Virus record (IMG/VR): IMGVR_UViG_3300047510_001118
Location: 1-64,000 of that record
DNA length: 64,000 nucleotides
Reading direction: 5' to 3' (one strand)
Source: a virus
Shown: positions 1 to 64,000 of the stretch, piece after piece
Layout of the letters: each line of letters opens with the position of its first letter
Numbering within the stretch: position 1 is the first letter of the stretch
Program-made: the position numbers and the translations under genes
The notes under the pieces: generated by a model
Databases searched by the model: none
The model's input: only the letters and a program-made list of their open reading frames with translations
What the model was told of the DNA's origin: nothing

Positions 1-318
1 GGTGCTTCCGTTCCACAGCATCTAACAACAGTTATTTCAGACCTAGTAACATGCCATACTATGTCGCGTAGTATATGCGTCCATATACGATACCTGTCGA
101 GTGCTATCAACTAAAGTGTCTAGCCACTCCCACCACAGGAGCCCTAGACTGAGCGGTTACTCTGTCCACATATTTTTCCATTTAGACGGGTTATGGTCCC
201 GCCTTAGTGATTTCTCAAGTCGCTCTTAAATGGAGCCTTGCGGTAGATCCTAAGCACCGTGCTGTTCTCGCTTACAGCAATCGCGCACTTTCTTCCTGAA
301 AAGTGTAACAGGGGTTAG
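1..318 (-). ncRNA. Candidate structured non-coding RNA, may run off the left edge
   Basis: No believable reading frame covers this stretch. It is rich in stem-loops: a perfect 7-bp hairpin GTATATG/CATATAC with a 4-nt loop at 71-88, a 6-bp stem GTCTAG/CTAGAC at 118-149 enclosing a CTCC/GGAG hairpin, and TGCTGT/ACAGCA at 260-279. It lies downstream of a minus-strand gene and next to the tRNA array. Giant ornate RNAs such as GOLLD are known beside phage tRNAs, but I cannot match this to a family. The strand is inferred from the neighbours. Confidence 0.4.
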
Positions 319-891
319 TTACAGCAGACCTTCTGCTTGTAGAGTCTTTACAGACTCATCACTCAGGGCGACCTGAGTTTGAACATTCAACTCCAAGATT
401 TCGTCTTGAAGTTTTTGTTTGGCTTTTTTGGCCGTAGATACTTCACGACGGAAACCGTCAAGATCTTCTTTGGTAAACACTGTGGTGTCTACTGTGTCGT
501 GGTATCCGTAGATACTGCGACGGCTTTCGCTTTTATCGTTACGGATTTTATCCAAACGACCTGCGATGACCTTTTCGCTTTCGCGAACTTTATTGCCAGC
601 CAGTCCGTTGTAGAACTGGATTTGTTTTTCTAAGTTTGCTACATCGGCCAAGCGGCTGTCAATACCAACCTGTGTGTTTGCTCCACTGACACTCTTACGG
701 ATTTCGTAGAGTGCTGTATTCAGCCCATTCCTACGCTGAATGTTTGTTTTAACTGTTGTGGCCACACGGCTGATCTCTAGTTCAGCATCTTGGAATTCGT
801 TGACTTTGACTGTAACATCAAACTCAAGACCTTTGATAGCCTCATTGATACCATTTTGTAAAGCACTTGCTTTGCGTAGAGAGATGTTCAT
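319..891 (-). CDS. Hypothetical coiled-coil protein
   Basis: A 190-residue soluble protein with no signal peptide or membrane segment. It is rich in Lys, Glu and Asp and has heptad-like stretches (about 75-115 and 145-175), suggesting coiled coils. No catalytic motif is visible and I do not recognise the family. It has its own near-consensus promoter at 915-943, and the start codon follows AAGGAAACAGCA, an acceptable ribosome site. Downstream lies the structured region that reaches the window edge. The strong host-like promoter suggests early expression (inference). Confidence 0.8.
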   Translation of the reverse strand: MNISLRKASALQNGINEAIKGLEFDVTVKVNEFQDAELEISRVATTVKTNIQRRNGLNTALYEIRKSVSGANTQVGIDSRLADVANLEKQIQFYNGLAGNKVRESEKVIAGRLDKIRNDKSESRRSIYGYHDTVDTTVFTKEDLDGFRREVSTAKKAKQKLQDEILELNVQTQVALSDESVKTLQAEGLL

Positions 892-914
892 TGCTGTTTC
901 CTTATGATGTGTCT

Positions 915-943
915 ATTATACATTGACTGTATTTTGTTGTCAA
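915..943 (-). promoter_or_regulatory. Sigma-70-like promoter
   Basis: On the minus strand, TTGACA (938-943) and TATAAT (915-920) are separated by 17 bp, a full consensus match. It faces the 190-aa gene. Confidence 0.85.
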
Positions 944-959
944 TACGTTTTGGTGATAT

Positions 960-1051
960 TGGTACCCCCGGCGGGAGTCGAACCCACATTGGCCAATTAT
1001 CTGTTGCTCACGGGATATAAATCCGCTGTTTTACCATTAAACTACAGGGGC
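960..1051 (-). tRNA. tRNA with apparent TAT anticodon (Ile?), atypical
   Basis: Acceptor GCCCCTG pairs with CGGGGGT (G1-U72 wobble), followed by A and an encoded CCA. The D stem is GTTT/AAAC and the T arm GTGGG-TTCGACT-CCCGC. The anticodon loop reads TTTATAT, giving TAT, but the last stem pair is A-C. The variable region is about 22 nt, which is class-II length and unlike normal tRNA-Ile. It may be degenerate or unusual, so identity is uncertain. Confidence 0.55.
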
Positions 1052-1177
1052 ATATAAAAGAAGCTCGGCTGGCGCTTGAATCCGCGGTAACCCTTCTCTT
1101 CCTGGCACCTCTCTACGTCGTCATGATATCTAGTAGAGTTCAGTGTTGTTCCAGTGTAGTTACTGACCGAGCAAACT
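1052..1177 (-). other. Structured tRNA spacer closed by GCTCGG/CCGAGC
   Basis: This 126-nt spacer lies between two tRNAs. On the minus strand it opens with GCTCGG and closes with CCGAGC, and it contains a CTCTAC/GTAGAG hairpin. There is no reading frame. The architecture resembles the spacers at 3693-3767, 5167-5318 and 5594-5799, in which an end-to-end stem brings the flanking tRNA ends together. Confidence 0.5.
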
Positions 1178-1251
1178 TGGAGCGGGATACGAGAATCGAA
1201 CTCGTAACTAGAGCTTGGAAGGCTTTCGTTTTACCATTAAACTAATCCCGC
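1178..1251 (-). tRNA. tRNA-Gly(TCC)
   Basis: Acceptor GCGGGAT/ATCCCGC, discriminator T, encoded CCA. D stem GTTT/AAAC, anticodon loop CTTCCAA giving TCC, T loop TTCGATT. One A-C mismatch occurs in the anticodon stem. Confidence 0.9.
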
Positions 1252-1256
1252 ATAAA

Positions 1257-1331
1257 TGGTACACCGTAGGAGAATCGAACTCCTCTTACCTGCGTGAAAG
1301 GCGGGTGTCCTAACCGATAGACGAACGGTGC
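1257..1331 (-). tRNA. tRNA-Glu(TTC)
   Basis: Acceptor GCACCGT/ACGGTGT with a G1-U72 wobble and encoded CCA. The anticodon loop contains TTC and the T arm carries TTCGATT. A second TTC tRNA is at 4586-4659. Confidence 0.9.
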
Positions 1332-1335
1332 TTTG

Positions 1336-2121
1336 TTAAAGATATTTCTGTATTCTTTCTGCTATATTAGCCTGTAATTCTAATTTCATAGTGCCGTTTT
1401 CAGCACCATTGGAATGATATTGTTTAAAAAAATCTATACAATCAATACCACGTCCCATGATACGATCAAAAACTTCGATGTTTTCTTTTTCGTCGTCTCC
1501 GAATCGAACCACAGTCCATTTCAATTTATAATGATTTAATACTTTTACTAACTGTGTATAACTTTTAGAATGTTTTCTAATATACCATTCTCTTGTCTGC
1601 GACAATTGAAAAGCCATACGTTTTACTAATTCTTTGTGTACTTCTATAGGATAATCGTCTGGATTATATTCTACATCGCCATAATTGGGACTTTTTTCAA
1701 ACACATATCTTTTCCCATTATGTTTAAATGAACTTACAATATGCGGAAATGTAAAGTCTGTTACTAGCACATGATCTGGCTGTCCGTGCTTTTCTAAATA
1801 TTGTAAAAGTCTTTTATGGTAACCAACAAAATGGGCACCATTCAAACTACGATTAACTACTGTTCCGGGCAACAAGTTTGGCCAACTAGAATTAAGTTCT
1901 TGTTGTCTTAGATATGCCCAAACAGCAGATTCTATATTTTTTGTCGGCATTGGCTCTTCAACTTTATTTTCAATCTTATGTTTTAGATACCATTTGAACG
2001 CCTGAGGAAAATTTTTATGAAACCGAAGACTCCAAGTTCTAGGAGCAGTTTCATCTAAAATTTGATCTGCTAAACAGTTGTTTCCGTTACTTTGACAATC
2101 GCCTAATACTAATATTTTCAT
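1336..2121 (-). CDS. SGNH-like hydrolase-fold protein
   Basis: 261 residues. The N-terminus MKILVLGDCQSNGNN looks like SGNH/GDSL block I, with Asp-Cys-Gln-Ser where GDS is usual. No clear block V D-x-x-H can be assigned, so catalytic activity is doubtful. No signal peptide. It sits inside the tRNA array, 4 bp from tRNA-Glu and 8 bp from tRNA-Ala, so it is co-transcribed with tRNAs. The window has two other SGNH proteins (15529-15951 and the N-terminal part of 61692-63227). The role is unknown; acting on a glycan or lipid ester is the family's usual activity. Confidence 0.75.
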   Translation of the reverse strand: MKILVLGDCQSNGNNCLADQILDETAPRTWSLRFHKNFPQAFKWYLKHKIENKVEEPMPTKNIESAVWAYLRQQELNSSWPNLLPGTVVNRSLNGAHFVGYHKRLLQYLEKHGQPDHVLVTDFTFPHIVSSFKHNGKRYVFEKSPNYGDVEYNPDDYPIEVHKELVKRMAFQLSQTREWYIRKHSKSYTQLVKVLNHYKLKWTVVRFGDDEKENIEVFDRIMGRGIDCIDFFKQYHSNGAENGTMKLELQANIAERIQKYL

Positions 2122-2129
2122 AATTTATA

Positions 2130-2204
2130 TGGTGGAGGATGGGAGGATCGAACTCCCAACTCATGCTTGCAAAGCACATGTGTTCCCATTAGCACCAATC
2201 CCCC
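2130..2204 (-). tRNA. tRNA-Ala(TGC)
   Basis: Acceptor GGGGGAT/ATCCTCC contains the G3-U70 wobble that identifies alanine tRNAs. Loop TTTGCAA gives TGC. CCA is encoded. Confidence 0.95.
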
Positions 2205-2206
2205 AT

Positions 2207-2392
2207 TTAATCTTTATCAGGACAATCTGGATCTATATCCTGATCGTAATACTCGTTCTTCATTATTGCTTCATCAAACTGTTCGTTATCTGACTTTTTC
2301 TTTTTACTAAAGATAGTATCCCAGTTGTTGTCAAAGGTTTTTTGATCAACACTAAATGGTCTTGGTTTACTACCCTTTCCACCGTCTGACAT
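2207..2392 (-). CDS. Small conserved-looking phage protein
   Basis: 61 residues, highly charged. It begins MSDGGKGSKPRPFSVDQ and has an acidic tail (DQDIDPDCPDKD). The start follows AAGGAGATGTT, a good ribosome site. Short proteins with a GGKGSxPRPFSV-type start followed by a W-D-x-I-F segment occur in many tailed phages (from memory). No function is known. It lies between tRNA-Ala and tRNA-Asn. Confidence 0.75.
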   Translation of the reverse strand: MSDGGKGSKPRPFSVDQKTFDNNWDTIFSKKKKSDNEQFDEAIMKNEYYDQDIDPDCPDKD

Positions 2393-2408
2393 AACATCTC
2401 CTTAAAAT

Positions 2409-2485
2409 TGGCTGGCCTACCTGGGCTCGAACCAGGGACCCTTTGATTAACAGTCAAATGCTACTACCAACTGAGCTATAGGCCA
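2409..2485 (-). tRNA. tRNA-Asn(GTT)
   Basis: Acceptor TGGCCTA/TAGGCCA, discriminator G, encoded CCA. Anticodon stem TTTGA/TCAAA with loop CTGTTAA. T arm CCTGG-TTCGAGC-CCAGG. Confidence 0.95.
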
Positions 2486-2493
2486 ATAAAACT

Positions 2494-2568
2494 TGGTACC
2501 TGGTGACAGTTTCGAACTGCCGACCCTCTCGGTGTAAACGAGACGCTCTACCCCTGAGCTAACCAGGC
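2494..2568 (-). tRNA. tRNA-Val(TAC)
   Basis: Acceptor GCCTGGT/ACCAGGT with G1-U72, encoded CCA. Anticodon stem TCTCG/CGAGA with loop TTTACAC. The T loop reads TTCGAAA. Confidence 0.93.
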
Positions 2569-2578
2569 AAACTAACAT

Positions 2579-2656
2579 TGGTCGGAGTACAAGGATTCGA
2601 ACCTTGGACCCCCTGGTCCCAAACCAGGTGCGCTAGCCAGACTGCGCCACACTCCG
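2579..2656 (-). tRNA. tRNA-Pro(TGG)
   Basis: Acceptor CGGAGTG/TACTCCG, starting with the C1-G72 pair typical of proline tRNAs. Loop TTTGGGA, encoded CCA, T arm CAAGG-TTCGAAT-CCTTG. Confidence 0.95.
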
Positions 2657-2657
2657 A

Positions 2658-2810
2658 TTAACTTGGTATTACATGCGGTATATACGGAACTGCTCTTGGA
2701 CCACCATAGAGTTGTTCAAAAAGTTTTTTAGCCTCTTGCGGTGTCGCCGCATAGATTCTTTTCTTTTCTTCACCACTTGGTGTTCTTACAGTTGTTTCAT
2801 ACATTGGCAT
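2658..2810 (-). CDS. Small protein between tRNAs
   Basis: 50 residues starting MPMYETTVRTPSGEEKK. The start was chosen because AAGGAG precedes it by 7 nt; a longer frame would run into the upstream tRNA-Gly. A TPQEAKKLFEQLYG segment resembles the short 'process and remodel' beta-alpha motif of many phage hypotheticals, in which an amino-acid-modification pattern is read from (R/K)IxA-T-P-x-E-A. No function can be assigned. Confidence 0.65.
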   Translation of the reverse strand: MPMYETTVRTPSGEEKKRIYAATPQEAKKLFEQLYGGPRAVPYIPHVIPS

Positions 2811-2822
2811 ATAATAACTCCT

Positions 2823-2898
2823 TGGAGCGGGATAAGAGGCTCGAACTCTCGACCTATACCTTGGCAAGGTATCGCTCTACCAACTGAGCTAATCCCGC
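2823..2898 (-). tRNA. tRNA-Gly(GCC)
   Basis: Acceptor GCGGGAT/ATCCCGC, discriminator T, encoded CCA. Anticodon stem ATACC/GGTAT with loop TTGCCAA. Second glycine tRNA beside TCC. Confidence 0.95.
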
Positions 2899-2906
2899 AT
2901 AAATTT

Positions 2907-2944
2907 TGGTGCCCCAAGAGAGACTCGAACTCTCACAGAGCAAA
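2907..2944 (-). pseudogene. 3' half of a broken tRNA (Leu-type)
   Basis: Only a T arm (GAGAG-TTCGAGT-CTCTC), an acceptor 3' strand TTGGGGC, discriminator A and CCA are present; no 5' part adjoins. The acceptor strand can pair, using three G-U wobbles, with the orphan 5' half at 3470-3511. The two halves flank the HNH gene and tRNA-Leu(TAG), as if one tRNA gene had been split by about 0.5 kb. Confidence 0.7.
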
Positions 2945-2945
2945 T

Positions 2946-3022
2946 TGGTGCCTCAGGAGGGACTCGAACCCTCAAAATTTGGCTTCTAAGACCAACACGT
3001 ATACCAATTCCGTCACCGAGGC
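2946..3022 (-). tRNA. tRNA-Leu(TAG), short variable arm
   Basis: Acceptor GCCTCGG/CTGAGGC, Leu-type D arm, anticodon loop CTTAGAA giving TAG, encoded CCA. The variable region is only about 5 nt, although leucine tRNAs normally carry a long class-II arm. Its first 10 nt encode the end and stop codon of the HNH gene. Confidence 0.85.
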
Positions 3023-3456
3023 GTCTTTCTTTCTTCCCACTTGGCTTTGATTGCTTCTGCTATCTTTGCTTTGTGTTCCGGAGACTTAGTTTTACCTAAG
3101 TTTCCTTTTCCTGCCTTACTTGCTGTTTTACGAGCTTGTAACGCACGAGCTTTTTCTAAACCGTGTTTTTCAACAGTTCTTTCCCAAATAGTTTTGCCAC
3201 TGTTTTCAACTTGATCTTGCCTATTCTCTTGTGCCGTCCCCCAATACAGATGATTAGGATTACCGCACTTAGCATTATGACAAGCATGACATAAATGAAC
3301 TTTATGTCCTGTTGGAACAGTTGTATCTAATAAATGTGCTAACAGTCCTTTGAAATAGTAACTGCCAGCACCTCGTTCAACACAGGCTTCATCTAACTTG
3401 AGATGGTTCTGTCTTTCTGCCTTAGGTAGTAAAATGTATTCTTCTATTAGTTTCAT
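3013..3456 (-). CDS. HNH homing-type endonuclease
   Basis: 147 residues. The HNH core is visible as HKVHLCHACHNAKCGNPNHL followed by a W-G-T-x-x-E-N motif (about 50-80). The C-terminus carries a NUMOD3-like DNA-binding segment (GKTKSPEHKAKIAEAIKAKW), typical of mobile phage endonucleases. The ATG was chosen over an upstream in-frame ATG because the longer frame is read through a tRNA 5' half; a CATAAATA late-promoter-like motif precedes it. The stop codon lies inside tRNA-Leu(TAG). It probably cuts DNA at or near the tRNA locus to spread itself (inference). Confidence 0.85.
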   Translation of the reverse strand: MKLIEEYILLPKAERQNHLKLDEACVERGAGSYYFKGLLAHLLDTTVPTGHKVHLCHACHNAKCGNPNHLYWGTAQENRQDQVENSGKTIWERTVEKHGLEKARALQARKTASKAGKGNLGKTKSPEHKAKIAEAIKAKWEERKTPR

Positions 3457-3469
3457 ACATTTATTTATG

Positions 3470-3511
3470 CTAAACACGACAAAAGCGTGTCTACCATTCC
3501 ACCACCAGGGC
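3470..3511 (-). pseudogene. 5' half of a broken tRNA (Leu-type)
   Basis: GCCCTGG followed by a leucine-type D arm (GTG/CAC stem around GAATGGTAGA) is intact, then homology to a tRNA is lost in front of the HNH gene. Its acceptor strand matches the orphan 3' half at 2907-2944 rather than the intact tRNA-Leu(TAG). Confidence 0.65.
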
Positions 3512-3518
3512 AAAAAAT

Positions 3519-3593
3519 TGGTGCCGGATGTCGGGATCGAACTGACGACCTACCGCTTACAAGGCGGTTGCTCTACCACTGAGCTAATCCGGC
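3519..3593 (-). tRNA. tRNA-Thr(TGT)
   Basis: Acceptor GCCGGAT/ATCCGGC, encoded CCA. Anticodon stem ACCGC/GCGGT with loop CTTGTAA. Confidence 0.95.
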
Positions 3594-3617
3594 GTGATTC
3601 TATTTATGAAAACTATT

Positions 3618-3692
3618 TGGCGGTCTCAACGAGAATCGAACTCGTCCCTACGGCGTGACAGGCCATTATACTAACCGATATACTATGAGACC
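3618..3692 (-). tRNA. tRNA-Asp(GTC)
   Basis: Acceptor GGTCTCA/TGAGACC, discriminator G (expected for Asp), encoded CCA. Loop CTGTCAC. T arm ACGAG-TTCGATT-CTCGT. Confidence 0.95.
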
Positions 3693-3767
3693 ATATAGAA
3701 GCACACAGACTAACTACCAGAAACACTTATAGTGTCATTACTCGGTTCGAGCCAATGTGCTTTTATA
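3693..3767 (-). other. Structured tRNA spacer with long closing helix
   Basis: On the minus strand the CCA of tRNA-Tyr runs into CCATATA-A-AAGCACA, which pairs with TGTGCTT-C-TATATGG ending in the first GG of tRNA-Asp. That is 14 pairs with one A-C mismatch, including mature tRNA ends. Inside are hairpins CTCG-AAC-CGAG and ACACT-ATA-AGTGT. The spacer at 5167-5318 has the same outer half but a different inner half that still pairs (AAACATA/TATGTTT). Confidence 0.7.
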
Positions 3768-3857
3768 TGGTGGAGCCTGAAGGAATTGAACCTAACTGCC
3801 AGCCACCCAACAATATTATGGCAACGGATTTACAGTCCGCCGTTGGGAACAGGCTCC
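3768..3857 (-). tRNA. tRNA-Tyr(GTA), D arm missing or degenerate
   Basis: Acceptor GGAGCCT/AGGCTCC and encoded CCA. Anticodon stem GCGGA/TCCGT with loop CTGTAAA. Only about 10 nt separate acceptor and anticodon stem, so a normal D arm cannot form. The variable region is long with a TGCCA/TGGCA stem, as in bacterial tRNA-Tyr. The T stem has only three good pairs. It may be a decaying gene or an unusual functional one. Confidence 0.7.
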
Positions 3858-3890
3858 AAACTTACGCGAAATTTTTAAAGAACAAACAGT

Positions 3891-3983
3891 TGGTGGAAGG
3901 TGTGGGATTCGAACCCACGCACCGCATTTTGTACGGTGGACGGTTTAGCAAACCGCTGCCTTCGGCCACTCAGCCAACCTTCC
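3891..3983 (-). tRNA. tRNA-Ser(GCT)
   Basis: Acceptor GGAAGGT/ACCTTCC, class-II variable arm, loop TTGCTAA, T arm GTGGG-TTCGAAT-CCCAC, encoded CCA. Confidence 0.95.
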
Positions 3984-3995
3984 TAACTTGTGTCT

Positions 3996-4024
3996 ATTAT
4001 ACGACAAGTTTTTTAACTTGTCAA
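3996..4024 (-). promoter_or_regulatory. Sigma-70-like promoter inside tRNA array
   Basis: On the minus strand, TTGACA (4019-4024) and TATAAT (3996-4001) lie 17 bp apart between the two tRNA-Ser genes. It would drive tRNA-Ser(GCT) and everything to its left. Confidence 0.85.
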
Positions 4025-4032
4025 CTACTTTA

Positions 4033-4122
4033 TGGCGGAAGCGGTGAGATTCGAACTCACGGACCATTTCTGATCGTCTGTTTTCAAGACAGGTGCAATA
4101 AACCGGACTCTGCCACACTTCC
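4033..4122 (-). tRNA. tRNA-Ser(TGA)
   Basis: Acceptor GGAAGTG/CGCTTCC, class-II variable arm, loop CTTGAAA, discriminator G, encoded CCA. The outer anticodon-stem pair is C-A. Confidence 0.93.
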
Positions 4123-4130
4123 ATAAATTT

Positions 4131-4211
4131 TGGTGCCCCTAATCGGATTCGAACCGATAGTTATGACACTCCTTTTGAGAGAGCCGCCTTTACCAATTTG
4201 GCCATAGGGGC
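4131..4211 (-). tRNA. tRNA-Leu(CAA), short variable arm
   Basis: Acceptor GCCCCTA/TAGGGGC, Leu-type D arm (GCC/GGC), loop CTCAAAA, encoded CCA. The variable region is about 9 nt, shorter than usual for leucine. Confidence 0.88.
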
Positions 4212-4216
4212 AATAC

Positions 4217-4288
4217 TGGCGCCTCTGGAGAGATTCGAACTCCCATAACCTGGTTTAGAAGACCTGGCACTGCTCCATCAGCAGAGGC
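4217..4288 (-). tRNA. tRNA-Arg(TCT), reduced D arm
   Basis: Acceptor GCCTCTG/CAGAGGC, loop CTTCTAA giving TCT, T arm GGGAG-TTCGAAT-CTCTC, encoded CCA. About 15 nt instead of 19 separate acceptor and anticodon stem, and one A-A mismatch lies in the anticodon stem. Confidence 0.85.
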
Positions 4289-4291
4289 TAC

Positions 4292-4375
4292 TGGTGCGAG
4301 AGACGGGACTCGAACCCGTATGCCTTTCGACGGCAGATTTTAAGTCTGCTGCGTATACCATTCCGCCACTCTCGC
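4292..4375 (-). tRNA. tRNA-Leu(TAA)
   Basis: Acceptor GCGAGAG/CTCTCGC, anticodon stem GCAGA/TCTGC with loop CTTAAAA, variable arm of about 13 nt, encoded CCA. Confidence 0.95.
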
Positions 4376-4379
4376 ATAC

Positions 4380-4455
4380 TGGTGCCGCTCCTTGGGATCG
4401 AACCAAGTTCCTCGGTGCTTCAAACCGGTGCAATGACCACATTTGCTAAAGCGGC
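4380..4455 (-). tRNA. tRNA-Phe(GAA)
   Basis: Acceptor GCCGCTT/GAGCGGC, D stem GCAA/TTGC, loop TTGAAGC, T arm CTTGG-TTCGATC-CCAAG, encoded CCA. Confidence 0.92.
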
Positions 4456-4504
4456 AAAAGAAAAACTCTACACACTAACTATGTTAACCGAGTAGAGCCA
4501 TAAT
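4456..4504 (-). other. Short structured tRNA spacer
   Basis: A 49-nt spacer whose minus strand forms CTCTAC/GTAGAG around a TTAAC/GTTAG inner stem. No reading frame. It separates tRNA-His from tRNA-Phe, like the longer spacers elsewhere in the array. Confidence 0.5.
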
Positions 4505-4579
4505 TGGGGTGAAGCCGGGAATCGAACCCTGCCTTACTGTTTCACAGACAGCCGTGCGTACCACTACACTAGCAACACC
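4505..4579 (-). tRNA. tRNA-His(GTG)
   Basis: An extra 5' G opposite C73, the histidine signature, can be aligned. Anticodon stem GCTGT/ACAGT with loop CTGTGAA, encoded CCA. The acceptor stem has two T-T mismatches. Confidence 0.85.
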
Positions 4580-4585
4580 ATTGTT

Positions 4586-4659
4586 TGGTATCGCGTACGG
4601 GGATCGAACCCGCCTGACTAGGTTGAAAGCCTAGTGACCTCCCAGAAGTCCAACGCGAT
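4586..4659 (-). tRNA. tRNA-Glu(TTC), second copy
   Basis: Acceptor ATCGCGT/ACGCGAT with an unusual A1-U72 pair, anticodon stem CTAGG/CCTAG and loop CTTTCAA, encoded CCA. Its sequence differs strongly from the other TTC tRNA at 1257-1331, so it is not a recent duplicate. Confidence 0.9.
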
Positions 4660-4665
4660 GTTGTT

Positions 4666-4743
4666 TGGCACCCCTGGAAGGACTTGAACCTTCGACTCCT
4701 ACCTTCGCAAGGTAGTACTCTGATTCCGCTGAGTTACAGGGGT
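4666..4743 (-). tRNA. tRNA-Arg(GCG)
   Basis: Acceptor ACCCCTG/CAGGGGT, anticodon stem CTACC/GGTAG with loop TTGCGAA, discriminator G, encoded CCA. The 3' end of a small protein gene overlaps its 5' half. Confidence 0.92.
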
Positions 4744-4905
4744 ATTAATACGTTCTAAAGCATCACGTCGCATTTTAAACGGACGATGCTCATCGGGACG
4801 ATGTACAATCAAATATTCCACACCGTCAATGTTTTCGGTCACACGGGTATCGTCACAGACAAATCGCTCATTATTAAAACGATTTTTAAACATAGTTTGT
4901 TTCAT
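4699..4905 (-). CDS. Small basic phage protein overlapping a tRNA
   Basis: 68 residues starting MKQTMFKNRFNNERFVCDD and containing VEYLIVHRPDEHRPFKMRRDAL. The start has AAGGAGATTGTC immediately before it, strong support for translation. Its last 15 codons run into tRNA-Arg(GCG) on the same strand, so the two products share about 45 nt of transcript. I recall similar short proteins in other large phages but know no function. Confidence 0.75.
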   Translation of the reverse strand: MKQTMFKNRFNNERFVCDDTRVTENIDGVEYLIVHRPDEHRPFKMRRDALERINTPVTQRNQSTTLRR

Positions 4906-4927
4906 GACAATCTCCTTAAAGTTGTTT

Positions 4928-5002
4928 TGGCCGGCCTGGAGAGATTCGAACTCCCGACTGCTGGTTTCGAAGACCAGAACTCTTCCACTGAGCTACAGGC
5001 CG
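4928..5002 (-). tRNA. tRNA-Arg(TCG)
   Basis: Acceptor CGGCCTG/CAGGCCG, anticodon stem CTGGT/ACCAG with loop CTTCGAA, discriminator G, encoded CCA. Third arginine tRNA. Confidence 0.95.
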
Positions 5003-5010
5003 ATAATGTT

Positions 5011-5084
5011 TGGCACGGGTGCTAGGGCTCGAACCTAGAATAACAGAGTCAAAGTCTGTGGTGTTACCATTACACTACACCCGA
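5011..5084 (-). tRNA. tRNA-Gln(TTG)
   Basis: D stem GTGT/ACAC, anticodon stem ACAGA/TCTGT with loop CTTTGAC, T arm CTAGG-TTCGAGC-CCTAG, encoded CCA. The first acceptor pair is T-T. Confidence 0.9.
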
Positions 5085-5091
5085 TCAGAAC

Positions 5092-5166
5092 TGGTGGTAA
5101 TGGAAAGAGTCGAACTTTCACAGCGCACCGTATGAAGGTGTTGCACTACCATTATGCTACATTACC
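5092..5166 (-). tRNA. tRNA-Met(CAT), elongator-like
   Basis: Acceptor GGTAATG/CATTACC, anticodon stem ACACC/GGTGC with loop TTCATAC, encoded CCA. The fully paired first acceptor position and lack of GGG/CCC in the anticodon stem argue against an initiator. A lysidine-modified Ile tRNA cannot be excluded. Confidence 0.88.
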
Positions 5167-5318
5167 ATATAGAAACATACTAATGAACCAGCCTGACGCA
5201 GCCGTACGCTTGGCAGATCGTTTCCAATCTGTTTCTCGCTTTTCTCGGTACTCTGTATGTTCAGGATTCCGCAGTCCTCAATACAATCGCTTGTAAGGGC
5301 AACTAATATGTTTTTATA
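5167..5318 (-). other. Structured tRNA spacer, paralogous to 3693-3767
   Basis: On the minus strand the CCA of tRNA-Lys leads into CCATATA-A-AAACATA, which pairs with TATGTTT-C-TATATGG at the 5' end of tRNA-Met: 14 pairs and one A-C mismatch, as in the 3693-3767 spacer but with a different, still complementary inner half. Internal hairpins include CAGAT/ATCTG and AGGA/TCCT. No convincing reading frame. Confidence 0.7.
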
Positions 5319-5392
5319 TGGTAGGGGCACAGAGAATCGAACTCTGATTAATAGGTTAAAAGCCTACTACTTTGCCGTTAAGTTATACCCCC
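5319..5392 (-). tRNA. tRNA-Lys(TTT)
   Basis: Acceptor GGGGGTA/TGCCCCT, loop CTTTTAA giving TTT, T arm CAGAG-TTCGATT-CTCTG, encoded CCA. The 126-nt gap to its right holds only very short frames and a possible 12-codon ORF that ends in this tRNA. Confidence 0.92.
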
Positions 5393-5518
5393 ACGATCTT
5401 ACCACTCTTGTCACTTTCCATAACAGGATCTCCTATTTTAAATTTTTGTCGATAAAATATATCAATACTACAAGCATGAGTAAAACGGCCACCGCCCCAT
5501 TTTAGTTCCCCTTATAGT

Positions 5519-5593
5519 TGGTGCCTAATCTTGGGAACGATCCAAGGACCTATGCGTTATCAACACATTGCTCTACCACTGAGCTAATTAGGC
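5519..5593 (-). tRNA. tRNA-Ile(GAT)
   Basis: Acceptor GCCTAAT/ATTAGGC, anticodon stem ATGTG/CGCAT with loop TTGATAA, encoded CCA. The T loop reads ATCGTTC rather than the usual TTCGANT, which is odd for a functional tRNA. Confidence 0.88.
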
Positions 5594-5799
5594 AAAATGA
5601 ATTTGTAAGTAGTTGCCCCATCGTTATAGCAACCATTCACCCGTGTAATTAAGCCGGCCGGGACTCGGTACGTCACTTGGAATACTTAACCAACGTGTCT
5701 ATTTTTTGCTAGGGTTTTGCGCCCCCCGTTGCCTTACTATAGTCAGCTCTTCGAAGAAGCCTGCTATAGTGTCTTTCTCTTGCTGACACTTACAAAACT
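5594..5799 (-). other. Large structured tRNA spacer
   Basis: A 206-nt spacer closed by a perfect 9-bp helix: TTTGTAAGT and ACTTACAAA at 5602-5610 and 5788-5796. Internally there are GTGTC/GACAC, a CTATAG/CTATAG stem enclosing CTTC-TTCG-like pairing, and GTTGC/GCAAC. No reading frame. It joins the ends of tRNA-Cys and tRNA-Ile as the other spacers do. Confidence 0.6.
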
Positions 5800-5877
5800 T
5801 GGAGTGAGGAGTCGGATTTGAACCGACGGCTTTACAGTTTTGCAGACTGTTGCATTGGGCCTCTCTGCCATCCTCAC
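5800..5877 (-). tRNA. tRNA-Cys(GCA)
   Basis: Acceptor GTGAGGA/TCCTCAC, discriminator T (typical of Cys), anticodon stem ACAGT/ACTGT with loop CTGCAAA, encoded CCA. Confidence 0.93.
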
Positions 5878-5883
5878 ATTACT

Positions 5884-5960
5884 TGGCGACCCGGGAAGGA
5901 TTTGAACCTCCGACATTTGGTTTTGGAGACCAACGTTCTGCCAGACTGAACTACCGAGCC
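5884..5960 (-). tRNA. tRNA-Trp(CCA)
   Basis: Acceptor GGCTCGG/CCGGGTC with wobble pairs, anticodon stem TTGGT/ACCAA with loop CTCCAAA, discriminator G, encoded CCA. Confidence 0.93.
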
Positions 5961-6232
5961 ATAAATTATAACACACTCACGATCGGGAATCCCTAATCCA
6001 TAAACAAACTATGTCTGTTTATAAAGAATGTGTGTATTAAAACATTCTAACAACGCAGGCTATGCCTTACTACGCTATGAGTGTAGCCGTCCCTATAGAA
6101 TGCTTTAATACGCTACCGTTTTACACATCTAGGTTATCGCCCTAGACTTACCATCAGGTAGGCCGCCCACATTATAGTCTTGTTTAAAGTGTAGACAGGG
6201 TCGCGTTCCCTATACCACTTTACTGCTGAACC
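5961..6232 (-). ncRNA. Candidate structured RNA with alternative stems
   Basis: No reading frame in 272 nt. A 13-position helix with one A-C mismatch joins 6037-6049 and 6096-6108. Part of the same strand (6042-6048) can instead pair perfectly with 6025-6031, so two exclusive folds exist. Another hairpin, CTAGG/CCTAG, lies at 6129-6145, and ATAAACA/TGTTTAT near 6001-6023. It sits downstream of a small gene and upstream of tRNA-Trp, so it would be part of the array transcript. A regulatory or processing RNA is possible. Confidence 0.5.
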
Positions 6233-6415
6233 TTAACGATCAGTGTGCCAAAGAAGACTGCTCTTCTTTAATGCTTCTCTGAGTGTACGGGCTCTGTCAA
6301 ACTTATCTTGAATAAGTTTGCGTGTCTGTTCATCGCTTAATGTATAAGCAGACACGTAAGCCTGTTCAACAATCTTCTTGTTTAATTTTGTGTAATCTAT
6401 GTCTTTTGTTTCCAT
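6233..6415 (-). CDS. Small hypothetical protein
   Basis: 60 residues, charged and predicted helical (METKDIDYTKLNKKIVEQAY and so on). The start codon follows AAGGAGAAAA, a strong ribosome site. It is the first gene left of the 6431-6461 terminator at the head of the tRNA array. I do not recognise it. Confidence 0.65.
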   Translation of the reverse strand: METKDIDYTKLNKKIVEQAYVSAYTLSDEQTRKLIQDKFDRARTLREALKKSSLLWHTDR

Positions 6416-6430
6416 TTTTCTCCTTTAACA

Positions 6431-6461
6431 AACAAAAACCCCAGGGTTTTTAATCCTGGGG
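6431..6461 (-). terminator. Rho-independent terminator
   Basis: On the minus strand CCCCAGG/CCTGGGG with a 9-nt loop is followed by TTTTTGTTTG. It lies between the 48-aa gene and the tRNA-array genes, so it may attenuate rather than stop all transcription from the 6689-6717 promoter. Confidence 0.8.
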
Positions 6462-6490
6462 TCCTTTTGAAGTTTGAGTTTACTTTGTTG

Positions 6491-6637
6491 TTAACTCATG
6501 ATCTCCATGGACCCCGGCTGTAGCTCTGGTGTACGATCATTACCTAGACTAATCTCGCACACTGACCAATAAGAGAGCGCAAAGCCTCCCATTTGGGCTA
6601 TGTGTTTAAATTGTCTTTGTAATGACGTTGTTTTCAT
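6491..6637 (-). CDS. Small protein, 48 aa
   Basis: Starts MKTTSLQRQFKHIAQMGGFA. It lies directly downstream of the strong promoter at 6689-6717 and upstream of a terminator, so it forms a short transcript of its own. An AAGGA lies 14-18 nt upstream of the start and AGAAG is closer. It could be an early protein or a leader. Not recognised. Confidence 0.55.
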   Translation of the reverse strand: MKTTSLQRQFKHIAQMGGFALSYWSVCEISLGNDRTPELQPGSMEIMS

Positions 6638-6688
6638 TTGCTTCTTTTTTTCCTTAAATTGTTAGGCGAATTCCTAACGCATGATCTA

Positions 6689-6717
6689 ATTATAGTGTCG
6701 ATATTTTCTTGCGTCAA
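6689..6717 (-). promoter_or_regulatory. Sigma-70-like promoter heading the tRNA array
   Basis: On the minus strand, TTGACG (6712-6717) and TATAAT (6689-6694) with 17-bp spacing. It faces the 48-aa gene, terminator and tRNA array. Confidence 0.85.
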
Positions 6718-6897
6718 CCAGTTTTGGACGGATTGAACATTGTTAAAATAACAACAGAAATTATCAACTGTTTTATTATATGAGTATTTATATATCTTGT
6801 CAATAACCATTGTAAAATACGGCTAAAACGTTGTTTTTTAGCAACAGCAATAAGAAAATGCCCAACGATAAATATAAGATAACGAGACGAATTACCT

Positions 6898-8322
6898 ATG
6901 GCCATACGAGTACAACGATCACTTAGACTTGATGCTAAAACCAAAAATGAACTAGATAGACTAACCGGCGCCCGCGGAGAAATCTTCTACGACAATACTG
7001 CTAAAACTCTTAGAGTATTTGACGGGAATACTGCCGGCGGCATGGAGTTGCTCAAAGCAGACTTGAGTAACATAGCAGGCAGCACCGGTGGCGGTGGAGG
7101 CGATGTTGATTTTGGTAATAAAAACGTAGTCGCTACAAGTTTTGAAGGGGATTTAACTGGAGATGTTACTGGTACAGTCAGTGATATTTCTAATCATGAC
7201 CTCGGAGATCTTGGAGATGTAAATGTTACAGGAATACAAAGCGGTCAGGTTCTATATTATACAGGATCTGAATGGCAGGCTACAACACTAGAAAGTACAT
7301 TTAACGGCGGAAACGTCGGTGGTATAACTAACTTTCTAAATGCGTTAGAAAGCTCTTCAACATCAACCGGCGGTGTAGTAGTCAGCGGTGGTTTAGGAAT
7401 TGGTAAGAATACTAGAATCGGCGGTAGCCTATTTGTCACAGATAAATTTACTGTAGCGGCTACTACCGGTAACACTGAAGTATCAGGAACACTAAGAGTA
7501 GGCTCAACAGTCGAAGTTCGCAGTCAAGCAGAATTAAGATTTTTTGATTCTGACAATACACAATACATTTCCCTACGATCTCCAACAAACGTTACAACAA
7601 GTTTGATTTTTACATTGCCGGCCACAGACGGTACGTCCGGCCAGGTTTTAACAACCAACGGCTTGGGGCAGTTAAACTGGGCCACTGTTTCCGGAGGCGG
7701 TGGCGGTGGTGGTGGCGGAACAACACCACCAGGTGGATCAAACTCGCAGGTACAGTTTAACAGCAACGGTGAGTTTGCTGGAGACTCTGACTTCACCTAT
7801 GATCAATTAACAAATACGATCACAGTTGGCACTGTACTTGCTGACATTACTGGCGATCTAACAGGAGATGTCACAGGTAATGTCACAGGAGATGTCACAG
7901 GAGATGTCACAGGTAATGTCACAGGTAATGTCACAGGAGATGTCACATCAACAGGAACTAGTACATTCAGTGATGCTGAGATTTCTGGAGGCAGTATAGA
8001 CAATACTCCAGTGGGTGCGACTACAGCCAATTCGGGAGCGTTTACAACATTAACCAGTAACGGTGCTACAACCTTTACTAACAATACAGATAGTACTAGT
8101 GTAGCAACAGGAGCAGTAAAAGTTTCAGGCGGACTAGGTGTTGCTCTAAACACTAATGTTGGTGGATCAATGACAGTAAATAACACTATTACTTCAAACG
8201 GAAACATTGTTGCTAATTCTAATGTAATAATTAACAACACACCAACGCAGTCTAATCATGCTGCAAATAAGTCATATGTGGACAGTCGTGCGTTAGCCCT
8301 TTCGATAGCATTAGGTGGATAA
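6898..8322 (+). CDS. Tail fibre-like structural protein
   Basis: 474 residues, rich in Gly, Thr, Ser, Asn and Val. The N-terminus (MAIRVQRSLRLDAKTKNELD, then GARGEIFYDN) resembles the attachment region of T4-like marine and freshwater phage fibre proteins. A Gly-rich linker follows (about 250-260), then TGDV/TGNV repeats (about 322-349) and a C-terminal beta-rich region ending NKSYVDSRALALSIALGG. No signal peptide. It starts a plus-strand pair with the 2211-aa gene 13 bp downstream. The ribosome site is weak, so the start is probable rather than certain. Role: virion appendage, possibly receptor contact (inference). Confidence 0.8.
   Translation: MAIRVQRSLRLDAKTKNELDRLTGARGEIFYDNTAKTLRVFDGNTAGGMELLKADLSNIAGSTGGGGGDVDFGNKNVVATSFEGDLTGDVTGTVSDISNHDLGDLGDVNVTGIQSGQVLYYTGSEWQATTLESTFNGGNVGGITNFLNALESSSTSTGGVVVSGGLGIGKNTRIGGSLFVTDKFTVAATTGNTEVSGTLRVGSTVEVRSQAELRFFDSDNTQYISLRSPTNVTTSLIFTLPATDGTSGQVLTTNGLGQLNWATVSGGGGGGGGGTTPPGGSNSQVQFNSNGEFAGDSDFTYDQLTNTITVGTVLADITGDLTGDVTGNVTGDVTGDVTGNVTGNVTGDVTSTGTSTFSDAEISGGSIDNTPVGATTANSGAFTTLTSNGATTFTNNTDSTSVATGAVKVSGGLGVALNTNVGGSMTVNNTITSNGNIVANSNVIINNTPTQSNHAANKSYVDSRALALSIALGG
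7861..7944 (+). repeat. Seven 12-bp tandem repeats in fibre gene
   Basis: Seven in-frame copies of ACAGGAGATGTC or its variant ACAGGTAATGTC encode alternating TGDV and TGNV. Near-identity at DNA level suggests recent expansion or a slippage hot-spot that changes fibre length. Confidence 0.9.
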
Positions 8323-8335
8323 TAAGGAATTTTAA

Positions 8336-11300
8336 ATGTCAAAGAAGCAGATTAAAGATTATAGATTTGTACCAGGAGCGATTGCCGAAGCGGCAAATCA
8401 ATATCCTAATGCTGTAGAATTAATTACAGCAAATAAAGATTATATCATTGAAGAAATTATTGGTTACCTAACATTTGCGTCAAATACACCAAGTGTTGCT
8501 CCTGCGTCCTATCCTAATGCTATAGCCCAACTAACAAATAACAAAGAGTTTATCAAAGAAGAAGCCAGTGCTTGGATCGAAGCACAAATCGATGCTGCCA
8601 CAGAGGGACAGCCGTTTTTTGAATATAACTATGACGAAGTCATAAAAGCAAAGTGTAAGCGAGATGTTGGTTATCTAGTTGATGCTTGGATAACGGATAT
8701 AACTGGTGGTGGTAATGCTGACACTATCCGTATCGGAAGAACATATTTCCGTAATGGTGATCCGCAACTACTAAGCCCTACAGAAGAAACAGCGGTTTAT
8801 ACATTTTTAAAAACTTTAATCAATACTAATGTATTGCCTAGAGTAGCGGCAACTTCTTTACAAAGTCCTGTTGTTGCGGCACAGAGTCTTACAGGTTCGG
8901 CAGCAGAGGCTGCGGCTATTACACGGTTTAATACTTTGATTGATATTATTCGTAACTTGATTCCTAACGGATTAACAAGTTTACCTGCTATCTCTTACAA
9001 CTATAATTCAGCATTTATTGGCTATACCTATGATACTGCCAAGTGCCGTAGAGACAGCGGATATATCTTAGACAGTTATATCTATGATATGACCTATGGT
9101 GGAAATAGTTCTACTTGGTATGTAAGTTCCAGATATTGGATACAAGGAATAGCACAGGTCGACGGCAGTCGCCAGCCAGAAATTCTAGCACATACATTTG
9201 CTAGAAATCTCATTAACAATTACATATTACAAAAAATCTTATATCCATCATATCAACTAGTTGAAACCCAAACAGATGTAGGAGGTCCAGTTGAAGCCAG
9301 TTCTTCGACTAAAGTTACTACATTGTCTAATATTCTATTGAATACGATTCAAAACGGTCTAAGCTCATTGCCACGCAACGATGCGCCCGGAAGTCAAGGT
9401 GGAGGATTAATGCCTAACACTGTGGCATTGATCGATGCTAACAAGAGATTTATTGCCGAAGAAGCGGCCGCATATATCGCATATAATGTTACTAATAATA
9501 TTAGTCCATTTGTATTCTTCACATATAATGCTGCCAAATGTGCTAGAGATGTTAGTTATATCATTGAAGGTTACATCACAGATCTTGCCAATGGTGGAAA
9601 TAGACAAACAGTACACAATGCCAGCAAGTATTGGGAAAATGGTGTAGCCGCAGTCGATGGCAGTCGTGAACCAGAAATTTCAACTCATACATTTATTCGA
9701 GATCTAATAGACAACTACATTTTAAATAATGTTGCCTATCCAGCCAAACAAACAGCAGTTCCGCAGACATTTATCAATTCTATACAATCAGAAGTGTTTG
9801 CTCAGACTAGAATTAAAGAACTGTCAAATACGGTATTAGAAGTTATAGAATATGGATTAGATTATCTTCCTACTACGGTTTCAAATCGAGGGTACATTAA
9901 AATACAGGGATTCTATAAACTCAAAGATTTCTTGTTAGTAACAAACACTAATAGAAACATCATACTTTATAACTTTGCTGATCCTAACTCAGCGGCTGAA
10001 GTCACCTACAGTGAATTCGCAGATTCTGACTTCCCGGCATTTGGAGCCACTGCTGATAAAATTACTACATTAACTTTTGATGTAGATACCACAGGTATGA
10101 TGGTCACTGACAATATTCAAATATTTGTCGAAGAAAAATATACTACAGTTAAACAAAGTCCAATTGGTTCAGATGCCATGGAACGTATGAAAGTTGGTAT
10201 TCCCCAGGCCATGCTTGACGCTGACTTTGAATACGGTCTACAACCCACCAAATGGCAGACAATCAGTTTGATGAGAAGTTATCCATCTGTTTATGAAATT
10301 CCAGGCACCGACGTACAGGTTTCGTTAGTGGTCACAGATGCCAGCGCAGGAACAGCAGGTATTGGTGCTAGCCTCATTACAGTTACCACTGTTGCGGCAC
10401 ACGAATTAGTCGTAGGAGATCCTATCACAATCAAGGCGCTGGCTAACACTGTTACTGGATTTAGCCGAGCAGAGGGTAGTTTCTTGGTTAACAGCGTACC
10501 AGCCGCTAATCAATTTACTTTCTATGCTAAGAGTAAAGTTGGTACTACTAATGGACAAGTATTGGCCACAACATATACACAGTTGCGTAAGGGTGATTTT
10601 TATACCGGCGCATCGGTCGGTCAACCGACATTTAGTGTGGCTTCAAACGGAAGTTCGGGATCCTTTACTACAAACTTAATCACTCTCAGCGGCAGCGACT
10701 TTATTGCGTTTACAGGTACAGCACCGCCAGTAGGAGCCCCCTTAATTGCCGCCGGCATTAATACTGGTACACAAATAACTGCGGTTGTAGGATCCGGTGG
10801 TACTGCGGCTTCAACTACTTTGATTTCAAATGCTGAAGTCGGCGAGTCGACAATTACAGTTAACAATACCACTGGCATATCACCAGGTTTAGCCTTTGAT
10901 CGGGGTGATGGTAGATCTATACGTGTTACTCAAGTTTTAGGTTCAGCAATCAGCCTCAGCGATCCATTAACAGCAAGGATCCTAGGAACTAACGCTTCAT
11001 ACACTGGCCTAACTGGAACATACTCCGGAGTTGACGGAAGTGGAGCAGTATTCACAGTTTCTAGAGCAGGCGCAACATATTCTGCTTCTCCTTCGAATCC
11101 TGGTGAAGGTTATTCCGTTGGTCAAACCTTTACAATTTCAGGAACAAGTTTAGAAGGAACAGCACCGGCTAATAATGCTACATTAACTATCACAGCCGCA
11201 AGTAATAGAAAGACTGTGGCTAGTTTTGATCCATTATCATTATTTGGCGGAGCAAATTATTCACAGACAACTAATATTGCCACTACTGGCGGCGACGGTA

Positions 11301-14300
11301 CAGGATTAACAGTTGATGTTACCCTAGATGGAAACGGAACTATTCTAACTGTAGCAGTTAATAATGCTGGTCAGAATTACAATGTTGGCAATGTGGTCAA
11401 CATTAGACAGGGTCGTGTACAGCAGGCCAATATTGATCAAGCGGGCACAGGATACACTACAGGAACAAAAGCAACTAGTACTGCTGGTTCTGGTTCTGGA
11501 CTAACTTTATCTGTTACTGCTAACAACATCAATGGTGTAGGCGGATTAAACTTAGTCAGTGCTGGTACAGGTTACAGTTCAGGATCTGCTAATACCACAG
11601 GTGGTGGCGGTACTGGCTTGGTCGTTAACGTCCAAGCAGAACCTGTTGGCGGAGCATCTACTATTTCTCTTACAAATCCGGGATCAGGCTACAGTGACGG
11701 GTCATCTAGCACTACTGCTATAACTGGCTCAGGATCTGGATTGAGTGTTAACCTTACTACCAGCGGCGGCGTAATTTCTAATGCTACCATAATGCCTAGC
11801 ATGAAAGGTTCTGGATATGTTGTTGGTAACCAATTAACTGTTAACGGCGGCAACGGTGATGCTGTTATCACAGTCACAGCAGTTACAAACGGACAAGTAG
11901 TTGGTCTAACTGTTGATCAACAGGGTAGCGGTTATACCAACGGTGGAACTATCACTGTCACGGGCGGTAGCGGCACTGCTACAGCAACAATTACCTCAGT
12001 AACCAATGGACAGATTACACAAATTGCTGTGGTAAATCCTGGATTAGGTTACGTTAACGGTGACACTGTTAACATATTAGGTGGTACTGGTGGTACCGCT
12101 ACTATCGCTAATATTGAAGGCGAAGCAGTTATCGCAATAGCATCAGTTAACGCAGGTGGTCTAATACAAACAGTCAGCGCAACTGGAACACCGGTTAGTG
12201 CGCCAACTAGAAATTTCTTAAGTGCTGTTACATTGAGCGAAGTAACATCGGCGCAGATTGCATCTGGCGTAACAGTGACCTATAGTGCTATTGCTACAAT
12301 CCAAGTTGACTTTGCTTCAGAGCACGGATTCGTTCCAGGAAATAGTATTATTACTTCTATTTCTAGTACTGGTTCAAATCATCAATTGGCAGCAGGCCCA
12401 TTCTATATTGAATCAACGCCTTTGCCTACAAGAATTCGATATACGGCTAGAACTTCAGGAACAGTTGACACGAATAGTGTTATAACAGGAACTATATATG
12501 CTAGGCCCGACAGTTATTATGTACATAGACCATTTGATGGTGGTGTACAGTTAGGTACAGGCGGACCACAACACGGTGCTGGTGCTGTTCGTCAAAGTAA
12601 AAAATATATCCGTTATCAATCTGGTAAGGGAGTTATGTATAACACCGGAGCCCTATTTGCTCCCAGTTACGATCTTAGAAGTGCCACAGCCAGCGGCACA
12701 GCAGTTGGATCTCTGATCACGATTACCACAGACGACACCGACCACGGATGCCAAGTCGGTGCTGGTATTAATATCACTGGTATCGCTACCAGTGGTTACA
12801 ATGGACAATATATCGTATCCGACGTCATTGATGAAAGAACTCTAAGAGTTCAAGCAATTAGAACACTAGGAGCAACATCTGCGGTATTAACTAACAGTGC
12901 TCAGATAGCAGTTCGTAGTTGGCACGGTGCTACGGTCCGAGCAGGTGCGTTTGACGACCAAAACGGAATGTTCTGGCAGTATGACGGACAGAGATTGGCA
13001 GTTGTAAAGCGTTCAAGTACTTTCCAAATTGCTGGAGTTATCAGCGTTAACTCGGATTCAAATGCTGTTACAGGAACTAATACACGATTTACGCAACAAT
13101 TAGCCGCAGGGGATAAAATTGTTCTACGCGGTATGAGTCATACTGTAACTCGTGTGATCAGCGATACATCGATGACCGTTGCTCCTGACTATAGAGGTGT
13201 TAATAATGTATCCAATGTAAAAATTTGTAAAACAGTTGATGATTTATATCCTCAAGAATATTGGAATACAGATCCATGTAACGGATCAGGACCCAGCGGG
13301 TACAATATTGACATCACTAAAATGCAGATGATCGGACTACAGTATACATGGTATGGTGCTGGATTTATTGATTTTATGCTACGTGGTGCTGATGGAAATT
13401 ATGTATTTGCTAATCGTATTCGAAATAGCAACGTGAACACAGAAGCGTTTATGCGTACAGGTAACTTACCAGTTAGATACGAAGTTACCAATGAAGGAGC
13501 AAAGAGTGTATTGACTTCGGCAATGACTGCTTCTCAAACAACAATTCCATTAGAAGATACATATTGGTTCCCTAATAACGGTATTGTAATGATTAACAAT
13601 GAGTTGATTGCCTATACTGGTAGAACTTCTACACAGTTAACTGGCTGTACTAGAGCTACACAGATGAGTTTATTTGTAGGCGGTAGCCAAAGAAGTTTCT
13701 CAGCAGGTTCTGCTAGTACGCATTCAGCAGGAGCAGGTGTTATTCTAGTTAGCAATACTGTTACTCCGATTATTAGTCACTGGGGTAGTGCGTTTTTAAC
13801 AGACGGTAGATTTGACGAAGACCGTGGCTACATTTTTAACTATACTGCTACTAACGTCAGTGTGTCGACTACTAGACAAACTGCGTTCTTAATTCGATTA
13901 GCACCTAGCGTATCAAATGCTATTGTTGGTGACTTAGGCGATAGAGAATTATTAAACAAGGCGCAGTTGCTATTACAATCGATTGAAATTACTGCTGATA
14001 CAGGTACAGGAGGTATGGTTATTGAAGGTGTATTAAATCCTCAAAACTATCCTATTAATCCAGCAGACATCACATGGAACGGATTACAAAATGCTGCACA
14101 AGGTGGTCAGCCAAGTTTTGCGCAGATCGCTCCGGGTGGTTCAGTTAATTGGTCCAGCGGGGTTGAAACTACAACAGCCTCTGCCACCACATCTAGCAGT
14201 TTAACAGGATCTGTAACTGCTAGAATGGTTTATAATAACAGTGGTAATTTGACTACTAGTCCAACTCGAAGTATCACAACAAATCAACGTAAAATTTACT

Positions 14301-14971
14301 TTTTAGAATCAGACTATCAAACGTATATCAATACTAACGGTTTATTAGCAGGAGATGAAATTTCTGGTACAGGTCTAGCATCCGGTACCACGATTACTAG
14401 TTTTGATGGGTTTTCAACAAATATTATTGGAACCCTATATAGAGGTGTTAATATTAGTGCTTTTCCAACAAGCAACGTTGGAACTGTTGCTTCGCTAACT
14501 GTAACTCGATCTTATAGGACCAGCTCAACTAGTACTATACATTTCCAACAAGTAAGTTGGGAAAGTAGTGGAGCCAAGGCTGGTACTGAAGTCACTGACG
14601 TGTTGTTTCCGGCTAATACATTTGTAAGCTCGGCAACATTAAGTAATTTCTACGGCACTAGTTATTATAGAGTAAGTTTTAGCCAAACATCAACGTCTAC
14701 AGCAATAACTCCTGGAACAACGACGATTACATTTAAGTTTGGTCAACCGCCATATGCTAAACCAGGAGAAACTGTGTTCTCATTCGTGGCATCGCCCGGC
14801 GGAACATCAAATCTTAATCTTGATGAACTTAAAGAATTAACTAATACTACATTAGGTGGTAGAGGTACATTCCCAAATGGTCCAGACGTGCTAGCCATTA
14901 ACGTTTATAAAGCCGCAGGTACGGCTATCAATGCTAATATTGTGTTACGTTGGGGCGAAGCGCAGGCCTAA
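8336..14971 (+). CDS. Giant virion structural protein, 2211 aa
   Basis: Very large beta-rich protein. The N-terminal quarter holds three diverged copies of a domain marked by AKC(K/R/A)RD followed by G/S-Y-(L/I)-(V/L/I) and a T-x-G-G-N segment, at about residues 105, 235 and 400. The middle (about 880-1300) is a run of short Gly-rich repeats such as GTGYSSGS and GSGYTNGG, expected for a beta-solenoid or extended fibre. The C-terminal third has no repeats I recognise. AAGGAATTTTAA precedes the ATG. A bidirectional terminator follows. It is likely a baseplate or tail-fibre component of a large myovirus (inference from size, repeats and neighbour). Confidence 0.8.
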   Translation: MSKKQIKDYRFVPGAIAEAANQYPNAVELITANKDYIIEEIIGYLTFASNTPSVAPASYPNAIAQLTNNKEFIKEEASAWIEAQIDAATEGQPFFEYNYDEVIKAKCKRDVGYLVDAWITDITGGGNADTIRIGRTYFRNGDPQLLSPTEETAVYTFLKTLINTNVLPRVAATSLQSPVVAAQSLTGSAAEAAAITRFNTLIDIIRNLIPNGLTSLPAISYNYNSAFIGYTYDTAKCRRDSGYILDSYIYDMTYGGNSSTWYVSSRYWIQGIAQVDGSRQPEILAHTFARNLINNYILQKILYPSYQLVETQTDVGGPVEASSSTKVTTLSNILLNTIQNGLSSLPRNDAPGSQGGGLMPNTVALIDANKRFIAEEAAAYIAYNVTNNISPFVFFTYNAAKCARDVSYIIEGYITDLANGGNRQTVHNASKYWENGVAAVDGSREPEISTHTFIRDLIDNYILNNVAYPAKQTAVPQTFINSIQSEVFAQTRIKELSNTVLEVIEYGLDYLPTTVSNRGYIKIQGFYKLKDFLLVTNTNRNIILYNFADPNSAAEVTYSEFADSDFPAFGATADKITTLTFDVDTTGMMVTDNIQIFVEEKYTTVKQSPIGSDAMERMKVGIPQAMLDADFEYGLQPTKWQTISLMRSYPSVYEIPGTDVQVSLVVTDASAGTAGIGASLITVTTVAAHELVVGDPITIKALANTVTGFSRAEGSFLVNSVPAANQFTFYAKSKVGTTNGQVLATTYTQLRKGDFYTGASVGQPTFSVASNGSSGSFTTNLITLSGSDFIAFTGTAPPVGAPLIAAGINTGTQITAVVGSGGTAASTTLISNAEVGESTITVNNTTGISPGLAFDRGDGRSIRVTQVLGSAISLSDPLTARILGTNASYTGLTGTYSGVDGSGAVFTVSRAGATYSASPSNPGEGYSVGQTFTISGTSLEGTAPANNATLTITAASNRKTVASFDPLSLFGGANYSQTTNIATTGGDGTGLTVDVTLDGNGTILTVAVNNAGQNYNVGNVVNIRQGRVQQANIDQAGTGYTTGTKATSTAGSGSGLTLSVTANNINGVGGLNLVSAGTGYSSGSANTTGGGGTGLVVNVQAEPVGGASTISLTNPGSGYSDGSSSTTAITGSGSGLSVNLTTSGGVISNATIMPSMKGSGYVVGNQLTVNGGNGDAVITVTAVTNGQVVGLTVDQQGSGYTNGGTITVTGGSGTATATITSVTNGQITQIAVVNPGLGYVNGDTVNILGGTGGTATIANIEGEAVIAIASVNAGGLIQTVSATGTPVSAPTRNFLSAVTLSEVTSAQIASGVTVTYSAIATIQVDFASEHGFVPGNSIITSISSTGSNHQLAAGPFYIESTPLPTRIRYTARTSGTVDTNSVITGTIYARPDSYYVHRPFDGGVQLGTGGPQHGAGAVRQSKKYIRYQSGKGVMYNTGALFAPSYDLRSATASGTAVGSLITITTDDTDHGCQVGAGINITGIATSGYNGQYIVSDVIDERTLRVQAIRTLGATSAVLTNSAQIAVRSWHGATVRAGAFDDQNGMFWQYDGQRLAVVKRSSTFQIAGVISVNSDSNAVTGTNTRFTQQLAAGDKIVLRGMSHTVTRVISDTSMTVAPDYRGVNNVSNVKICKTVDDLYPQEYWNTDPCNGSGPSGYNIDITKMQMIGLQYTWYGAGFIDFMLRGADGNYVFANRIRNSNVNTEAFMRTGNLPVRYEVTNEGAKSVLTSAMTASQTTIPLEDTYWFPNNGIVMINNELIAYTGRTSTQLTGCTRATQMSLFVGGSQRSFSAGSASTHSAGAGVILVSNTVTPIISHWGSAFLTDGRFDEDRGYIFNYTATNVSVSTTRQTAFLIRLAPSVSNAIVGDLGDRELLNKAQLLLQSIEITADTGTGGMVIEGVLNPQNYPINPADITWNGLQNAAQGGQPSFAQIAPGGSVNWSSGVETTTASATTSSSLTGSVTARMVYNNSGNLTTSPTRSITTNQRKIYFLESDYQTYINTNGLLAGDEISGTGLASGTTITSFDGFSTNIIGTLYRGVNISAFPTSNVGTVASLTVTRSYRTSSTSTIHFQQVSWESSGAKAGTEVTDVLFPANTFVSSATLSNFYGTSYYRVSFSQTSTSTAITPGTTTITFKFGQPPYAKPGETVFSFVASPGGTSNLNLDELKELTNTTLGGRGTFPNGPDVLAINVYKAAGTAINANIVLRWGEAQA

Positions 14972-14973
14972 AA

Positions 14974-15003
14974 GAAAAGGCTCCCTAGGGAGCCTTTATT
15001 GTT
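14974..15003. terminator. Bidirectional terminator
   Basis: AAAGGCTCCC/GGGAGCCTTT is a near-perfect palindrome flanked by A-rich and T-rich tracts, between convergent genes. Confidence 0.85.
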
Positions 15004-15016
15004 TTATCAAAACAAT

Positions 15017-15532
15017 TTAACCATTCAATACTCTTGCCACGGCTGTGATCACTGCGGCAATACGTCCAATGTCACGAAGTTGTTCTACTGTGTAGCCCGC
15101 CTTCTTCAATGTTTCGTAGTGCGCCTTAACGCAGAAGTGACATTTGCCAACAATACTAGCCGAAAGAGCGTATGCTTCAAAACGTTCTTGTGTAGTACCA
15201 CCGTGTGTTGAGATAGCATTCATTCTCAACTGCGGAGGCAGTCCGCTCAAATTAGCGTCCTCGGCCATTTCAACGAATGGATACCAAACGTTGTTCATAG
15301 CCATTAGACTAGCGGCAGTGATTGCGGCTTCTGCTTCCTTTTGATCTGCGATCTGTGTCTGCATCCAAGTCCACAGTTTAGTGTTACCTGTGGCAAAAGC
15401 CGCGGCCAGTGCTACTGCTTCTGCTTCTTCCTGTGGAAGTGTACTTCTTTTAACTACAGCATCAATATTCAAACGAGTATCTTTGGCGTAGTCAGGAATA
15501 GTATCTTTGAGTTGATCTACCCATGCTGTCAT
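15017..15532 (-). CDS. ahpD: AhpD-like alkylhydroperoxidase
   Basis: 171 residues, the usual AhpD length. The active-site motif is visible as GKCHFCVKAH (about 129-138): two cysteines in CxxC and the downstream His. AhpD proteins reduce the oxidised peroxiredoxin AhpC or act as weak peroxidases. It follows AhpC two genes upstream with only an SGNH gene between, and its start overlaps that gene by 4 nt, so the three are coupled. This supports a phage-borne AhpC/AhpD peroxide defence (inference). Cytoplasmic, no signal peptide. Confidence 0.9.
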   Translation of the reverse strand: MTAWVDQLKDTIPDYAKDTRLNIDAVVKRSTLPQEEAEAVALAAAFATGNTKLWTWMQTQIADQKEAEAAITAASLMAMNNVWYPFVEMAEDANLSGLPPQLRMNAISTHGGTTQERFEAYALSASIVGKCHFCVKAHYETLKKAGYTVEQLRDIGRIAAVITAVARVLNG

Positions 15533-15951
15533 TGTGTGTCTCCTTTTGTATTTTTTGCTATTGATTTATAACCATTATAGGTTGGGTGTACGCCATCGGA
15601 ACTTAGAGAATGCTGTCTAGCATCAATGATAAAGTCATTGTATTTTTTAGCAACATTTTGAACTGCGATTCTTTTAGAATCTTTTATTGCCGGTACTATC
15701 CAATAGACTCTATCTGCTTTTACTAAATTTCTCAACGTGTCTAATTCTTCAAACGTATTAACGTTTTTTAGATCGTTTGATCCTAGACTTATAATGATAG
15801 TCTTGGCAGTGTTATTTCCTTTAGTGTGTAATACATGACGATTTACATAGTCATAACTGTTAATACCGCTTTTGGCATAGGTTACACATTCTTTACGAAT
15901 CTGTCCTACACCAACAGCAAGACTATCGCCTAGAATTAAACATTCTAGCAT
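15529..15951 (-). CDS. SGNH/GDSL hydrolase, small
   Basis: 140 residues. Block I is ILGDSLAVGVGQ (catalytic Ser), block III-like SLGSND carries the Asn, and block V is DGVHPTYNGY with the Asp-x-x-His pair, so the triad looks complete. It is shorter than typical SGNH esterases (about 200 aa). No signal peptide. It is wedged between ahpC and ahpD with 1-nt and 4-nt overlaps. The substrate is unknown; such enzymes cleave acyl or acetyl esters of lipids or glycans. Confidence 0.85.
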   Translation of the reverse strand: MLECLILGDSLAVGVGQIRKECVTYAKSGINSYDYVNRHVLHTKGNNTAKTIIISLGSNDLKNVNTFEELDTLRNLVKADRVYWIVPAIKDSKRIAVQNVAKKYNDFIIDARQHSLSSDGVHPTYNGYKSIAKNTKGDTQ

Positions 15952-16484
15952 TAGAGAGTCTCCCCTCCGATAGTACGATTACAAGCGCACTTCTCACCAG
16001 TTTGAAGTGCGTCTAGGATACGAAGTGTTTCGTCACTGCTACGACCAACGTTCAAGTTGTTGACAGTAACGTGTTGGATAACGTTGTCTGGATCAACGAT
16101 GAATGTGGCGCGAAGTGCGGCACCTGCTGGAGCATAGAAAACTCCTAATTGATCGATAAGACTTAACTCACCACGCTGTGTGTCAGCGAACTGAATATGT
16201 TTGATCTTCTTGAGATCTTCGTGTGAAGCCTGCCATGCTAGTTTACAGAACTCGTTGTCTGTAGATCCTGTGAGCAATACAGCATCACGATCAGCAAAGT
16301 CTTGAAATAGTTTATCGTAAGCAACGATTTCAGTTGGACATACAAATGTAAAGTCCTTTGGGTAGTAAGCAATTACTTTCCATTTACCCGCAAATGATTC
16401 TTCTGTGATTGTAAAGAAATCATCTTTACCTGGGTTGACGCCTGTGACGGCAAATTTTTCTAACTTATTACCTACTGTTTTCAT
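15951..16484 (-). CDS. ahpC: AhpC-type peroxiredoxin
   Basis: 177 residues, close to the 187 of typical AhpC. The peroxidatic cysteine lies in DFTFVCPTEI (about 44-53) and the resolving cysteine in the C-terminal EKCACNR. It reduces hydrogen and organic peroxides; the nearby AhpD could recycle it. The start follows AAGGAGAATTAA. The promoter at 16540-16569 faces it. It heads the AhpC-SGNH-AhpD transcript, which ends at 14974-15003. Confidence 0.95.
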   Translation of the reverse strand: MKTVGNKLEKFAVTGVNPGKDDFFTITEESFAGKWKVIAYYPKDFTFVCPTEIVAYDKLFQDFADRDAVLLTGSTDNEFCKLAWQASHEDLKKIKHIQFADTQRGELSLIDQLGVFYAPAGAALRATFIVDPDNVIQHVTVNNLNVGRSSDETLRILDALQTGEKCACNRTIGGETL

Positions 16485-16539
16485 TTAATTCTCCTTGTGT
16501 GTGTTTGAAAACCTAATTAGTGTTTCTACTAATGTCTAT

Positions 16540-16569
16540 ATTATATATCCTATTAAGATACGAAATCAA
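16540..16569 (-). promoter_or_regulatory. Promoter for the ahpC operon
   Basis: On the minus strand, TTGATT (16564-16569) and TATAAT (16540-16545) with an 18-bp spacer, 56 bp upstream of ahpC. Confidence 0.7.
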
Positions 16570-16621
16570 TAGATTTTTCCTAAATATTTTTTAATGACGC
16601 TTATAGGAAAAATCAATAATG

Positions 16622-17269
16622 TTAAAAAGTAGTTCCAACATTGAAAGTAGTTATGTTGTCATCTATAGGATCTTTAGTATAGAGATTGGCTACTCCTAAC
16701 ATTATGCCTTCATCGAGTTGATAGTTTAGTTCTGTACGATTACGAACATATTGTTGATCTGCCCAATCGATTAAAAATCTATTCACAAAAGTTACTCGCT
16801 TATCAATTTTATACGAAACCCATAGGGAATTAGTAATAACATCACTCCAACCCAAATTATGACTCATCTGTCCTACAGAAAATTCATTAGAGATTTTTGT
16901 TCGATCTGTTTTTAATAATTTGTATCCGTATCCAATGTTGACTGAAGTTCTATTTGAATCATTGCGTAATTCGTCGTAGTCATAACGCAACCAACCTATA
17001 GCATAACTTCTTTCATCTAAAGCATAATTTTCCTTGAATGAAAAATATCCTTCGTTACGTGCTCGTGTGTTATTTTTTTCGTTATACAGATAGATATAAT
17101 TGGCTTCTAGTACATGTTGCCATGACCCATATTCCTTTGAATGTTCAACAACCGTTGTAACTCCTATATTGGTATCTTTAACCATCTGTCCGCCAACTGT
17201 TACTTTGCCGGCGGCAAATACGGTAGGCAACAGAACAAATAACATTGTTCCTAGAATTACTTTTTTCAT
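16622..17269 (-). CDS. DUF481-like outer-membrane beta-barrel
   Basis: 215 residues. A signal peptide (MKKVILGTMLFVLLPTVFAA, cleavage after AxA-like FAA) is followed by alternating aromatic beta strands, and the protein ends in Phe (NVGTTF), the outer-membrane barrel signature. The pattern resembles the DUF481/YdiY family of proteobacteria. Its function is unknown; it would be inserted in the host outer membrane during infection. Upstream on the same strand lie a terminator (17284-17310) and the tmRNA locus. No obvious own promoter was found. Confidence 0.8.
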   Translation of the reverse strand: MKKVILGTMLFVLLPTVFAAGKVTVGGQMVKDTNIGVTTVVEHSKEYGSWQHVLEANYIYLYNEKNNTRARNEGYFSFKENYALDERSYAIGWLRYDYDELRNDSNRTSVNIGYGYKLLKTDRTKISNEFSVGQMSHNLGWSDVITNSLWVSYKIDKRVTFVNRFLIDWADQQYVRNRTELNYQLDEGIMLGVANLYTKDPIDDNITTFNVGTTF

Positions 17270-17283
17270 AAAAGTTCCTAAAA

Positions 17284-17310
17284 TAAAAAGGGCTGTATTT
17301 CTTCAGCCCT
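17284..17310 (-). terminator. Terminator just upstream of barrel gene
   Basis: On the minus strand AGGGCTG/CAGCCCT is followed by TTTTTATTTT, ending 15-20 nt before the barrel gene start. Position suggests either a second stop for the tmRNA transcript or an attenuator for the barrel gene. Confidence 0.75.
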
Positions 17311-17367
17311 AACTATGCATATTAACGCATTAGTAAACAAAACGTAAGTCTTTTTGGTGAAACTGAT

Positions 17368-17394
17368 AAAAGAAAAGGCTCCGAAGAGCCTTTT
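17368..17394 (-). terminator. Terminator of tmRNA coding piece
   Basis: On the minus strand AAAAGGCTC-TTCG-GAGCCTTTT with a UUCG-type loop is followed by CTTTT, directly after the tmRNA coding piece. Confidence 0.85.
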
Positions 17395-17396
17395 CA

Positions 17397-17599
17397 CTAT
17401 TTTGGGTTACAAGGTATAGTTACCCCGGAGCTGCAGTTTCTTAGGCTGCTAGTTCAAAACGCTTGCCTGTTACAGCGAAGTCAGTTTTGAAATACTCAAA
17501 TGTAGATGCGTTTGCATTTACTAGTTTTGCTTGATTAACGGTCATCGCCTACCGTGTTGCCTCTTTCGCTATCTCGCCATGTCGAAACCGGTCGGGCCC
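17397..17599 (-). ncRNA. ssrA: Two-piece tmRNA, coding piece (permuted ssrA)
   Basis: The 5' end GGGCCCGACCGGTTTCGAC carries the conserved tmRNA GGxUUCGAC motif. GGGCCCG pairs with CGGGTCC of the acceptor piece at 17689-17756 (7 pairs, one G-U). A tag frame runs 17515-17441: resume codon GCA, 24 sense codons, stop TAA. The peptide begins ANAST and ends FELAA; the Leu-Ala-Ala tail is the classic ClpXP degron. In normal ssrA the acceptor part lies at the 3' end; here it comes first, so the gene is circularly permuted as in some bacterial lineages. The exact 3' end is approximate; a terminator follows. Confidence 0.93.
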
Positions 17600-17600
17600 A

Positions 17601-17675
17601 TCATAAAAGGACTAGAGCAAATACTACGAGTACAACTACTACACCTATTCCTAGATGAGTTAGATCATCGTTCAT
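17601..17675 (-). CDS. 24-aa membrane peptide inside the tmRNA locus
   Basis: A 24-codon frame starting MNDDLTHLGIG and ending in an almost unbroken run of Val, Leu, Phe and Ala that would span a membrane. The ribosome site AAGGAGA lies 5 nt before the ATG. The frame occupies nearly all of the segment between the acceptor piece's CCA (17689) and the coding piece's 5' G (17599), ending 1 nt before that G. Translation would have to precede processing of the pre-tmRNA. Not recognised. It could be a small toxin-like or membrane-modulating peptide, or chance (less likely given the ribosome site and composition). Confidence 0.65.
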   Translation of the reverse strand: MNDDLTHLGIGVVVVLVVFALVLL

Positions 17676-17688
17676 ACTAATCTCCTTA

Positions 17689-17756
17689 TGGTGGACCCGG
17701 GGGGAATCGAACCCCCGTCCACAACGCCTTCACTACGAAGGAATTACAACAATACC
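17689..17756 (-). ncRNA. ssrA: Two-piece tmRNA, acceptor piece
   Basis: Contains a T arm (GGGGG-TTCGATT-CCCCC), the acceptor strand CGGGTCC, discriminator A and encoded CCA, plus a CCTTC/GAAGG hairpin near its start. A normal 5' half cannot precede it because the cold-shock gene's stop codon adjoins at 17757-17759. Its acceptor strand instead pairs with the coding piece 90 nt downstream. No promoter is seen between it and the cold-shock gene, so it is probably processed from the csp transcript (inference). Confidence 0.92.
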
Positions 17757-17960
17757 TTAGGCTGGCTGAATATTGCTAGCCTGTTGACCTTTCATGCCCA
17801 TAGTTACTTCAAACCTTACACTCTGTCCTTCTTGTAGGCTTTTGAAGCCACTTGACTGAATCTGTGAAAAGTGAGCAAATAAGTCTGCGCCACCATCGTC
17901 CGGTGTAATGAACCCAAAACCTTTGGCGTCGTTAAACCATTTTACTTTTCCTGTTACCAT
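17757..17960 (-). CDS. cspA: Cold-shock-domain RNA-binding protein
   Basis: 67 residues, the standard length of a single cold-shock domain. RNP1 is KGFGFI (about 13-18) and RNP2 LFAHF (about 27-31). The start follows AAGGAAAGAAAGTAAA. It binds single-stranded RNA or DNA, and in bacteria acts as an RNA chaperone or antiterminator. Its stop codon touches the tmRNA acceptor piece, so the two are probably one transcript. Confidence 0.95.
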
Positions 17961-18005
17961 TTTACTTTCTTTCCTTGTTGTTAAAAATATTTTTCTCTGT
18001 GTGTG

Positions 18006-18584
18006 TTAAACACCCGCCTTGACTAACTGTGATATAACCCAAGTTTTTGGGTCTAAATCAATTTTCCAAGAAGTTGGCTTGTTTCTCATATCTTGTTTGT
18101 AAACAATATTTATTTGGTCATGTGTTAGATTAACTTTGAATCCATCTGTTAGTTGTTCTAGATTTGCTTTGACAGTAGCATAATCTACAAATGCCACAGC
18201 AAAAGTACCTTTAACTTGTATAATCATCAAATGATCAAAGTCTTTATCTAAAGTAGTTCTTTGATTGCGGCTTTCGTAAACATTTTTTAATTTAATACTA
18301 ATGCTTTTACATGGCTTACCAGTTATTTTTGTAAACATAGGGTAATTGCCTGTTTTTACTTCTACTTCGCCGTTTGCCCAATCATTAAACTTTACATCGT
18401 AATCTCTCTCATCTGTCCAATCTATATTTTTGGCTGTGTTAGATAATTGCATAGCCGCAATGATAAATTTTTCTTTCATCATACGGTTAGTGGATTCGTC
18501 TAAAACTGTTTGATGAGATATATTATGACATGCTTCTGAAAACTTAGTTATGTCGACCCATTTAAGAAAATCTTTATAATCCAT
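18006..18584 (-). CDS. Possible PD-(D/E)XK nuclease-fold protein
   Basis: 192 residues with no signal peptide. An E-V-K core appears in DWANGEVEVKTG (about 68-79), preceded by acidic residues, which loosely fits the PD-(D/E)XK nuclease motif, but the assignment is weak. It is last in a minus-strand operon of small genes and its start overlaps the upstream 31-aa gene by 1 nt (TAATG). Otherwise unrecognised. Confidence 0.65.
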   Translation of the reverse strand: MDYKDFLKWVDITKFSEACHNISHQTVLDESTNRMMKEKFIIAAMQLSNTAKNIDWTDERDYDVKFNDWANGEVEVKTGNYPMFTKITGKPCKSISIKLKNVYESRNQRTTLDKDFDHLMIIQVKGTFAVAFVDYATVKANLEQLTDGFKVNLTHDQINIVYKQDMRNKPTSWKIDLDPKTWVISQLVKAGV

Positions 18585-18679
18585 TATTCGCCGTCCGGAA
18601 ATTTATCGTGCCAGTCTATTATCCACCATATAGCGAATCCTACAACTACAGCGATAACAATCCAAAACATCCAATTCAT
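18584..18679 (-). CDS. 31-aa single-pass membrane peptide
   Basis: Starts MNWMFWIVIAVVVGFAIWW, a clear transmembrane helix flanked by Trp, then a charged tail. ATGA overlap with the upstream DUF465-like gene and TAATG overlap with the downstream gene show translational coupling. Function unknown. Confidence 0.7.
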   Translation of the reverse strand: MNWMFWIVIAVVVGFAIWWIIDWHDKFPDGE

Positions 18680-18861
18680 ATTTCATTCAAATCTTTTTTA
18701 AATTTTTCAATTTCGTCTTTGAGTGCTAGTTTTTGCTTTTTTAAATGTAAAACTAAACGATCATCTTGGTAACGATTATATTCGTCTTGAATTATTTTAT
18801 CTAAATCGTCATGCTGTTTTTGTAAATGTTCAATATGCCGAGTTAGTTTTTCAATATTCAT
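18676..18861 (-). CDS. DUF465/YdcH-like helical protein
   Basis: 61 residues. The pattern HIEHLQKQHDDLDKII then LKKQKLALKDEIEKF matches the short helical-hairpin DUF465 (YdcH/SlyX-like) family, whose function is unknown. It sits in a run of coiled-coil genes, 1 nt from the upstream gene and ATGA-coupled to the membrane peptide downstream. Confidence 0.75.
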   Translation of the reverse strand: MNIEKLTRHIEHLQKQHDDLDKIIQDEYNRYQDDRLVLHLKKQKLALKDEIEKFKKDLNEI

Positions 18862-18862
18862 T

Positions 18863-19060
18863 TTAACCTCTACTAAGTTGTGACTTCATTGACTCCATAT
18901 CTGCTTTTAATCTAGCACGTTCTCTTTCCATATACTGAACAGTTTCGTACAGTTGTCTTACACGTTCTTCTAACTGTTGAACTTTACTTTCAAGATCATC
19001 AACTGACCTAGTCTGTTCTTTAATGGTTATTTTAACTTCCTCTGTGTAAGCCGGAATCAT
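18863..19060 (-). CDS. Small coiled-coil protein
   Basis: 65 residues. Regular heptads (about 17-60, for example LESKVQQLEERVRQLYETV) predict a continuous coiled coil. The start overlaps the upstream gene by 4 nt. Partner and function unknown; neighbours are similar helical proteins. Confidence 0.7.
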   Translation of the reverse strand: MIPAYTEEVKITIKEQTRSVDDLESKVQQLEERVRQLYETVQYMERERARLKADMESMKSQLSRG

Positions 19061-19425
19061 TCTACTGTTTCCTTCGTTTCCTCTTGAGGGGCTTTTTCTA
19101 ACTTAGGTGCTCTGGCTTCAAAGGCACTAATCAAATTTGCTCTAGCAGTTTGAACTAGTTTGTCTAGATCCTCTTCGCTGACTCTACCTCTAGTAAATTC
19201 TTTTAGTACATCAGCAAAGGCCGCTCCTACTACTGCAGCTACATCTGCTACTGAACCTACAGGTTGGCCTTCATTGTGTTTTACTAATGTAGCCACTCGA
19301 CCGTAGATAAAATGTTGAATATCTCGGTCAAGTGTAACTAATGGATCCGGGGTCGGATCGTTCATTAGATCTTTGAGCATATTAGCGAAAACTGCTATGT
19401 CGCGTTTACGTTCTTTTTTATCCAT
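19057..19425 (-). CDS. Hypothetical helical protein
   Basis: 122 residues, mostly helical, with a moderately hydrophobic Ala/Val segment (about 58-78, VGSVADVAAVVGAAFADVL) and an acidic C-terminus. ATG overlaps the stop of the histone-like gene by 1 nt. No motif recognised. Confidence 0.7.
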   Translation of the reverse strand: MDKKERKRDIAVFANMLKDLMNDPTPDPLVTLDRDIQHFIYGRVATLVKHNEGQPVGSVADVAAVVGAAFADVLKEFTRGRVSEEDLDKLVQTARANLISAFEARAPKLEKAPQEETKETVE

Positions 19426-19625
19426 TACTTACCTGCGGCATCTTTACGAGCATTCTTAACTGCGGTTACATCGTTGCGTACTTCTTTACAAAGTTTGGCT
19501 AACTCTTGTAAATGTTTACGAACACGAGTACCGGCAGCACCAACTTCCTTGTCGTAGAACTTTTCAAAGTCACCTTCCATTGCTTCTACGATTTTTTGGA
19601 AATCTCCAAATCTATTTGCTGACAT
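19425..19625 (-). CDS. Histone H1-like (Hc1-family) protein
   Basis: 66 residues. KFYDKEVGAAGTRVRKHLQE (about 22-41) and KLCKEVRNDVTAVKN match the Hc1 family, small DNA-binding proteins of chlamydiae, bacteroidetes and some phages. It could compact or mask phage or host DNA. The start follows AAGGAGAAATACT. It heads a coupled run of small genes. Confidence 0.8.
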   Translation of the reverse strand: MSANRFGDFQKIVEAMEGDFEKFYDKEVGAAGTRVRKHLQELAKLCKEVRNDVTAVKNARKDAAGK

Positions 19626-19655
19626 AGTATTTCTCCTTGTTAAATTGTTTATCTA

Positions 19656-20477
19656 TTATGTCCAAAGACTCTCACGAACTTTGATAAGACGGATCATCAT
19701 AGCCTCATCTTCTTTTTCGTAAGCGGCTTCAATCTTACGAAGTTCTTTGTGAGCCCGGTCACTTTGTTTTTTAAGTACAGGATCTTTTGGACTACTGAAG
19801 CTCAACTTACCACCGTTGGCTTCACGCTGTGCTTCACAGGCCGCACTCCATCCACTTGCTTCGTACGGGTCGGGACGATTACGATAGGTAACGGTCCACC
19901 ATGTATATAATTCTAAAATTTCTTTAGCGGCTTTGGCTTGATAAGTGGGTTCGGGTGTTTGACCTTCTTCACAGAATTCTGCGTTAGTTAAGGTCATTGC
20001 CCATTGTAGATGAGCAACGCCTGCTTCTGGACAGCGCCAAGTTCTCCAACGTAGCCAACCACTGCGCCACCAGGGCGGAGCATACTTTTTACGGGCTTCT
20101 TCATCCCACAGACAGGTATGCCAAGCCTGTTCTATTTCAACAAAATCAACGAGCTCATTAAAAAGACAAGGCAAAAAACGATTACCCACATCACGCCACT
20201 GACCTCGTTTAATGTCGGATGGGTGGGCAGTAAGACAATGAGTCCTAGTAACGTAGCGATTATTAATATAATAACGGATATCATTCAGTCTTTCTGGAAT
20301 CCAGCACCATACGTCTTGGATCTTGTCTAGTCCTTCTTCAGCAATCCACCAACGAATAGGATATGCTTGTTTAGCACGAGTTTCCCATTCGCCCCATTCT
20401 TCGGCAGTACCACACTTTAATTTTGTAGTACCACGAATCCAGTCAGCAAATTTTGTACAAGTCCAATAGTTTCTCAC
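19656..20477 (-). CDS. Trp-rich conserved-type hypothetical protein
   Basis: About 273 residues with an exceptional number of Trp (for example PPWWRSGWLRWRTWRCP), many Cys, and a charged C-terminal helix. The GTG at 20477 is preferred because AAGGAAT precedes it and it begins just after the upstream stop; an upstream ATG at 20498 would overlap that gene. No domain recognised. Aromatic-rich proteins of this size occur in other large phages (from memory). Confidence 0.7.
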   Translation of the reverse strand: MRNYWTCTKFADWIRGTTKLKCGTAEEWGEWETRAKQAYPIRWWIAEEGLDKIQDVWCWIPERLNDIRYYINNRYVTRTHCLTAHPSDIKRGQWRDVGNRFLPCLFNELVDFVEIEQAWHTCLWDEEARKKYAPPWWRSGWLRWRTWRCPEAGVAHLQWAMTLTNAEFCEEGQTPEPTYQAKAAKEILELYTWWTVTYRNRPDPYEASGWSAACEAQREANGGKLSFSSPKDPVLKKQSDRAHKELRKIEAAYEKEDEAMMIRLIKVRESLWT

Positions 20478-20478
20478 A

Positions 20479-21165
20479 TTATTCCTTACGACCGCCAAAT
20501 AACTGTAGTAGGCTTAAGAATAGATTAATAAAGTCTAAGTAAAGTGTTAGAGCACCGGCTACTTCCATTTTACCATCGTTGTCAAAACTGACCATTTCAC
20601 GGATCTTTTGTGTGTCGTAGGCAGTAAGGCCTAAAAACACAATCACAGCAATGGCGCTGATTACCATCTGCATAACTGTGCTACCAATAAAAATATTAAC
20701 GATACTAGCAATGATGATAGCGATAAGACCAATAAACATAAACTGTCCAATTGAGTCTAAATTCTTTTTAGTGAAGTAACCATAAAAACTCATTACCCCA
20801 AATAAAATAGCCGCACTCATAAATGCTGATACAATACTGCCCATATTGTAAACTACAAATATAGTAGCAAAACTTAATCCCATTAATGCGGCAAATCCGT
20901 GTAAGAAAATCTGTAAAGAAGATTTACTCATTTTCTCCATGCTAAAACTTACTGCTAAAATTGCGACCAGTGGAGCAAAAATTACTACCCACTTCATCGC
21001 ACCAGTAAAGAAAAATGCCATTAAACTGGCATTAGTTCCTACCAAGAAACTAACAATCATCGAAGTAAGCACTGCCAAACCCATATGGCCATATACTCTC
21101 GACATGGCCGAATTGATTTGTGATGCTGAACGATAAATTCCACCTGTATAACTTGTTCCAAACAT
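20479..21165 (-). CDS. Bax inhibitor-1/YccA family membrane protein
   Basis: 228 residues with about seven hydrophobic segments and the family's C-terminal GLTAYDTQKI(R)EM signature (about 178-189), followed by LTLYLDFINLFLSLLQLFG. In bacteria YccA interacts with the FtsH protease and related proteins form pH-sensitive channels. An inner-membrane protein; in a phage it may tune FtsH or membrane ion leakage (inference). The start follows AGGAGGTATCAAT, a very strong ribosome site. Confidence 0.93.
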   Translation of the reverse strand: MFGTSYTGGIYRSASQINSAMSRVYGHMGLAVLTSMIVSFLVGTNASLMAFFFTGAMKWVVIFAPLVAILAVSFSMEKMSKSSLQIFLHGFAALMGLSFATIFVVYNMGSIVSAFMSAAILFGVMSFYGYFTKKNLDSIGQFMFIGLIAIIIASIVNIFIGSTVMQMVISAIAVIVFLGLTAYDTQKIREMVSFDNDGKMEVAGALTLYLDFINLFLSLLQLFGGRKE

Positions 21166-21182
21166 ATTGATACCTCCTATGC

Positions 21183-21746
21183 TTATATTATATGATCTGC
21201 TACATTAAAGTCAACCACTTCTTGTGCCGTTAGGTAAACATCACTGGCTGGAAGCAGTTTTGATTTAATTTTGGTTTGATTTAGGCCTGTAGAATCTTTG
21301 AGTATGTCGATCATCTTTTGATTACAGATGTCGTTTTCTTTCATAGTGGCTTTGAGATCGTGATACTTGTCTTCCATAGTTTCTGTAAATTGGTGACACA
21401 TAAAACTAGTATTCTTACTGGCGTATCGTTGACCTTTATCTCCTGAGGTAAAAATCAAAAAAGCCGCACTCATACAAGAACCTATGGCCACTGTTCTAAT
21501 TACATGATGACTACTGCGCATCGTATCAATTAACGCAAACGCTTGATATAAATCTCCGCCTGTGCTGTTAATGTATAAAGTCAAAGTTTTTTCTTTTGAA
21601 TCTAAATTCTCATAAAGGATCCATTTTATAACATCACCGATAGAGTCTTCATCAATCTCTCCAAAGAGATAATGTATAGAATTTTCTAGTAGTCTAAGAT
21701 CTATTCTCTGTTCGGCATCAAATTCGTCAATCTTTTTCATCTTCAC
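21183..21746 (-). CDS. clpP: ClpP-like serine protease
   Basis: 187 residues, slightly shorter than cellular ClpP. The nucleophile lies in AIGSCMSAAF (about 93-102) and the catalytic His in FMCHQF (about 121-126); LYINSTGGDLYQAF is the typical substrate-groove strand. ClpP forms the proteolytic chamber used with ClpX or ClpA. A phage ClpS (37331-37645) and a phage tmRNA with an LAA-ending tag are in the same window. It could alternatively serve as a prohead protease, but those usually look different. Confidence 0.9.
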   Translation of the reverse strand: MKMKKIDEFDAEQRIDLRLLENSIHYLFGEIDEDSIGDVIKWILYENLDSKEKTLTLYINSTGGDLYQAFALIDTMRSSHHVIRTVAIGSCMSAAFLIFTSGDKGQRYASKNTSFMCHQFTETMEDKYHDLKATMKENDICNQKMIDILKDSTGLNQTKIKSKLLPASDVYLTAQEVVDFNVADHII

Positions 21747-22027
21747 TCCGGTATAAATTGTCCAAACCCGTTTTCCTGTAAATGAGTATAGACTTGGTCT
21801 TTGTCTATTTCTTCAAGATCTCTAACACTTTGAACAAAGGTTGTTATGCTGGTAGATCCTTGACTGTTTCTTGCTTCTACTAAAAACTGAAGCACATCGG
21901 CTAAGTGAGCCATAAAAATGAGCCCGTTTTCAGTATCTCCGTCTTCTAGCATTTTATATGCTCGTTCTGCTTGAACAGAACAGTATTCGAACATTTTAGA
22001 TTCGAATTTTTGAGTGTGTTGTGACAT
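21743..22027 (-). CDS. Hypothetical protein upstream of clpP
   Basis: 94 residues, helical and acidic, no membrane segment. It overlaps clpP by 4 nt and has its own near-consensus promoter at 22054-22081. Not recognised. The coupling suggests a role linked to ClpP, such as a regulator or adaptor, but nothing in the sequence proves this. Confidence 0.7.
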   Translation of the reverse strand: MSQHTQKFESKMFEYCSVQAERAYKMLEDGDTENGLIFMAHLADVLQFLVEARNSQGSTSITTFVQSVRDLEEIDKDQVYTHLQENGFGQFIPE

Positions 22028-22053
22028 GTTCCTATTGTGTTTAAAGTGCTAAC

Positions 22054-22081
22054 ATTATAGCACAGATATTTATCGTGTCAA
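22054..22081 (-). promoter_or_regulatory. Sigma-70-like promoter for clpP pair
   Basis: On the minus strand, TTGACA (22076-22081) and TATAAT (22054-22059), 16-bp spacer. Divergent from a late-like GATAAATA motif on the plus strand near 22098. Confidence 0.8.
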
Positions 22082-22128
22082 ATACTTATCTACTCAGATA
22101 AATACTTTTGAGCAAAAAGGAGCGTAAA

Positions 22129-22410
22129 ATGGGTGAATTTTTCAAATTAGTCGCAGAAGTTGGTTTTCCAATTGCGGCTGCACTAGCAGGCGGTTACTTC
22201 ATCTTCTTAACACTTAAACTAGTCTTAGGATCAGTTTTAAGCGCAGTCAAAGGACTCAGCGGAATAATCACAGCATTAGATAATCGTGTTAAAACAATGA
22301 ATCACGATGTGATCCGTATTGATGCTGTTGTGTCTAACGCTCTAGGTCTAAGACCCGATGTAGATCGTATTGCCCGTGCCGACGGTAAGAACGACGCGAG
22401 AAGAGATTAA
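22129..22410 (+). CDS. Small membrane protein, holin-like topology
   Basis: 93 residues: one strong transmembrane helix (about 9-40, GFPIAAALAGGYFIFLTL) then an amphipathic helix and a basic tail. The ATG after AAAGGAGCGTAAA was chosen. It resembles the 23073-23411 protein in layout (GFPI near the start, then a helical linker with D-x-D-x-I-R-(I/L)). Such a pair could be a holin and antiholin, but this is only topology. GATAAATA lies upstream, fitting late expression. Confidence 0.75.
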   Translation: MGEFFKLVAEVGFPIAAALAGGYFIFLTLKLVLGSVLSAVKGLSGIITALDNRVKTMNHDVIRIDAVVSNALGLRPDVDRIARADGKNDARRD

Positions 22411-22607
22411 TGAGATATATCGATTACAGTTGGGATTTAGAGCCCAATCGAATATTGTTCGATGAAGAATTGGACATAGACAAGTTAGGATGGAAGCACG
22501 GTGACTGTTTCAAAGTCACCAATGTTGACGGTCGTGCTATGTTAGTAAAATTAGATCCAGTAGAACAATTTGTAAAAGGACACTCTGTAAATGTTCAAGA
22601 AAAGTAA
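22410..22607 (+). CDS. Small hypothetical protein
   Basis: 65 residues, soluble, starting MRYIDYSWDLEPNRILFDEE. TAATG coupling to the membrane gene before it. A beta-rich small protein of unknown function; I recall similar ones in T4-like phages. Confidence 0.75.
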   Translation: MRYIDYSWDLEPNRILFDEELDIDKLGWKHGDCFKVTNVDGRAMLVKLDPVEQFVKGHSVNVQEK

Positions 22608-22749
22608 ATGGGAACTGTGGTATGACATACAACCACAACATATTAAAGATTGGTATGATCAGCCACGAGCTATATGGTATGACAGCGATATGTGGAAGGC
22701 GTTTGCCTTTGGAATTTTCCTTGGAGTGATTGTTGGACTATGTATGTAG
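22591..22749 (+). CDS. Small protein with C-terminal membrane helix
   Basis: 52 residues: a Trp- and Tyr-rich soluble part, then a membrane helix (FAFGIFLGVIVGLCM). It overlaps both neighbours (17 and 10 nt), typical of a tight phage operon. Function unknown. Confidence 0.65.
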   Translation: MFKKSKWELWYDIQPQHIKDWYDQPRAIWYDSDMWKAFAFGIFLGVIVGLCM

Positions 22750-22925
22750 ACAGATATATGCTTCTTGTTATCTATTTGTTTGCCGCTGGGGCACTTTTAA
22801 TATCCTTGTGGATGTTTTTAACCTTAGAAGAAATGAAAGCAAATGGTAAGAAGTGGGTTGAATTAAATCAAGAATTAATGGAAAAAATAAAAAGATTAGA
22901 ATATCAGTCGTTGTATAAAAGATAG
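22740..22925 (+). CDS. Small membrane/coiled-coil protein
   Basis: 61 residues: a transmembrane segment (about 7-28, LLVIYLFAAGALLISLWMFL) followed by a charged helix. A longer in-frame form would start inside the previous gene, so the ATG at 22740 is preferred. Part of the 22.1-23.4 kb membrane-protein cluster. Confidence 0.65.
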   Translation: MYVDRYMLLVIYLFAAGALLISLWMFLTLEEMKANGKKWVELNQELMEKIKRLEYQSLYKR

Positions 22926-22934
22926 GAGCGAACT

Positions 22935-23072
22935 ATGCTTTTTGAAGCATTTCTAGTATTTTATATGCTAGAAGTTTTATTACTAATATCGGTAGCAGTC
23001 TGGTATTATCATGAACCTAAAGTTCAAAAAAAGAAAATATACGATCCCTGGGGATTCTGGAAGGAGAAATAA
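22935..23072 (+). CDS. 45-aa membrane protein
   Basis: Starts MLFEAFLVFYMLEVLLLISV, one membrane helix, then a basic tail ending PWGFWKEK. AGGAGCGAACT precedes the ATG. Its stop codon adjoins the next ATG. Confidence 0.65.
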   Translation: MLFEAFLVFYMLEVLLLISVAVWYYHEPKVQKKKIYDPWGFWKEK

Positions 23073-23411
23073 ATGGATGTAGTAGCACTAATTAACAAAT
23101 ATGGATTTCCGATAGTAGCCGCGGCTGGTATGGGCTATATGATTTTTTATGTATGGACATGGGCCACAAAAGAAATTAAACCTATTCTCAACGATGCTAA
23201 CACAGTTCTTATAGCTCTAATTGATCGCATTCGTATGTTAGACAATGACTTAATTCGATTAAATCAAAAGGTTAATACTGTATTACACCTGCGTGGTAAG
23301 ATTATCGAAGGAGAGCGTGTTATTGAGGCACAGAAAGTAGAACGTGAAGCAGATGAAAAATTCCGAGAAGCAATGAAACAAGACGAATCCTCGAAAGGTG
23401 GAAATTCGTAG
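23073..23411 (+). CDS. Membrane-anchored coiled-coil protein
   Basis: 112 residues: one membrane helix (about 11-31) and a long charged coiled-coil tail (about 40-110). Similar in plan to the 22129-22410 product. The ATG directly follows the previous stop with AAGGAGAAATAA as ribosome site. Followed by a terminator at 23455-23476. A holin-type role is possible but not shown. Confidence 0.75.
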   Translation: MDVVALINKYGFPIVAAAGMGYMIFYVWTWATKEIKPILNDANTVLIALIDRIRMLDNDLIRLNQKVNTVLHLRGKIIEGERVIEAQKVEREADEKFREAMKQDESSKGGNS

Positions 23412-23454
23412 ACTCGCCTTGCTGGTGGCGTAGAGTAGGATAAGTGACCAGTAG

Positions 23455-23476
23455 TAGGGCGTGAGCCCTATTTTTA
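23455..23476 (+). terminator. Rho-independent terminator
   Basis: TAGGGC-GTGA-GCCCTA followed by TTTTTA closes the small membrane-gene operon. Confidence 0.8.
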
Positions 23477-23490
23477 CGACTAAATATTGT

Positions 23491-24198
23491 ATGAATATAA
23501 TTATAGCAACGTTAGTGATGACGCACATCACCATAGTGTGTGTTACACTATATTTGCATCGTGGACAGGCGCATAAAGGAATAGTATTCCACCCAATCTT
23601 AGAACATTTTATAAGATTTTGGTTATGGCTTACAACAGGCATGGTTACTAAACAATGGGTGGCTATACATCGTAAGCATCATAGATTTAGCGACGAACAA
23701 GACGATCCACATACACCTCATGTATATGGCATTTGGCGTGTATTGTTCAAAGGTGCTGTTCTATATCACATCGCAAGTAAAGATTCTGCGATGATTCAAC
23801 AATACGGAGTAGGTACGCCAGATGATTGGATTGAACGCAAACTATATACCCCACATAGCCGTCTTGGCATTCTTTTAATGCTGATCATAGATCTATTGTT
23901 CTTTGGGCCTTGGGGCTTAGTAGTGTGGGGTATTCAAATGATATGGATTCCGTTCTGGGCTGCCGGGGTAATTAACGGACTAGCACACTGGTGGGGCTAT
24001 CGCAATGGCGAAACCAAAGACCATAGTCGTAATGTAAGTCCAGTGGGTATACTAATTGGCGGTGAAGAACTACACAACAATCATCACTTAGATCCTGCTA
24101 ATCCTAAACTTAGCAGACGTTGGTTTGAATTTGATATCGGTTGGATGTGGTTTAAACTATTTGAACTAGTTGGCCTTGCTAAAGTTAGAAATTCCTAG
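23491..24198 (+). CDS. Fatty-acid desaturase (membrane di-iron)
   Basis: 235 residues. All three histidine boxes of the delta-9 type are visible: HRGQAH (about 24-29), HRKHHRF (about 60-66) and HNNHH (about 199-203). Four or so hydrophobic segments. It introduces a double bond in fatty acyl chains at the inner membrane, changing lipid fluidity. The ATG at 23491 is preceded by a CTAAATATTG late-like motif rather than a ribosome site. Its last 14 nt overlap the convergent S11 peptidase gene. Confidence 0.92.
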   Translation: MNIIIATLVMTHITIVCVTLYLHRGQAHKGIVFHPILEHFIRFWLWLTTGMVTKQWVAIHRKHHRFSDEQDDPHTPHVYGIWRVLFKGAVLYHIASKDSAMIQQYGVGTPDDWIERKLYTPHSRLGILLMLIIDLLFFGPWGLVVWGIQMIWIPFWAAGVINGLAHWWGYRNGETKDHSRNVSPVGILIGGEELHNNHHLDPANPKLSRRWFEFDIGWMWFKLFELVGLAKVRNS

Positions 24199-24889
24199 CC
24201 AACAGTTGTGCTTCAGGTATTCTAGTACGTGTATTTTTGCTGTTTAGCAAAATAACAATTCGTTTACCAACTTCAGTTTCCACCATCATTACAATACAGC
24301 CACCCGCGGCACGAATATATCCTGTTTTACTTACAATAAATTCTTTAGTTGAAACTAGGGGGTTAGTATTTTTAAATATTAGAAATTTTTTCTTATGAGA
24401 TATTCTAACTTCGCTCATTTGACTTGATTCAACAATTTCGGGATAAATTTCTGCTGCCTTTACTAGTTTAATTAAGTCATAAGCAGTACTAATATTCATT
24501 ACACCTAATCCAGTTGGATCTACAAACTGTGTATTAATCATCCCAAGAAATCTAGCCTTGTCGTTCATTGCTCTTATACAGTTACTTCGTCCACTGGGAT
24601 AGTTATTACATAGTATTTCTGATGCTCGATTATCAGAATGAACTATGGCCAACTGTATAAGTTCTTTACGTGTATATGAGTTAATATATTGATCTAGATT
24701 CTGCCTAGCATCAAGGATAACCATTACAGTCATTAACTTTGTAATACTGGCAATACTACGCTTCTGATAAAGATTTTCGCTTTGAATTATATCCCCTTCG
24801 CTATTTGCTACAACCCAAGAGGTTGCTGTAATGGTCTGAGCAAACGAATAAAGAGGTAGCATTAAAAATATTAAAAATATTTTTTTCAT
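24185..24889 (-). CDS. Periplasmic D-Ala-D-Ala peptidase (S11)
   Basis: 234 residues. Signal peptide MKKIFLIFLMLPLYSFA. The three penicillin-binding motifs are present: SITK (about 49-52), SDN (about 86-88) and KTG (about 188-190). It most resembles PbpG/PBP7-like endopeptidases, which cut peptidoglycan cross-links, though carboxypeptidase activity is possible. Located in the periplasm. It lies 3 bp downstream of the amidotransferase-like gene. It may remodel the wall during infection or lysis (inference). Confidence 0.9.
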   Translation of the reverse strand: MKKIFLIFLMLPLYSFAQTITATSWVVANSEGDIIQSENLYQKRSIASITKLMTVMVILDARQNLDQYINSYTRKELIQLAIVHSDNRASEILCNNYPSGRSNCIRAMNDKARFLGMINTQFVDPTGLGVMNISTAYDLIKLVKAAEIYPEIVESSQMSEVRISHKKKFLIFKNTNPLVSTKEFIVSKTGYIRAAGGCIVMMVETEVGKRIVILLNSKNTRTRIPEAQLLARNF

Positions 24890-24892
24890 AAT

Positions 24893-25531
24893 TTATTTTT
24901 CTACTAGGGTGTTTACAAAATCTAATAACAGTTTATGATGTCTACCCTGGTGCCAATGTCGGGGCATCCAAGAATGATAATCATACCAAACTTTTGTGCT
25001 TTCAGGGTGACAACCGATCAGCCCAATTTTTCCTTGTATAACAGCCATAGGGTCACCGTTGCTATAGGTAGCCACAACATCCATATTATTACCAGTAATA
25101 GCACAGCCGTCATAAAAATACATCCTTTCCTGTTGTCCTTGCCAATTAACTAACATACCCTTTGCGTGGGGACGTCTTGTATCTGCGTTAGGGCGTTTAA
25201 TATATTGTACAACTCTAGTACCCGACTCAAGAATATCAAAGTAATACTGGTCGGCCCAATAAGCCCCAAGACATATACCCAAGTATCTACCACCGTTCCT
25301 AATAAAATTACGTATGCTGTCAGCATGTTTAACCATCACTGTATCAAAATTATCGCTGTCACCTAGCCCGCCTGGAAAACACACAATATCTACGTCATCA
25401 AAAAATGTGTCCTCCACTTCGTGCTTGGTGAATATTTTAAATCGATAGTGTAGTGAAAGTGCTTCTATAATACCGTTGGTTGAATCAACGGCACATAACG
25501 GGTGATGTATAAACAATGCTATTGTTGGCAT
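24893..25531 (-). CDS. Class I glutamine-amidotransferase-fold protein (BPL_N-like)
   Basis: About 212 residues. A nucleophile elbow is seen in YLGICLGAYWA (about 83-93, Cys) and a His-x-Glu pair in GCHPES (about 171-176). The sequence around them resembles the biotin-protein-ligase N-terminal (BPL_N) group of the DJ-1/amidotransferase superfamily rather than PurQ or GuaA. The substrate is unknown. ATG at 25531 preferred over an upstream TTG, TAATG-coupled to the small gene before it. Confidence 0.8.
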   Translation of the reverse strand: MPTIALFIHHPLCAVDSTNGIIEALSLHYRFKIFTKHEVEDTFFDDVDIVCFPGGLGDSDNFDTVMVKHADSIRNFIRNGGRYLGICLGAYWADQYYFDILESGTRVVQYIKRPNADTRRPHAKGMLVNWQGQQERMYFYDGCAITGNNMDVVATYSNGDPMAVIQGKIGLIGCHPESTKVWYDYHSWMPRHWHQGRHHKLLLDFVNTLVEK

Positions 25532-25695
25532 TATCGACAAATGCTAAAACTTTTAACGCCGTTTAAACTAAACGTCTTTAGATAATTTTCCATGTCATCA
25601 TTATAGGCTATCATTTTGGCCGGTGTCATAAATTTGTATTGTAACATCAACCATACAGTGTAGTCAAGCCACCAATCTATAGGTGTGTATATCAT
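25531..25695 (-). CDS. 54-aa small protein
   Basis: Starts MIYTPIDWWLDYTVWLMLQY. ATGA overlap with the cyclase gene's stop and TAATG overlap with the following gene show coupling. Aromatic N-terminus, basic C-terminus; could associate with membranes. Not recognised. Confidence 0.65.
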   Translation of the reverse strand: MIYTPIDWWLDYTVWLMLQYKFMTPAKMIAYNDDMENYLKTFSLNGVKSFSICR

Positions 25696-27734
25696 TTTTC
25701 GTGTGCGATAAATTCGCCGTTCCAGTTGGCTCCTAAATCTTGTTGTTTCATAAACTCACAACGTTCAATCCAGATCTTATAATACTTGTCCATCTGTCCA
25801 CCAAATAGTCCTTTCATCTTAGCACACATGGCGGCTGCTTCGTCAAACTTTTTCTGTTTATACAAGGCATGCATTTTGTCATGTTGTTCCTTGTCTTTAC
25901 TATAATCTTCGCCACGTGTACGAATTACTGTGTAAATTAAATCTGCTACAGTTTTACCCTTAGGCTGTAAGTTGTCTAATAGCAAGTAGAAGAAGTCGTC
26001 TTTGGTTCTGTTGTATGTTTCAGCACCAATGATAGCCAACACTCCGTAGGCTTTACAACGAGCTTCTAATCGAGCCGCAGTACTAACCATGTCACCTAAG
26101 ATGTCGTAACTGTGTCTATCAGTTGATCCCATCTCGCCAATAAAGCCAATGCCTGTGTTACAACCCCAACCCATAGCCGCAGGCGGTAATCCTTGTGCTT
26201 CCATTTCTTTGGTATAAGCATCAACGGCATCCAACATCTCTAAACCAACTTTAACAATAGTGTGTGCGTGATTGGGATCATCAATCGGAGCACCATGTAT
26301 GTGCATACTCGCATCGCCTACATACTTAATAACCATACCTTTGTTATCCATAATAGGTTTACTGATGCTGTCCATGTAGCCGTTCATATATTTGCCAAGT
26401 CCAGCAACATCGTCTCCATAGTGTTCACCAATCGGTGTGAAGCCGCGCAAGTCACTAAACATAACTGATACGTCTTTGCGAACACCACGCTTGATTAAGT
26501 CTGGATCCTTTTGTAGCATCTCTACTACTTCTTTAGAGCAGTAGCCAGCAAACTGTTTCTTAATTGCCTGCTTCTGTAAGAATTCGCTTACAAACTTAAC
26601 GCCATAACAATGAAGAGCAACGATAATAAGCCCAAACGTGATTGCAGTCGCGTCCGCCAAGACGAGCCAATTATTGAAAGCGTAGATAGTACCAGGAACG
26701 ATGGCACCAATAGTAACCACAGTAGCACCAATGCCAACATAAGTCCACCTCGATAAGAAAATTAATAATATGCCAATTCCTAGTAATGCTAGAATTTCAA
26801 CACCGGCGGCATAGTCAGGTCGTTGAATTGTTACACCATTTATCATTGTGCCTAATACTGCGGCTTGTACATCCTGCGGCCATGTTCCTTGAACTGGTGT
26901 TGGCACAGGGTTACCTAAACCTGTAGCGGCAACACCTACAATAACTACAGCACCAGCAAAGTCTTTAGGAAGGTTAACTGCTGAAGCAGACTTTGAACGT
27001 TGACTCCAGTCAATCCATACACGACCTTTGTCGTCTGTGGCAATAGGACCAAACTTTGGTATGCGCATTTTTTCTACGCCGCCTTCGAACAACTTAATCT
27101 GTGTTGTTGAATCTCCTGCAGCCACACGTAATGCTTCCATAGCAATACTAGGATAGACTACACCGTCAACGGCAATTACCAAAGGCATTCGTCTTACTAC
27201 GTTGTCGTTTTCTTCTTCGGTGTGAATAGTTCCTGTGCCAACTGCACGACTTTCAAGCACAGGTACGTTGGCCATTATGCCAGCATACTGTGTTATTTGA
27301 TTAGCATACTCGTTTTTAATTACTGCTGTACTAGGTTGTCGAGGAGTATTCTTATTTTTATTTTCTGGAGTGTTTGGCAGTATTACAGGAAACTTGTTCA
27401 TAGTTTCTGCTAGGACACGATCCTTACCAAATCTATCTTCCTCTGACAGTAGTATATTAAACACAACCAGTCCTGCGTTACGTTTGTACAAGTCTTCAAT
27501 TATCTTAGCGTAAACATCTCTAGGGAAAGGATACTGCCCGTATTTGGCTATAGTATCTTCATCAATGTTTACTGTGTAAATGTTGTTTTCAGTAGGTGCT
27601 TTGGCCGTTATTAATTCGTCAAAGTATTTCAAACGAACATTCTCAACAAACGAAGGGTCTGCAATTCGTATGCCCACTACTAACGCTAGGGTTAGTAGGG
27701 CAGTCCAAGGGCTTAAAAGAAATTTTTTCATCAT
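25692..27734 (-). CDS. CHASE2-domain adenylate/guanylate cyclase
   Basis: 680 residues. One N-terminal membrane helix (about 9-26), a CHASE2 sensor domain (about 30-300), three membrane helices (about 310-385), then a class III cyclase domain (about 415-600). Metal-binding Asp residues lie in FSDLRGFTP and KYVGDASMHI. Lys of KYVGD and Asp of YDILGD fit ATP specificity. The usual transition-state Asn in G-x-x-V-N-x-A-A-R is replaced by Ser (VSTAARLE), while the Arg is kept, so activity may be reduced. The C-terminus (about 620-670) looks like a helical TPR-like tail. It would make cAMP at the host membrane (inference). Confidence 0.92.
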   Translation of the reverse strand: MMKKFLLSPWTALLTLALVVGIRIADPSFVENVRLKYFDELITAKAPTENNIYTVNIDEDTIAKYGQYPFPRDVYAKIIEDLYKRNAGLVVFNILLSEEDRFGKDRVLAETMNKFPVILPNTPENKNKNTPRQPSTAVIKNEYANQITQYAGIMANVPVLESRAVGTGTIHTEEENDNVVRRMPLVIAVDGVVYPSIAMEALRVAAGDSTTQIKLFEGGVEKMRIPKFGPIATDDKGRVWIDWSQRSKSASAVNLPKDFAGAVVIVGVAATGLGNPVPTPVQGTWPQDVQAAVLGTMINGVTIQRPDYAAGVEILALLGIGILLIFLSRWTYVGIGATVVTIGAIVPGTIYAFNNWLVLADATAITFGLIIVALHCYGVKFVSEFLQKQAIKKQFAGYCSKEVVEMLQKDPDLIKRGVRKDVSVMFSDLRGFTPIGEHYGDDVAGLGKYMNGYMDSISKPIMDNKGMVIKYVGDASMHIHGAPIDDPNHAHTIVKVGLEMLDAVDAYTKEMEAQGLPPAAMGWGCNTGIGFIGEMGSTDRHSYDILGDMVSTAARLEARCKAYGVLAIIGAETYNRTKDDFFYLLLDNLQPKGKTVADLIYTVIRTRGEDYSKDKEQHDKMHALYKQKKFDEAAAMCAKMKGLFGGQMDKYYKIWIERCEFMKQQDLGANWNGEFIAHEK

Positions 27735-27778
27735 ACTATATTTAACTTAAATAACGAGTCAAAAATAAGGAGAGTTAA

Positions 27779-28141
27779 GTGAGTACATATTGGGGTTATC
27801 ATTTAATGTTAGACTGTAGCGGCTGCGATATTGAAGCAGTTTCCAGTCGAGAAAACATTTATAAATTTATTAAAGATTTAGTACAACGTATTGATATGGT
27901 AGCACACGGAGAACCAGTAATTGAGCATTTATTGCCCGGCGACCCAAAACAAGGATATAGTTTAATGCAGTTAATTACTACCAGTAACATTTGCGGTCAT
28001 TTTATGGAACTAGATGGAACAGCATATTTTGATGTGTTTAGTTGTAAACCATTTGATCTTGAAATTGCTAAAATGGTAGTTAATGAATATTTTCATCCTA
28101 AGAAAATGCGTGTAAATTTTCTAACACGACATGCTGATTGA
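27779..28141 (+). CDS. speD: S-adenosylmethionine decarboxylase proenzyme (SpeD-like)
   Basis: 120 residues, matching class 1B SpeD. HLMLDCSGCD is the typical N-terminus. The self-cleavage Ser is in TTSNICGH, with His 5 residues and Cys 20 residues after the Ser, the spacing of Ser63, His68 and Cys83. The residue before the Ser is Thr instead of Glu and the next is Asn instead of His. It supplies decarboxylated SAM for spermidine synthesis. GTG start after GGAGAGTTAA. Known from other aquatic phages. Confidence 0.88.
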   Translation: MSTYWGYHLMLDCSGCDIEAVSSRENIYKFIKDLVQRIDMVAHGEPVIEHLLPGDPKQGYSLMQLITTSNICGHFMELDGTAYFDVFSCKPFDLEIAKMVVNEYFHPKKMRVNFLTRHAD

Positions 28142-28847
28142 TTTTGTAAAAACTCCTTATACCACAGGTCCTAACATGGTTCGCAACACAGGACCTGTTT
28201 TTATATCTCACCCCAATCAAGAAATAATACAACAGAAAAAAATTGAATTAGAAAGACACGGTGCTGACCTTTGGGCACAAGAACCCCGAGTAGATCAGAT
28301 TGTAAAAAAAGCCGCAGAACAGTGTAATGTCTATACAGACGATATTATAGATCTTGCTTTGATGTTAGAAGAAGATGTTGCTGTTATGCACAAAGGACGA
28401 CTAGCGGCAATTTGTTTTTGTTTTCCTAGTGGATTTATTCCCAGCGAACGTATAGGTATGCTGTTAGGTGATATACACAGACCTGTAGGCGACGGTGAGC
28501 AGTTAGTTAAAGCCAGTCCCGGTATTGCTCGTGTTATGACCGAACAACCAAGTTTTCGCAGATATGTTTGGACGGTAACTAATAATCCAAATCTCAGTAA
28601 TCATCCCAGTACAAGAATAGATACGATTCCACAATCAATGGACGATCTTTACTTCCGTTGGGAAACGCAGACCACTGCTAGAGTCGATAATGATACTAGT
28701 TTATTTTTTGTAAAGATGGATGTGGTGCCATTGAGAACAGTTTGGAATAGTAAAATATTAGACAGCATTAATTCTATGACCGATACTGTTTTAACTTATA
28801 AAAATTTACATCACATTAAACAATTACTAAACAGTCGGGAAAAGTAA
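28131..28847 (+). CDS. DUF3445 / heme-dependent oxidative N-demethylase-like
   Basis: 238 residues. The block ALMLEEDVAVMHKGRLAAIC, then FPSGFIPSERIGMLLGDIHR and later WETQTTAR and MDVVPLRT, follow the DUF3445 (HODM alpha-like) pattern: an early EED, F-P-S-x-(W/F), I-H-x-P-V and R-x-E-(R/T)-Q. Known members bind heme and an Fe-S cluster and demethylate secondary amines. It overlaps speD by 11 nt, linking it to amine or polyamine metabolism (inference). Confidence 0.8.
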   Translation: MLIDFVKTPYTTGPNMVRNTGPVFISHPNQEIIQQKKIELERHGADLWAQEPRVDQIVKKAAEQCNVYTDDIIDLALMLEEDVAVMHKGRLAAICFCFPSGFIPSERIGMLLGDIHRPVGDGEQLVKASPGIARVMTEQPSFRRYVWTVTNNPNLSNHPSTRIDTIPQSMDDLYFRWETQTTARVDNDTSLFFVKMDVVPLRTVWNSKILDSINSMTDTVLTYKNLHHIKQLLNSREK

Positions 28848-28876
28848 CTTACATAAACTATATTTGTTTAAGTCAT

Positions 28877-28903
28877 AAAAAAAGCCCCAGGAGGGGCTTT
28901 TTT
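28877..28903. terminator. Bidirectional terminator
   Basis: AAAAAAGCCCC and GGGGCTTTTTT around a 4-5 nt loop, between convergent speD/DUF3445 and the curli-region genes. Confidence 0.85.
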
Positions 28904-28916
28904 GTGAGTGTGTAAT

Positions 28917-31043
28917 TTAGAATAACCACTTAATAGTTGCCTGTACAATATTATTGACTACTCCGCCTTGACGTTGTTGTACAACATTGACTCCACCTAG
29001 CACATTCTTATCAGGAGTAAAACTTGCGCCTGCTTTGACTGTGGTAATGTTATTGGAAGTCTGTCCTACCTCTGCTGTCAAGTTAACAGCATCAGTAACT
29101 TTGGCATCATAACGAACACCTGCTTCGCCTATGGTCTTAGTTTGATTTTGTCCGGCATAAGTCATTGCTGTCAAAGGAGTACCAGACTCTGTTAATCCTC
29201 CAACTGTACTGTTCTGTACTCTAACTCCAGCATATGGTCGGAAGCCTTCCATGTTGGGTGCGTAAAGTCTGTTGGCTAGCCAAACATCTGTACCATTGGT
29301 TTTGCCTGTGTTGCTCATACCTAGTTCGTCGATGTTGTGATAGTTAGAATAATTGTTGCGAGCAACTCCTAAATCACTCTTCAATAACCAACCTTCGTGA
29401 TTGTATAGACTGTATACACCAACGTGATTCTTTTCTAAACGGCCACCACTTTGATCGCCTGCTAGATTAGCAATAACATTGTTATACTGAGCACCTACAA
29501 TCCAATTACTTTCAATTTTCTTTTCGTGTCCAACACCAAAACGTGTAGTGTTCATACGATAAGTGTCTGAAGCATTACTACGCTGACCCTCAGCAATAAT
29601 ATAAGTCCAACCTTTTTCTTCAGTACCTGCTAGACCAGTTCTTGTAGACAACACTGAATCTTTGCCGTCATGACGATCCAACACATTGCTGTCTAAAGTC
29701 ATATTGATTCTAGTGTTGGCCTTAGACATATAATCATACTGATCAATGCGTGTTGAATATGCTTGATCTTGACTGGCAGTTTGTACATCATCTACTGTGT
29801 TAGTTGCCACTGCGACTTGATTAGCAGTGGTTACAGTAGTAGTTGGTGTACCGTTCACAGTCTGTGTGGTATTGTCACTGTAGGTGTTAACTGTAGTAGG
29901 TGTTGTAGTTGTGGTAGTAGTTACAGGAGTTGTACTTGTAACAGTCGTTGTCACTGGTGTTGTAGAAACATTGGTAGTATTTCTATTAATACTTAAAACT
30001 TTACTTTCACCTGTTCGTGTATCTGTAATAGTAGTTACGAGAACAGTAACGCCTGTGGCAATGACTACATCAGTAGTTGTCGGACCACTTACTGAATTCG
30101 ATGTAACGATTGGTGTACCTGGGGCACTGCTTACTATTGTTGGTGATGATGTAGTACTTCCTGGACTGCTAGGAGCACTGGTCCCTGGGTTTGGAGCAAC
30201 AGCACCAAACGTTGTACCGTTTTGTAAAGTTGTTCCTTGTTGCTCGTCAACTAGTAGTACAGGACTGAGAGCAGTGTCATCTAAGTTAAACACAGCAAAC
30301 CCCAACTGATATGTACCAGTAGTGTCTACACTGTATGTGGAAACCTGCCAGCCTGTTGATCCAAATGTACCAGCACTGTAGTCACCTGTGCCTGGATTAG
30401 TAAATCCTAACAAGGCATAATTTTGTGCGTAGTTGTTAACTGTGGTATTTCCTGTTGTTCCAGACATTGGAGTTAATGTTGTAATAGAACCATCGTTAAA
30501 AGGCACATAGTCTGTGCCAATGTAGTTCCAAGACATATTATATGTTGTTCCAGCAGTCAGTGTAACTGTTCTATAAGTATAGGCCAAGTTAGTGATTGAA
30601 CCCGATCCGAAACCACTGGCCTGTGCCTGTGTCTGTAACAAAGAACTTAGACTGGAAATCTGTGTAGATGTTAAACCTAGCTCTGTTCCTACTGTTGACC
30701 AATTAGTTTGCGCATTAGGTTGTAGTGCCAACATATTATTACCATAGGCACTGAATGTCCATGTAGCAGGACTAACTGGAGGTTGATAATAAGCACTGCC
30801 TGCGGTGCCTGCTCCTGGATGACTACCGGCACTAAAAGTCACAGTTCCTGGCGTACCTGTAATAAGACTTACACCTGTGCCGCTGCCAGTGATTGTTGTT
30901 GTCATTGTGCCGGTATTGTCGGCACCAATGGTCCAACCTGAAGTGTTTCCACTTTCAAAGCCCATATTTGAATCTGTCCATTGTGCCAAGGCACTGGTAG
31001 ACATTAGAGCCGCAACTGTGGCGGCAATTATAGTTTTTTTCAT
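28917..31043 (-). CDS. Autotransporter-like outer-membrane adhesin
   Basis: 708 residues. Signal peptide MKKTIIAATVAALMSTSALA. The passenger (about 25-310) is Gly/Ser/Thr-rich and beta-like, followed by a Thr-rich low-complexity linker (about 345-420), then a C-terminal beta-barrel (about 450-708) ending in Phe (TIKWLF), as autotransporter barrels do. AGGAGCGAAAC precedes the ATG. It is the last gene of the curli-region operon and would be exposed on the host surface. Receptor masking or adhesion are possibilities. Confidence 0.82.
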   Translation of the reverse strand: MKKTIIAATVAALMSTSALAQWTDSNMGFESGNTSGWTIGADNTGTMTTTITGSGTGVSLITGTPGTVTFSAGSHPGAGTAGSAYYQPPVSPATWTFSAYGNNMLALQPNAQTNWSTVGTELGLTSTQISSLSSLLQTQAQASGFGSGSITNLAYTYRTVTLTAGTTYNMSWNYIGTDYVPFNDGSITTLTPMSGTTGNTTVNNYAQNYALLGFTNPGTGDYSAGTFGSTGWQVSTYSVDTTGTYQLGFAVFNLDDTALSPVLLVDEQQGTTLQNGTTFGAVAPNPGTSAPSSPGSTTSSPTIVSSAPGTPIVTSNSVSGPTTTDVVIATGVTVLVTTITDTRTGESKVLSINRNTTNVSTTPVTTTVTSTTPVTTTTTTTPTTVNTYSDNTTQTVNGTPTTTVTTANQVAVATNTVDDVQTASQDQAYSTRIDQYDYMSKANTRINMTLDSNVLDRHDGKDSVLSTRTGLAGTEEKGWTYIIAEGQRSNASDTYRMNTTRFGVGHEKKIESNWIVGAQYNNVIANLAGDQSGGRLEKNHVGVYSLYNHEGWLLKSDLGVARNNYSNYHNIDELGMSNTGKTNGTDVWLANRLYAPNMEGFRPYAGVRVQNSTVGGLTESGTPLTAMTYAGQNQTKTIGEAGVRYDAKVTDAVNLTAEVGQTSNNITTVKAGASFTPDKNVLGGVNVVQQRQGGVVNNIVQATIKWLF

Positions 31044-31118
31044 GTTTCGCTCCTGCCCATCGTTTCGCTCCCGGGCTACGTATATTTAAAACTTATTGGA
31101 GAATGATTATGCTATCAG

Positions 31119-32222
31119 TTAATTCTGTGTGATAGTTACAGTGCTAGTGGCGCCCTTATTAACGTTCTGTATAATAGTTTGGCCGCTTTGAATTAATGTA
31201 TATGTTACGCTTTTAGTTGTGTCAAATGTAGCAGTAGCATTATGTGTGCCCGCTTTATATAAGGTAACTTTAGTCTGGTCGTCATTAAAATAATATAAAA
31301 GTCCTAACGACTTATTAGCGTTATATCCAGGCAATATAGGATTATCTAATTCGTCTCCTAATAGTGAAGCATTTTGTCTATCCAATTCATTCAATTCATT
31401 GAATGCTAAGAGATCCGAGTCTAAGTCATTTCTGTCTAATGCTTTGTTGTCATCTAATTTATTAGTTTCTAATGCTGTGTATTTTAATAAGTCAACATCT
31501 AACTCATTAAAGTCTAATATACTTTTTTCTTTCTTTGTTACGCCGGCACGGGTGTCATCTTGAACTTCAGGAGGTTTACTAATAATTAACATATTGTTAA
31601 TGTTGGCTTGATCAATTTTAATCACAGTCGGAGTGCTTGGCGGAGAATTTTGAGAGTTTACCAGTGTGGCTTGATAAGGAATATCTAATAGCACTACACC
31701 TGCTAGGTTGCTAACTTCAATTGCTCCAGTTACACAGCCACCGTTTGGAGCACAACTAGGAAGAAGCATGATTAAACTACGGCCTAATTCGTCCACAGTC
31801 ATTGAAAAATCTGTGCCACGGACAGCAATACTAGCGGTGGGTGTTTTTATTGCCACCTGTTGTGGATTGTTTTTAGCAATCTGTCCACTGGCATATCGTG
31901 CTGTGCCTAAGGCCATGTTTATGGCCAGTTTTCCTGAACCTTTCTTTGAATCATAGACAAAATCATCTATGATCATTTTGCTATGCTCTGTAAGTTTGAC
32001 TGTGGTCTTATCTTCAAAAGTCAGCTCAGCCTTTGCCTTGGCCGTACTCACTGTATCATTCATTTGTACAGCCGTATTTAAACTAGACGAGATGGATTTT
32101 TTATCTCGTATAATTTCTGTAGGACCAGTCTGCTCAGTAACCTTGCCTATAGCGGCATGGCTATTAATCGGACTGAGTAACAACAACGTTGTTATTAGAA
32201 CCGTTGCTAGTGATAACTGCAT
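31119..32222 (-). CDS. FecR-domain secreted protein
   Basis: 367 residues. Signal peptide (ends INSHAA). A FecR domain (about 30-150) with GTARYASGQIAKN and TPTASIAVRGTDF, the family's hallmark. Then a charged Asn/Asp/Leu-rich stretch with short repeats (NELD, ALDRNDLDSD, about 225-300) and a C-terminal beta segment. FecR domains occur in periplasmic sensors and in surface-assembly loci. The start lies 59 nt inside the curlin gene, suggesting coupled translation. Confidence 0.82.
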   Translation of the reverse strand: MQLSLATVLITTLLLLSPINSHAAIGKVTEQTGPTEIIRDKKSISSSLNTAVQMNDTVSTAKAKAELTFEDKTTVKLTEHSKMIIDDFVYDSKKGSGKLAINMALGTARYASGQIAKNNPQQVAIKTPTASIAVRGTDFSMTVDELGRSLIMLLPSCAPNGGCVTGAIEVSNLAGVVLLDIPYQATLVNSQNSPPSTPTVIKIDQANINNMLIISKPPEVQDDTRAGVTKKEKSILDFNELDVDLLKYTALETNKLDDNKALDRNDLDSDLLAFNELNELDRQNASLLGDELDNPILPGYNANKSLGLLYYFNDDQTKVTLYKAGTHNATATFDTTKSVTYTLIQSGQTIIQNVNKGATSTVTITQN

Positions 32223-32835
32223 TTTTGGCTGTTGCTCCGCTTTGTGTTAGTGTTACTGCGTTAGCAACACTGCTTGTTCCGCTGCCTGATACAGTGATTT
32301 CTCCTGAATGTTGTCCTACACCAGATGCTGTGTGCGTTACATTGTTATAGTTTCCATTAACTGCAATTTTACTCTGTAATACACCGCCACTTAGCGTCTG
32401 TACGGTATTATTGTTATTACCCGTAATTTCAGATCTAATAATACTAGCATTACATGTTGAACTTAGAGCAGTGCCGCAACCAATAGTTTGAGTATTGTTG
32501 CTACCGTCTGCTGAAACTACAACAGTAGATCCGGTTCCATTAGTTTCGTTGTTGATAATAATACTCGCAATGTTGCCAGCACCGATCTGACTGATAGTTA
32601 CATCATTAAGATCACCACGAATTATCGCGGCATCATCAGCGTTGCCAGTACCTCCCACGTTACCATTGACCATGTTGCCTGCGCCAGTTTGTGTAATCGA
32701 AACCGACGAGTTATCGCCAATCTGTTCTACGTACACGTCGTTGGCCCACGCTCCCGTTGACATCATTCCAGATGTCACTAGAATTGCGAGTAATTTTCTC
32801 GACAACTCGCTACCGCCTGTCATTCTTTTCTTCAT
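32164..32835 (-). CDS. Curlin-like amyloid subunit (CsgA/CsgB type)
   Basis: 223 residues. Signal peptide ending TGAWA. Repeats of the curlin type S/T-I-x-Q-x-G-x-x-N follow, for example VYVEQIGDNSSVSITQTGAGN and VTISQIGAGN; later copies are looser (NNTVQTLSGG, NYNNVTHTASG, NNVVVTQSD). Such repeats form the amyloid beta-solenoid of curli fibres. Ser/Asn/Gln/Gly-rich as expected. Two cysteines in the middle are unusual for curlins. TGGAGCGAATAAA precedes the ATG. CsgG and CsgF genes are adjacent upstream. Confidence 0.85.
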   Translation of the reverse strand: MKKRMTGGSELSRKLLAILVTSGMMSTGAWANDVYVEQIGDNSSVSITQTGAGNMVNGNVGGTGNADDAAIIRGDLNDVTISQIGAGNIASIIINNETNGTGSTVVVSADGSNNTQTIGCGTALSSTCNASIIRSEITGNNNNTVQTLSGGVLQSKIAVNGNYNNVTHTASGVGQHSGEITVSGSGTSSVANAVTLTQSGATAKNAVITSNGSNNNVVVTQSD

Positions 32836-32922
32836 TTTATTCGCTCCAGATGCAAGTTAAAGTTTATTAATGCATCTAATATTAAAGTTTTTTGTTTGTC
32901 CTTTCTCATGCTTACTCTGCTC

Positions 32923-34047
32923 CTAAGGTTTGTCCGTTGTAAGCATGTCATTTCTTACGAACCCACCCCTTCCGTTTTTACTCTTAACGGTACTCCATTC
33001 CTGATTATGAACTGTGACTGTGACTTCTGTGCCTTTTTCAAAAAACCAAACTCTTGTACTGTTATCATCATCTGTTCTTCTTACATAATAATGATTGTTA
33101 AAATACATAGTTGAACCATTTATAATTTCTTTTTTAGGTCTTGGTCCAATTTCCGTTCCGTAGTCCCCGGCCTTGCTTTCTGTCTTAGTTTCTGCTCCTG
33201 TTGTTGCAGGCGGCGCATCTGTTGTAACAGGCTTGACATCATCTTTCTTCTCCTCTATAACAGCAGGTTTAGAAACCTTGTATCTCCATAAACCCTTTTT
33301 CTGACCTTCAACAATCATATCATGTACTGCTTGCTCGATAGCCACACGCACAGCATAGGTAGTTGGTTCGTTTAATGCCATACCATTTTCTAATTCAAGT
33401 GCTTTAGTTCCTGCGTCTACAAATCTTAGAACACCTACGTTGTGTTGTGTGCTATAGATAGTCTTACTAACAGCATTGGTGATTAACACTTCTCCGCTGT
33501 TTACGCTGACTAATCTTAGGCTAATAACAATCTCATCTACACGATATTGTTGGCTTCCGCCAATGCCTAAAAATCTAGCACCGTTTCCGCCGCTTCTTAT
33601 ATTGGTGTCGTAACCGATGATACCACCCTCAATCATTACGCCAGCCACTGTCATTGGTTTAAGGGGCTTGGCATCTTTGCCCTCATAAACTTCCCGTTGG
33701 TTGCGAATCAATTGTCTTTCTTTTATGAGATTATCTAACCCGACACGTTCGACCACCTTAAACCAACCCTTTGCGTCCTGTAGTGCTTTAATTAAAAACA
33801 CTTCAGAACCCTGTGTCACAGCCTTGCTGAACACTGCTAATCTATCATTGGGCTTCATTTGCCCAGTTTTATCTAAAAATCCATAAACAGCAATGGTAAT
33901 CGGTGGACCATCCAATTCTGGCAATTTATTAATTAGATTTTCTCTTGGCTGAAGAGCTATTGGCTCTTCTTTAGATGCTTCCATCTGTATATGGGCGCAT
34001 CCTGACAGCGCAGTGGCTACTAATAATGTTAATAGTAATCGTTTCAT
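32923..34047 (-). CDS. csgG: CsgG curli secretion channel with C-terminal SH3-like extension
   Basis: 374 residues. Lipobox LSGC gives Cys16 as the lipidated residue. The core (about 45-270) follows CsgG: TIAVYGFLDKTGQ, FLIKALQDAKGWFKVVERVG, GGIIGYDTNIRSGGNGAR and VGVLRFVDAGTK. It forms the nonameric outer-membrane channel for curlin. After residue about 280 comes a Thr/Glu-rich linker and an SH3-like tail (VRRTDDDNSTRVWFFEKGTE, then VTVHNQEWSTVK), not present in E. coli CsgG (277 aa). Coupled to csgF by a TAATG overlap. Confidence 0.93.
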   Translation of the reverse strand: MKRLLLTLLVATALSGCAHIQMEASKEEPIALQPRENLINKLPELDGPPITIAVYGFLDKTGQMKPNDRLAVFSKAVTQGSEVFLIKALQDAKGWFKVVERVGLDNLIKERQLIRNQREVYEGKDAKPLKPMTVAGVMIEGGIIGYDTNIRSGGNGARFLGIGGSQQYRVDEIVISLRLVSVNSGEVLITNAVSKTIYSTQHNVGVLRFVDAGTKALELENGMALNEPTTYAVRVAIEQAVHDMIVEGQKKGLWRYKVSKPAVIEEKKDDVKPVTTDAPPATTGAETKTESKAGDYGTEIGPRPKKEIINGSTMYFNNHYYVRRTDDDNSTRVWFFEKGTEVTVTVHNQEWSTVKSKNGRGGFVRNDMLTTDKP

Positions 34048-34490
34048 TAGAACGCAAAGCTCGCTATCGGTACAACGATTTCAGTTCTACTACCGTTCGC
34101 TTCGATAATAGTTAAGGTAACATCTGTACCTGATTTTACCCAACTTATGCTAGTTCCTTGGAAGTTCATACTTCCGCTGTTACCACCGCCTTCAGCAAAC
34201 ATTTGATCTGCTAGTTGTTTAGATAACTGCGCATATATACGTGCTTCTACGTTGACTAGGAACTTGCTTAAATTTGTGCTTTTTGCGGCTGCTTCTGCTT
34301 TAGATATTGCAGCAAGCTCTTCTGATCGAATTTCTTTTTTCTTGTTCTCTTCCATTTGATGGATAGTAAGAACGTGTTGACTATACCCATTGCCTGGAAT
34401 AAAGGCTGGGCTTTGAAATTGATGAACTAGCTCTGCTTGAGCTGTACTAGCAGAGACTAGTGACAATAATACTAGTGCTCTTTTTAACAT
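34047..34490 (-). CDS. csgF: CsgF-like curli assembly factor
   Basis: 147 residues. Signal peptide ending STAQA. The mature N-terminus (ELVHQFQSPAFIPGNGYSQ) matches CsgF, whose N-terminal segment plugs into the CsgG channel and nucleates curlin outside the cell. C-terminal beta strands end in PIASFAF. GGGAGCGAATC precedes the start. It is the first gene of the csgF-csgG-curlin-FecR-adhesin operon. No csgE was found. Confidence 0.9.
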   Translation of the reverse strand: MLKRALVLLSLVSASTAQAELVHQFQSPAFIPGNGYSQHVLTIHQMEENKKKEIRSEELAAISKAEAAAKSTNLSKFLVNVEARIYAQLSKQLADQMFAEGGGNSGSMNFQGTSISWVKSGTDVTLTIIEANGSRTEIVVPIASFAF

Positions 34491-34553
34491 GATTCGCTCC
34501 CGATAATCGGTATTATTATTTAAAGCAGAGCGAATTAGAATTAAACTATAAGT

Positions 34554-36107
34554 TTATTTGATAGAAAATCCCATTTTACCAACAGGTCTTCTAGTAGCAT
34601 AAAAATTACTGCTAGAGTCTAAACGAATAGTTCCTGTGAAAACGGGAGGATAGATAACTTCAAATCTTGAGAAATAAGCGCCTGAACTAGGTTTACCTAA
34701 TTCATCTTTAGTTGGTTTTTGTGTTAAGGTAGTTTTTACCTGTATCATATTAGAACGTTCTAGGATCGCTTTAAAGAACGCATCTGTTTTATAATCTTTG
34801 TTTACTTTGTTAGCAACACCAGTGGCTACGCCTGCTAGTAAATGCCAACCCATTCTATAGTCTGGACGTTGATTATCGTCTGTGCCTTTTAGTTTTAAGA
34901 TTTCTGATAACCCGCCTAATTCTTCAGCGTCAACATATTGTTGATCACTGTCTATAATTTCCATTATAGATGTTGCCTGTGTGCTGTCTATTACACCTAG
35001 TTTAACACCAAGTTCTAATGTACTAGCGATAGCGCCATTCCTTTTCCATTGCTTACTGTTAGCAACATATCCCATATCAGGATTTTTAATAGTTTGAATT
35101 ATATCTAACAAAACATCAAATCCTGGATTGATTGCTGGATCAAAAAGTCCTTCATAGCGTTCTGGGTGATTGGTAATGTCGTCAACTACACCGCTTACAG
35201 ATGCTTTAGCACCACCTGCTTTATCTTTTGAACTTACACGTATTTTAAATTTATCATTAACTATCAGATAACTATCGTATAATTTTTCAGCAGGATCATC
35301 TGGGAAAGTAACTCCTCGTATTTGAGCAAAGTCAATGTCTAATCCTTCTTCTGCCTGCGCCCAAGAACCACTTAAGAATTTTTTCTTAACTAGAGCAATA
35401 GGCGCCGCTGTTTCGCCTAGATCGATTTCATAACTCTTAGCGTAATCTCCTGCTCCTGGTATAGGATTACTACTGCCTGATGAAACTTCTTTTAATAGTT
35501 GTACAACCTGGGTTTTAACTGCGTCAGGAAGATCTTCTCTGCCCTGTATTGTAGATTCTACTTTTGTTGTAATTTCATCAATAAGTATTTCTTCGTTAGT
35601 AGGAAGAATGCCCACAGGTTTAAGATTTGTTAGAGCTCGCTGTTGTACTCCAGATATTTTATCTTCTTCCCCTTCTTTGCCACTTAATTGTACATAACCA
35701 GTTAAATTGCTAAATTCTTTGGTTTGTAAAAATATTGGATATGCTCCGGGTTTCTTTGATTTTTTAAGTGCTATCCACGCTATATTTGTTTTTGAAGTTG
35801 TATCTTGAAAAATCATTACCAGTGCAGCACCTGCTTCGTTAGGTACTACTAATCCACCGCCTGCTGGCAGTGTTAGAACGTTAGTTTTAGGAACTTGGTT
35901 GTTTTCAATGTAATCTAAAATTTCTGGCAATATTTCATGATAGGAATCACGGCGGTCAGCATCCTGCGGAAATACCTGTGCTCCGATCATATTAATTACA
36001 TTACCGTCAGCGTTTTTAAAAGCCACACGTTTTCCGCGGCCTGCTTCTTCGGCTCTGCGGGACATTCCGCCCTCAGATTCAATTAGGATAAACTCTTTTG
36101 CTCTCAT
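34554..36107 (-). CDS. Large hypothetical with capsid-tag-like N-terminus
   Basis: 517 residues from the ATG at 36107, which follows a GATAAATATTG late-like motif; a longer frame would start inside the neighbouring gene. The N-terminus MRAKEFILIESEGG closely resembles that of the lysin at 61692-63227 (MRAREFITQIFESE) and, more loosely, several virion-region genes. The Leu-Ile-Glu fits a T4-type prohead-protease site (L/I-x-E). No catalytic motif is recognised in the rest, which is soluble and mixed alpha/beta. A packaged internal protein is a reasonable guess. Confidence 0.75.
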   Translation of the reverse strand: MRAKEFILIESEGGMSRRAEEAGRGKRVAFKNADGNVINMIGAQVFPQDADRRDSYHEILPEILDYIENNQVPKTNVLTLPAGGGLVVPNEAGAALVMIFQDTTSKTNIAWIALKKSKKPGAYPIFLQTKEFSNLTGYVQLSGKEGEEDKISGVQQRALTNLKPVGILPTNEEILIDEITTKVESTIQGREDLPDAVKTQVVQLLKEVSSGSSNPIPGAGDYAKSYEIDLGETAAPIALVKKKFLSGSWAQAEEGLDIDFAQIRGVTFPDDPAEKLYDSYLIVNDKFKIRVSSKDKAGGAKASVSGVVDDITNHPERYEGLFDPAINPGFDVLLDIIQTIKNPDMGYVANSKQWKRNGAIASTLELGVKLGVIDSTQATSIMEIIDSDQQYVDAEELGGLSEILKLKGTDDNQRPDYRMGWHLLAGVATGVANKVNKDYKTDAFFKAILERSNMIQVKTTLTQKPTKDELGKPSSGAYFSRFEVIYPPVFTGTIRLDSSSNFYATRRPVGKMGFSIK

Positions 36108-36117
36108 AATACAATAT

Positions 36118-36798
36118 TTATCGTATTTCTGGGAACAGGCATTCTTGGATAAAAATGGCAACATCTTCTTCTGAAAGCCCTAAACTAACCATTACACGCG
36201 GTGTATGCGGGTTTTGTTTTTGATTTTGGGCATAGAAATTCTGTTCGTGTGTACAATCTGCTATAGTGTTATTCGTTTCGTCTACAGTATCTAAGTAGTG
36301 TACGATAGTGTCTTTTGCTAGATTTGTTATTTGTTCTAGTTCTGTTTCATCTTGAACATTTCCAGCCGCTACCATGTGTTTACTAAAAATTCGTTGTGCC
36401 CATTCGGGAAGTTCACGTGGTTTACGCCATTCAAGTTTATTAACTTCGTCAGCAAACCATTGGCACATAGGATGTCCACTGTTTACTGTAGGACTATAAT
36501 CATGAAAACAACCTGTGATTTTATTTTTACCTGCGATAACATCAAACCCGTATATGGGAGCAGGATTATGTATATGTGGGAAAACGCAACAGTGCATCAT
36601 CCAGAGACCCTTTGTGGATCGGGCATCGACTACATCAATATGGGCACGTCGGTATTTGAAACTAGTCCATACTCGATTAACCCAGCCTGGCTGGTTAAAC
36701 CGTTCCATGCCCGGTTCATAAACCTCAATACCTGTGCGATTAAAATTTTCTTCTAGTAACTGCTGGATATTGATTAATGTGTCCCAAACTTGACTCAC
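36118..36798 (-). CDS. Ferredoxin-dependent bilin reductase (PcyX/PebS/PcyA family)
   Basis: 226 residues, normal for the family. GIEVYEPGMERF, WTSFKYRRAHIDVVDARS and CVFPHIHNPAPIYGFDVIAG followed by DYSPT are the bilin-reductase core; His of FPHIH and Asp of HDYSP match catalytic positions of PcyA. It reduces biliverdin to a phycobilin with electrons from ferredoxin. GTG start overlaps the heme oxygenase stop (GTGA), so heme to biliverdin to bilin is encoded as one unit. Such cassettes are known from cyanophages (PebS) and marine viral metagenomes (PcyX). The exact product cannot be told from sequence. Confidence 0.9.
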   Translation of the reverse strand: MSQVWDTLINIQQLLEENFNRTGIEVYEPGMERFNQPGWVNRVWTSFKYRRAHIDVVDARSTKGLWMMHCCVFPHIHNPAPIYGFDVIAGKNKITGCFHDYSPTVNSGHPMCQWFADEVNKLEWRKPRELPEWAQRIFSKHMVAAGNVQDETELEQITNLAKDTIVHYLDTVDETNNTIADCTHEQNFYAQNQKQNPHTPRVMVSLGLSEEDVAIFIQECLFPEIR

Positions 36799-37334
36799 TT
36801 AATTAAATCCATCATTTCTTTAAAGAACTCAGTAGCGAATTCAAAACAAACTTTGGCTTCATCTGCCATATCGTCACCGATTTGTTCTCTAATGGCTACT
36901 TTTAATGTTTCAGGGTCACTGAACTGATAATATTTGCCTTGACCTGGGACTCGCTTTGCGATCATTTGCCCACCAGCAAGATCTCCCATGTGGCGAACGT
37001 AAATGTGTGCCATTAGTTTTTTTGGATCATCTTTAATACTCAACACATACTTAATATACCTATCAACTACTGGACACATTGGTGGTGTTGTTCTATCGTC
37101 CCCCCATAGTTCCATAAAGTCATCTAGTATGGCAGGGGCTCTACGTATATCTGGTAACCCGTGTAAGATACCATGAGGCATAGCACAGACCTCTAGTATT
37201 TCGTACATTGGATGTTGATTTTTTAAATAGATAGCATAAAGTTTTGGATCAATACTACCCGAAAATAAAACTTTTACAAACTCTTGTCTTTCTGCGTTTG
37301 TGTGTGCTTCTTTAGTTAATTCTTTTAAACTCAT
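36795..37334 (-). CDS. hemO: Heme oxygenase
   Basis: 179 residues, on the short side. The proximal heme His is in KEAHTNAE (about 8-15) and the distal helix signature is GDLAGGQMI (about 117-125). It opens heme to biliverdin, releasing iron and CO. Overlaps ClpS upstream (ATGA) and the bilin reductase downstream, so all three are coupled. Confidence 0.95.
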   Translation of the reverse strand: MSLKELTKEAHTNAERQEFVKVLFSGSIDPKLYAIYLKNQHPMYEILEVCAMPHGILHGLPDIRRAPAILDDFMELWGDDRTTPPMCPVVDRYIKYVLSIKDDPKKLMAHIYVRHMGDLAGGQMIAKRVPGQGKYYQFSDPETLKVAIREQIGDDMADEAKVCFEFATEFFKEMMDLIK

Positions 37335-37645
37335 TCTGCGTCCACTTTAATTTGTAAAGGAAATCCTGCTTGGCGAGACAAATGTGTTGCTTCAACACCT
37401 TTTTGTTCAGCAATTTCATATGTATATACACCAACAACTGCCGAGCCTTCATTGTGAATGGTTAAAGTAATTTGTTCCGCAGTTTCTTGGCTGTGTTTGA
37501 AAACAGTTATTAAAAGCTCAATAACGAACTCCATTGGAGTTTTATCGTCGTTTAAGAAAAGAACCTTGTATCGTTTAGGTTCTGAAATCTCAATTTTGAT
37601 CTTTTCATCGATCATCACATTTTCTTGTGTATCAATCGCCGCCAT
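37331..37645 (-). CDS. clpS: ClpS adaptor
   Basis: 104 residues. YKVLFLNDDKTPMEFVIELL (about 26-45) and the downstream IHNEGSAVVGVYTYEIAEQK match ClpS nearly throughout, including the NDD-x-TPM segment that binds N-degrons. ClpS delivers N-end-rule substrates to ClpAP. Phage ClpP is at 21183-21746; no ClpA or ClpX was found here, so host ATPases would be used. Confidence 0.95.
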   Translation of the reverse strand: MAAIDTQENVMIDEKIKIEISEPKRYKVLFLNDDKTPMEFVIELLITVFKHSQETAEQITLTIHNEGSAVVGVYTYEIAEQKGVEATHLSRQAGFPLQIKVDAE

Positions 37646-37704
37646 GATAAATCTCCACTTTCTAATATTTAGTGGGGGATAAATTTATCCCCCGTGTTTT
37701 AGGT

Positions 37705-38136
37705 TTAGCCTTTAATTTCAATAGTTCTAGGTTTCATTGCCTCGGGGATTATACGCTCGATCTGAATTCTAAGCATACCATCTTTAACTTCGGCACCACG
37801 AACTTCCATATACTCTGCTAGAGTAAATGCCTGCTCAAAATCTCGAGCAGCCAAACCTCTATGTAAATACTCTTTGGTTTCATCTATATCAATGGATTTG
37901 TTTCCAGAAATTTTTAATTGATCCCCTTCAACTTCAACATTGATTTCATCTTTATTGAATCCCGCAACTGCTACTTCAATGCCGTAACTATTCTCTTCAT
38001 ATTTTACAATATTGTATGGAGGATAGTTAGTTGTGCGTGTTTCAAAAGTTCGATCGTTAAAAATACGATCAAATCCAACAAGTGCTCTATTTAGATGTGC
38101 TAGAGCGGTAGTGTCAATAGTTCTTAATTGTGTCAT
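37705..38136 (-). CDS. hsp20: Small heat-shock protein (Hsp20/IbpA type)
   Basis: 143 residues. The alpha-crystallin domain spans about 38-130 (YNIVKYEENSYGIEVAVAGF to the GMLRIQIER strand), with an I-x-I-like tail (RTIEIKG). It holds unfolded proteins. A leader hairpin at 38167-38193 followed by CTTGCTTAATTAAGGAG closely resembles the leader of dnaK. T4-like phages carry Hsp20 relatives. Confidence 0.93.
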   Translation of the reverse strand: MTQLRTIDTTALAHLNRALVGFDRIFNDRTFETRTTNYPPYNIVKYEENSYGIEVAVAGFNKDEINVEVEGDQLKISGNKSIDIDETKEYLHRGLAARDFEQAFTLAEYMEVRGAEVKDGMLRIQIERIIPEAMKPRTIEIKG

Positions 38137-38200
38137 TTATATTTCTCCTTAATTAAGCAAGAATTATATGCGGCCTCACCCAAGCACCGCATAATTTTAT
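38137..38200 (-). promoter_or_regulatory. hsp20 leader hairpin, shared with dnaK
   Basis: On the minus strand TATGCGG/CCGCATA encloses TGCTTGGG, then CTTGCTTAATTAAGGAG leads to the start codon. The dnaK leader (40105-40185) has the same order: hairpin with TGCTTCGGG loop, then CTTGCTTAATTAAAGGAG. A common control element is likely. Confidence 0.65.
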
Positions 38201-38223
38201 TTTACTATTTTTCTGTGTCTGTG

Positions 38224-40104
38224 TCAATTCTTTTTGGCTTCAGTAAACTCAGCATCAACAACATCGTTATCAGAGGACGATGTTGTAGCCTCAGCAGTTT
38301 TTGCGGCTAAAATTGGTTGTATAGCCACTGCTAGGTCGCTGGTCTTTTGAACGATGATATCTTTGTCGTCACCCTTGACTGCTTCTAAAACAGCATCACA
38401 GGCTTCTTCAATTTTACCTTTTTGTTCTTCAGTAAGTTTATCTTTTACTTCATCCAAATCTTTTTTAACTGTATGTACCTGTGCTTCAGCAGAATTTCTA
38501 GCGTCAATCAACTCTCGTTGTTTACGATCACTTTCAGCATTGGCTTCTGCTTCTTGAACCATGCGTTCAATTTCTTCCTTACTTAGGCCGCTGTCGCTCT
38601 TGATAGTGATTTGATTTTCTTTGCCGGTGTTTTTATCTTTAGCACTGATTTTCATAATGCCGTTGGCATCAATATCAAATGTAACTTCAATCTGTGGCTG
38701 ACCACGACGTGCTGGAGCAATGCCATCTAACTTAAACTCGCCGAGTAGTTTATTGTATTGGAACAGTTCTCGTTCACCTTGACCAACTTTAATATCCACT
38801 GCTGGCTGATTATCTTCTGCTGTACTAAACACTTGACTAGCCTTGGTAGGGATAGTTGTATTCTTTTGTACAAGTTTAGTAAACACACCGCCCATAGTTT
38901 CAATGCCTAGACTCAATGGTGTTACGTCTAACAATAAAACGTCTGTGCGATCGCCTGCTAGTACACTACCTTGAATAGCCGCACCAACTGCTACTGCTTC
39001 GTCTGGATTAACATCACGACGTGGAGCCTTGCCAAACAGACGTTCAACTTCTTCTTGTACCTTAGGCATACGTGTCTGACCACCGACTAAGATAACTTCG
39101 TCGATGTCAGCGGCTGTTACACCCGCATCTTTCATAGCAATGCGGCAAGGCGCCAATGAACGGTTAATCAAATCTTCAACTAGTGCTTCTAGTTTACTTC
39201 TTGTAATTTTAACAATAAGGTGTTTTGGACCACTGGCATCTGCTGTAATGTATGGTAGGTTGACCTCAGTCTGTGAACTATTTGAAAGTTCAATCTTGGC
39301 TTTTTCTGCGGCATCTTTTAATCTTTGTAGAGCCAGTGTATCAGATTTTAAATCTATACCTTGTTCTTTCTTAAACTCATCAACTAAGAAATCCATGATG
39401 CGTTGATCAAAGTCTTCACCACCTAGGAATGTATCGCCGTTTGTTGACAATACTTCAATTTGTTTATCGCCGTCGACATCAGCAATCTCGATAATAGATA
39501 CGTCAAACGTACCACCACCTAAATCGTATACAGCAATCTTTCGATCCTTTTTATCAGTTTTATCAACACCGTAGGCTAGTGCGGCTGCTGTTGGTTCGTT
39601 GATAATACGCAAGACTTCTAAGCCAGCAATCTGTCCAGCATCTTTGGTAGCCTGGCGTTGTGCGTCATTAAAATATGCTGGTACTGTGATAACTGCTTGA
39701 GTTACTTCGTGACCTAAATAGTCTTCAGCAGTCTTTTTCATCTTGCGAAGAACTTCTGCTGAAATCTGTGGAGGTGCTAGTTCTTTGTCTTGAGCCTTAA
39801 CCCAAGCATCACCGTTTTTTGCTTCGATGATACTGTAAGGTATAAGATCAATTTCTTTTTGTACAGCCTGCTCTTTAAATTTACGACCAATTAGTCGTTT
39901 AGACGCATAGATTGTATTTTTTGGGTTTGTAACCGCTTGACGCTTTGCTGATGCGCCAACTAGAATTTCATCTGAAGTATAGGCGACGATACTGGGTGTA
40001 GTACGGGCACCTTCAGAGTTTTCAATTACTTTGGAATTTCCTGCCTCGATGATAGCCACGCATGAGTTGGTGGTTCCGAGGTCAATACCGATGACTTTGC
40101 TCAT
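38224..40104 (-). CDS. dnaK: DnaK (Hsp70) chaperone, full length
   Basis: 626 residues. [15 protein letters not shown] is the canonical start, with the phosphate loop [15 protein letters not shown] (about 190-204) and the linker [14 protein letters not shown] (about 386-399), plus a complete substrate-binding domain and an acidic tail. Start chosen by AAAGGAGATAACAAT. It folds proteins with ATP, using host DnaJ and GrpE since none are seen here. A complete phage DnaK is uncommon. Confidence 0.97.
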
Positions 40105-40185
40105 ATTGTTATCTCCTTTAATTAAGCAAGATTTAAGTTTGGGCAACTGCCCGTTTATAGGACCCGAAGCATCCTACAATTTTAT
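40105..40185 (-). promoter_or_regulatory. dnaK leader hairpin, shared with hsp20
   Basis: On the minus strand TAGGA/TCCTA (40158-40176) encloses TGCTTCGGG, followed by a GGGCA/TGCCC hairpin and CTTGCTTAATTAAAGGAG. A GATAAATAAAATTG motif lies upstream; hsp20 has the similar AAAATAAAATTATG. Confidence 0.65.
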
Positions 40186-41205
40186 TTATCTCAGAAATAC
40201 GTCATTTACTTGTCTATTGACACGAATAAATGTTGTACACTTTGATAACTGTTTTAAACTAGGCGCACCCACGTATGTACAGGCACTACGTAAACCGCCC
40301 AATAAATCTAACACTGTGTTTTGTACAGAACCTTTATAGGGTATTTCTACTGTACGTCCTTCACTGCTACGATAATTTGCTACACCACCACTATGTTTAT
40401 TCATAGCAGTATCTGAGCTCATACCGTAGAATATAACTTTTCCGTTTTCTACGGTTCCGCCACCTTGGTCGTGCCCTGCCAACATTCCGCCAAGCATGAC
40501 GAAGTCTGCGCCTGCTCCAAATGCCTTAGCCACATCGCCTGGGCAAGTACAACCACCATCAGCAATAATATGGGCGCCGAGACCGTGCGCCGCATCAGCG
40601 CATTCAATGATCGCAGAAAGTTGCGGGTAGCCAACCCCAGTTTGTATCCTAGTCGTACATACCGATCCCGGTCCAATTCCAACTTTGACAATGTCTGCTC
40701 CTCTTAAAATTAATTCTTGTGTCATGTCAGCAGTGACAACGTTACCAGCAATAATAGTTGCGTGTGGATATGTTGATCTAACTTTACTAACGAAGTCTCC
40801 AAAATGTTCACTGTATCCGTTGGCCACATCAATACAGATAAACCGTATTTCGGGATAAGAATTAACTATTTGTCGTAATTTTAGGAAATCCTTATCGCCG
40901 GTACCTGTACTGACAGCAAAATGATCGCCGCCAAAATGTCCTACGAAATTGAACAGATCTTCCTCGTCATAGTTTTTAACAAGGCAAGTAAACATCTGAT
41001 GCTCATACAGAGCCTTGGCCATTCCTATAGTTCCGACGCCATCCATGTTGGCGGCCATTATAGGAACTCCAGTCCATTCTGCTTTGCTGTGTTTAAATTT
41101 GTAAGTGCGAGTTAAGTTTACTTCTTTGCGACTTGAAAGTGTACTACGTTTTGGTCGAATTAATACATCCTTGAAGTCTAGTTTGACTTCGTCTTCGATA
41201 CGCAT
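40186..41205 (-). CDS. guaC: GMP reductase (IMPDH/GMPR family)
   Basis: 339 residues. The catalytic Cys loop is [20 protein letters not shown] (about 177-196), and the GMPR-type flap [20 protein letters not shown] and EIPYKG follow. It lacks the CBS domains of IMPDH and fits GuaC, which converts GMP to IMP with NADPH. It could rebalance purines for phage DNA synthesis. Located between dnaK and bS21. Confidence 0.9.
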
Positions 41206-41217
41206 TTGATACCTTTC

Positions 41218-41457
41218 TTAGAATAACTTAGGTGGTAAAGCCTGTTTGGCTAACTCTTTTTTCCAACGATTCTTAGCCGCAGATTTTTTACGTTTGCGTT
41301 CTGTTGTTGGTTTTTCGTAAAACTCGCGATCACGTAATTCTTGTAAAAGACCGCTGTCCTGAATTTTTTTCTTAAAACGTCTAAGAGCACGTTCAACAGG
41401 TTCGCCCTCCTTGACGTATACTGTACTACCATTAAACTGATTTTTATGATCTCTCAT
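41218..41457 (-). CDS. rpsU: Ribosomal protein bS21
   Basis: 79 residues. [19 protein letters not shown] and [20 protein letters not shown] are the bS21 signature; the basic C-terminus ends ALPPKLF. bS21 binds near the anti-Shine-Dalgarno end of 16S rRNA and is the ribosomal protein most often found in large phages, where it may favour phage mRNAs. It overlaps the upstream gene by 14 nt. Confidence 0.95.
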
Positions 41458-41839
41458 CTACTTCCTCTTTTAAGTTTGGAAAATCGTAAAAGCGATTTTT
41501 ATTTAAAAGTGTCCAATCGCTTTTCATATTCAAACATCTATAATATGTATTAGGTAAGCTCAAAATATAGGATAAGAAGTGATTTACATCTTCAGACAAA
41601 TTATCTATATCAACAATTATATAATCTACCATTTTGGCTGTAGATAACAGCCATTTTATATCTTTTTCTGTACCAGTATAAATGTAGATGTTTATGTGAT
41701 CTTCTAATTCAACCGCATAGTTTTCTATTTTTTCTTTTGTATCCTGCGACGGAGTTATTACTAAAATAGAATGAGATTGATCAAAAATTATATCAGGGGC
41801 TGTAATTACTTTGATTTTTTTTGTTGAATTCTCTGCCAT
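41444..41839 (-). CDS. Hypothetical protein
   Basis: 131 residues, alternating hydrophobic strands and helices (for example [11 protein letters not shown]), a Rossmann-like pattern without a nucleotide loop. It begins within the -1 frame extension of the upstream membrane-protein gene and ends inside bS21. I recall similar proteins in T4-like phages. Function unknown. Confidence 0.7.
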
Positions 41840-41876
41840 AATGTCTGTGTGTCTTGTTCAGAATTTTGGACGTATC

Positions 41877-43241
41877 CTAACTGTCCTTGGTCTTCTGAAT
41901 CTGATGATCCCCTTGCTTGATTATGTAGGTTGTCTTTTTTTTTGATTCTTCTTGTTGCTGTTCTTCTGCCCACTTCTTAGCCTCGGCTACTGGGTCCACT
42001 TCTTCTTGCTTGTTAAAATCTTGATCCCACGGTAATACTTTAATTTCACCAGCATCAAAGGCACGTTGTATTTCATATATATCAGCATCATGATTTTTAT
42101 CTCTCCATTGTTGGAGAGCATCAGTCCATTCTACATTGGCTAATACTTTTTCTTTTTCAACGGCTTTTTCGGCCTCTTCGATCATTTTGTTCCACTGATC
42201 TAATGGTAGGTCTTCTACTACTTCTTGAGGCTTATCTTCCCAGGGTTTTCCTTCTGGGTATAGATCTTTCTCTTCTGCTAAAAATTTAAAATCTTCTTCT
42301 TCTTTTTTAGGCTCTGTTATTTCCTGCTGTTTTGGAAATGGCCATAACGCACTTGTAAATGGCCAAGAACTTTGTTTAGTGTCTTCTTGATCTTTTACAT
42401 TTTCTAATTCGTAAAGGTCACTAGACATTTCTTGATTGTCTTCTTGAGGGGTTTCTTCTTTTTGCTGACGGAACCATTGGAAACTGTACTGACTGGCCAA
42501 TAACAGAATAACAGCCAATGGATCAAATACAATAACAATAATAATGATTACCCAAGTTACTGCTTTTTCTAATATATTAGCATCTGGGTTATCACCGTAG
42601 ATAAAATTAGCAATATATTTTATTGGACCAACTTCTGCTTCCACCTTGCGTACTTCAGCGGCGATGGGTGTCCGTTCTTCGCTAAGTTGACTAATTGTTT
42701 TCTGTTCGGCGGCAATCTCAGAAAGTAATCTAGAGCGTTCTTTGGCCTGCCCTCTACGTAACGCAACTGCCTTGTCCGCACCTTTTTCGTCTGTGCTTCG
42801 ACCCATAACTTGGTCCACAGCCTCATCCATTTGTTTGAGTGCTTTGCGATTAGCATCTATATTGTCCTTTGCTGTCTTTATCTTTTCATCATATACGGCA
42901 ATCTTACTTTGTACATCGCCGCTGACTAAACTTTGATCGCTGTGTGCTTTACTTAGGAATCCAAAAATACCCATCGAAGTAATGAGCATCAATATAGCAA
43001 TAGCGGCTAGTAGATAACCTCTAATAAAGTTAGGTGCTCTAGACCAATTTTGTTTTAACCAAACAGTAGCGGCTAGTTTACTAACTTCTAAGGCCACGCC
43101 CATAACGATGATGGGAATAACTGCCGCAGAGAAAATGGCCACTAGGCCTGCTACGCTGTAGTAAATGGCTACAGCGGATATTGTTAATCCGCTGAATAAT
43201 GTTAGCCACGCTATTAATTTGTCGCTGGTTTCATATCGCAT
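41877..43241 (-). CDS. Membrane protein with coiled coil; C-terminus shifts frame at A9
   Basis: 454 residues as read. Three membrane helices in the N-terminal 100 residues (for example GLVAIFSAAVIPIIVMGVAL), a coiled coil (about 110-205), a fourth helix (about 228-250) and an acidic, Trp-containing tail. At an A9 run (41935-41943) the zero frame ends 22 codons later, but the -1 frame runs on to 41806 with a natural-looking end ([11 protein letters not shown]). Either programmed slippage or a missing base is likely. A CGATAAATATT motif precedes the start. Similar proteins occur in other aquatic phages (from memory). Confidence 0.8.
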   Translation of the reverse strand: MRYETSDKLIAWLTLFSGLTISAVAIYYSVAGLVAIFSAAVIPIIVMGVALEVSKLAATVWLKQNWSRAPNFIRGYLLAAIAILMLITSMGIFGFLSKAHSDQSLVSGDVQSKIAVYDEKIKTAKDNIDANRKALKQMDEAVDQVMGRSTDEKGADKAVALRRGQAKERSRLLSEIAAEQKTISQLSEERTPIAAEVRKVEAEVGPIKYIANFIYGDNPDANILEKAVTWVIIIIVIVFDPLAVILLLASQYSFQWFRQQKEETPQEDNQEMSSDLYELENVKDQEDTKQSSWPFTSALWPFPKQQEITEPKKEEEDFKFLAEEKDLYPEGKPWEDKPQEVVEDLPLDQWNKMIEEAEKAVEKEKVLANVEWTDALQQWRDKNHDADIYEIQRAFDAGEIKVLPWDQDFNKQEEVDPVAEAKKWAEEQQQEESKKKTTYIIKQGDHQIQKTKDS

Positions 43242-43251
43242 AATTTAATAT

Positions 43252-43689
43252 TTATCGACGACTAAATGTCCAAAACTGACTATCTATTGTACGACATCCT
43301 ACTTCTTCGTACTCCCTTTCGTGCTCGCCCTTTTTAATTAAAGACACTAACTTGCGGCAGTGTCCTCCCTGAACCATCCAGGTCATTAATGGCTTAATTT
43401 TGCCTGATGTTTCTTCTCCAGAATTATACCATTCTACAATCTGTCCATCTTCGGCATTTTCTAGAGCATAGATTACTGCTCCAATATGTTTGTCACGATC
43501 TCTTCGATTAAGAGCACCGTCCCAGGATTTAAAAATGTTTACCAAAACAGTAATTCCACTATTTGGTGTTTCGTAATCATTCCTAACCCCACCGGTAGCA
43601 CTTAAAGGAACGTTGACTGGACCAGCCAACACCTCACATGTTTTGAGGATCAGGAATGTAGATAATACGACCAGGGCGATGTGTTTCAC
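43252..43689 (-). CDS. Secreted surface-antigen-like protein
   Basis: About 145 residues from a GTG start following GGAGAGG; an ATG 7 codons upstream is possible. Signal peptide (ALVVLSTFLILKTCEVLAG). The C-terminal half WYNSGEETSGKIKPLMTWMV, GGHCRKLV and GCRTIDSQFWTF follows the RT0821/Lpp0805 '17-kDa antigen' pattern: W-x-N, two conserved Cys and a terminal W. Periplasmic or surface protein, function unknown. It overlaps the lipoprotein gene upstream by 56 nt. Confidence 0.75.
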   Translation of the reverse strand: MKHIALVVLSTFLILKTCEVLAGPVNVPLSATGGVRNDYETPNSGITVLVNIFKSWDGALNRRDRDKHIGAVIYALENAEDGQIVEWYNSGEETSGKIKPLMTWMVQGGHCRKLVSLIKKGEHEREYEEVGCRTIDSQFWTFSRR

Positions 43690-43990
43690 AAGCAATTCCT
43701 CTCCTCTCAACTACTCTACCGTTGAGAACATATTGGTTTATAGTTTCTTGACAGTTACGATCAACTCCTGCTCTTGCCGGAACATGGCGATCTAAAAAGT
43801 CATCTGAACATTTAACAACAGTCTTTGAGTCTACTTGTTTTCCATTTTGTACTTCGACAGTTTGGCTAGTGTTACAAAACTGTGCTGTCTTTTTTGGAGG
43901 AGTAGAACTACATCCTGATATGGCAATAATTATAAACAGTGTAATTATTACCAACCAGAGATAATTTTTTACTGTGTAAGAATGTTTCAT
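43634..43990 (-). CDS. Lipoprotein
   Basis: 118 residues. Membrane helix then lipobox AISGC (about 23-27), giving an outer- or inner-membrane-anchored lipoprotein. The mature part has four further Cys, suggesting disulphides. TAATG-coupled to the upstream lipoprotein gene. Not recognised. Confidence 0.75.
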   Translation of the reverse strand: MKHSYTVKNYLWLVIITLFIIIAISGCSSTPPKKTAQFCNTSQTVEVQNGKQVDSKTVVKCSDDFLDRHVPARAGVDRNCQETINQYVLNGRVVERRGIACETHRPGRIIYIPDPQNM

Positions 43991-44457
43991 TACTGTGCGG
44001 CTCGATTTTTAAGAGCATTAAAACCTTCTTCAGTCATCTTCAAACGAACATAAGTGTAATACTGTCCGTTGTAAATGTATTGATACTTTTTAGATTCAAG
44101 TTGATTTTGAATTAATGTATTGCCTGTAGAAGTTTCAACTTTGGAATGTGTAGATTTACGTTCGTCAATAAATTCTACTTTGGTTAGAGAATTTACACGA
44201 CTACCAATTCGTTTAGCAAAACTGTCTAAAGCAAACGCATCGGCTTGAAGTTCGGATGCCTGAGCAAATTGGCTAACACCCATACCGCAGGAGTAGACAA
44301 AACCTTCTCTAGCCCAGAACCAACCTTCTTTACCACGTTGTTCGCAGTCAGCATACCAAGTAGGCTGTGCCGCAGTCTTACGGGTTTCAACTTCTTTAAC
44401 TGACGCACAACCAACCAAGGTTGCGACCAGTGGAGCAATAATAAGAGCCTTTTTCAT
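43990..44457 (-). CDS. Lipoprotein (LPP20-like)
   Basis: 155 residues. Signal and lipobox LVGC (about 14-17). The mature part resembles LPP20-family lipoproteins, with SELQADAFALDSFAKRIG and a C-terminal YVRLKMTEEGF. Promoter at 44499-44527 with a palindrome in its spacer. First gene of a three-gene secreted-protein operon. Confidence 0.78.
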   Translation of the reverse strand: MKKALIIAPLVATLVGCASVKEVETRKTAAQPTWYADCEQRGKEGWFWAREGFVYSCGMGVSQFAQASELQADAFALDSFAKRIGSRVNSLTKVEFIDERKSTHSKVETSTGNTLIQNQLESKKYQYIYNGQYYTYVRLKMTEEGFNALKNRAAQ

Positions 44458-44498
44458 AATGTGCCTTTCTGTGTGTCAAACAATTTACGACAGTTAAA

Positions 44499-44527
44499 AG
44501 TATAACACCACCCGTAGGTGGTGTCAA
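44499..44527 (-). promoter_or_regulatory. Promoter with perfect palindrome between -35 and -10
   Basis: On the minus strand, TTGACA (44522-44527) and TATACT (44499-44504), 17-bp spacer. The spacer and -35 edge form ACACCACC-TACG-GGTGGTGT, an 8-bp perfect inverted repeat at 44505-44524. It could be a repressor operator or part of a terminator for the upstream gene. Confidence 0.7.
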
Positions 44528-44545
44528 GTGGTTTGGCAATCGAAA

Positions 44546-44848
44546 TTACTTAAAGAATATCAAAGCCATCATAACGGCCTGGATAATAAATCCAAAACCA
44601 ATAGTTACCAAATTTAACATATCTTTTTGGACTGCGGCCTTAACAAATAGTAGAGCCAAACCTGTCCAAACTAAAAGAACAAGATCAACACCTGGAAGTC
44701 TATCTGTGAGTCCAGACATCACAGCCAAAAGACTGGGAATAGTTGAAGCGTGTAAAACTAGTACAGCAATCCAACCAAATGTTTCGGCTGAAATATGTCC
44801 AATTTTAGACTTAAAAAAATCTTTTAGTTGATTGATATTTTGTATCAT
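44546..44848 (-). CDS. Four-helix-type small membrane protein
   Basis: 100 residues with about three hydrophobic helices (for example LVLLVWTGLALLFV and LVTIGFGFIIQAVMMALIFF). Overlaps the SleB-like hydrolase gene by 4 nt, so the pair is coupled. A holin next to a wall hydrolase is an attractive reading but unproven. Confidence 0.75.
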   Translation of the reverse strand: MIQNINQLKDFFKSKIGHISAETFGWIAVLVLHASTIPSLLAVMSGLTDRLPGVDLVLLVWTGLALLFVKAAVQKDMLNLVTIGFGFIIQAVMMALIFFK

Positions 44849-45393
44849 ATGCGTTTCTCTCTGTAAAAAATATGTTGTCCAATTTTTCCTATTTTTTCAA
44901 GTTTCCACTGCGGATTAACGTAGGTGGCATGATAATATAGAGCATCTTTGAGAATGTCCAATCTGAATTCTTCGAGAAGAACTTTTTTAGCAACTGCATA
45001 ACTTTCATTGTATGCCTCCTTATTAATAGGTCTATTTTTATGTACAGAATCACATGCCCATGAGAATTGGCATACAACTTTTTCCATAATTATATTTTTT
45101 TGATAGACTACACCGCAAACATCTTGACCAAATTTTCCTGCGGCTACTCGATTCATCGTTACCTGTGCTACTGCTACTTTACCTTCAAAGGGCTCGTAGC
45201 CGGCTTCTCGATAAATGTTAATAGCAAGGCAGTCCAGTTGTTTTTCTCGAGTTTTAATACTTACAACATCGGAACTATAAACACCTGCTGATTCTTTAAG
45301 ACTAGCAAATTTCTTTAAGGTTACAGTTTGGACCAGCATGACTACGGCTATAAATCCAGCCAAACATAAACCTAATCTTAACAATTTTTCCAT
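44845..45393 (-). CDS. SleB/CwlJ-type cell-wall hydrolase, membrane-anchored
   Basis: 182 residues from the ATG after AAAGGAGAAAACAAT. N-terminal signal anchor (about 5-24, LGLCLAGFIAVVMLVQTV). The Hydrolase_2 domain (about 50-180) is recognised by CLAINIYREAGYEPFEGKVA, VAQVTMNRV and YHATYVNPQW. These enzymes cleave peptidoglycan glycan strands. It could be a lysin or a remodelling enzyme. Coupled to the membrane protein downstream. Confidence 0.88.
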   Translation of the reverse strand: MEKLLRLGLCLAGFIAVVMLVQTVTLKKFASLKESAGVYSSDVVSIKTREKQLDCLAINIYREAGYEPFEGKVAVAQVTMNRVAAGKFGQDVCGVVYQKNIIMEKVVCQFSWACDSVHKNRPINKEAYNESYAVAKKVLLEEFRLDILKDALYYHATYVNPQWKLEKIGKIGQHIFYREKRI

Positions 45394-45694
45394 ATTGTTT
45401 TCTCCTTTCATTTGGTGTGATTCAAAAATCAAATCACATTACATTAAGGGAGTAAACTTCACGAGGCTCATTGAAAGAACCCTGGGTTCGTGTAGTTTGT
45501 CTCCATTGGACGCACAATCTCATAACTTGTGTGCCTTTGGCGAACTTGACCGCCCGAATCTCACGGGTTTCTCATAGGCCAAGACTCGCAGGACTGTTTC
45601 TGCTTGTGACATACTTTGGTCCAACTATCTTAGTTTCTTTGCGAAACGTATAATATATAGTTCATCTTTCATATTATAGCACGAAAATCGGTGA
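45394..45694 (-). other. 300-nt non-coding leader with hairpins
   Basis: No convincing gene. The minus strand has an extended -10 (TGCTATAAT, 45673-45678), a near-palindrome GAACCC/GGGTTC at 45477-45489, GCACA/TGTGC and CCCG/CGGG hairpins at about 45510-45570, and TGTGATT/AATCACA at 45416-45438 just before the hydrolase ribosome site. A structured 5' leader or small RNA of about 200 nt is plausible. Confidence 0.45.
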
Positions 45695-46093
45695 TTATCG
45701 ACGCATTTTGGAAATATCCACCGCCTCTTCATTACTAAAAATTGGAACAGCGTTACTTTTGTGCATAGTTCCAATGCCTTTAATCATTGTGCCTGTATAA
45801 ACTTTGTCTGGTGCTTTAACGCACGGTCCACCTGTAAATGGCAGACTTCCAATCTTTGGAGTTTCTCTACGATACGGTTCTGATTTAGGTACATAGTAAC
45901 TAGATTCGAGAGCCCGTTTTCGTTTACGTTCTTCTGCTTCAACACCCCATCTTTTCTGTAGGGCTTTCCAAGATTCCTCTTGTTCTCTAGCCTTTTTTGC
46001 CTGTTCAGCGTTGCGAAACTTCTGTTTGCCTTTTTTCTTGCCAGTGGTACTGAGCCACGGGCCTTCAAGATGCATACTCAAAGTATTCTCCAA
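45695..46093 (-). CDS. Conserved-type phage hypothetical
   Basis: 132 residues, very basic first half (KKKGKQKFRNAEQAKKAREQ), then a C-terminus GTMHKSNAVPIFSNEEAVDI and SKMRR that I recall in many aquatic phage proteins. Basic and probably nucleic-acid-associated. Promoter at 46113-46141. Confidence 0.78.
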   Translation of the reverse strand: MENTLSMHLEGPWLSTTGKKKGKQKFRNAEQAKKAREQEESWKALQKRWGVEAEERKRKRALESSYYVPKSEPYRRETPKIGSLPFTGGPCVKAPDKVYTGTMIKGIGTMHKSNAVPIFSNEEAVDISKMRR

Positions 46094-46112
46094 AAAAGTT
46101 AATATAGGATTA

Positions 46113-46141
46113 GTTTACAACAGATTTTGGTTTTTGTCAAG
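46113..46141 (-). promoter_or_regulatory. Sigma-70-like promoter
   Basis: On the minus strand, TTGACA (46136-46141) and TAAACT (46113-46118), 17-bp spacer, upstream of the 132-aa gene. Confidence 0.7.
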
Positions 46142-46145
46142 AACA

Positions 46146-46472
46146 TTAATACCAATGTTCTGCTACCAATTCGAGAAGATCATCTAGATCATAATTTTTA
46201 TATTGTGGAGATAACTCAAATATGTCATCTGTCATGCTGTCCCAATCTTTGATGCCCAAAAGTTCCATAGCATCTCTTATTCCAATTGGTTCTCCTCGCA
46301 TATGACTTACCCAAACTACAGTCATCATAGAGCAGGCGAATACTGCTTGATCATTGTATATTCCTCTTTCTTCGCACCATTCTATAGTACGTAAAAGGTA
46401 ATATTCAATATCTTCAATTCTATTTTCTAATTGAGCGACCCATTCTTTGGTCTGATCTCTAGTCCAACTCAT
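46146..46472 (-). CDS. Hypothetical protein after iscA
   Basis: 108 residues, helical, acidic, with a Trp-Cys-rich centre (FACSMMTVVWVSHMRG). It starts right after the iscA stop. Not recognised; context suggests the Fe-S operon. Confidence 0.7.
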   Translation of the reverse strand: MSWTRDQTKEWVAQLENRIEDIEYYLLRTIEWCEERGIYNDQAVFACSMMTVVWVSHMRGEPIGIRDAMELLGIKDWDSMTDDIFELSPQYKNYDLDDLLELVAEHWY

Positions 46473-46793
46473 TTATACTCTAAATGATTCACCGCACCCG
46501 CAACGATCACGCTCATTTGGATTAGTAAAGTCAAATCCTTCATTTAATCCTTTTTTAACCCATTCTACCTGTACACCATCCAAATATGCTAGACTTTTTG
46601 GATCAACAAATAAATGGACACCGTGACTGACAAAACTCATATCTTCAGTGTTTGGTTCGTCAACAAATTCTATTGCGTAGGCCATTCCACTACAGCCTGT
46701 GGTCTTAACGCCCAGTCTGATTCCTAGACCCTTGCCTCGACGCTCTAATGTTGTTTTAACTCGCTCTGCGGCTTGTTCAGACAGCGTTATCAT
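46473..46793 (-). CDS. iscA: IscA-type Fe-S carrier
   Basis: 106 residues, the normal A-type length. The three cysteines are in GCSGMAY (about 33-39) and RCGCGESF (about 97-104). A-type carriers pass Fe-S clusters to target enzymes. Overlaps iscU by 17 nt. Confidence 0.95.
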
Positions 46794-47166
46794 GTTTGGC
46801 CTTGTAATCGTTTATTGCCGCTTTGATAGCATCCTCTGCCAATATTGAACAGTGAATCTTAACGGGCGGTAACGCAAGTTCCTCAGCAATATCTGAGTTT
46901 TTGATTTCGGTCGCCTGATCCAGTGTGCGCCCCTTGAGCCACTCTGTAGCGAGGCTAGAACTAGCAATAGCACTACCACAACCATACGTCTTAAACTTCG
47001 CATCTGTTATAACGCCATCCTCGTTTACTTTGATTTGTAATTTCATAACGTCACCACAAGCAGGTGCCCCAACCATACCAGTTCCAACATCAGTATCGTT
47101 CTTGTCAAATGCTCCTACATTACGTGGATTTTCATAATGATCTATAACTTTTTCAGAATAAGCCAT
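46777..47166 (-). CDS. iscU: IscU Fe-S scaffold
   Basis: 129 residues. The three ligand cysteines are present: PACGD (about 35-39), YGCGSA (about 61-66) and HCSILAED (about 104-111), as is the LPPVK HscA-recognition motif just before HC. It assembles [2Fe-2S] clusters from IscS sulphur. No IscS, HscA or ferredoxin gene is seen in the window, so host partners are needed. Confidence 0.96.
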
Positions 47167-47167
47167 T

Positions 47168-47728
47168 TTATGCTCCTGTTAATCTATCGTTGACAATATT
47201 CCAGTCAACAATTTTCCAAAAGTTATTGAGATACTTGGCTTTGTCTTGTTGATAGTCTAATGCCCAAGCGTGTTCCCAAGCGTCTATCAATAACATAATT
47301 TTCATGCCTGTCTTGTATTCGTGATTATGAATGGTATGTAATTTTCCCTTATCATCCATGTAAATCCAATTACTGCCTTGAGCAGACATAAATTCTTTTT
47401 CTACTGCTTCTTTAAATTTTTCAAAGTCACCATACTTGTTGTCAATTAACTCTCTACTTTGATCTGTAGGTTTGTTAAGACCGCCTGGTACTTTGATATT
47501 TCCAAAAAATAAATTGTGTAGCATGGCGCCGCCGTAATTAAATTTAGGATCGCCTTCGCCTTTATTATATCTTTCAAAATATTTAGATGCTAGACCTGAG
47601 TAATGGTAATCTAATGTTTCCTTACTCATAACTGGATGTAAGTCACCTTTGCCAAATTTTAGAGAATTTTGTTTGATTTCTCCTTGGGCAACTTCCATTA
47701 AATGTATGTAATGTGTTATATCTTTCAT
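47168..47728 (-). CDS. sodB: Fe/Mn superoxide dismutase with N-terminal extension
   Basis: 186 residues. Metal ligands are visible: His in LDYHYSG, His in AMLHNLFFG, and Asp and His in LIDAWEHAWALDYQ. The catalytic domain begins near residue 26, leaving an extra N-terminus MKDITHYIHLMEVAQGE not found in bacterial SodB. Its Leu-Met-Glu fits an L-x-E prohead-protease site, so the enzyme might be carried in the virion (inference). It sits inside the Fe-S gene cluster between the ErpA-like gene and iscU. Confidence 0.93.
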   Translation of the reverse strand: MKDITHYIHLMEVAQGEIKQNSLKFGKGDLHPVMSKETLDYHYSGLASKYFERYNKGEGDPKFNYGGAMLHNLFFGNIKVPGGLNKPTDQSRELIDNKYGDFEKFKEAVEKEFMSAQGSNWIYMDDKGKLHTIHNHEYKTGMKIMLLIDAWEHAWALDYQQDKAKYLNNFWKIVDWNIVNDRLTGA

Positions 47729-48030
47729 GCTGAAAAACTGCTACCGCAGCCACAGGTTGTTTGAGCATTTGGATTTACAATATTAAAACTTGAACCCATT
47801 AGATCATCAACATAGTCAACTTTGGCACCTTGTAAATATGTCATACTCATAGAATCTACTAACACTTTACCAAATTCAAAATCGTCTTCCATCTTTTCTT
47901 GAGCAAAGTCAAAAACATAACTAAATCCCGAGCATCCGCCGCCTTGAATTGAAATTCTTAAATACGGCTCTTTGTTTTCTGCTAAAATTCCATTGATTTC
48001 GGTTTCAGCAACATCAGTAATAGTTATCAT
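47725..48030 (-). CDS. erpA: A-type Fe-S carrier (ErpA-like)
   Basis: 101 residues. Cysteines in GGGCSGF (about 30-36) and TCGCGSSF (about 92-99). Distinct in sequence from the iscA at 46473, so the phage carries two A-type carriers. ATGA overlap with sodB. Confidence 0.92.
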   Translation of the reverse strand: MITITDVAETEINGILAENKEPYLRISIQGGGCSGFSYVFDFAQEKMEDDFEFGKVLVDSMSMTYLQGAKVDYVDDLMGSSFNIVNPNAQTTCGCGSSFSA

Positions 48031-48039
48031 AGTTTTTCC

Positions 48040-48348
48040 TTATCCGTTAGCGTATACATTAGGACTGCCAGAAGATATAGTTGCTCCACAACCATAAGCA
48101 TCACCTAGTCTGCCTATTTTCTTGTTATTAGCATAGACATTTGGACTATAAGAAGTTAATCCCGGAGCATGGCTAGGACAGGAAGGAGGCGAAAATGTAT
48201 GAGATTGTACATTATCCCCTTCTCGAACTACGCCGATACTGTTAGCAAACACATCTCCAGATCCTACATTTGTAACTGTACCGCCCTGACAAGTAGGATG
48301 ATTAATGCTTACTGTATCTGTACCTGATTTTCTAGCAACTTTTGGCAT
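48040..48348 (-). CDS. PAAR-repeat spike protein
   Basis: 102 residues with His/Cys/Gly-rich repeats typical of PAAR (NHPTCQG, SPPSCPSHAPG, YGCGATISSGSPNVYANG). Such proteins cap the tail spike of contractile phages and bind a metal ion. The start follows a GTAAATATAATT late-like motif. A virion gene embedded between the redox genes. Confidence 0.88.
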   Translation of the reverse strand: MPKVARKSGTDTVSINHPTCQGGTVTNVGSGDVFANSIGVVREGDNVQSHTFSPPSCPSHAPGLTSYSPNVYANNKKIGRLGDAYGCGATISSGSPNVYANG

Positions 48349-48356
48349 AATTATAT

Positions 48357-48647
48357 TTACGCTAATTTAATTCCTGTAGTAGACTGAATAAACTGATCAG
48401 CAAATTGTTTATCTGTGGCTTCAGCCACTGTCACTACATTTTTATTTAATTTAACTTCTTTATCCGGGTGGACTGTAAACAAGTAAGGCATTAGGCCTGG
48501 GCCTTGTTGTCCCATACCAATAACCATAGGACGTCTCAGTTTATAAAAGTCTGAGCCGTTTTCGATTAATTTTGCTACTAATTCCTCACCTGAAGTAAGT
48601 TTAAAAGTAACTACTTCACCTTCTGATACACCTTTATCAATTAACAT
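48357..48647 (-). CDS. Small Sm-like-fold hypothetical
   Basis: 96 residues. The strands GEVVTFKLTSGEELVAKLIE then FYKLRRPMVIGM look like an Sm/LSM-type barrel. I recall such proteins in T4-like phages. It overlaps glutaredoxin by 11 nt. RNA binding is only a guess. Confidence 0.7.
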   Translation of the reverse strand: MLIDKGVSEGEVVTFKLTSGEELVAKLIENGSDFYKLRRPMVIGMGQQGPGLMPYLFTVHPDKEVKLNKNVVTVAEATDKQFADQFIQSTTGIKLA

Positions 48648-48867
48648 TCTGTAACCTTTTCTTTAATTCTTGAAATCCACCTACTAATTCTTCACCTAGA
48701 AAAATCTGTGGAACTGTACGTGCTGTTGGTACTGCTTCTAATAAATCTTCTCTAGTATAACCCGATCCAATTTTTCTTTCTTCAAACTCAATACCCTTTT
48801 GTTTTAACAGTGCCTTTGCCTGATCACAGTAGGGACACTGTTCTTTGCTCCAAACTATTGCTTTCAT
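48637..48867 (-). CDS. grxC: Glutaredoxin
   Basis: 76 residues. Active site CPYC (about 11-14), cis-Pro in RTVPQIF, GSH-binding GG near LVGGFQE. It re-reduces ribonucleotide reductase; nrdB is 8 bp upstream on the same strand. Confidence 0.94.
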   Translation of the reverse strand: MKAIVWSKEQCPYCDQAKALLKQKGIEFEERKIGSGYTREDLLEAVPTARTVPQIFLGEELVGGFQELKKRLQNVN

Positions 48868-48875
48868 TTTTATCC

Positions 48876-49976
48876 TTATACTGTTGGTAGTTCATCATAA
48901 TTTATTGTATCGCCCATAACACCGATAACATAATTGGTTGACTCGTTTTCTTGTAGTGCTGTTTGTTTTTTACTAGTATCACTGTGTTTGTTAAACCAAG
49001 GAATAGGAGTACTCTTTGGAGCAGGATTCCAATATTTGATTCCAATATCTTTTAATGAATTGCTGGCAGTATAGTCAACAAAATCTTTTAAGATATTTGC
49101 GTTAAGACCAATTACCGGTCCTTTCTTAAAGAGATAATCGGCCCAATTTTTTTCTTCAGCAATAACATCTTTATAAATTTGTAAAACTTCTGCTTGACAT
49201 TCATTGGCAACTTTAGCAAATCTTATATCGTCTTTGACTACTTGATTGATAATCCAAGCAGTCCAACCTTTGTGTAGCAGTTCATCTTGTAAGATTAGGC
49301 TGATGATGTTACCGTTGCCAATAAAGATTTTATTCTCAACCATTGCTAGGCTTGTAGCAAATGATACCATAAAGCGGAATGCTTCTAAGGCATAACTTGC
49401 GTGTAAGGCTAGATAGATTGCCTTAATGTGATCTTGCTCAGGAAACTTTTCTCCTAGTTCTTTTCGGCAATTAATCATGTGTAAGTATTCGTAGTAATAG
49501 CCTACACTACTGGCCATGTCTACTATTTCTTTAGTGTCATGAATTGTGTTGAACACATCCTTTGGCACATTGTAGATGTTACGAATAATGTGACTGTAAC
49601 TGCGACTGTGAATATTAGTTTCAAAGAATGTCCAGTTATAGACAAGTGCTTCTAGTTCTGGCAGGCTTACGACCGGAGTAAAGATTTGACTTGGGCCGCG
49701 ACCCTGCAGACTGTCAAGAGCAGTTTGCCTAAGCAGGTTACTAGTGAAGATATGTTTAACCGCATCTGAAGCATCCTTAAAGTCTTGTGCGTCTTTGGTT
49801 AGACTAATTTCTTCTGGAACCCAAAAGAAACCTCGTGCTGTAGTTTCAAAACTCTGTAATTTATTATATTTGACTTCTTCAAATCGTTGTATAGTTACAG
49901 GTCCTGCTGGATCTAAAAACATTTTACGATTTAGGTAATCTGTCTTTGTGTGTAAATTATATTGTTCTTTGCTCAT
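48876..49976 (-). CDS. nrdB: Ribonucleotide reductase small subunit NrdB
   Basis: 366 residues from ATG at 49976. Ligands: EAFRF (Glu) and DELLH (Glu, His). The tyrosyl radical motif is HSRSY. In E. coli and T4 the first Glu and His ligands read ETIH; here they read ETNIH, one residue longer, so the first Glu may not be placed normally. C-terminal tail (VIGVMGDTINYDELPTV) is the type that docks into NrdA. Class Ia-type partner of the NrdA at 50634. A class II aldolase gene lies between them. Confidence 0.95.
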   Translation of the reverse strand: MSKEQYNLHTKTDYLNRKMFLDPAGPVTIQRFEEVKYNKLQSFETTARGFFWVPEEISLTKDAQDFKDASDAVKHIFTSNLLRQTALDSLQGRGPSQIFTPVVSLPELEALVYNWTFFETNIHSRSYSHIIRNIYNVPKDVFNTIHDTKEIVDMASSVGYYYEYLHMINCRKELGEKFPEQDHIKAIYLALHASYALEAFRFMVSFATSLAMVENKIFIGNGNIISLILQDELLHKGWTAWIINQVVKDDIRFAKVANECQAEVLQIYKDVIAEEKNWADYLFKKGPVIGLNANILKDFVDYTASNSLKDIGIKYWNPAPKSTPIPWFNKHSDTSKKQTALQENESTNYVIGVMGDTINYDELPTV

Positions 49977-49977
49977 T

Positions 49978-50634
49978 TTAATATTTTCCCGACGCAAGTA
50001 CTATCTTGCAAATGTGTTCTAATCTTTCTATGTGTTCATACGCTCGCCACGGACTAGTATCAATGGCTACAACACCGTGTCCTTTGATACCCACAATGTC
50101 GTAGGCAATATTTCCATTTCGATCTAACTTCAGATTCTTATGACACTGATCTGCTAGTTCTTGGCTAATAGGAGGTACATCTCCTACATTAGGAGCAACC
50201 TTTGTGTAACGATTGAGTTCTGGAAACGAACTACTAATAGTACTAAGATCAATTCCAGCATGCATGGCCGCAATACAGTAGGTAGGATGAACGTGTACCA
50301 CTACTCTAACTTCGCCACTGTGCTGACCCATTTCTTTTTGTAAGCCAAAGTGTAAAGGAATCTCGCCGCTAGGCTTTAGTTTAGCACTAATATCAGTGTA
50401 CTCTATATCTTCCCAGACATAGTTAAATGCTGCACTACCGACGCCACTGTTAATACTTCGCCAAATCTTAATCTTCTTAAACTGATCGGGTTGTAGTGTT
50501 TGCTTACGTACACCGCTGGGTGTAATGTAGAAATGATCGCGGTCGTGGTGACGAATACTCACATTGCCATCGCGACTAGTAATCCAGTTACGCTTATAAG
50601 CGTCTTCTAATACTTCACAGATAGTTTCTAACAT
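49978..50634 (-). CDS. Class II aldolase/epimerase-family protein
   Basis: 218 residues. GNVSIRHHDRDHFYITPSGV, then VVVHVHPTYCIAAMH (two zinc-ligand His) and GIKGHGVVAI (third His), are the class II aldolase (FucA/AraD) pattern. Likely acts on a sugar phosphate; the substrate cannot be told. Placement between nrdA and nrdB suggests a link to nucleotide or deoxyribose metabolism. Confidence 0.88.
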   Translation of the reverse strand: MLETICEVLEDAYKRNWITSRDGNVSIRHHDRDHFYITPSGVRKQTLQPDQFKKIKIWRSINSGVGSAAFNYVWEDIEYTDISAKLKPSGEIPLHFGLQKEMGQHSGEVRVVVHVHPTYCIAAMHAGIDLSTISSSFPELNRYTKVAPNVGDVPPISQELADQCHKNLKLDRNGNIAYDIVGIKGHGVVAIDTSPWRAYEHIERLEHICKIVLASGKY

Positions 50635-52961
50635 TATAGTTTACATGCCTCACAATCTTCAGACTCGTCAACACTTACTTCTACATAGTTCTTTGCCACA
50701 GTAGTAATTAGTTGTTCTTCTTTGGCACCAGCCTTGTTAATTAGGCTATAGTAAAATGTTTTAATTCCCCACATATGAGCCTGCATTAAATTTTTAGCAA
50801 TCAATGTTGTTGGTACTTTACGATCCGCAAAGTGTGCTGGATTGTAAAAAGTATTTGTTGAAATACTTTGATCCACATAGGCCTGTAGCACTGCCGCAGT
50901 TTTTAGATAACCAACACAGTCTTGTTGATCCCACATCATTTGATATTTGTTTTTTAACTTATGATAATCTGGAACAACCTGTGTGAATGAACCTGCCTTA
51001 GACTCTTTAGTAGAGATAAGGCTCATTGGCATTTCTATTCCATTAGTACTATTAATAACAACACTACTAGACTCAACTGGAGCAATAGCCATAAGAGTAG
51101 CATTTCGTACACCATGTTCTAACATCTCCCCACGTAATGTTTCCCAGTCTAACTCTGGAGTAAAGTCTGCCAGTTCATTAACACCCTTGGCACGGTTTTC
51201 CCAAGGAAACTCGCCTTGTCCGTAACGTGTGTGTTCACTGTGGAGACATGGACCACGTTCCTTGGCTAGTTCAACTGTGGCTTCTGTTAGATAATAGGCT
51301 TGATGCTCCATCCATGTCTTGACATCTTGTAGAGCGTCTTTCTCACCATACTTGAGTCCACGCTTGGCGTGCCAATAGGCTAGGTTAGTAACTCCAATGC
51401 CCAATGGCTGTATTTCATCGTTACTAAGTTTACTCTGTATACTTAAGAAGTCTTGATAATCAAGAATATTACATAGAGAACGCTGAAGTATGCGGCAAGC
51501 ACGACGCATATCTTCTGGATTGCGGAAAGCCCCCCAGTTGATACTACCAAGTGTACACAAAGCAATGCGGCCACTATCGTCATCGAGACGCTTAAAAGGT
51601 CGAGTAGGTAATAGAATTTCACAGCAAAGGTTACTCTGGTAAATTGTATGATATTCAGGATCAAAAGGTCCTTGATTCATAACATTGTCGACAAACACTA
51701 GATAGATACGTCCAGTGTCTGTACGCTCTTTTAGTATTCCTGATTTAAATACTTCCTCGGCACTCATTGTTTTTTTGCGCAGGTCTTTACGCTTTTCGTA
51801 TTTGACATAGAGTTCTTCAAATAATTCTGTGTCTTTATAAAACGCTTCATATAAATCTGGAACTTCGTTAGGATCAAAGAATGTTATGTCTTCTTTGTTT
51901 TTGAATCGTCTCCAGAAGAAAGCACTAAGCACAACCCCATAATCCATATGACGGACTCGGGTTTCTTCGGTTCCTTGGTTGTTTTTAAGTACAATAAGAT
52001 CATCAAACTGATGATGCCAAATAGGATAGAATACAGTAGCACTAGCATTACGAATACCTCCTTGCGAGCATGAGCGCAAATCTCCGAACCATTTTTTCAG
52101 GAATGGTATCATACCTGTGTGCATAATTTCACCGCCACGGATCGGGGAGCCCAATGGGCGAAGTCGACCGATTTCCAATCCAATCCCCGCTCTCTTACTG
52201 GCATATTTGGCCATCATCTCCCCACTAGCAAATATGCTATCCAGATCGTCGTCACTGCGGATAAGAACACAACTAGAAAACTGCTTAGTAGGAGTGCCGA
52301 GCCCAGCCAGCACAGGAGTAGCAAGAGTAAACAAACCATCTGAAGCACAGTTGTAGTACTCTTTGATGTAACGCATACGGGCCGTGTTAGGTTCTTCTTT
52401 ATGAAAGACCGTAGCCGCGGCCACCATATATCTAACTTGGGGAGTTTCATAAATTTCCTTTGTCGCACGATTGCGTACCAAATATTTTTCAATTAACTGC
52501 TCAATGCTGGCATAACCATATTGCTCGTCTTTAGAATGATCCAGCATATCATCCATCTTGTTCCAGTCGTCCTCACTGTACCACTGTAATAGTTCAGGAG
52601 TGTATAGACCAACTTCTACATTTTTCTTTACAATGGTGTAGAGGCGGGGAGGCTCGTATTGGCCATAAACGTCTTTACGCAACATGCTGAGACGTTGCTT
52701 GCCTGCCACATATTGATAATTAGTGTGTCCTACATCTGGATTGTGTTCTACATCGATAAGATTGACAATAGCACGTAAAGTTATTTCGTCAATCTCTTTA
52801 GTTGTTATGCCGTCATAAAAATGAGGCTGTGCTTTGATTTCAATCATACTCTGACTGACGTCTGCTATTCCGCTACAAACCTTTGCTACTTGGGCTTGCC
52901 ACTTCTCTATGTGTAATGTCTCTCTCTGTCCACTTCTTTTTATTACTGTTATATTTGTCAT
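50634..52961 (-). CDS. nrdA: Ribonucleotide reductase large subunit NrdA
   Basis: 775 residues from the ATG after GAGGCAACA. An N-terminal ATP-cone-like region (about 1-90), active-site Cys in FSSCVLIRSDD, Asn-Cys-Glu in SNLCCEILLP and Cys in ALCTLGSINWG, and a C-terminal CEACKL redox pair. It reduces ribonucleotides to deoxyribonucleotides with NrdB and glutaredoxin. Heads the nrdA-aldolase-nrdB-grx run. Confidence 0.96.
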   Translation of the reverse strand: MTNITVIKRSGQRETLHIEKWQAQVAKVCSGIADVSQSMIEIKAQPHFYDGITTKEIDEITLRAIVNLIDVEHNPDVGHTNYQYVAGKQRLSMLRKDVYGQYEPPRLYTIVKKNVEVGLYTPELLQWYSEDDWNKMDDMLDHSKDEQYGYASIEQLIEKYLVRNRATKEIYETPQVRYMVAAATVFHKEEPNTARMRYIKEYYNCASDGLFTLATPVLAGLGTPTKQFSSCVLIRSDDDLDSIFASGEMMAKYASKRAGIGLEIGRLRPLGSPIRGGEIMHTGMIPFLKKWFGDLRSCSQGGIRNASATVFYPIWHHQFDDLIVLKNNQGTEETRVRHMDYGVVLSAFFWRRFKNKEDITFFDPNEVPDLYEAFYKDTELFEELYVKYEKRKDLRKKTMSAEEVFKSGILKERTDTGRIYLVFVDNVMNQGPFDPEYHTIYQSNLCCEILLPTRPFKRLDDDSGRIALCTLGSINWGAFRNPEDMRRACRILQRSLCNILDYQDFLSIQSKLSNDEIQPLGIGVTNLAYWHAKRGLKYGEKDALQDVKTWMEHQAYYLTEATVELAKERGPCLHSEHTRYGQGEFPWENRAKGVNELADFTPELDWETLRGEMLEHGVRNATLMAIAPVESSSVVINSTNGIEMPMSLISTKESKAGSFTQVVPDYHKLKNKYQMMWDQQDCVGYLKTAAVLQAYVDQSISTNTFYNPAHFADRKVPTTLIAKNLMQAHMWGIKTFYYSLINKAGAKEEQLITTVAKNYVEVSVDESEDCEACKL

Positions 52962-52999
52962 TGTTGCCTCAACTTGCAAAGTATGATATTTAGTACCAC

Positions 53000-53425
53000 T
53001 TAAAACTGCTCAGACAATACGTGAGTCTGTTGTATATGTATGTTCTTAGGTAATTTCGAAATATGAATACTTTTTTCCTCTTCAAAACCAATTATATGTT
53101 CACCCGCAAGTAACATATAATACAATTTTGAGTAGCGTCTGTCAAGACCTATTTGTATTTCATAATGCCAATCTTTACATTTTTCTGTTAGCATCAGAGT
53201 ATATCCAATGGCTAGAATTTTAGTGTATTCACAAAAAGAATTCTCTTCAATCATTTCCCAAGGATCGGGCCATGTTTTTGAATCATATGGATCAATGTTT
53301 CGAGTAACCTCTGGGACAGCAGTCCAAAAGTCTATAGCAGATTGTATAGGATCTTTTTCTTGATCTAACTGACTTCGAAAAGTTCTCCACGCGATGAGAC
53401 GGTCTTCGTAGGTCTTTGAAAGCAT
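53000..53425 (-). CDS. Conserved-type phage structural hypothetical
   Basis: 141 residues, helical, Trp-rich (WPDPWEMIEENSFCEYTK). Next to the tail-spike gene with 3 bp between. Similar proteins occur in T4-like aquatic phages near tail genes (from memory). No enzymatic motif. Confidence 0.72.
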   Translation of the reverse strand: MLSKTYEDRLIAWRTFRSQLDQEKDPIQSAIDFWTAVPEVTRNIDPYDSKTWPDPWEMIEENSFCEYTKILAIGYTLMLTEKCKDWHYEIQIGLDRRYSKLYYMLLAGEHIIGFEEEKSIHISKLPKNIHIQQTHVLSEQF

Positions 53426-53428
53426 AGA

Positions 53429-55297
53429 TTAACTTAAAGATTCATACCAATAATTTAAATATCCATTTTCTGATGCTACATTATTGTTGTATTGAACAAC
53501 AACAGTTTCATTAACAGTGTTATTGTCAGCATCGCCAAGTAGAGCACTAAAGGTAAGTTTTTCTAAGTTTGTATTATTTCCAATGACGTTACAATCGTCT
53601 GTAAGATGGATTTGGTTATTAACTTTATCTACGTTAATAAAAAGTTTGCCTTGTCTAGTTATTGACTGTGCAGCACTTCTATAAAAATAGTGTATCACGT
53701 GTGATAAACTATCATCTGCTGGCAATTTCAATAACGGATTAATGCCTGGTTGAAGATTAATTCTTTGATTATATTTGTGTTCGCTTTTTACAAAACCACC
53801 AACTTCACCGATGTATGGAACACCAATCATATACTCTGCTTCTGATGTTAATTTAATAGATCTGTCAAAATAATCTGCTTCAGAAATATTTCCAGGTTGA
53901 CGGAATCTAATAACATTAAAAATTGGATTTGATTCGTTACCGCCGTCGTTGCCTACTTCAATATATCTGTTATGGGTTGACGTATTTCCTTTACCCACAT
54001 AAACGTCAAAGGCAGTTTCTTTAATTTTTTCAAATGTTGAATCTGATATTTTATTTCTTTGAGGACCATATAGGCGTCCTGTGCTTAGACTGTTGATATT
54101 ATGACCAAATCGTATTGCTCTACTGCACTCTTTAAAATGACAGTTGGTAAATTTATTAGAATCAATGTCATACGTGCTGTCTACAGCATAAGATAGATTA
54201 TAAAAATCACAGTCTTGGAACATATTACCTGTACAGGTAACACTGGCACTCAATGCTACTAATCTTACACCAACTTCATTCAAACTAAGTTTTTCTGTTA
54301 GTACAGACAATCCGGTACCATCGGTAAATGAAGTTATACTAGATCCTTCTGGCGTAGCAGATAAAGTAAACGTTGTGCTAGTAGGCACAGATTTTACATA
54401 GTAAGTTTGATGAGCGGTTAAACCATTTGTTGTTATCTTAGGAAAAATTTCATCTCCAATGTTAAGACCGTGATCAGATCCTGATCTTAATATTTTTGCC
54501 GAGCCTTCACTGAAAACTTCTGTGATAGTAAAAGAAGCGCCTGCTGGGTATAACCAAGTACCTTTAAATCTAAGATTTCTAAATGAACTGTTTCTTGATG
54601 CTATTAAATCTAATATAGGTTGACCAGAAACAGTGTGTTCTAATGTCATACCTTCTACTCTTATCTGCTGTGCTTGATTATTAAAAGTTAGATCGGTAAA
54701 ATCTTTATATGTTCCTGGAGTGCTGGAACTGTTAATGGTATAGGCCAACGGGAAGTTGCCTGTTTGTCTTATCACTGTTTTTTCTCTTCCGGCACCAACT
54801 AATGTAGCATATGGTGGGATTCTTAGAGGACCTGTGATCTTATAGATTCCTGCTTCAAATGTTAAGGCTATTCTGCTTGATGTTGACCCTACTGTGGCCA
54901 CATTAATGTATAACTGATCAATGGCTCTTTGAATGGCTAGAGTATCATCTGCTACACCATTTCCTACAGCACCAAAACTTTTTACACTGACAACATCATC
55001 TAGTCGTTCTTGAACAGTTCTTTGTACTGGTTGTGAAGCAGTAGGACCTGTTTGTATGGTAGCATCATTTCTTTTGTATTGATATTGTAGTGCTAGGTCA
55101 AGAATGTTATCATGCTCTGTTAAGATCTTGGTGTTGCCAACAAAGGGAGCACCTTCACTTACAGACCCATTTCCAATAAACAATTCCTGTGTATCAATTG
55201 CCCACCCGATTTCACCCGAGGCTAACTGTGGTAAACTAGATCCAGAGTTCTTGCGACCTCTGCGATGCTGTATTTTTGATATTTGCACTACGGCCAT
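53429..55297 (-). CDS. Tail spike with pectate-lyase-type beta-helix
   Basis: 622 residues. N-terminal attachment region (VQISKIQHRRGRKNSGSS), then SVKSFGAVGNGVADDTLAIQ (about 98-117), the start of a pectate-lyase-like right-handed beta-helix, running to about 420, and a C-terminal beta domain. Such spikes bind or cut host surface polysaccharide. Late-like GATAAATACT lies upstream. Confidence 0.88.
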   Translation of the reverse strand: MAVVQISKIQHRRGRKNSGSSLPQLASGEIGWAIDTQELFIGNGSVSEGAPFVGNTKILTEHDNILDLALQYQYKRNDATIQTGPTASQPVQRTVQERLDDVVSVKSFGAVGNGVADDTLAIQRAIDQLYINVATVGSTSSRIALTFEAGIYKITGPLRIPPYATLVGAGREKTVIRQTGNFPLAYTINSSSTPGTYKDFTDLTFNNQAQQIRVEGMTLEHTVSGQPILDLIASRNSSFRNLRFKGTWLYPAGASFTITEVFSEGSAKILRSGSDHGLNIGDEIFPKITTNGLTAHQTYYVKSVPTSTTFTLSATPEGSSITSFTDGTGLSVLTEKLSLNEVGVRLVALSASVTCTGNMFQDCDFYNLSYAVDSTYDIDSNKFTNCHFKECSRAIRFGHNINSLSTGRLYGPQRNKISDSTFEKIKETAFDVYVGKGNTSTHNRYIEVGNDGGNESNPIFNVIRFRQPGNISEADYFDRSIKLTSEAEYMIGVPYIGEVGGFVKSEHKYNQRINLQPGINPLLKLPADDSLSHVIHYFYRSAAQSITRQGKLFINVDKVNNQIHLTDDCNVIGNNTNLEKLTFSALLGDADNNTVNETVVVQYNNNVASENGYLNYWYESLS

Positions 55298-55324
55298 GTC
55301 TTATACTCCATTATTGAGTATTTA

Positions 55325-56044
55325 TCAATGGTGTAGTTTGTAGTATTGTTCGACTCTGTCACACCAGCGCGAAGTCCAATAATCAAAGTCTTTGGGTTCT
55401 AGAATAAACTGCTGATATTGTGGTTCTCCCCACTGTCCGGGAGCAATTTCTGGCGGTCTAACACACATCATAATAACGCCCTTGCGTATATTAGTTTTAT
55501 GTATTTCGTTGTGTGCTAGGGCGTAGGCTGTAAGTTGAAGGAAATAATCATCAATCCATTCTAGTTTTTTAGGCTTGTTAGTTTGCTTAAAATCTAGTAT
55601 GCTTTCCTCGCCGTCGTGTAAGCCTACACAATCTGTAGTACCAGCATACAGTTCAGGGAAGTACAGAGGCACTTCACTGCCCCATACTTCTTTGACTCCT
55701 GGAAAACCAGATTCAATTACTTTTTTAGCCATAACTAAACTTTGTTGAGCATAAGGATTACTCACTGAATCCTTAAGTTGCTCACCTTTAATATAGTTTT
55801 CTAAGTAAGTGTGCATCCTAGTTCCGCGATTAGCGGCTTCGGTTGTGATCTGTTGTGCTTTGGCTTCTCCTACAGATTTTTTCCAATTAGCCAATGCTTC
55901 ACGAGCTTCGGCTGGTTTGGTTTTATCTAGGATTGTAGTAACACTGGGGACTTTGTTTCCATCTGGGCAGGCATATAATCGCCTGCCAGTGGATTCGTCT
56001 CTTTGAAGTGATTTATATTGATATTTTTGTATTAGTAGACTCAT
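55325..56044 (-). CDS. PD-(D/E)XK exonuclease
   Basis: 239 residues. PSVTTILDKTKP, then GTRMHTYLE (His), YAGTTDCVGLHDG (Asp) and ILDFKQTNKPKK (D-x-K) are the motif set of phage PD-(D/E)XK exonucleases such as Cas4/RecB-like ones. A DNA recombination or repair exonuclease. Its promoter is at 56049-56077. Confidence 0.9.
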   Translation of the reverse strand: MSLLIQKYQYKSLQRDESTGRRLYACPDGNKVPSVTTILDKTKPAEAREALANWKKSVGEAKAQQITTEAANRGTRMHTYLENYIKGEQLKDSVSNPYAQQSLVMAKKVIESGFPGVKEVWGSEVPLYFPELYAGTTDCVGLHDGEESILDFKQTNKPKKLEWIDDYFLQLTAYALAHNEIHKTNIRKGVIMMCVRPPEIAPGQWGEPQYQQFILEPKDFDYWTSRWCDRVEQYYKLHH

Positions 56045-56048
56045 TGAA

Positions 56049-56077
56049 CAAATATAACATCAGTTTTAATATTTGTC
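56049..56077 (-). promoter_or_regulatory. Sigma-70-like promoter for exonuclease gene
   Basis: On the minus strand, TTGACA (56072-56077) and TATATT (56049-56054), 17-bp spacer, a few bases from the start codon. Confidence 0.7.
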
Positions 56078-56411
56078 AAGAGGCCATGGCATTATTTGTT
56101 GCTCGTTGTGCCATTTGAGCTACCACATCACTGCCTGTGTTGCCATCAACTGGACCTTGTGCTGGTGCTTCTTTTTTGGTTTTTAATTCAATGCCTTCGC
56201 CATCGAAACGCTTTACATATTTTTGAATGTTTGGATCGGCATCGAATACTGGTTTAAATGTTTCGTTGTCAAATTCTTCTTGGCCCATATGGACCATGAA
56301 TTTATTAAATTTTTCCCACGGATATTTTGCTGTAGTATTTGCCGCATCGGCTTTACCTACTAGACTTCTAAGAACGAGAACCAAGTCCGAAATGAGTTCG
56401 GACTCAGTTAC
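56076..56411 (-). CDS. -1 frame extension of the scaffold-like protein
   Basis: This frame has no ATG and no ribosome site at its head but continues the upstream protein seamlessly from the A9 run at 56412-56420: VTESELISDLVLVLRSLVGK through a Lys-rich middle to QRATNNAMAS. Together the two frames give about 405 residues. It needs one base re-read (-1 slippage) or one more A in the genome. Independent translation from a TTG at 56384 is less likely. Confidence 0.65.
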   Translation of the reverse strand, partial: VTESELISDLVLVLRSLVGKADAANTTAKYPWEKFNKFMVHMGQEEFDNETFKPVFDADPNIQKYVKRFDGEGIELKTKKEAPAQGPVDGNTGSDVVAQMAQRATNNAMAS

Positions 56412-57292
56412 TTTTTTTTTGGTGCTAATAGACTGGCAAGTTTTCTGCTGAACTCTACTGATTCACGAGTAGCACGACCTGCTGGCTCTTCACCGCCCGC
56501 CGCTGATGCTGCCGCGCCTGCCTCTTCACCGCCTTCTGGTTCTGGTGATTCTTCTTCGCCTGCGGTTGGCTCTTCTGCTGGCTCTTCTGCTGGCTCAGCA
56601 CCCATAGATTGACCGCCATCGCCTTCGCCTGTTAAGATTGCCACTGCTTGTGTTAGTTGTTGACGCGAACCTTCTAATGCTGTATAGATGGTTGCTAATG
56701 CTGGTTTGACAACGCCTTCAAATTCCATTGATGTGTCGCTGCCTAATTCGTCTCTTATAGAGTCAATAAGTTCTAACATTGATTCGGCCTGCATATTTGC
56801 TGTGTCTTCCATCCAGCCTGTAATACGATCAACCATGTCGCGAGCGGCCATAATCAATTCTGCTTTTTCTTCTTCGCCTTCACGCAACACTGATTCAACC
56901 TGTACTGCGGCATCTTCTTTAGATTTGCTGAAATTTACTTTGTTCTGTAGTTCTTCTGGAAGGTCATCAAATGATAATACGCCTTGATCTACTTTTTCTA
57001 GTACCATACGTTCCATGTCTGTGAACTCAACAACTTCTTGACTGCGTTCTTCGATAGCACGATTTAAGACATCTAGGAACATCTTATTTTTTGTGTAATC
57101 GTCATTTTCTAAAACTGCGCTAAATCCACCGCTATTTTCAATTTGGTGAATCTTTGTACGCAATTTATTTCGAGCATCTTCTAATTGCTCTAGTGTAAAA
57201 CTATCAAGATTAAGTTTTTGTCCGAAAATTTTACCTACATTTTCGTTTACTATCTGAGCAGTAATTTTTTTGTTAAATTCAGTGACACGCAT
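56408..57292 (-). CDS. Acidic scaffold/prohead-core-like protein
   Basis: 294 residues in the zero frame, ending LAPKKK at an A9 run. N-terminus MRVTEFNKKITAQIVNE; then a helical body (LDSFTLEQLEDARNKLRTKI) and a Glu/Ala/Gly/Pro-rich low-complexity stretch (about 220-270). Charge, helicity and position among virion genes suggest a T4 gp22-like core or other internal scaffold protein. Likely continues in the -1 frame (see 56076-56411). Confidence 0.72.
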   Translation of the reverse strand: MRVTEFNKKITAQIVNENVGKIFGQKLNLDSFTLEQLEDARNKLRTKIHQIENSGGFSAVLENDDYTKNKMFLDVLNRAIEERSQEVVEFTDMERMVLEKVDQGVLSFDDLPEELQNKVNFSKSKEDAAVQVESVLREGEEEKAELIMAARDMVDRITGWMEDTANMQAESMLELIDSIRDELGSDTSMEFEGVVKPALATIYTALEGSRQQLTQAVAILTGEGDGGQSMGAEPAEEPAEEPTAGEEESPEPEGGEEAGAAASAAGGEEPAGRATRESVEFSRKLASLLAPKKK

Positions 57293-57325
57293 GGTTAATT
57301 TCTTCCCTAGAAGTTGTAGTATTAT

Positions 57326-57772
57326 TTATACAATCGAGGCATAGAAGATACTGTCAATTTTCTTCTTAGCCGCCCTTGCTTCGCTAGCCGCAATTTCGTA
57401 ACGCCACTGTGCGTTTTCCCTACTTACTTCATTTTGGCTAGTTTCTGCTGTTTTTCTGTAGAATAACGAATCTATATAGTGTTTTTTAAAAACAATATCC
57501 TGAGATTCGACTTCTTGAATCCTTGACAGTTTACGTTTTTCGTGTAGTTTACAAATAGCAAACGCCGATACTTTAAGGCAAACTGTTGAAATATGTTTCT
57601 TTTTTCCATCTACCACAGTCAATACGACCCAATCTTTGTCATCATTTCTAATCAGCATGTAATTCTTATATCTAATAAGATCCTTACTAATTTGTACAAA
57701 GATTCCCTGCTTTACAACAATCTCATGTAGTAGATTATCTAAATCTCTGGCCGCAGCCTTAATGTCAAACAT
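57326..57772 (-). CDS. Hypothetical virion-region protein
   Basis: 148 residues, basic, with beta strands (KNYMLIRNDDKDWVVLTVVD) and a C-terminal helix. A GTATAAATAATACT late-like motif lies upstream of the neighbouring gene. Overlaps the next upstream gene by 8 nt. Not recognised. Confidence 0.68.
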   Translation of the reverse strand: MFDIKAAARDLDNLLHEIVVKQGIFVQISKDLIRYKNYMLIRNDDKDWVVLTVVDGKKKHISTVCLKVSAFAICKLHEKRKLSRIQEVESQDIVFKKHYIDSLFYRKTAETSQNEVSRENAQWRYEIAASEARAAKKKIDSIFYASIV

Positions 57773-57965
57773 TTGGGTATACGTATGTGTTTTCTTTATT
57801 CTTTATTTTAATTAACAAACTTTTACGTACTAAACCCTCGATTATGGTTTTTTCTCTTTCTTCAAATGCGCTGATAGGTGTAAGGTCCTTGACTTTCACA
57901 AGAACTTCTTGCTCTTCTCGGCTACGCCAAATTTCAATACCTCTAGTAAATTCATTAATATTCAT
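57765..57965 (-). CDS. Small protein with N-terminal EF tag
   Basis: 66 residues starting MNINEFTRGIEIW, a weaker match to the shared N-terminal tag (EF, then Gly-Ile-Glu). ATG overlaps the upstream gene by 4 nt. Function unknown. Confidence 0.65.
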   Translation of the reverse strand: MNINEFTRGIEIWRSREEQEVLVKVKDLTPISAFEEREKTIIEGLVRKSLLIKIKNKENTYVYPNV

Positions 57966-58234
57966 TTTAATTCGGACATCTGCTTTCTAAGATCAGTAAT
58001 TTGTTTAGTGAGATCTGCTATTTGATCTTGTATTTGTTTCTTTTGATCCTGTACTTGTTTTTGATGTTGTGCTATTAGAAGTTGTTGTTGTTTTTGCTGA
58101 GCTCCCGGGTCTTGGGCAACCATTTGACTCTGCGGGTTGAGTGCAGCTCCCTGTGCGGTGGCGCCCGGAGCAGGTGCTGGACCTGGGGTACCAGCCATAG
58201 GTACTTGTTCTGATAGTAAGTCTGTTATCTTCAT
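57962..58234 (-). CDS. Pro/Ala/Gln-rich coiled-coil protein
   Basis: 90 residues. MKITDLLSEQVPMAG then a Pro/Ala-rich stretch and a Gln/Lys coiled coil (about 45-90). LSE near the N-terminus fits an L-x-E cleavage site. 4-nt overlap with the nucleotidyltransferase gene. Confidence 0.68.
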   Translation of the reverse strand: MKITDLLSEQVPMAGTPGPAPAPGATAQGAALNPQSQMVAQDPGAQQKQQQLLIAQHQKQVQDQKKQIQDQIADLTKQITDLRKQMSELK

Positions 58235-58956
58235 ATTAATCTCTGTTCTATACTTAATTTCTCATCTTGCAATTCGCCAATATAACTATTTAATTTTTCT
58301 AGCCAACCTTGATTGCGTAGCATTTTAAATACCAAATTTTCAGTGCTAAATTCTCCGCCTTTTTCTAGGCCCGCCTTGCGCATACGTTTAATGTCGTTCC
58401 ACATATCTTCTGCTACTGCTAGACTTTCTTTGGTCAATACAGTAACTATGCGATCTCTATAATTCTTATATTTTTCTCTTACATCTAAATCATTGATGTC
58501 AATCTTTTGACGTTTTGGTTCTGATACCCAACTGTCATTTAACACAGAATAGATACCAAGACTATGATGTGGTTGACTAGAGTCTTGAGCATAAAGTTCT
58601 ACGTCAATGCCTCTAACTTTGATGTCATGTCTAGCATTATATACATTTTTCTTGGCATCAAGTAATTCGCGAAATTCTGGACGATCTGGAATAGACACTA
58701 TGATGTGTAAATCTAAATCGCTCTGCGGAGTATAACTGTAAGCGGCATTACTACCAGACACAGTGATATCTCTTATATCTAATTCAACTCCGATATATTC
58801 TTCAAAATGTTTGGCAATTTTAAGTAACGCTTGGCGCACTTCAGGACGCATAACTTCGTCCTTAAAAATTCTTGGATTTAAAATGTCGTGAAATATCACA
58901 GCATTGTCAACGCTGGAATCAGACGAGGGCTCTACAGTAAACTCTTTGATAAGCAT
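58231..58956 (-). CDS. Nucleotidyltransferase-fold protein
   Basis: 241 residues. The NTase motif is clear: VSGSNAAYSYTPQSDLDLHI (about 66-85, G-S then D-x-D) with a third Asp in GIDVELYAQD. N-terminus MLIKEFTVEPSSD shares the EF tag. It may add nucleotides to RNA, protein or antibiotics-like substrates; target unknown. Found in T4-like phage virion regions. Confidence 0.82.
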   Translation of the reverse strand: MLIKEFTVEPSSDSSVDNAVIFHDILNPRIFKDEVMRPEVRQALLKIAKHFEEYIGVELDIRDITVSGSNAAYSYTPQSDLDLHIIVSIPDRPEFRELLDAKKNVYNARHDIKVRGIDVELYAQDSSQPHHSLGIYSVLNDSWVSEPKRQKIDINDLDVREKYKNYRDRIVTVLTKESLAVAEDMWNDIKRMRKAGLEKGGEFSTENLVFKMLRNQGWLEKLNSYIGELQDEKLSIEQRLI

Positions 58957-58971
58957 ACTGTATTTAGTGGA

Positions 58972-59208
58972 TTAAAACTTTAGAATTAAAGTTGCGATTA
59001 AGCCAAGTAATCCTGCTACGATTGTAGTTGCTGAACTAATAATAACCTTACTCATGCTTTGGTTACCCTTCATGATGTCAGCGTGGATGCCTTCAACTTT
59101 GGCTTCGATAGTAGTTAGACGTGCCTCTAGGATCTGATAGCGTTGTGCGCATAGATCAACGTGGGCTTCTAAATTTTCTCTTTCTAATTTTGTGGTCTCA
59201 ATAGACAT
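58972..59208 (-). CDS. Coiled-coil protein with C-terminal membrane anchor
   Basis: 78 residues: a heptad-rich N-terminal part (LEAHVDLCAQRYQILEARL) and one membrane helix at the end (VIISSATTIVAGLLGLIATLI). Tail-anchored topology, with CTAAATACAG late-like motif nearby. Could be a holin-like or spanin-like accessory; unproven. Confidence 0.7.
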   Translation of the reverse strand: MSIETTKLERENLEAHVDLCAQRYQILEARLTTIEAKVEGIHADIMKGNQSMSKVIISSATTIVAGLLGLIATLILKF

Positions 59209-59283
59209 TTACTCAGTTCCTTGCCGCTCCGGCTTAATTGTTGAGTAGCCTTTAAATGCCTAATAGTGTTTTTGCCTTTGCTA

Positions 59284-59703
59284 TTATTTATCACTCGCTA
59301 CCGAAATGATTGTGTTACAATCTGTATCGGATTCTGTATTAAAGATAGACGGACTAAATTTAGCAGTTTCGGTTAGACCAGATATCACTGGAATAAAGTT
59401 TAAATCTTTGACTAACAGTGCTGTCTCGTTACCTGTTGGATCTGTGTACGCACCTTCATACTCGATATAAAACTTAAAGGTCCAAACTCGCTGTGTTCCT
59501 TGATGTTTGAACCCAAAGGGATAACGACTAGTTTCTTCACTAACCGGTCTAGTAGTATTCAATGGATTGGCTCGCATACTGATTGTCTGTATCAACATAG
59601 CCAAATTTTGCTGTTGTTGATACTCAAATTCTTTGCCTGCTTCTTTTCGATATTGCTTTGTTTCAGTAATATCAACCAGTGTCCTAATAATGAATTCTTT
59701 CAT
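59284..59703 (-). CDS. Virion-region hypothetical
   Basis: 139 residues starting MKEFIIRTLVDITETKQYRK, containing GFKHQGTQRVWTFKFYIEYE. Ends with acidic Ser-rich residues. Resembles small T4-like aquatic phage proteins linked to tail or capsid. Late-like GTAAATACT precedes the start. Confidence 0.7.
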   Translation of the reverse strand: MKEFIIRTLVDITETKQYRKEAGKEFEYQQQQNLAMLIQTISMRANPLNTTRPVSEETSRYPFGFKHQGTQRVWTFKFYIEYEGAYTDPTGNETALLVKDLNFIPVISGLTETAKFSPSIFNTESDTDCNTIISVASDK

Positions 59704-59722
59704 GTCAGTATTTACTGGTCAT

Positions 59723-59752
59723 AAAAAAAGCGCCACTGTAAAGTGACGCTTT
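59723..59752 (-). terminator. Rho-independent terminator
   Basis: On the minus strand AAAGCGTCACT/AGTGGCGCTTT with a 4-nt loop and T7, closing the 119-aa structural gene. Confidence 0.85.
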
Positions 59753-59777
59753 CCTTCCCATCCCTAGGAATTACTGA

Positions 59778-60137
59778 TTATAGTGCTGGTGTAAAGATTG
59801 CTTCAACAGTTACAGTTGCGCCTGTACCGGCTGCGGCTGTAGTTGTGTTGAATGTACCTGTACCTTGAACACGGAAGTAAACAACATCTGTTACACCGCT
59901 TACAAATGCTGTACCGGCTGCTGTACCAAAACCTGCTACTGTGAAAGCGTCTGGACCGCCTACGTCTGTACCTGTACCGTCACCACCTGCGCTAGTAATA
60001 GCGTTGTAGATGTCATTTAGGTTGTCGTTTGTCATGTTGTCTAAAGCAACTTTAACAACTAGCTCACGACCTGCGTCGGATTGACTGATTGCAAATTTGC
60101 GGCTGTTTACACCTGCTGTAGATAATACTGATGCCAT
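59778..60137 (-). CDS. Probable abundant virion (decoration-like) protein
   Basis: 119 residues, Gly/Thr/Ala/Val-rich, beta-type, no Cys or Trp, ending VEAIFTPAL. GAGGAGAATATATT is a strong ribosome site and the gene has its own terminator, as expected for a highly made structural protein. No family recognised. Confidence 0.75.
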   Translation of the reverse strand: MASVLSTAGVNSRKFAISQSDAGRELVVKVALDNMTNDNLNDIYNAITSAGGDGTGTDVGGPDAFTVAGFGTAAGTAFVSGVTDVVYFRVQGTGTFNTTTAAAGTGATVTVEAIFTPAL

Positions 60138-60224
60138 AATATATTCTCCTCGTTGGCTTTGCCTACTACTCTGTAGGACTTGTATTTTTATTTAGCCAAA
60201 AGGATAAAAACTGGTGTATATGGG

Positions 60225-60500
60225 TTAGTTTTCGGGGTCGTTTTTAACGATTTTATGTGATTCAACGATCTTATGTACACCACGTTTAAATTTACGTGGA
60301 TCCCCAGCACGGATAGCGTTAAGAAAACGGCGCTCTAATTCAGCCGATTCTTCTTCGTTGAAGTGTTGACGTACCAATGATAATAAGTTCATAGCACTTT
60401 CGATAATACGTTGCCCTTTATTTTCTATAAGGAGTTCAGTATTTCTAGTATTGCCTAGACTGTTTAATTCTTCTAAAATACTACGGGTACGTTTTTTCAT
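60225..60500 (-). CDS. Small helical assembly-like protein
   Basis: 91 residues, basic and helical (SILEELNSLGNTRNTELLIE, then FKRGVHKIVESHKIV). Near-consensus promoter at 60536-60564. I recall such proteins near T4-like head genes, but the role is unknown. Confidence 0.7.
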   Translation of the reverse strand: MKKRTRSILEELNSLGNTRNTELLIENKGQRIIESAMNLLSLVRQHFNEEESAELERRFLNAIRAGDPRKFKRGVHKIVESHKIVKNDPEN

Positions 60501-60535
60501 ATTTCTTTTTCCGTTTGTTTTATTTACCTATCTAT

Positions 60536-60564
60536 ATTATACAATCAAGAAAAATAAAAAGCAA
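60536..60564 (-). promoter_or_regulatory. Sigma-70-like promoter
   Basis: On the minus strand, TTGCTT (60559-60564) and TATAAT (60536-60541), 17-bp spacer. Confidence 0.65.
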
Positions 60565-60576
60565 ATAGTTCGATAT

Positions 60577-60605
60577 TTGTGCGGTGCGCAACGTCTCAGT
60601 ATAAA
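60577..60605 (+). promoter_or_regulatory. Plus-strand promoter
   Basis: TTGTGC (60577-60582) and TATAAA (60600-60605), 17-bp spacer, upstream of the 40-aa gene. Confidence 0.6.
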
Positions 60606-60630
60606 TACTGATACACACAAGGAGACAGAA

Positions 60631-60753
60631 ATGTTCAAAAAAATCATAAATTCAGTATGGAGTTTTTTCTGCGCTGTAGGCGAAGCACGATATGCCGCAG
60701 AGTTAGCTCGCAATGGCAAATGGCGTGAAGCACAAGAACTTGCCCAAAAATAA
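60631..60753 (+). CDS. 40-aa helical protein
   Basis: Starts MFKKIINSVWSFFCAVGEAR, continuing YAAELARNGKWREAQELAQK. Amphipathic, possibly membrane-touching at its start, with a TPR-like second helix. AAGGAGACAGAA ribosome site. Very small genes like this recur in aquatic phages. Function unknown. Confidence 0.7.
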   Translation: MFKKIINSVWSFFCAVGEARYAAELARNGKWREAQELAQK

Positions 60754-60755
60754 TC

Positions 60756-60965
60756 ATGTTTTACAAATTCAAGGAGGTTCCATATCAAATATGGGGGCCT
60801 TGGCGGAATCAATGGGGTTATGTCACTGAAGTAGCACAGTTCAGTGACAACGACCTTATTCTTAAAAGTCTAACACCTAGTAATAAAAAAATAGTTCGAC
60901 GATTCTGTCATTGGGAAGACTGTGCTGAAATGATTGAATTAATCGAACAAGATCGGAGATTTTAA
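60756..60965 (+). CDS. 69-aa hypothetical
   Basis: Starts MFYKFKEVPYQIWGPWRNQW. Aromatic beta-like N-terminus and a helical tail. 2 bp after the preceding gene. Not recognised. Confidence 0.65.
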   Translation: MFYKFKEVPYQIWGPWRNQWGYVTEVAQFSDNDLILKSLTPSNKKIVRRFCHWEDCAEMIELIEQDRRF

Positions 60966-61043
60966 ATGACACACACATATTGGCGACCAATGACAGACGA
61001 AGATGTCGAATGGGTAAATAATCCAGGAAAAAAATTATGTTAA
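60966..61043 (+). CDS. 25-aa peptide
   Basis: Starts MTHTYWRPMTDEDVEWVNNP right after the previous stop codon, so translation by coupling is likely. Ends before the promoter at 61047. Too short to classify. Confidence 0.5.
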   Translation: MTHTYWRPMTDEDVEWVNNPGKKLC

Positions 61044-61046
61044 CTC

Positions 61047-61075
61047 TTGATTTATATCCTTTAGGCATATATAAT
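61047..61075 (+). promoter_or_regulatory. Sigma-70-like promoter
   Basis: TTGATT (61047-61052) and TATAAT (61070-61075), 17-bp spacer, upstream of the 73-aa gene. Confidence 0.75.
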
Positions 61076-61105
61076 ACTACATACACAAACACACAAGGAG
61101 AAGTT

Positions 61106-61327
61106 ATGTTTACACCACACTTTTTTATCGATTCATTTCAAAGCACTAAAAAAATAGTTGCTGATCAGATTTTTAAAGATCCTGCCCTAAACAAAGCGGC
61201 ACATGCGTATATTGAAGCTCAAACACAGTTTGCCAAAATGGCAGTTAACAACACCATTGACATGGCTAAGTATTCTGTAGAATCAGTATCTAAGGTACTG
61301 TTTCCAAAGAAGGAAGGTACCTCCTAA
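61106..61327 (+). CDS. Phasin-like helical protein
   Basis: 73 residues: one long amphipathic helix (for example KAAHAYIEAQTQFAKMAVNN, then SVESVSKVLFPK) resembling phasins, which coat polyhydroxyalkanoate granules. Start chosen by AAGGAGAAGTT. The resemblance is by pattern only. Confidence 0.65.
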   Translation: MFTPHFFIDSFQSTKKIVADQIFKDPALNKAAHAYIEAQTQFAKMAVNNTIDMAKYSVESVSKVLFPKKEGTS

Positions 61328-61361
61328 AGGTACAAGACATACACACACAAAGGAGAATATT

Positions 61362-61634
61362 ATGTCACAATTTGAAACACCAAAACTACCAGAAGTAAAA
61401 TTCAACAAAAACGGTTATGAAATCCGTGCAGATATTTTAGCACTTGCTAAAGATCAAGTACAAGCAGAATACAGTTATAAATTTAATGGTTGGGAAATGT
61501 CAGCCAAGCGTGACGAGAAGACTGGTCAGATCGTTACTACTGTTGGTATGCCGGAAGTTCCAGGAATCGATAAGGTTCTTGAAGCCGCTGAAAAAATGTA
61601 CAGTTTTGTTAATCAAGGTACAAATAAAAAATAA
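61362..61634 (+). CDS. 90-aa hypothetical
   Basis: Starts MSQFETPKLPEVKFNKNGYE; mixed helical and beta, ends in a basic tail. AAAGGAGAATATT ribosome site. Shares the transcript of the phasin-like gene and ends at the terminator. Function unknown. Confidence 0.7.
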   Translation: MSQFETPKLPEVKFNKNGYEIRADILALAKDQVQAEYSYKFNGWEMSAKRDEKTGQIVTTVGMPEVPGIDKVLEAAEKMYSFVNQGTNKK

Positions 61635-61666
61635 TAATATACTGGCATAGCCGTTTATACTAATAA

Positions 61667-61692
61667 AAAAGGACTCTTCGGAGTCCTTTTTT
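61667..61692. terminator. Bidirectional terminator
   Basis: AAAAAGGACTC-TTCG-GAGTCCTTTTT between convergent genes. Confidence 0.9.
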
Positions 61693-63227
61693 TATGCTGT
61701 TGCTGTACTAATAGTTTGTAAATTGTTTAACGCAGTCTGCATTTTAAGTTGAGTAGCGTGTTTGTTAAGTCCTACGCCACCATAGAAACTTTGACCACCT
61801 TTACTTGGAGAAGGTAAACCTGCCCAAATTCTAGATAGACGGTCTAAAAATCTTGTGTCATCTATTCTACCACGTAACCAGTCTTCCAGGCCGGCTTCTC
61901 TTAAAAAGACAATACCCATCTTGTCCTGATTCTCGGCTGTAAATTTATCTTTTGTAGGATCTAGTCCTGCTTTCTTCGCATAGTTAATAGTATTAAAGTG
62001 CATTATTTGATAGCGTCCTGCAGCACTGGAACCTGCTCTACGAGCATGTGCTAACTGATAAGATGCTAACTCTTCCATAGTCATATTTAAAATAGCCGGA
62101 TCACGTTTGCCACCAAACATTATATCATATTGGCCGCCACTTTCTGGACCAGCAACAAAATTAAGCACTTGTCCAACTTTGCCTTTTGTAACAGCATCAA
62201 GTTGTAAAGGTTTGCTGACATCTACCTTGCTTTGAGCTGGTCTAACTTCAGCCTGCGAACTCTTTTTCAATGTAGCCAATAGTTCTGGTTTGGCTTTAAG
62301 CATGGCATTCATCTTATCAACTGTTGCTTTGTCAGCATCACCAGTGGCCGGCAATCCATTCTTTTCTTGGAATGTTCTAATAGCAGCCGTTGTTTCTTTT
62401 CCTTGTAAGCCGTCAACACCAAATTTTGGTAATGGAACACCTAATGCTATCAATGCCTTCTGTACGTCAGCAGTTTGTGGGCTTCTTAAACTTGGTGGAA
62501 CTTCAACTACAAAGGATTGTTTATTAGGATCTTGTTCTTTATCACCTAACCCAACTTTGTTTAATACTTTATTACCAAATCTATCAAGAGAAGATTTTGG
62601 TTCTTTTGGTTCTTCTTTTGAACTTGATCCTGGTTCATTACTTCCAAAAGCAGTTGGTTTGGCTGAACTAACTACCTGTGATGCTACAACCTTATATGTA
62701 GACATACCAGCATGTACACCATCAGTTAGTGGTTTGCCGTTGATGTCAATAATCGGTATACCGCCAAGAGCACTTCTAATTGCAGCACGTACCTCTTCTT
62801 GAAACTCACCACCATAGAACTTGGCTTCTTTACTACCTCGTCCTGGACCGTTAGGGAATAATAAGAAAAGTACTTTTGAAGGTTGCTGTGCGTTAATTCT
62901 ATCTACCACACTGGAAACATCAGATGCGATTGATTGAGCAGTGCGGGATGGTTTTCCCGGAACCATGGCGTTAGCAGTATCGTTGGCTCCTAACGCTACT
63001 AATACCACAGAACCTTTGGGTATTTTTGGAATATTGGCCAACATCTGTTGTGTTCTTGGTGCTGGACCTTTGCTGGCCGCTGAAGGCACTCCTAAATTAA
63101 GCCATTTTACGCCTTTCATTACACCGCCCATTACGCCTACTGCATGTGCGTGGCTGTCACCGATAGCAACATAGACTGGTTCGGGTTCTGATTCAAAAAT
63201 TTGGGTTATAAATTCACGTGCTCTCAT
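61692..63227 (-). CDS. Three-domain lysin: SGNH hydrolase, PG-binding, lysozyme-like
   Basis: 511 residues. N-terminal tag MRAREFITQIFESE, then an SGNH domain (about 17-190; IGDSHAHAVG, LGANDTAN, DGVHAG), a PG_binding_1 helix bundle (about 250-310; QKALIALGVPLPKFGVDGLQ) and a C-terminal muramidase-like domain (about 355-500; GPESGGQYDIMFGG, AAGRYQIMHFN) of the lambda-endolysin (GH104) type. A virion-associated wall enzyme is likely, since it lacks a signal peptide and bears the putative packaging tag. GTACTAAATACTG precedes the start. Confidence 0.9.
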   Translation of the reverse strand: MRAREFITQIFESEPEPVYVAIGDSHAHAVGVMGGVMKGVKWLNLGVPSAASKGPAPRTQQMLANIPKIPKGSVVLVALGANDTANAMVPGKPSRTAQSIASDVSSVVDRINAQQPSKVLFLLFPNGPGRGSKEAKFYGGEFQEEVRAAIRSALGGIPIIDINGKPLTDGVHAGMSTYKVVASQVVSSAKPTAFGSNEPGSSSKEEPKEPKSSLDRFGNKVLNKVGLGDKEQDPNKQSFVVEVPPSLRSPQTADVQKALIALGVPLPKFGVDGLQGKETTAAIRTFQEKNGLPATGDADKATVDKMNAMLKAKPELLATLKKSSQAEVRPAQSKVDVSKPLQLDAVTKGKVGQVLNFVAGPESGGQYDIMFGGKRDPAILNMTMEELASYQLAHARRAGSSAAGRYQIMHFNTINYAKKAGLDPTKDKFTAENQDKMGIVFLREAGLEDWLRGRIDDTRFLDRLSRIWAGLPSPSKGGQSFYGGVGLNKHATQLKMQTALNNLQTISTATA

Positions 63228-63272
63228 AGTACAGTATTTAGTATTTTTTATCTTTGACTAATAAATATTTTT

Positions 63273-63704
63273 GTGAAGGACATCTACGTTCGTACTTTTT
63301 ACACGCTGATCAAAGAGCGTGAACAGGAAACGGGATTTACTATGCCCGAACCAGTAGAACACTACTGTGTATTTTTGTTGGCAGAACGGGTTGAAAAAAC
63401 AGAGTTAATACCAGATCCTAGTTTTGCTGAAAAATATCTACAACTATACAGTGCCAAAGATCATACTGAAATAAAACATTTTGCTGACGACTGTTTATTT
63501 TTTACCAGTATACTTCCAGACTATGGAAAAAGACGCGGGTTAAACATGGACTACTACGCTACGTTAGGCATTAGCAGTTATTATGCTTATGGAGATCTAG
63601 TTAATGAATCGCTGTATACACACCTAGGAAATTACTTTTACCATCTACAAAAGTTTTTAGAATCAACGATCAAAAACAGACCGCTAATTAGTTTTGTTCT
63701 CTAA
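63273..63704 (+). CDS. Hypothetical, T4-like phage type
   Basis: 143 residues from a GTG start (KDIYVRTFYTLIKEREQETG). Helical, aromatic. TAATAAATATT lies upstream (late-like). Overlaps the convergent minus-strand gene by 17 nt. I recall relatives in aquatic T4-like phages but know no function. Confidence 0.68.
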   Translation: MKDIYVRTFYTLIKEREQETGFTMPEPVEHYCVFLLAERVEKTELIPDPSFAEKYLQLYSAKDHTEIKHFADDCLFFTSILPDYGKRRGLNMDYYATLGISSYYAYGDLVNESLYTHLGNYFYHLQKFLESTIKNRPLISFVL

Positions 63705-64000
63705 CTTTTTCTACAGTAAAATCATCTCTGGTTAACGAAGGGTGACGTTCAATTACTCTATTAATAATATCTTCTTTGCTCTCGCCTTCAATTCTAGCCT
63801 GTTTACCATTTCTAGTCAGTGTAACAACATAGGTGCCAGGGCCTTGATCTTGGTCAACTTCTTCGTCATCTTTCTTTTCTTCTTCGCCGGAAGCAAAACT
63901 TAGAGGAAATCTCTGTTTTAGATCTTCAATTGCTGTGCCAACATCGTAGCCACCTGGAACTATTTCTTTGCTGGCGTCTTTGATTTCAGCAGCCTTAGAT
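63688..64000 (-). CDS. Partial CDS, runs off right edge
   Basis: About 104 C-terminal residues are visible: an acidic linker (EEEKKDDEEVDQDQG) then a compact domain (YVVTLTRNGKQARIEGESKE, then DIINRVIERHPSL) ending REQN. The start is outside the window. The C-terminal part looks like a small alpha/beta domain of many phage proteins. Not classified. Confidence 0.75.
   Translation of the reverse strand, partial: SKAAEIKDASKEIVPGGYDVGTAIEDLKQRFPLSFASGEEEKKDDEEVDQDQGPGTYVVTLTRNGKQARIEGESKEDIINRVIERHPSLTRDDFTVEKVREQN

Follow-up and report, generated by a model that had tools for sequence, protein, structure and literature searches.

A phage two-piece tmRNA gene with a conserved small-protein reading frame in its intervening segment

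The minus strand of the window (the 64,000 nucleotides analysed, which open a virus record of 278,126 bases) carries a complete permuted, two-piece tmRNA gene. Between its two pieces, in a segment that is absent from the mature RNA, lies a 24-codon reading frame with a ribosome-binding site of its own, and the corresponding segment in related viral loci carries either the same frame or unrelated ones. We consider it likely that this is a working phage two-piece tmRNA whose intervening segment serves as a cargo slot for small proteins. The 278,126-base record also has a terminase match, an endolysin, tail-type proteins, and 27 tRNA genes.

A cmscan search of Rfam matched RF04321 (tmRNA_permuted) at 17751–17441 on the minus strand (132.1 bits, cut-off 47; E 1.2e-25; full length, model positions 1–213) and RF01850 (beta_tmRNA) at 17792–17371 on the same strand (126.3 bits, cut-off 84), and ARAGORN placed a permuted tmRNA with a 24-codon tag ending FELAA at c[17350,17781]. 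Together with direct reading of the sequence, these matches place the acceptor piece at 17689–17751 (minus strand; 5′ end approximate), comprising the T arm GGACGGGGGTTCGATTCCCCCC, the acceptor strand CGGGTCC (17699–17693), the discriminator A (17692), and CCA (17691–17689). The coding piece, placed by the two Rfam models and ARAGORN at 17396–17599 (minus strand; 3′ end approximate), starts with GGGCCCG at 17599 and has GGTTTCGAC at 17589–17581. All seven pairs of the acceptor stem are intact, the third being G·U (G3·U70); a G-U third pair is the alanine identity pair of tmRNA. The tag reading frame called by ARAGORN, ANASTFEYFKTDFAVTGKRFELAA followed by a TAA stop (17441–17515, minus strand), runs from the resume codon GCA to the FELAA end. 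The minus-strand order is csp, the acceptor piece, the intervening segment, the coding piece with the tag frame, and an intrinsic terminator at 17366–17395 (a 10-bp stem at 17395–17372 and a T run). The preliminary description, made from the letters and a list of open reading frames, had read this locus as a two-piece tmRNA with the acceptor piece first, piece ends near 17689 and 17599, a seven-nucleotide pairing between the two pieces, the coding-piece motif, and the same GCA-to-FELAA tag, and had proposed Rfam models and ARAGORN as a check; the covariance-model scores above both cut-offs and the positive ARAGORN call bear out that reading. It had overlooked that the intervening segment is coding, and its surprise at a two-piece tmRNA in a phage was unwarranted, since 53 predicted examples from phage genomes, 50 of which came from marine or aquatic samples, had been reported in 2022 with the OM43 phage Melnitz (PMC9004378).

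The core pattern GGCAACNCGGTAGGCGANGACCGTNAANCAAGCAA matched at least 119 viral contigs, whereas a looser form of it matched a single contig among 84,980 species genomes; this tmRNA lineage is thus essentially viral in the data examined. The one species-genome match is a contig of an uncultured "Alteromonadales" MAG (L244), which bears a phage-type spacer reading frame and is itself probably viral in origin. In the search for a host, the coding piece had no match in 50,697 phage records. No SmpB match was found in the 278-kb record, which may be incomplete; the phage tmRNA would hence rely on SmpB of the host. Among the related tmRNAs the tags vary widely, yet most end in AA, as bacterial tmRNA tags do, and they vary independently of the peptide encoded in the intervening segment. 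Several phage tags (L153, L236, L458, and others) are 22–33 residues long, some with a second AN-like start inside, e.g., ANADTFDFSAMSFTGNTVRGAANESRFALAA; bacterial tags are usually near 10 residues. A few ARAGORN calls with odd tags (L305, L109, and L019) were judged to be probable miscalls and given no weight.

The intervening segment spans 89 nt (17600–17688, minus strand), as delimited by the ARAGORN domains and the sequence, and constitutes the part removed from the mature tmRNA. It begins TAAGGAGATTAGTATG and ends CTTTTATGAT, directly followed by the GGG of the coding piece. An AAGGAG ribosome-binding site (17682–17687, minus strand) lies 6 bases 5′ of the ATG of a frame of 24 codons plus TGA (17601–17675, minus strand), and the TGA ends one base before the coding piece. 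The encoded peptide, MNDDLTHLGIGVVVVLVVFALVLL, would be a single-span membrane peptide and is predicted to insert into the membrane. It had no PHROGs match to E 1 and no tblastn match in the 50,697 phage records. Gene callers that mask RNA genes or discard very short reading frames would overlook it.

Relatives of the peptide are numerous among viral contigs. The pattern CCACCATAAGGAGATTNNNATG matched 34 of them, and all except L447 encode a hydrophobic peptide of 21–24 residues in a tmRNA context. The set used for family analysis (34 members, including the window, L161, L055, and L229) holds 23 distinct peptides, and in 34/34 the stop codon is TGA, with a single base between it and the coding piece. 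The segments are mostly 80, 83, 86, or 89 nt long, i.e., they differ by whole codons. Specificity was examined with a pattern that contains no tmRNA sequence, the codons of VFALVLL and the stop: it matched 57 contigs, and 29 of the matches encode a family peptide with a tmRNA coding piece directly after the stop, the remainder being unrelated frames, except for L468. There, a possible free-standing relative of the peptide, MFDPEDKTLVNFAIGIITCVIVFALVLL, lies at a contig end outside any tmRNA.

The window differs from L039 by 8 synonymous and 3 nonsynonymous changes and from L356 by 14 and 7, respectively. Across nine disjoint pairs we counted 59 synonymous and 17 nonsynonymous changes against 20.6 synonymous expected; the nominal p (7e-20) exaggerates the strength of this result, because these pairs were chosen for similar peptides. 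The loci are also related and partly redundant. All-pairs pN/pS values are independent of the choice of pairs: in the 24-residue set pN/pS is 0.40 in frame vs 0.86 and 1.92 in the other frames, and in the 22-residue set 0.16 vs 0.74 and 2.64, while in the small 23-residue set frames 0 and 1 are not separated. The comparisons indicate in-frame purifying selection, and given the synonymous excess in the nine pairs, the peptide is very probably both translated and selected.

In other phages this position can hold unrelated small reading frames. Among 131 unique viral intervening segments, gathered regardless of reading-frame content, 23 have an SD-preceded frame that starts with ATG and spans 15 codons or more (200 shuffles gave 1.6 on average and 7 at most), and 12 have one of 30 codons or more (0.4 in shuffles), an excess that is not a strict probability because the sequences are related. 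Several unrelated families are represented among the encoded proteins, some of them further single-span peptides and others 47–73 residues long. Pairs from these other families likewise have a synonymous excess (L027/L069, p 2e-6; L419/L340, p 5e-6; L350/L383, p 0.001). In 33 of the 49 segments bearing a frame the stop lies one base before the coding piece, and in 7/49 it lies 12–16 bases before it. The remaining 9/49 (e.g., L030, L133, L368, L140, L144, L132, and L222) have no earlier stop, and the frame continues into the coding piece. Cleavage by RNase P would turn such a frame into a nonstop message and a possible target of tmRNA tagging, a situation reminiscent of the control of ArfA. Control segments from alphaproteobacteria were mostly 20–57 nt long and without reading frames in the set sampled; searches around the "Alteromonadales" MAG yielded few true permuted tmRNAs and one among betaproteobacteria no usable set, so that this bacterial control is mainly alphaproteobacterial. 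Six cultured phages with permuted tmRNAs (XacN1, UF_RH6, BUCT628, QDWS595, PHB04, and QDWS359) had no spacer frame with a ribosome site. In Xanthomonas phage XacN1 (L424), two tRNAs with CUA anticodons (321–479) lie about 1 kb upstream of the permuted tmRNA (1475–1895), which is not annotated in the record.

Directly upstream of the tmRNA is csp, a gene for a 67-residue cold-shock protein (17757–17960, minus strand; PF00313, E 7.5e-30), whose reading frame ends at 17757, only a few bases from the tmRNA. In about 44 loci, whose tags and segments differ, a csp gene precedes the tmRNA, usually directly; some of these loci are redundant contigs. The csp–tmRNA link noted earlier thus holds beyond this record. 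One such locus, L123, has an extra frame between csp and tmRNA (6840–7510) that by eye resembles a GIY-YIG homing endonuclease. A peroxiredoxin gene (15951–16484 in the window) has counterparts close to the tmRNA in about 42 viral loci, again with some redundant contigs. Further upstream, the window encodes a ClpP-family protease (21183–21746, minus strand; PF00574, E 2.6e-31, with phmmer matches to ClpPs in the PDB), which is present as a single copy in the 278-kb record, and next to it a Bax1-I family membrane protein (20479–21165). A protein with CHASE2 and adenylate/guanylate cyclase domains is encoded at 25692–27734.

In the model we favor, the tmRNA would probably be co-transcribed with csp, the transcript ending at the intrinsic terminator, and its maturation and function would depend on RNase P, tRNA 3′-end processing, alanyl-tRNA synthetase, SmpB, and ribosomes of the host. 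The segment excised during maturation would double as a gene, with AAGGAG, ATG, 24 codons, and a TGA separated from the expected RNase P site by a single base. A ribosome sitting on this stop codon would mask the RNase P site, so that translation is expected to compete with maturation. Phages might in this manner use the segment to produce small accessory proteins together with a rescue RNA, and the diversity of the reading frames makes such an accessory role the most likely one for the segment. A further-reaching version, in which the segments form a dedicated slot that makes effector synthesis and rescue-RNA synthesis mutually exclusive on one transcript, ties a membrane effector to the state of host translation, and, where the frame enters the coding piece, lets processing itself yield a nonstop message open to tagging, strikes us as unlikely.

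Other readings of the same data have to be weighed. The reading frame could be incidental to a noncoding spacer in an ordinary rescue RNA, its conservation following from RNA constraints such as a closing helix and processing sites. Phage segments without a reading frame do behave in this manner: their ends pair with a mean helix of 8.96 vs 5.79 when re-paired (maximum 6.11), which suggests that the segment normally caps the acceptor stem, and both ends are conserved in phages lacking the frame (L124). Segments with a frame have weak end pairing (7.06 vs 6.54 re-paired, maximum 6.96). Shuffled versions of the window segment fold just as well, so that a closing helix is weakly supported there and RNA structure as the sole cause of its conservation was rejected. 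The synonymous excess, the frame specificity of pN/pS, the whole-codon length differences, and the excess of reading frames over shuffles likewise speak against a noncoding spacer, which we regard as highly improbable. The AAGGA at the start of the segment, which is also the ribosome site, could pair with UCCUU at 17611–17607, near the 3′ end. Such pairing, and the stop codons that so often end a single base short of the presumed RNase P site, would suit a cis-acting leader: its translation would delay maturation, tmRNA would be produced as initiation declines, and the peptide would have no task of its own. However, amino acids conserved amid many synonymous changes, and unrelated proteins, up to 73 residues long, at this position, point to a function in trans, and the leader appears quite improbable.

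The nearby ClpP invites the proposal that tmRNA and protease form a dedicated tag-and-degrade pathway. The preliminary description had pointed to this gene, which is indeed present 3.4 kb upstream; the link is positional only and extends to about 11 related loci (some of them redundant contigs), in which a close homolog lies on the same strand 2.1–3.7 kb upstream of the tmRNA. By inspection, the window ClpP retains the expected Ser and His motifs. Against a dedicated pathway, several other genes intervene between ClpP and tmRNA, many related tmRNAs lack a ClpP within the flanking stretch covered, and more distant ClpPs are located elsewhere in other related loci; the widely varying tags with their mostly bacterial-like AA ends also fit it poorly. 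We hold this pathway to be improbable, and a small-protein cargo slot within a working tmRNA gene remains our preferred reading.

The spacer of a two-piece tmRNA is described as merely absent from the mature RNA; here, in a phage lineage, it is a conserved small-protein gene. The small proteins that share this slot, many of them unrelated, provide a well-defined list of phage effector candidates, and the locus offers a tractable case where translation may compete with the maturation of a rescue RNA. As csp and tmRNA keep recurring together, with tag and spacer cargo each varying independently, the finding also bears on why phages carry tmRNA.

Phage two-piece tmRNA is already known in kind, and huge phages with tmRNAs have been published (PMC7162821); the coding intervening segment is the new part. 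Protein genes in permuted spacers are mentioned neither in the 2025 tmRNA database paper (PMC11915505) nor in a 2014 survey, and we found no earlier report of a protein-coding tmRNA spacer among open-licence papers, although one may exist elsewhere. The tmRNAs of Melnitz and other marine phages (PMC9004378) share with the present one a permuted gene in a phage and, presumably, the use of host SmpB. However, the Melnitz tmRNA is reported to be alphaproteobacterial-like, with a glutamine riboswitch, with no spacer frame mentioned, whereas the window tmRNA is beta-like by Rfam, stands behind csp, and has a coding spacer. The betaproteobacterial two-piece tmRNA (RF01850) is the best older Rfam model, scoring above its cut-off, and resembles ours in the AAGG that follows CCA in its consensus and in a 3′ stem-loop; the window tmRNA differs in its long coding spacer, its 24-residue tag, and a core pattern nearly absent from the 84,980 species genomes. 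In intron-type tmRNA genes with homing endonuclease frames (PMC11915505), a protein gene is similarly nested in a removed part of the tmRNA gene, but there the removed part is a group I intron, located in the T loop and bearing a LAGLIDADG gene, while the window tmRNA has no intron and the proteins in the phage segments are small and unrelated. A precedent for another gene nested in the same spacer is a tRNA-Ala inside one permuted tmRNA (PMC11915505); there, it is an RNA gene in a single, nominally archaeal MAG, and here, a conserved protein gene in many phages.

Follow-up and report, generated by a model that had tools for sequence, protein, structure and literature searches.

What use a phage would have for curli genes, and whether such genes belong to a phage at all, are the questions raised by the 64,000-nucleotide stretch of DNA analysed here (the window). 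Its source record, IMGVR_UViG_3300047510_001118, is 278 kb long, was searched both by family and by stretch, and contains capsid and terminase genes of T4 type whose nearest counterparts are in PA5oct/Rak2-like jumbo phages. Among phage records, gp23 matches Phosso, Vibrio 2.275.O and the GAP32/CBB group at 65 to 71%, and TerL is best matched by PA5oct, at 55.6%. These nearest capsid and terminase relatives point to a PA5oct/Rak2-like jumbo myovirus; the phage is a giant freshwater phage. The initial annotation described a five-gene cassette between 28917 and 34490, in the order csgF, csgG, curlin-repeat, FecR-domain and autotransporter on the minus strand. Pfam, AlphaFold2 and Foldseek bore out the five genes and their order, but not the boundary, since the cassette runs on to a sixth gene, a cyclase, that had been missed. 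The genes of the module and the neighbouring ones are as follows.

36795 to 40146, minus strand: upstream neighbours heme oxygenase, ClpS, Hsp20 and Hsp70, not counted as module members (Pfam HSP70 and Heme_oxygenase; ClpS and Hsp20 identified by sequence alone; synteny conserved among relatives)
34047 to 34490, minus strand: csgF, 147 aa, signal peptide judged by eye (Pfam CsgF, E 3e-16; phrog_35372, E 3e-43)
32923 to 34047, minus strand: csgG, outer-membrane lipoprotein pore, 374 aa, lipobox LSGC (Pfam CsgG, E 2.4e-53)
32164 to 32835, minus strand: curlin-repeat fibre subunit, 223 aa (Pfam Curlin_rpt, E 1e-4, weak, just over the curated cut-off)
31119 to 32222, minus strand: exported FecR-domain protein, 367 aa, with a curlin-like C-terminal tail (Pfam FecR, E 2.6e-11)
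28917 to 31043, minus strand: predicted type Va autotransporter, 708 aa (AlphaFold2, Foldseek, Pfam Autotransporter in homologues)
25692 to 27734, minus strand: CHASE2-class III nucleotidyl cyclase, 680 aa, which closes the module (Pfam matches to CHASE2 at E 1e-37 and to Guanylate_cyc at E 6e-15)

The overlaps between genes noted earlier are real (1 nt for csgF/csgG, 59 nt for curlin/fecR), and the recommended Pfam searches matched all three of the CsgG, CsgF and curlin families, the last weakly. As to the claim that each of the five proteins carries an export signal, the lipobox of CsgG is plain, and for the other proteins signal peptides were called by eye from the sequence. The six genes very probably constitute a mobile surface-display module, predicted to comprise the pore genes, a curlin-type subunit, FecR, a type Va autotransporter and an inner-membrane cyclase.

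The outcome that would have undone this reading, an assembly chimera of phage and bacterial DNA, has a vanishingly small probability in our estimate. It fails because the same junctions are found in many independent contigs: the gene order recurs, on both sides of the module, in over 20 further viral contigs drawn from many metagenomes. Furthermore, the capsid and terminase genes sit in the same record, the GC content of the module equals that of the window, and CsgG falls inside a viral clade (see below). The cassette thus lies in a genuine phage genome.

Phage curli cassettes, FecR and cyclase included, were published in 2020 (PMC7029224, PMC7198788) and 2022 (PMC9004378, PMC9599517). Since FecR/cyclase curli modules have been described for pelagiphages and for the methylophage Melnitz, the basic finding is already known. 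The type VIII secretion system (T8SS) modules of pelagiphages (HTVC008M, uncultivated pelagimyophages and podophages; PMC7029224, PMC9599517) have the order csgF-csgG-curlin-fecR-slot-cyclase found in the window, with the cyclase in the same place there and in relatives; they likewise lack csgE, and their CsgG belongs to one viral clade. They differ in that the slot holds a second curlin, frequently though not universally (PMC9599517), where the window has an autotransporter, and in that their carriers are marine Kyanoviridae or podophages. Melnitz, a phage of Methylophilales (PMC9004378), shows the same order, its cyclase carries the unusual HSYD...VST motif that is present in the window cyclase too, and it also has a tmRNA; it differs by having no autotransporter, a shorter CsgG, a marine host (OM43) and a 141-kb genome. 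With bacterial curli systems (E. coli csgBAC-csgDEFG and alphaproteobacterial csg) the window shares homologues of CsgG, CsgF and the curlin-repeat substrate; in contrast to those operons, no csgE, csgC or csgD was seen in it, and FecR, cyclase and autotransporter are added. What is new here is a third phage lineage with a putative curli module, the freshwater jumbo phages; a type Va autotransporter in the slot of the second curlin, with heads and barrels recombined; an SH3 tail on most CsgGs of the group; a FecR protein without transmembrane or anti-sigma part and with a curlin-like tail; the adjacency of FecR and CHASE2 genes; and a Hyphomonas operon of the same kind.

The best PDB match of the window CsgG is E. 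coli CsgG (E 7e-48); CsgF had no match in the PDB by sequence. The SH3-like C-terminal tail, which the initial annotation had called, spans about residues 322 to 366. The window copy by itself falls below the Pfam cut-off (SH3_4, E 0.0017), whereas relatives are clearly above it (SH3_3, E 3e-10). The tail is absent from the CsgGs of HTVC008M and Melnitz, and bacterial inheritance was rejected as its source, none of the 10 bacterial CsgGs tested, long ones included, carrying one. Most CsgGs of the freshwater jumbo-phage group appear to have gained it. In a phylogeny run against bacterial genes, as had been proposed, the viral CsgGs, that of the window among them, form one clade (support 96/81) with Hyphomonas as sister (97/94), suggesting that the CsgGs of freshwater jumbo phages and pelagiphages share one origin. 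A Hyphomonas MAG carries a csgF-csgG-curlin-fecR-cyclase operon on a 705-kb bacterial contig; among 80 genome matches, this genome (Hyphomonas TMED17, L081) is the only one with fecR and cyclase in a curli operon on clearly bacterial DNA. FecR and cyclase can therefore belong to a bacterial curli operon, contrary to their description as not part of bacterial T8SS operons (PMC9599517).

CsgE is the usual gate of the curli pore. Its gene had been reported missing, and a search of the whole 278-kb record indeed found none, while E. coli CsgE was detected as a control by the same search. CsgE is not essential for curli in E. coli (PMC7029224). The missing gate is what one might expect if CsgG-CsgF acted as a pore only, in lysis timing or solute uptake, with the other genes as passengers, a role proposed for Melnitz in the form of a pinholin (PMC9004378). 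However, 34 viral relatives have contigs that run on beyond csgG, and curlin is the next gene in every one; 33 run on beyond curlin, and there fecR always comes next, so that in relatives extending far enough the substrate is invariably kept with the pore. Moreover, the window encodes its own endolysin (61692-63227), and CsgF, FecR and the autotransporter would be unneeded by a bare pore. We regard the pore-only role as improbable.

The curlin gene is the only curlin match in the 278-kb record, and its Q-x-G-x-x-N motifs are conserved in an alignment of relatives; given the weak Pfam match and the few regular repeats, amyloid formation by its product is not assured. The FecR domain matches the PupR/BDI_1681 periplasmic domain in Foldseek, a fold in common with Fec/Pup signalling. 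This match favours the suggestion (PMC9599517) that FecR and the cyclase regulate the module in response to iron or nutrients. In Fec/Pup proteins a cytoplasmic anti-sigma domain and a transmembrane helix precede FecR; in the window protein the signal peptide directly precedes the FecR domain, and neither a convincing later transmembrane helix nor a cytoplasmic anti-sigma part was found by transmembrane analysis and in a 24-row alignment. This layout, together with a FecR-CHASE2 pairing that points to the cyclase instead, makes such a regulator very unlikely. The last ~45 residues of FecR resemble the C-terminus of the curlin (hhalign E 4e-4; 8 column permutations gave 0.22-0.93, and other slices 0.3-0.98), a similarity that is short and of low complexity.

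FecR genes lie within 5 kb of 37 of the 150 listed CHASE2 loci, in 27 genomes, where about 1 would be expected; FecR and CHASE2 genes are thus neighbours in bacteria far beyond chance. In Sinorhizobium meliloti, SMc02177, a non-cytoplasmic protein with a FecR domain, is encoded close to the CHASE2 cyclase CyaD1 and requires the CyaD1D2K/Clr cAMP cascade for its expression ex planta, and the FecR protein is dispensable for sensing the one plant signal tried (PMC5498481). Of the residues typical of class III adenylate cyclases, the window cyclase keeps the two metal-binding Asps, the adenine Lys and the transition-state Arg, but has Ser in place of both the adenine Asp and the transition-state Asn, which leaves its activity and product uncertain. 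The cyclase also matches Pycsar PycC models, perhaps for no other reason than that the cyclase fold is common to both.

The slot between fecR and the cyclase is occupied in the window by a protein with a signal peptide, a 'GFExGNxxGW' head, a Thr/Ser-rich linker, a helix (435-449) and a barrel (479-707) ending in Phe. The 708-aa protein itself had no Pfam match, its head belonging to no Pfam family. AlphaFold2 predicts the helix and a 12-strand C-terminal barrel (pLDDT about 75-92 over the barrel), which together with the terminal aromatic residue are the hallmarks of type Va; Foldseek matches the barrel to the autotransporter domains of NalP (E 1e-13, TMt 0.75), EstA and EspP, and homologues in the same slot match Pfam Autotransporter (E 1e-20 to 1e-11). 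The signal peptide, linker helix and barrel are common to NalP, EstA, EspP and AIDA-I, from which the window protein differs by being phage-encoded and by heads and barrels that recombine among phages. In relatives, exported barrel proteins 664-1445 aa long occur in the slot again and again, several with Pfam Autotransporter and with F5/8C or other heads; in L037, PA14 occurs in a second curlin. Three types of heads and three types of barrels are recombined between genomes, a pattern that seems to be as expected of variable adhesins. The structural model identifies this gene as a probable type V autotransporter that takes the place of the second curlin gene present in pelagiphages. The family is not specific to curli modules: 72 of 79 related loci lie elsewhere, so that autotransporter and curli may act independently. 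In Synechococcus phage DSL-LC03, an 'autotransporter' with a barrel 30% identical over residues 488-648 has no curli genes beside it, unlike the window.

The genes had also been thought to share ribosome sites, and the motif was found at these positions.

34493 to 34500, minus strand: GGAGCGAA ribosome-site motif of csgF
32840 to 32847, minus strand: GGAGCGAA ribosome-site motif of the curlin gene
31046 to 31071, minus strand: two GGAGCGAA motifs (31046-31053 and 31064-31071) upstream of the autotransporter gene

The motif thus precedes only three of the five genes and is also used by other phage genes. In relatives, roughly three quarters of the copies close to the module lie ahead of module starts; as a cassette-only signal it was rejected, the same genome using it for a small-gene cluster at 105-115 kb. 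The T4-type late promoter TATAAATA is rarer than chance, with none at the module, and sigma-70 and terminator scans gave no informative signal over shuffles.

Our best explanation, to which we give a probability of about 0.5, is that infected cells would display curli and an adhesin, with FecR and the cyclase as sensor, for aggregation or superinfection control. During infection, CsgG-CsgF would export the curlin subunit to the surface, where it would form a curli-like fibre, and the autotransporter would insert its barrel and show a probably glycan-binding head beside it. FecR, soluble in the periplasm or borne on the fibre, may contact both the curlin, through the C-terminal motif that the two have in common, and the CHASE2 sensor in the periplasm, whereby the cyclase would inform the host cytoplasm of the state of secretion or of the surface. 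The infected cell would turn adhesive, most likely remaining among cells or particles at which the progeny can encounter hosts, and might be shielded from other phages. Adhesion or aggregation as the outcome has, in our judgement, slightly less than an even chance; no clumping was seen in cultures of Melnitz, which has no autotransporter in the slot (PMC9004378). 'Sibling capture' and superinfection defence are both ideas already present in the phage-curli literature (PMC7029224, PMC7198788, PMC9004378, PMC9599517). Superinfection exclusion, in which fibre and autotransporter would cover or occupy surface receptors and thereby keep other phages from adsorbing, with adhesion as a side effect, was proposed for pelagiphages (PMC9599517); all products would be at the surface, and head swapping among related phages fits phage-phage competition. 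On the other side, the exported proteins match no known anti-phage families, for which a defence function was set aside, and have no known receptor overlap. We consider exclusion unlikely as the main role, although nothing in the analysis separates it from adhesion. Returning to surface display with a FecR-cyclase sensor, we put forward tentatively, as rather doubtful, that the module is a self-monitoring surface programme, taken from a bacterial FecR-CHASE2 curli operon, that combines T8SS curli, a head-swapping T5SS autotransporter and a fibre-linked FecR that signals to the host cytoplasm by way of the CHASE2 cyclase, whose nucleotide product may be altered. If true, the phage would own an adhesion organ with its feedback built in.

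Together, our results indicate that the phage curli module is not peculiar to phages of marine SAR11 and OM43, and that, FecR and cyclase included, it passed into freshwater jumbo phages unrelated to these, where an autotransporter adhesin appears to have been gained. The FecR tail, the FecR-CHASE2 pair and head swapping provide testable parts for the question of why phages keep curli genes.

The initial annotation had proposed a curli-type cassette at 28917-34490, and its five named genes, encoding CsgF, CsgG, a curlin-repeat protein, a FecR-domain protein and an autotransporter-like protein, were found there far beyond chance, in overlapping reading frames as claimed. CsgF, CsgG, Curlin_rpt and FecR all exceeded the curated Pfam cut-offs, CsgG matched solved CsgG chains in the structure database, and CsgF and CsgG matched two PHROG families, both without assigned function. 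The five genes stand, but the end point does not, as a CHASE2-cyclase gene also belongs to the module:

36795-41205, minus strand: neighbours preceding the module, namely heme oxygenase, ClpS, Hsp20, Hsp70 and IMP dehydrogenase-like genes in a row, the first four syntenic in relatives
34047-34490, minus strand: csgF
32923-34047, minus strand: csgG
32164-32835, minus strand: curlin
31119-32222, minus strand: fecR
28917-31043, minus strand: autotransporter
27779-28847, plus strand: two genes between the autotransporter and CHASE2-cyclase genes
25692-27734, minus strand: CHASE2-cyclase, final gene of the module

The 278,126-base IMG/VR record that includes the window encodes a T4-type capsid protein (71% identical to that of Sinorhizobium phage Phosso, 69% to Vibrio phage 2.275.O and 66% to the GAP32/CBB group) and a terminase (56% to PA5oct). 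Capsid identity reaches 78-86% in three other large module-bearing records, versus 37-38% in the pelagiphage HTVC008M and the Methylophilales phage Melnitz. Close CsgG relatives are encoded on 37 further viral contigs; in many contigs that are long enough hsp20-clpS precedes the module, mostly together with hsp70 and heme oxygenase, and in many relatives csgF-csgG-curlin-fecR follows, the cyclase usually coming last. Since this order recurs across viral contigs, one of which (L003) has the same genes in the same order as the window from hsp70 through the cyclase, the chimeric assembly with bacterial DNA that would have undermined the initial annotation is contradicted and, on gene order, can be excluded for practical purposes. 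The window also carries 27 tRNA genes that together account for almost every amino acid (960-5960, minus strand) and a permuted, two-piece tmRNA gene (17350-17792, minus strand), which matches the Rfam permuted and betaproteobacterial tmRNA models and hints at a betaproteobacterial host; Melnitz likewise has a tmRNA.

Phage curli genes were described in 2020 (PMC7029224; also PMC7198788), and the arrangement csgF-csgG-csgA/B-fecR-(csgA/B)-cyclase was described in 2022 for pelagiphage podoviruses and myoviruses (PMC9599517), as was the curli operon of Melnitz, with a proposed role as pinholin (PMC9004378). HTVC008M and Melnitz share the module order of the window, whose module is a real member of this viral type VIII secretion system kind; new here are the phage lineage, the autotransporter between fecR and cyclase and the SH3-tailed CsgG.

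In a maximum-likelihood tree, complemented by placement in a wider tree, viral CsgGs form one clade (support 96/81), which takes in phage-like contigs binned into bacterial MAGs, with Hyphomonas TMED17 as sister (97/94) and a monophyletic freshwater group (100/99). The exact sister is less sure than the viral clade itself, because of long branches in Hyphomonas and some phages. The Hyphomonas locus, on a 705-kb contig with ordinary bacterial genes on both sides, reads csgF-csgG-curlin-fecR-CHASE2 cyclase with partly overlapping genes, so that fecR and the cyclase were probably in the module before phages acquired it. Seven contigs binned as Rhodobacteraceae, Flavobacteriaceae, Pirellulales or Pelagibacter MAGs bear the viral-type module and look like phage contamination; one (L049) has an ORF resembling, by eye, a T4-type late sigma factor.

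The position between fecR and the cyclase is taken by a second curlin gene in HTVC008M and Melnitz, and in the freshwater jumbo phages usually by the gene of an exported barrel protein, which some relatives lack or replace by other genes; one contig (L037) combines an autotransporter with a curlin-like PA14 protein. The window autotransporter was modeled as a helix plus twelve strands (block pLDDT mostly 75-92) matching the NalP, EstA, BrkA, Hbp and EspP translocators; its head (<50) gave no usable model. Among relatives, heads (three types) and barrels (three types) are combined in varying ways: L003 joins the head of contig L002 (70-73%) to the barrel of the window (64%). One head type contains an F5/8C domain, which is often carbohydrate-binding. 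The family lies mostly away from curli modules in viral contigs (72 of 79 loci), and in some members a membrane anchor takes the place of the terminal barrel, which points to one displayed head anchored in two ways. The window-type head ends in such an anchor at 14 loci, one anchor (L180) being LPXTG-like (E 0.006).

The extra SH3-like tail of CsgG was borne out: most freshwater CsgGs continue past the pore into a variable linker and SH3-like domain, and this domain is absent from CsgG of HTVC008M and Melnitz and from 10 of 10 bacterial CsgGs checked. That it serves as a periplasmic tether or gate substituting for CsgE is our conjecture. The ribosome site GGAGCGAA, thought to be shared by the cassette, precedes three of the five genes (csgF, curlin and autotransporter) but not all; other genes of the phage use it too, suggesting a module adapted to the way this phage expresses its genes. 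A small-gene cluster of the same genome (record positions 102500-117500) has GGAGCGAA sites as well. Hsp70, Hsp20 and ClpS genes lie upstream of the module in many relatives; as DnaK of E. coli favours curli formation and holds CsgA and CsgB in an export-competent state (PMC6123696), this linkage may be functional.

Beyond its signal peptide, the FecR protein shows no convincing transmembrane segment, so that an inner-membrane-spanning FecR-type anti-sigma factor is unlikely. Its domain adopts the fold of the periplasmic PupR signaling domain (Foldseek on the model). In an hhalign comparison, the final ~45 residues of the protein matched the C-terminus of curlin from end to end at E 4e-4, and permuted controls gave no better than 0.22. 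The model (m03011f108faa) also has a weak match in 5ix9, described as a "cell surface anchoring domain" (TMt 0.73, E 0.035). Across 142 genomes from the class to which the Hyphomonas MAG belongs, a FecR domain lies within 5 kb of 37 of the 150 CHASE2 loci among the matches listed, against ~1 expected (numbers approximate), an adjacency far above chance that extends outside curli operons. Sinorhizobium meliloti encodes a FecR-domain protein near the CHASE2 cyclase CyaD1, under the same cAMP cascade (PMC5498481). From this adjacency and precedent, we infer that CHASE2 has FecR as its partner in the periplasm. The window cyclase keeps the metal-binding and several catalytic residues, but at two positions Ser replaces the usual Asp or Asn, as it does in Melnitz; other phage copies and Hyphomonas are canonical. 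The nucleotide product of the window enzyme may therefore be an altered one. Phage CHASE2 cyclases fall into two classes, canonical (11 loci) and HSYD...VST (window and Melnitz), and the window enzyme also matches Pycsar cyclase models.

Published ideas on the role of phage curli comprise sibling capture, superinfection defence, uptake and lysis timing (PMC7029224, PMC9599517, PMC9004378), and superinfection control is the main rival to our own proposal. Most likely, the module acts in surface adhesion of infected cells: surface display would render the infected cell adhesive, with FecR and the cyclase serving as sensor.
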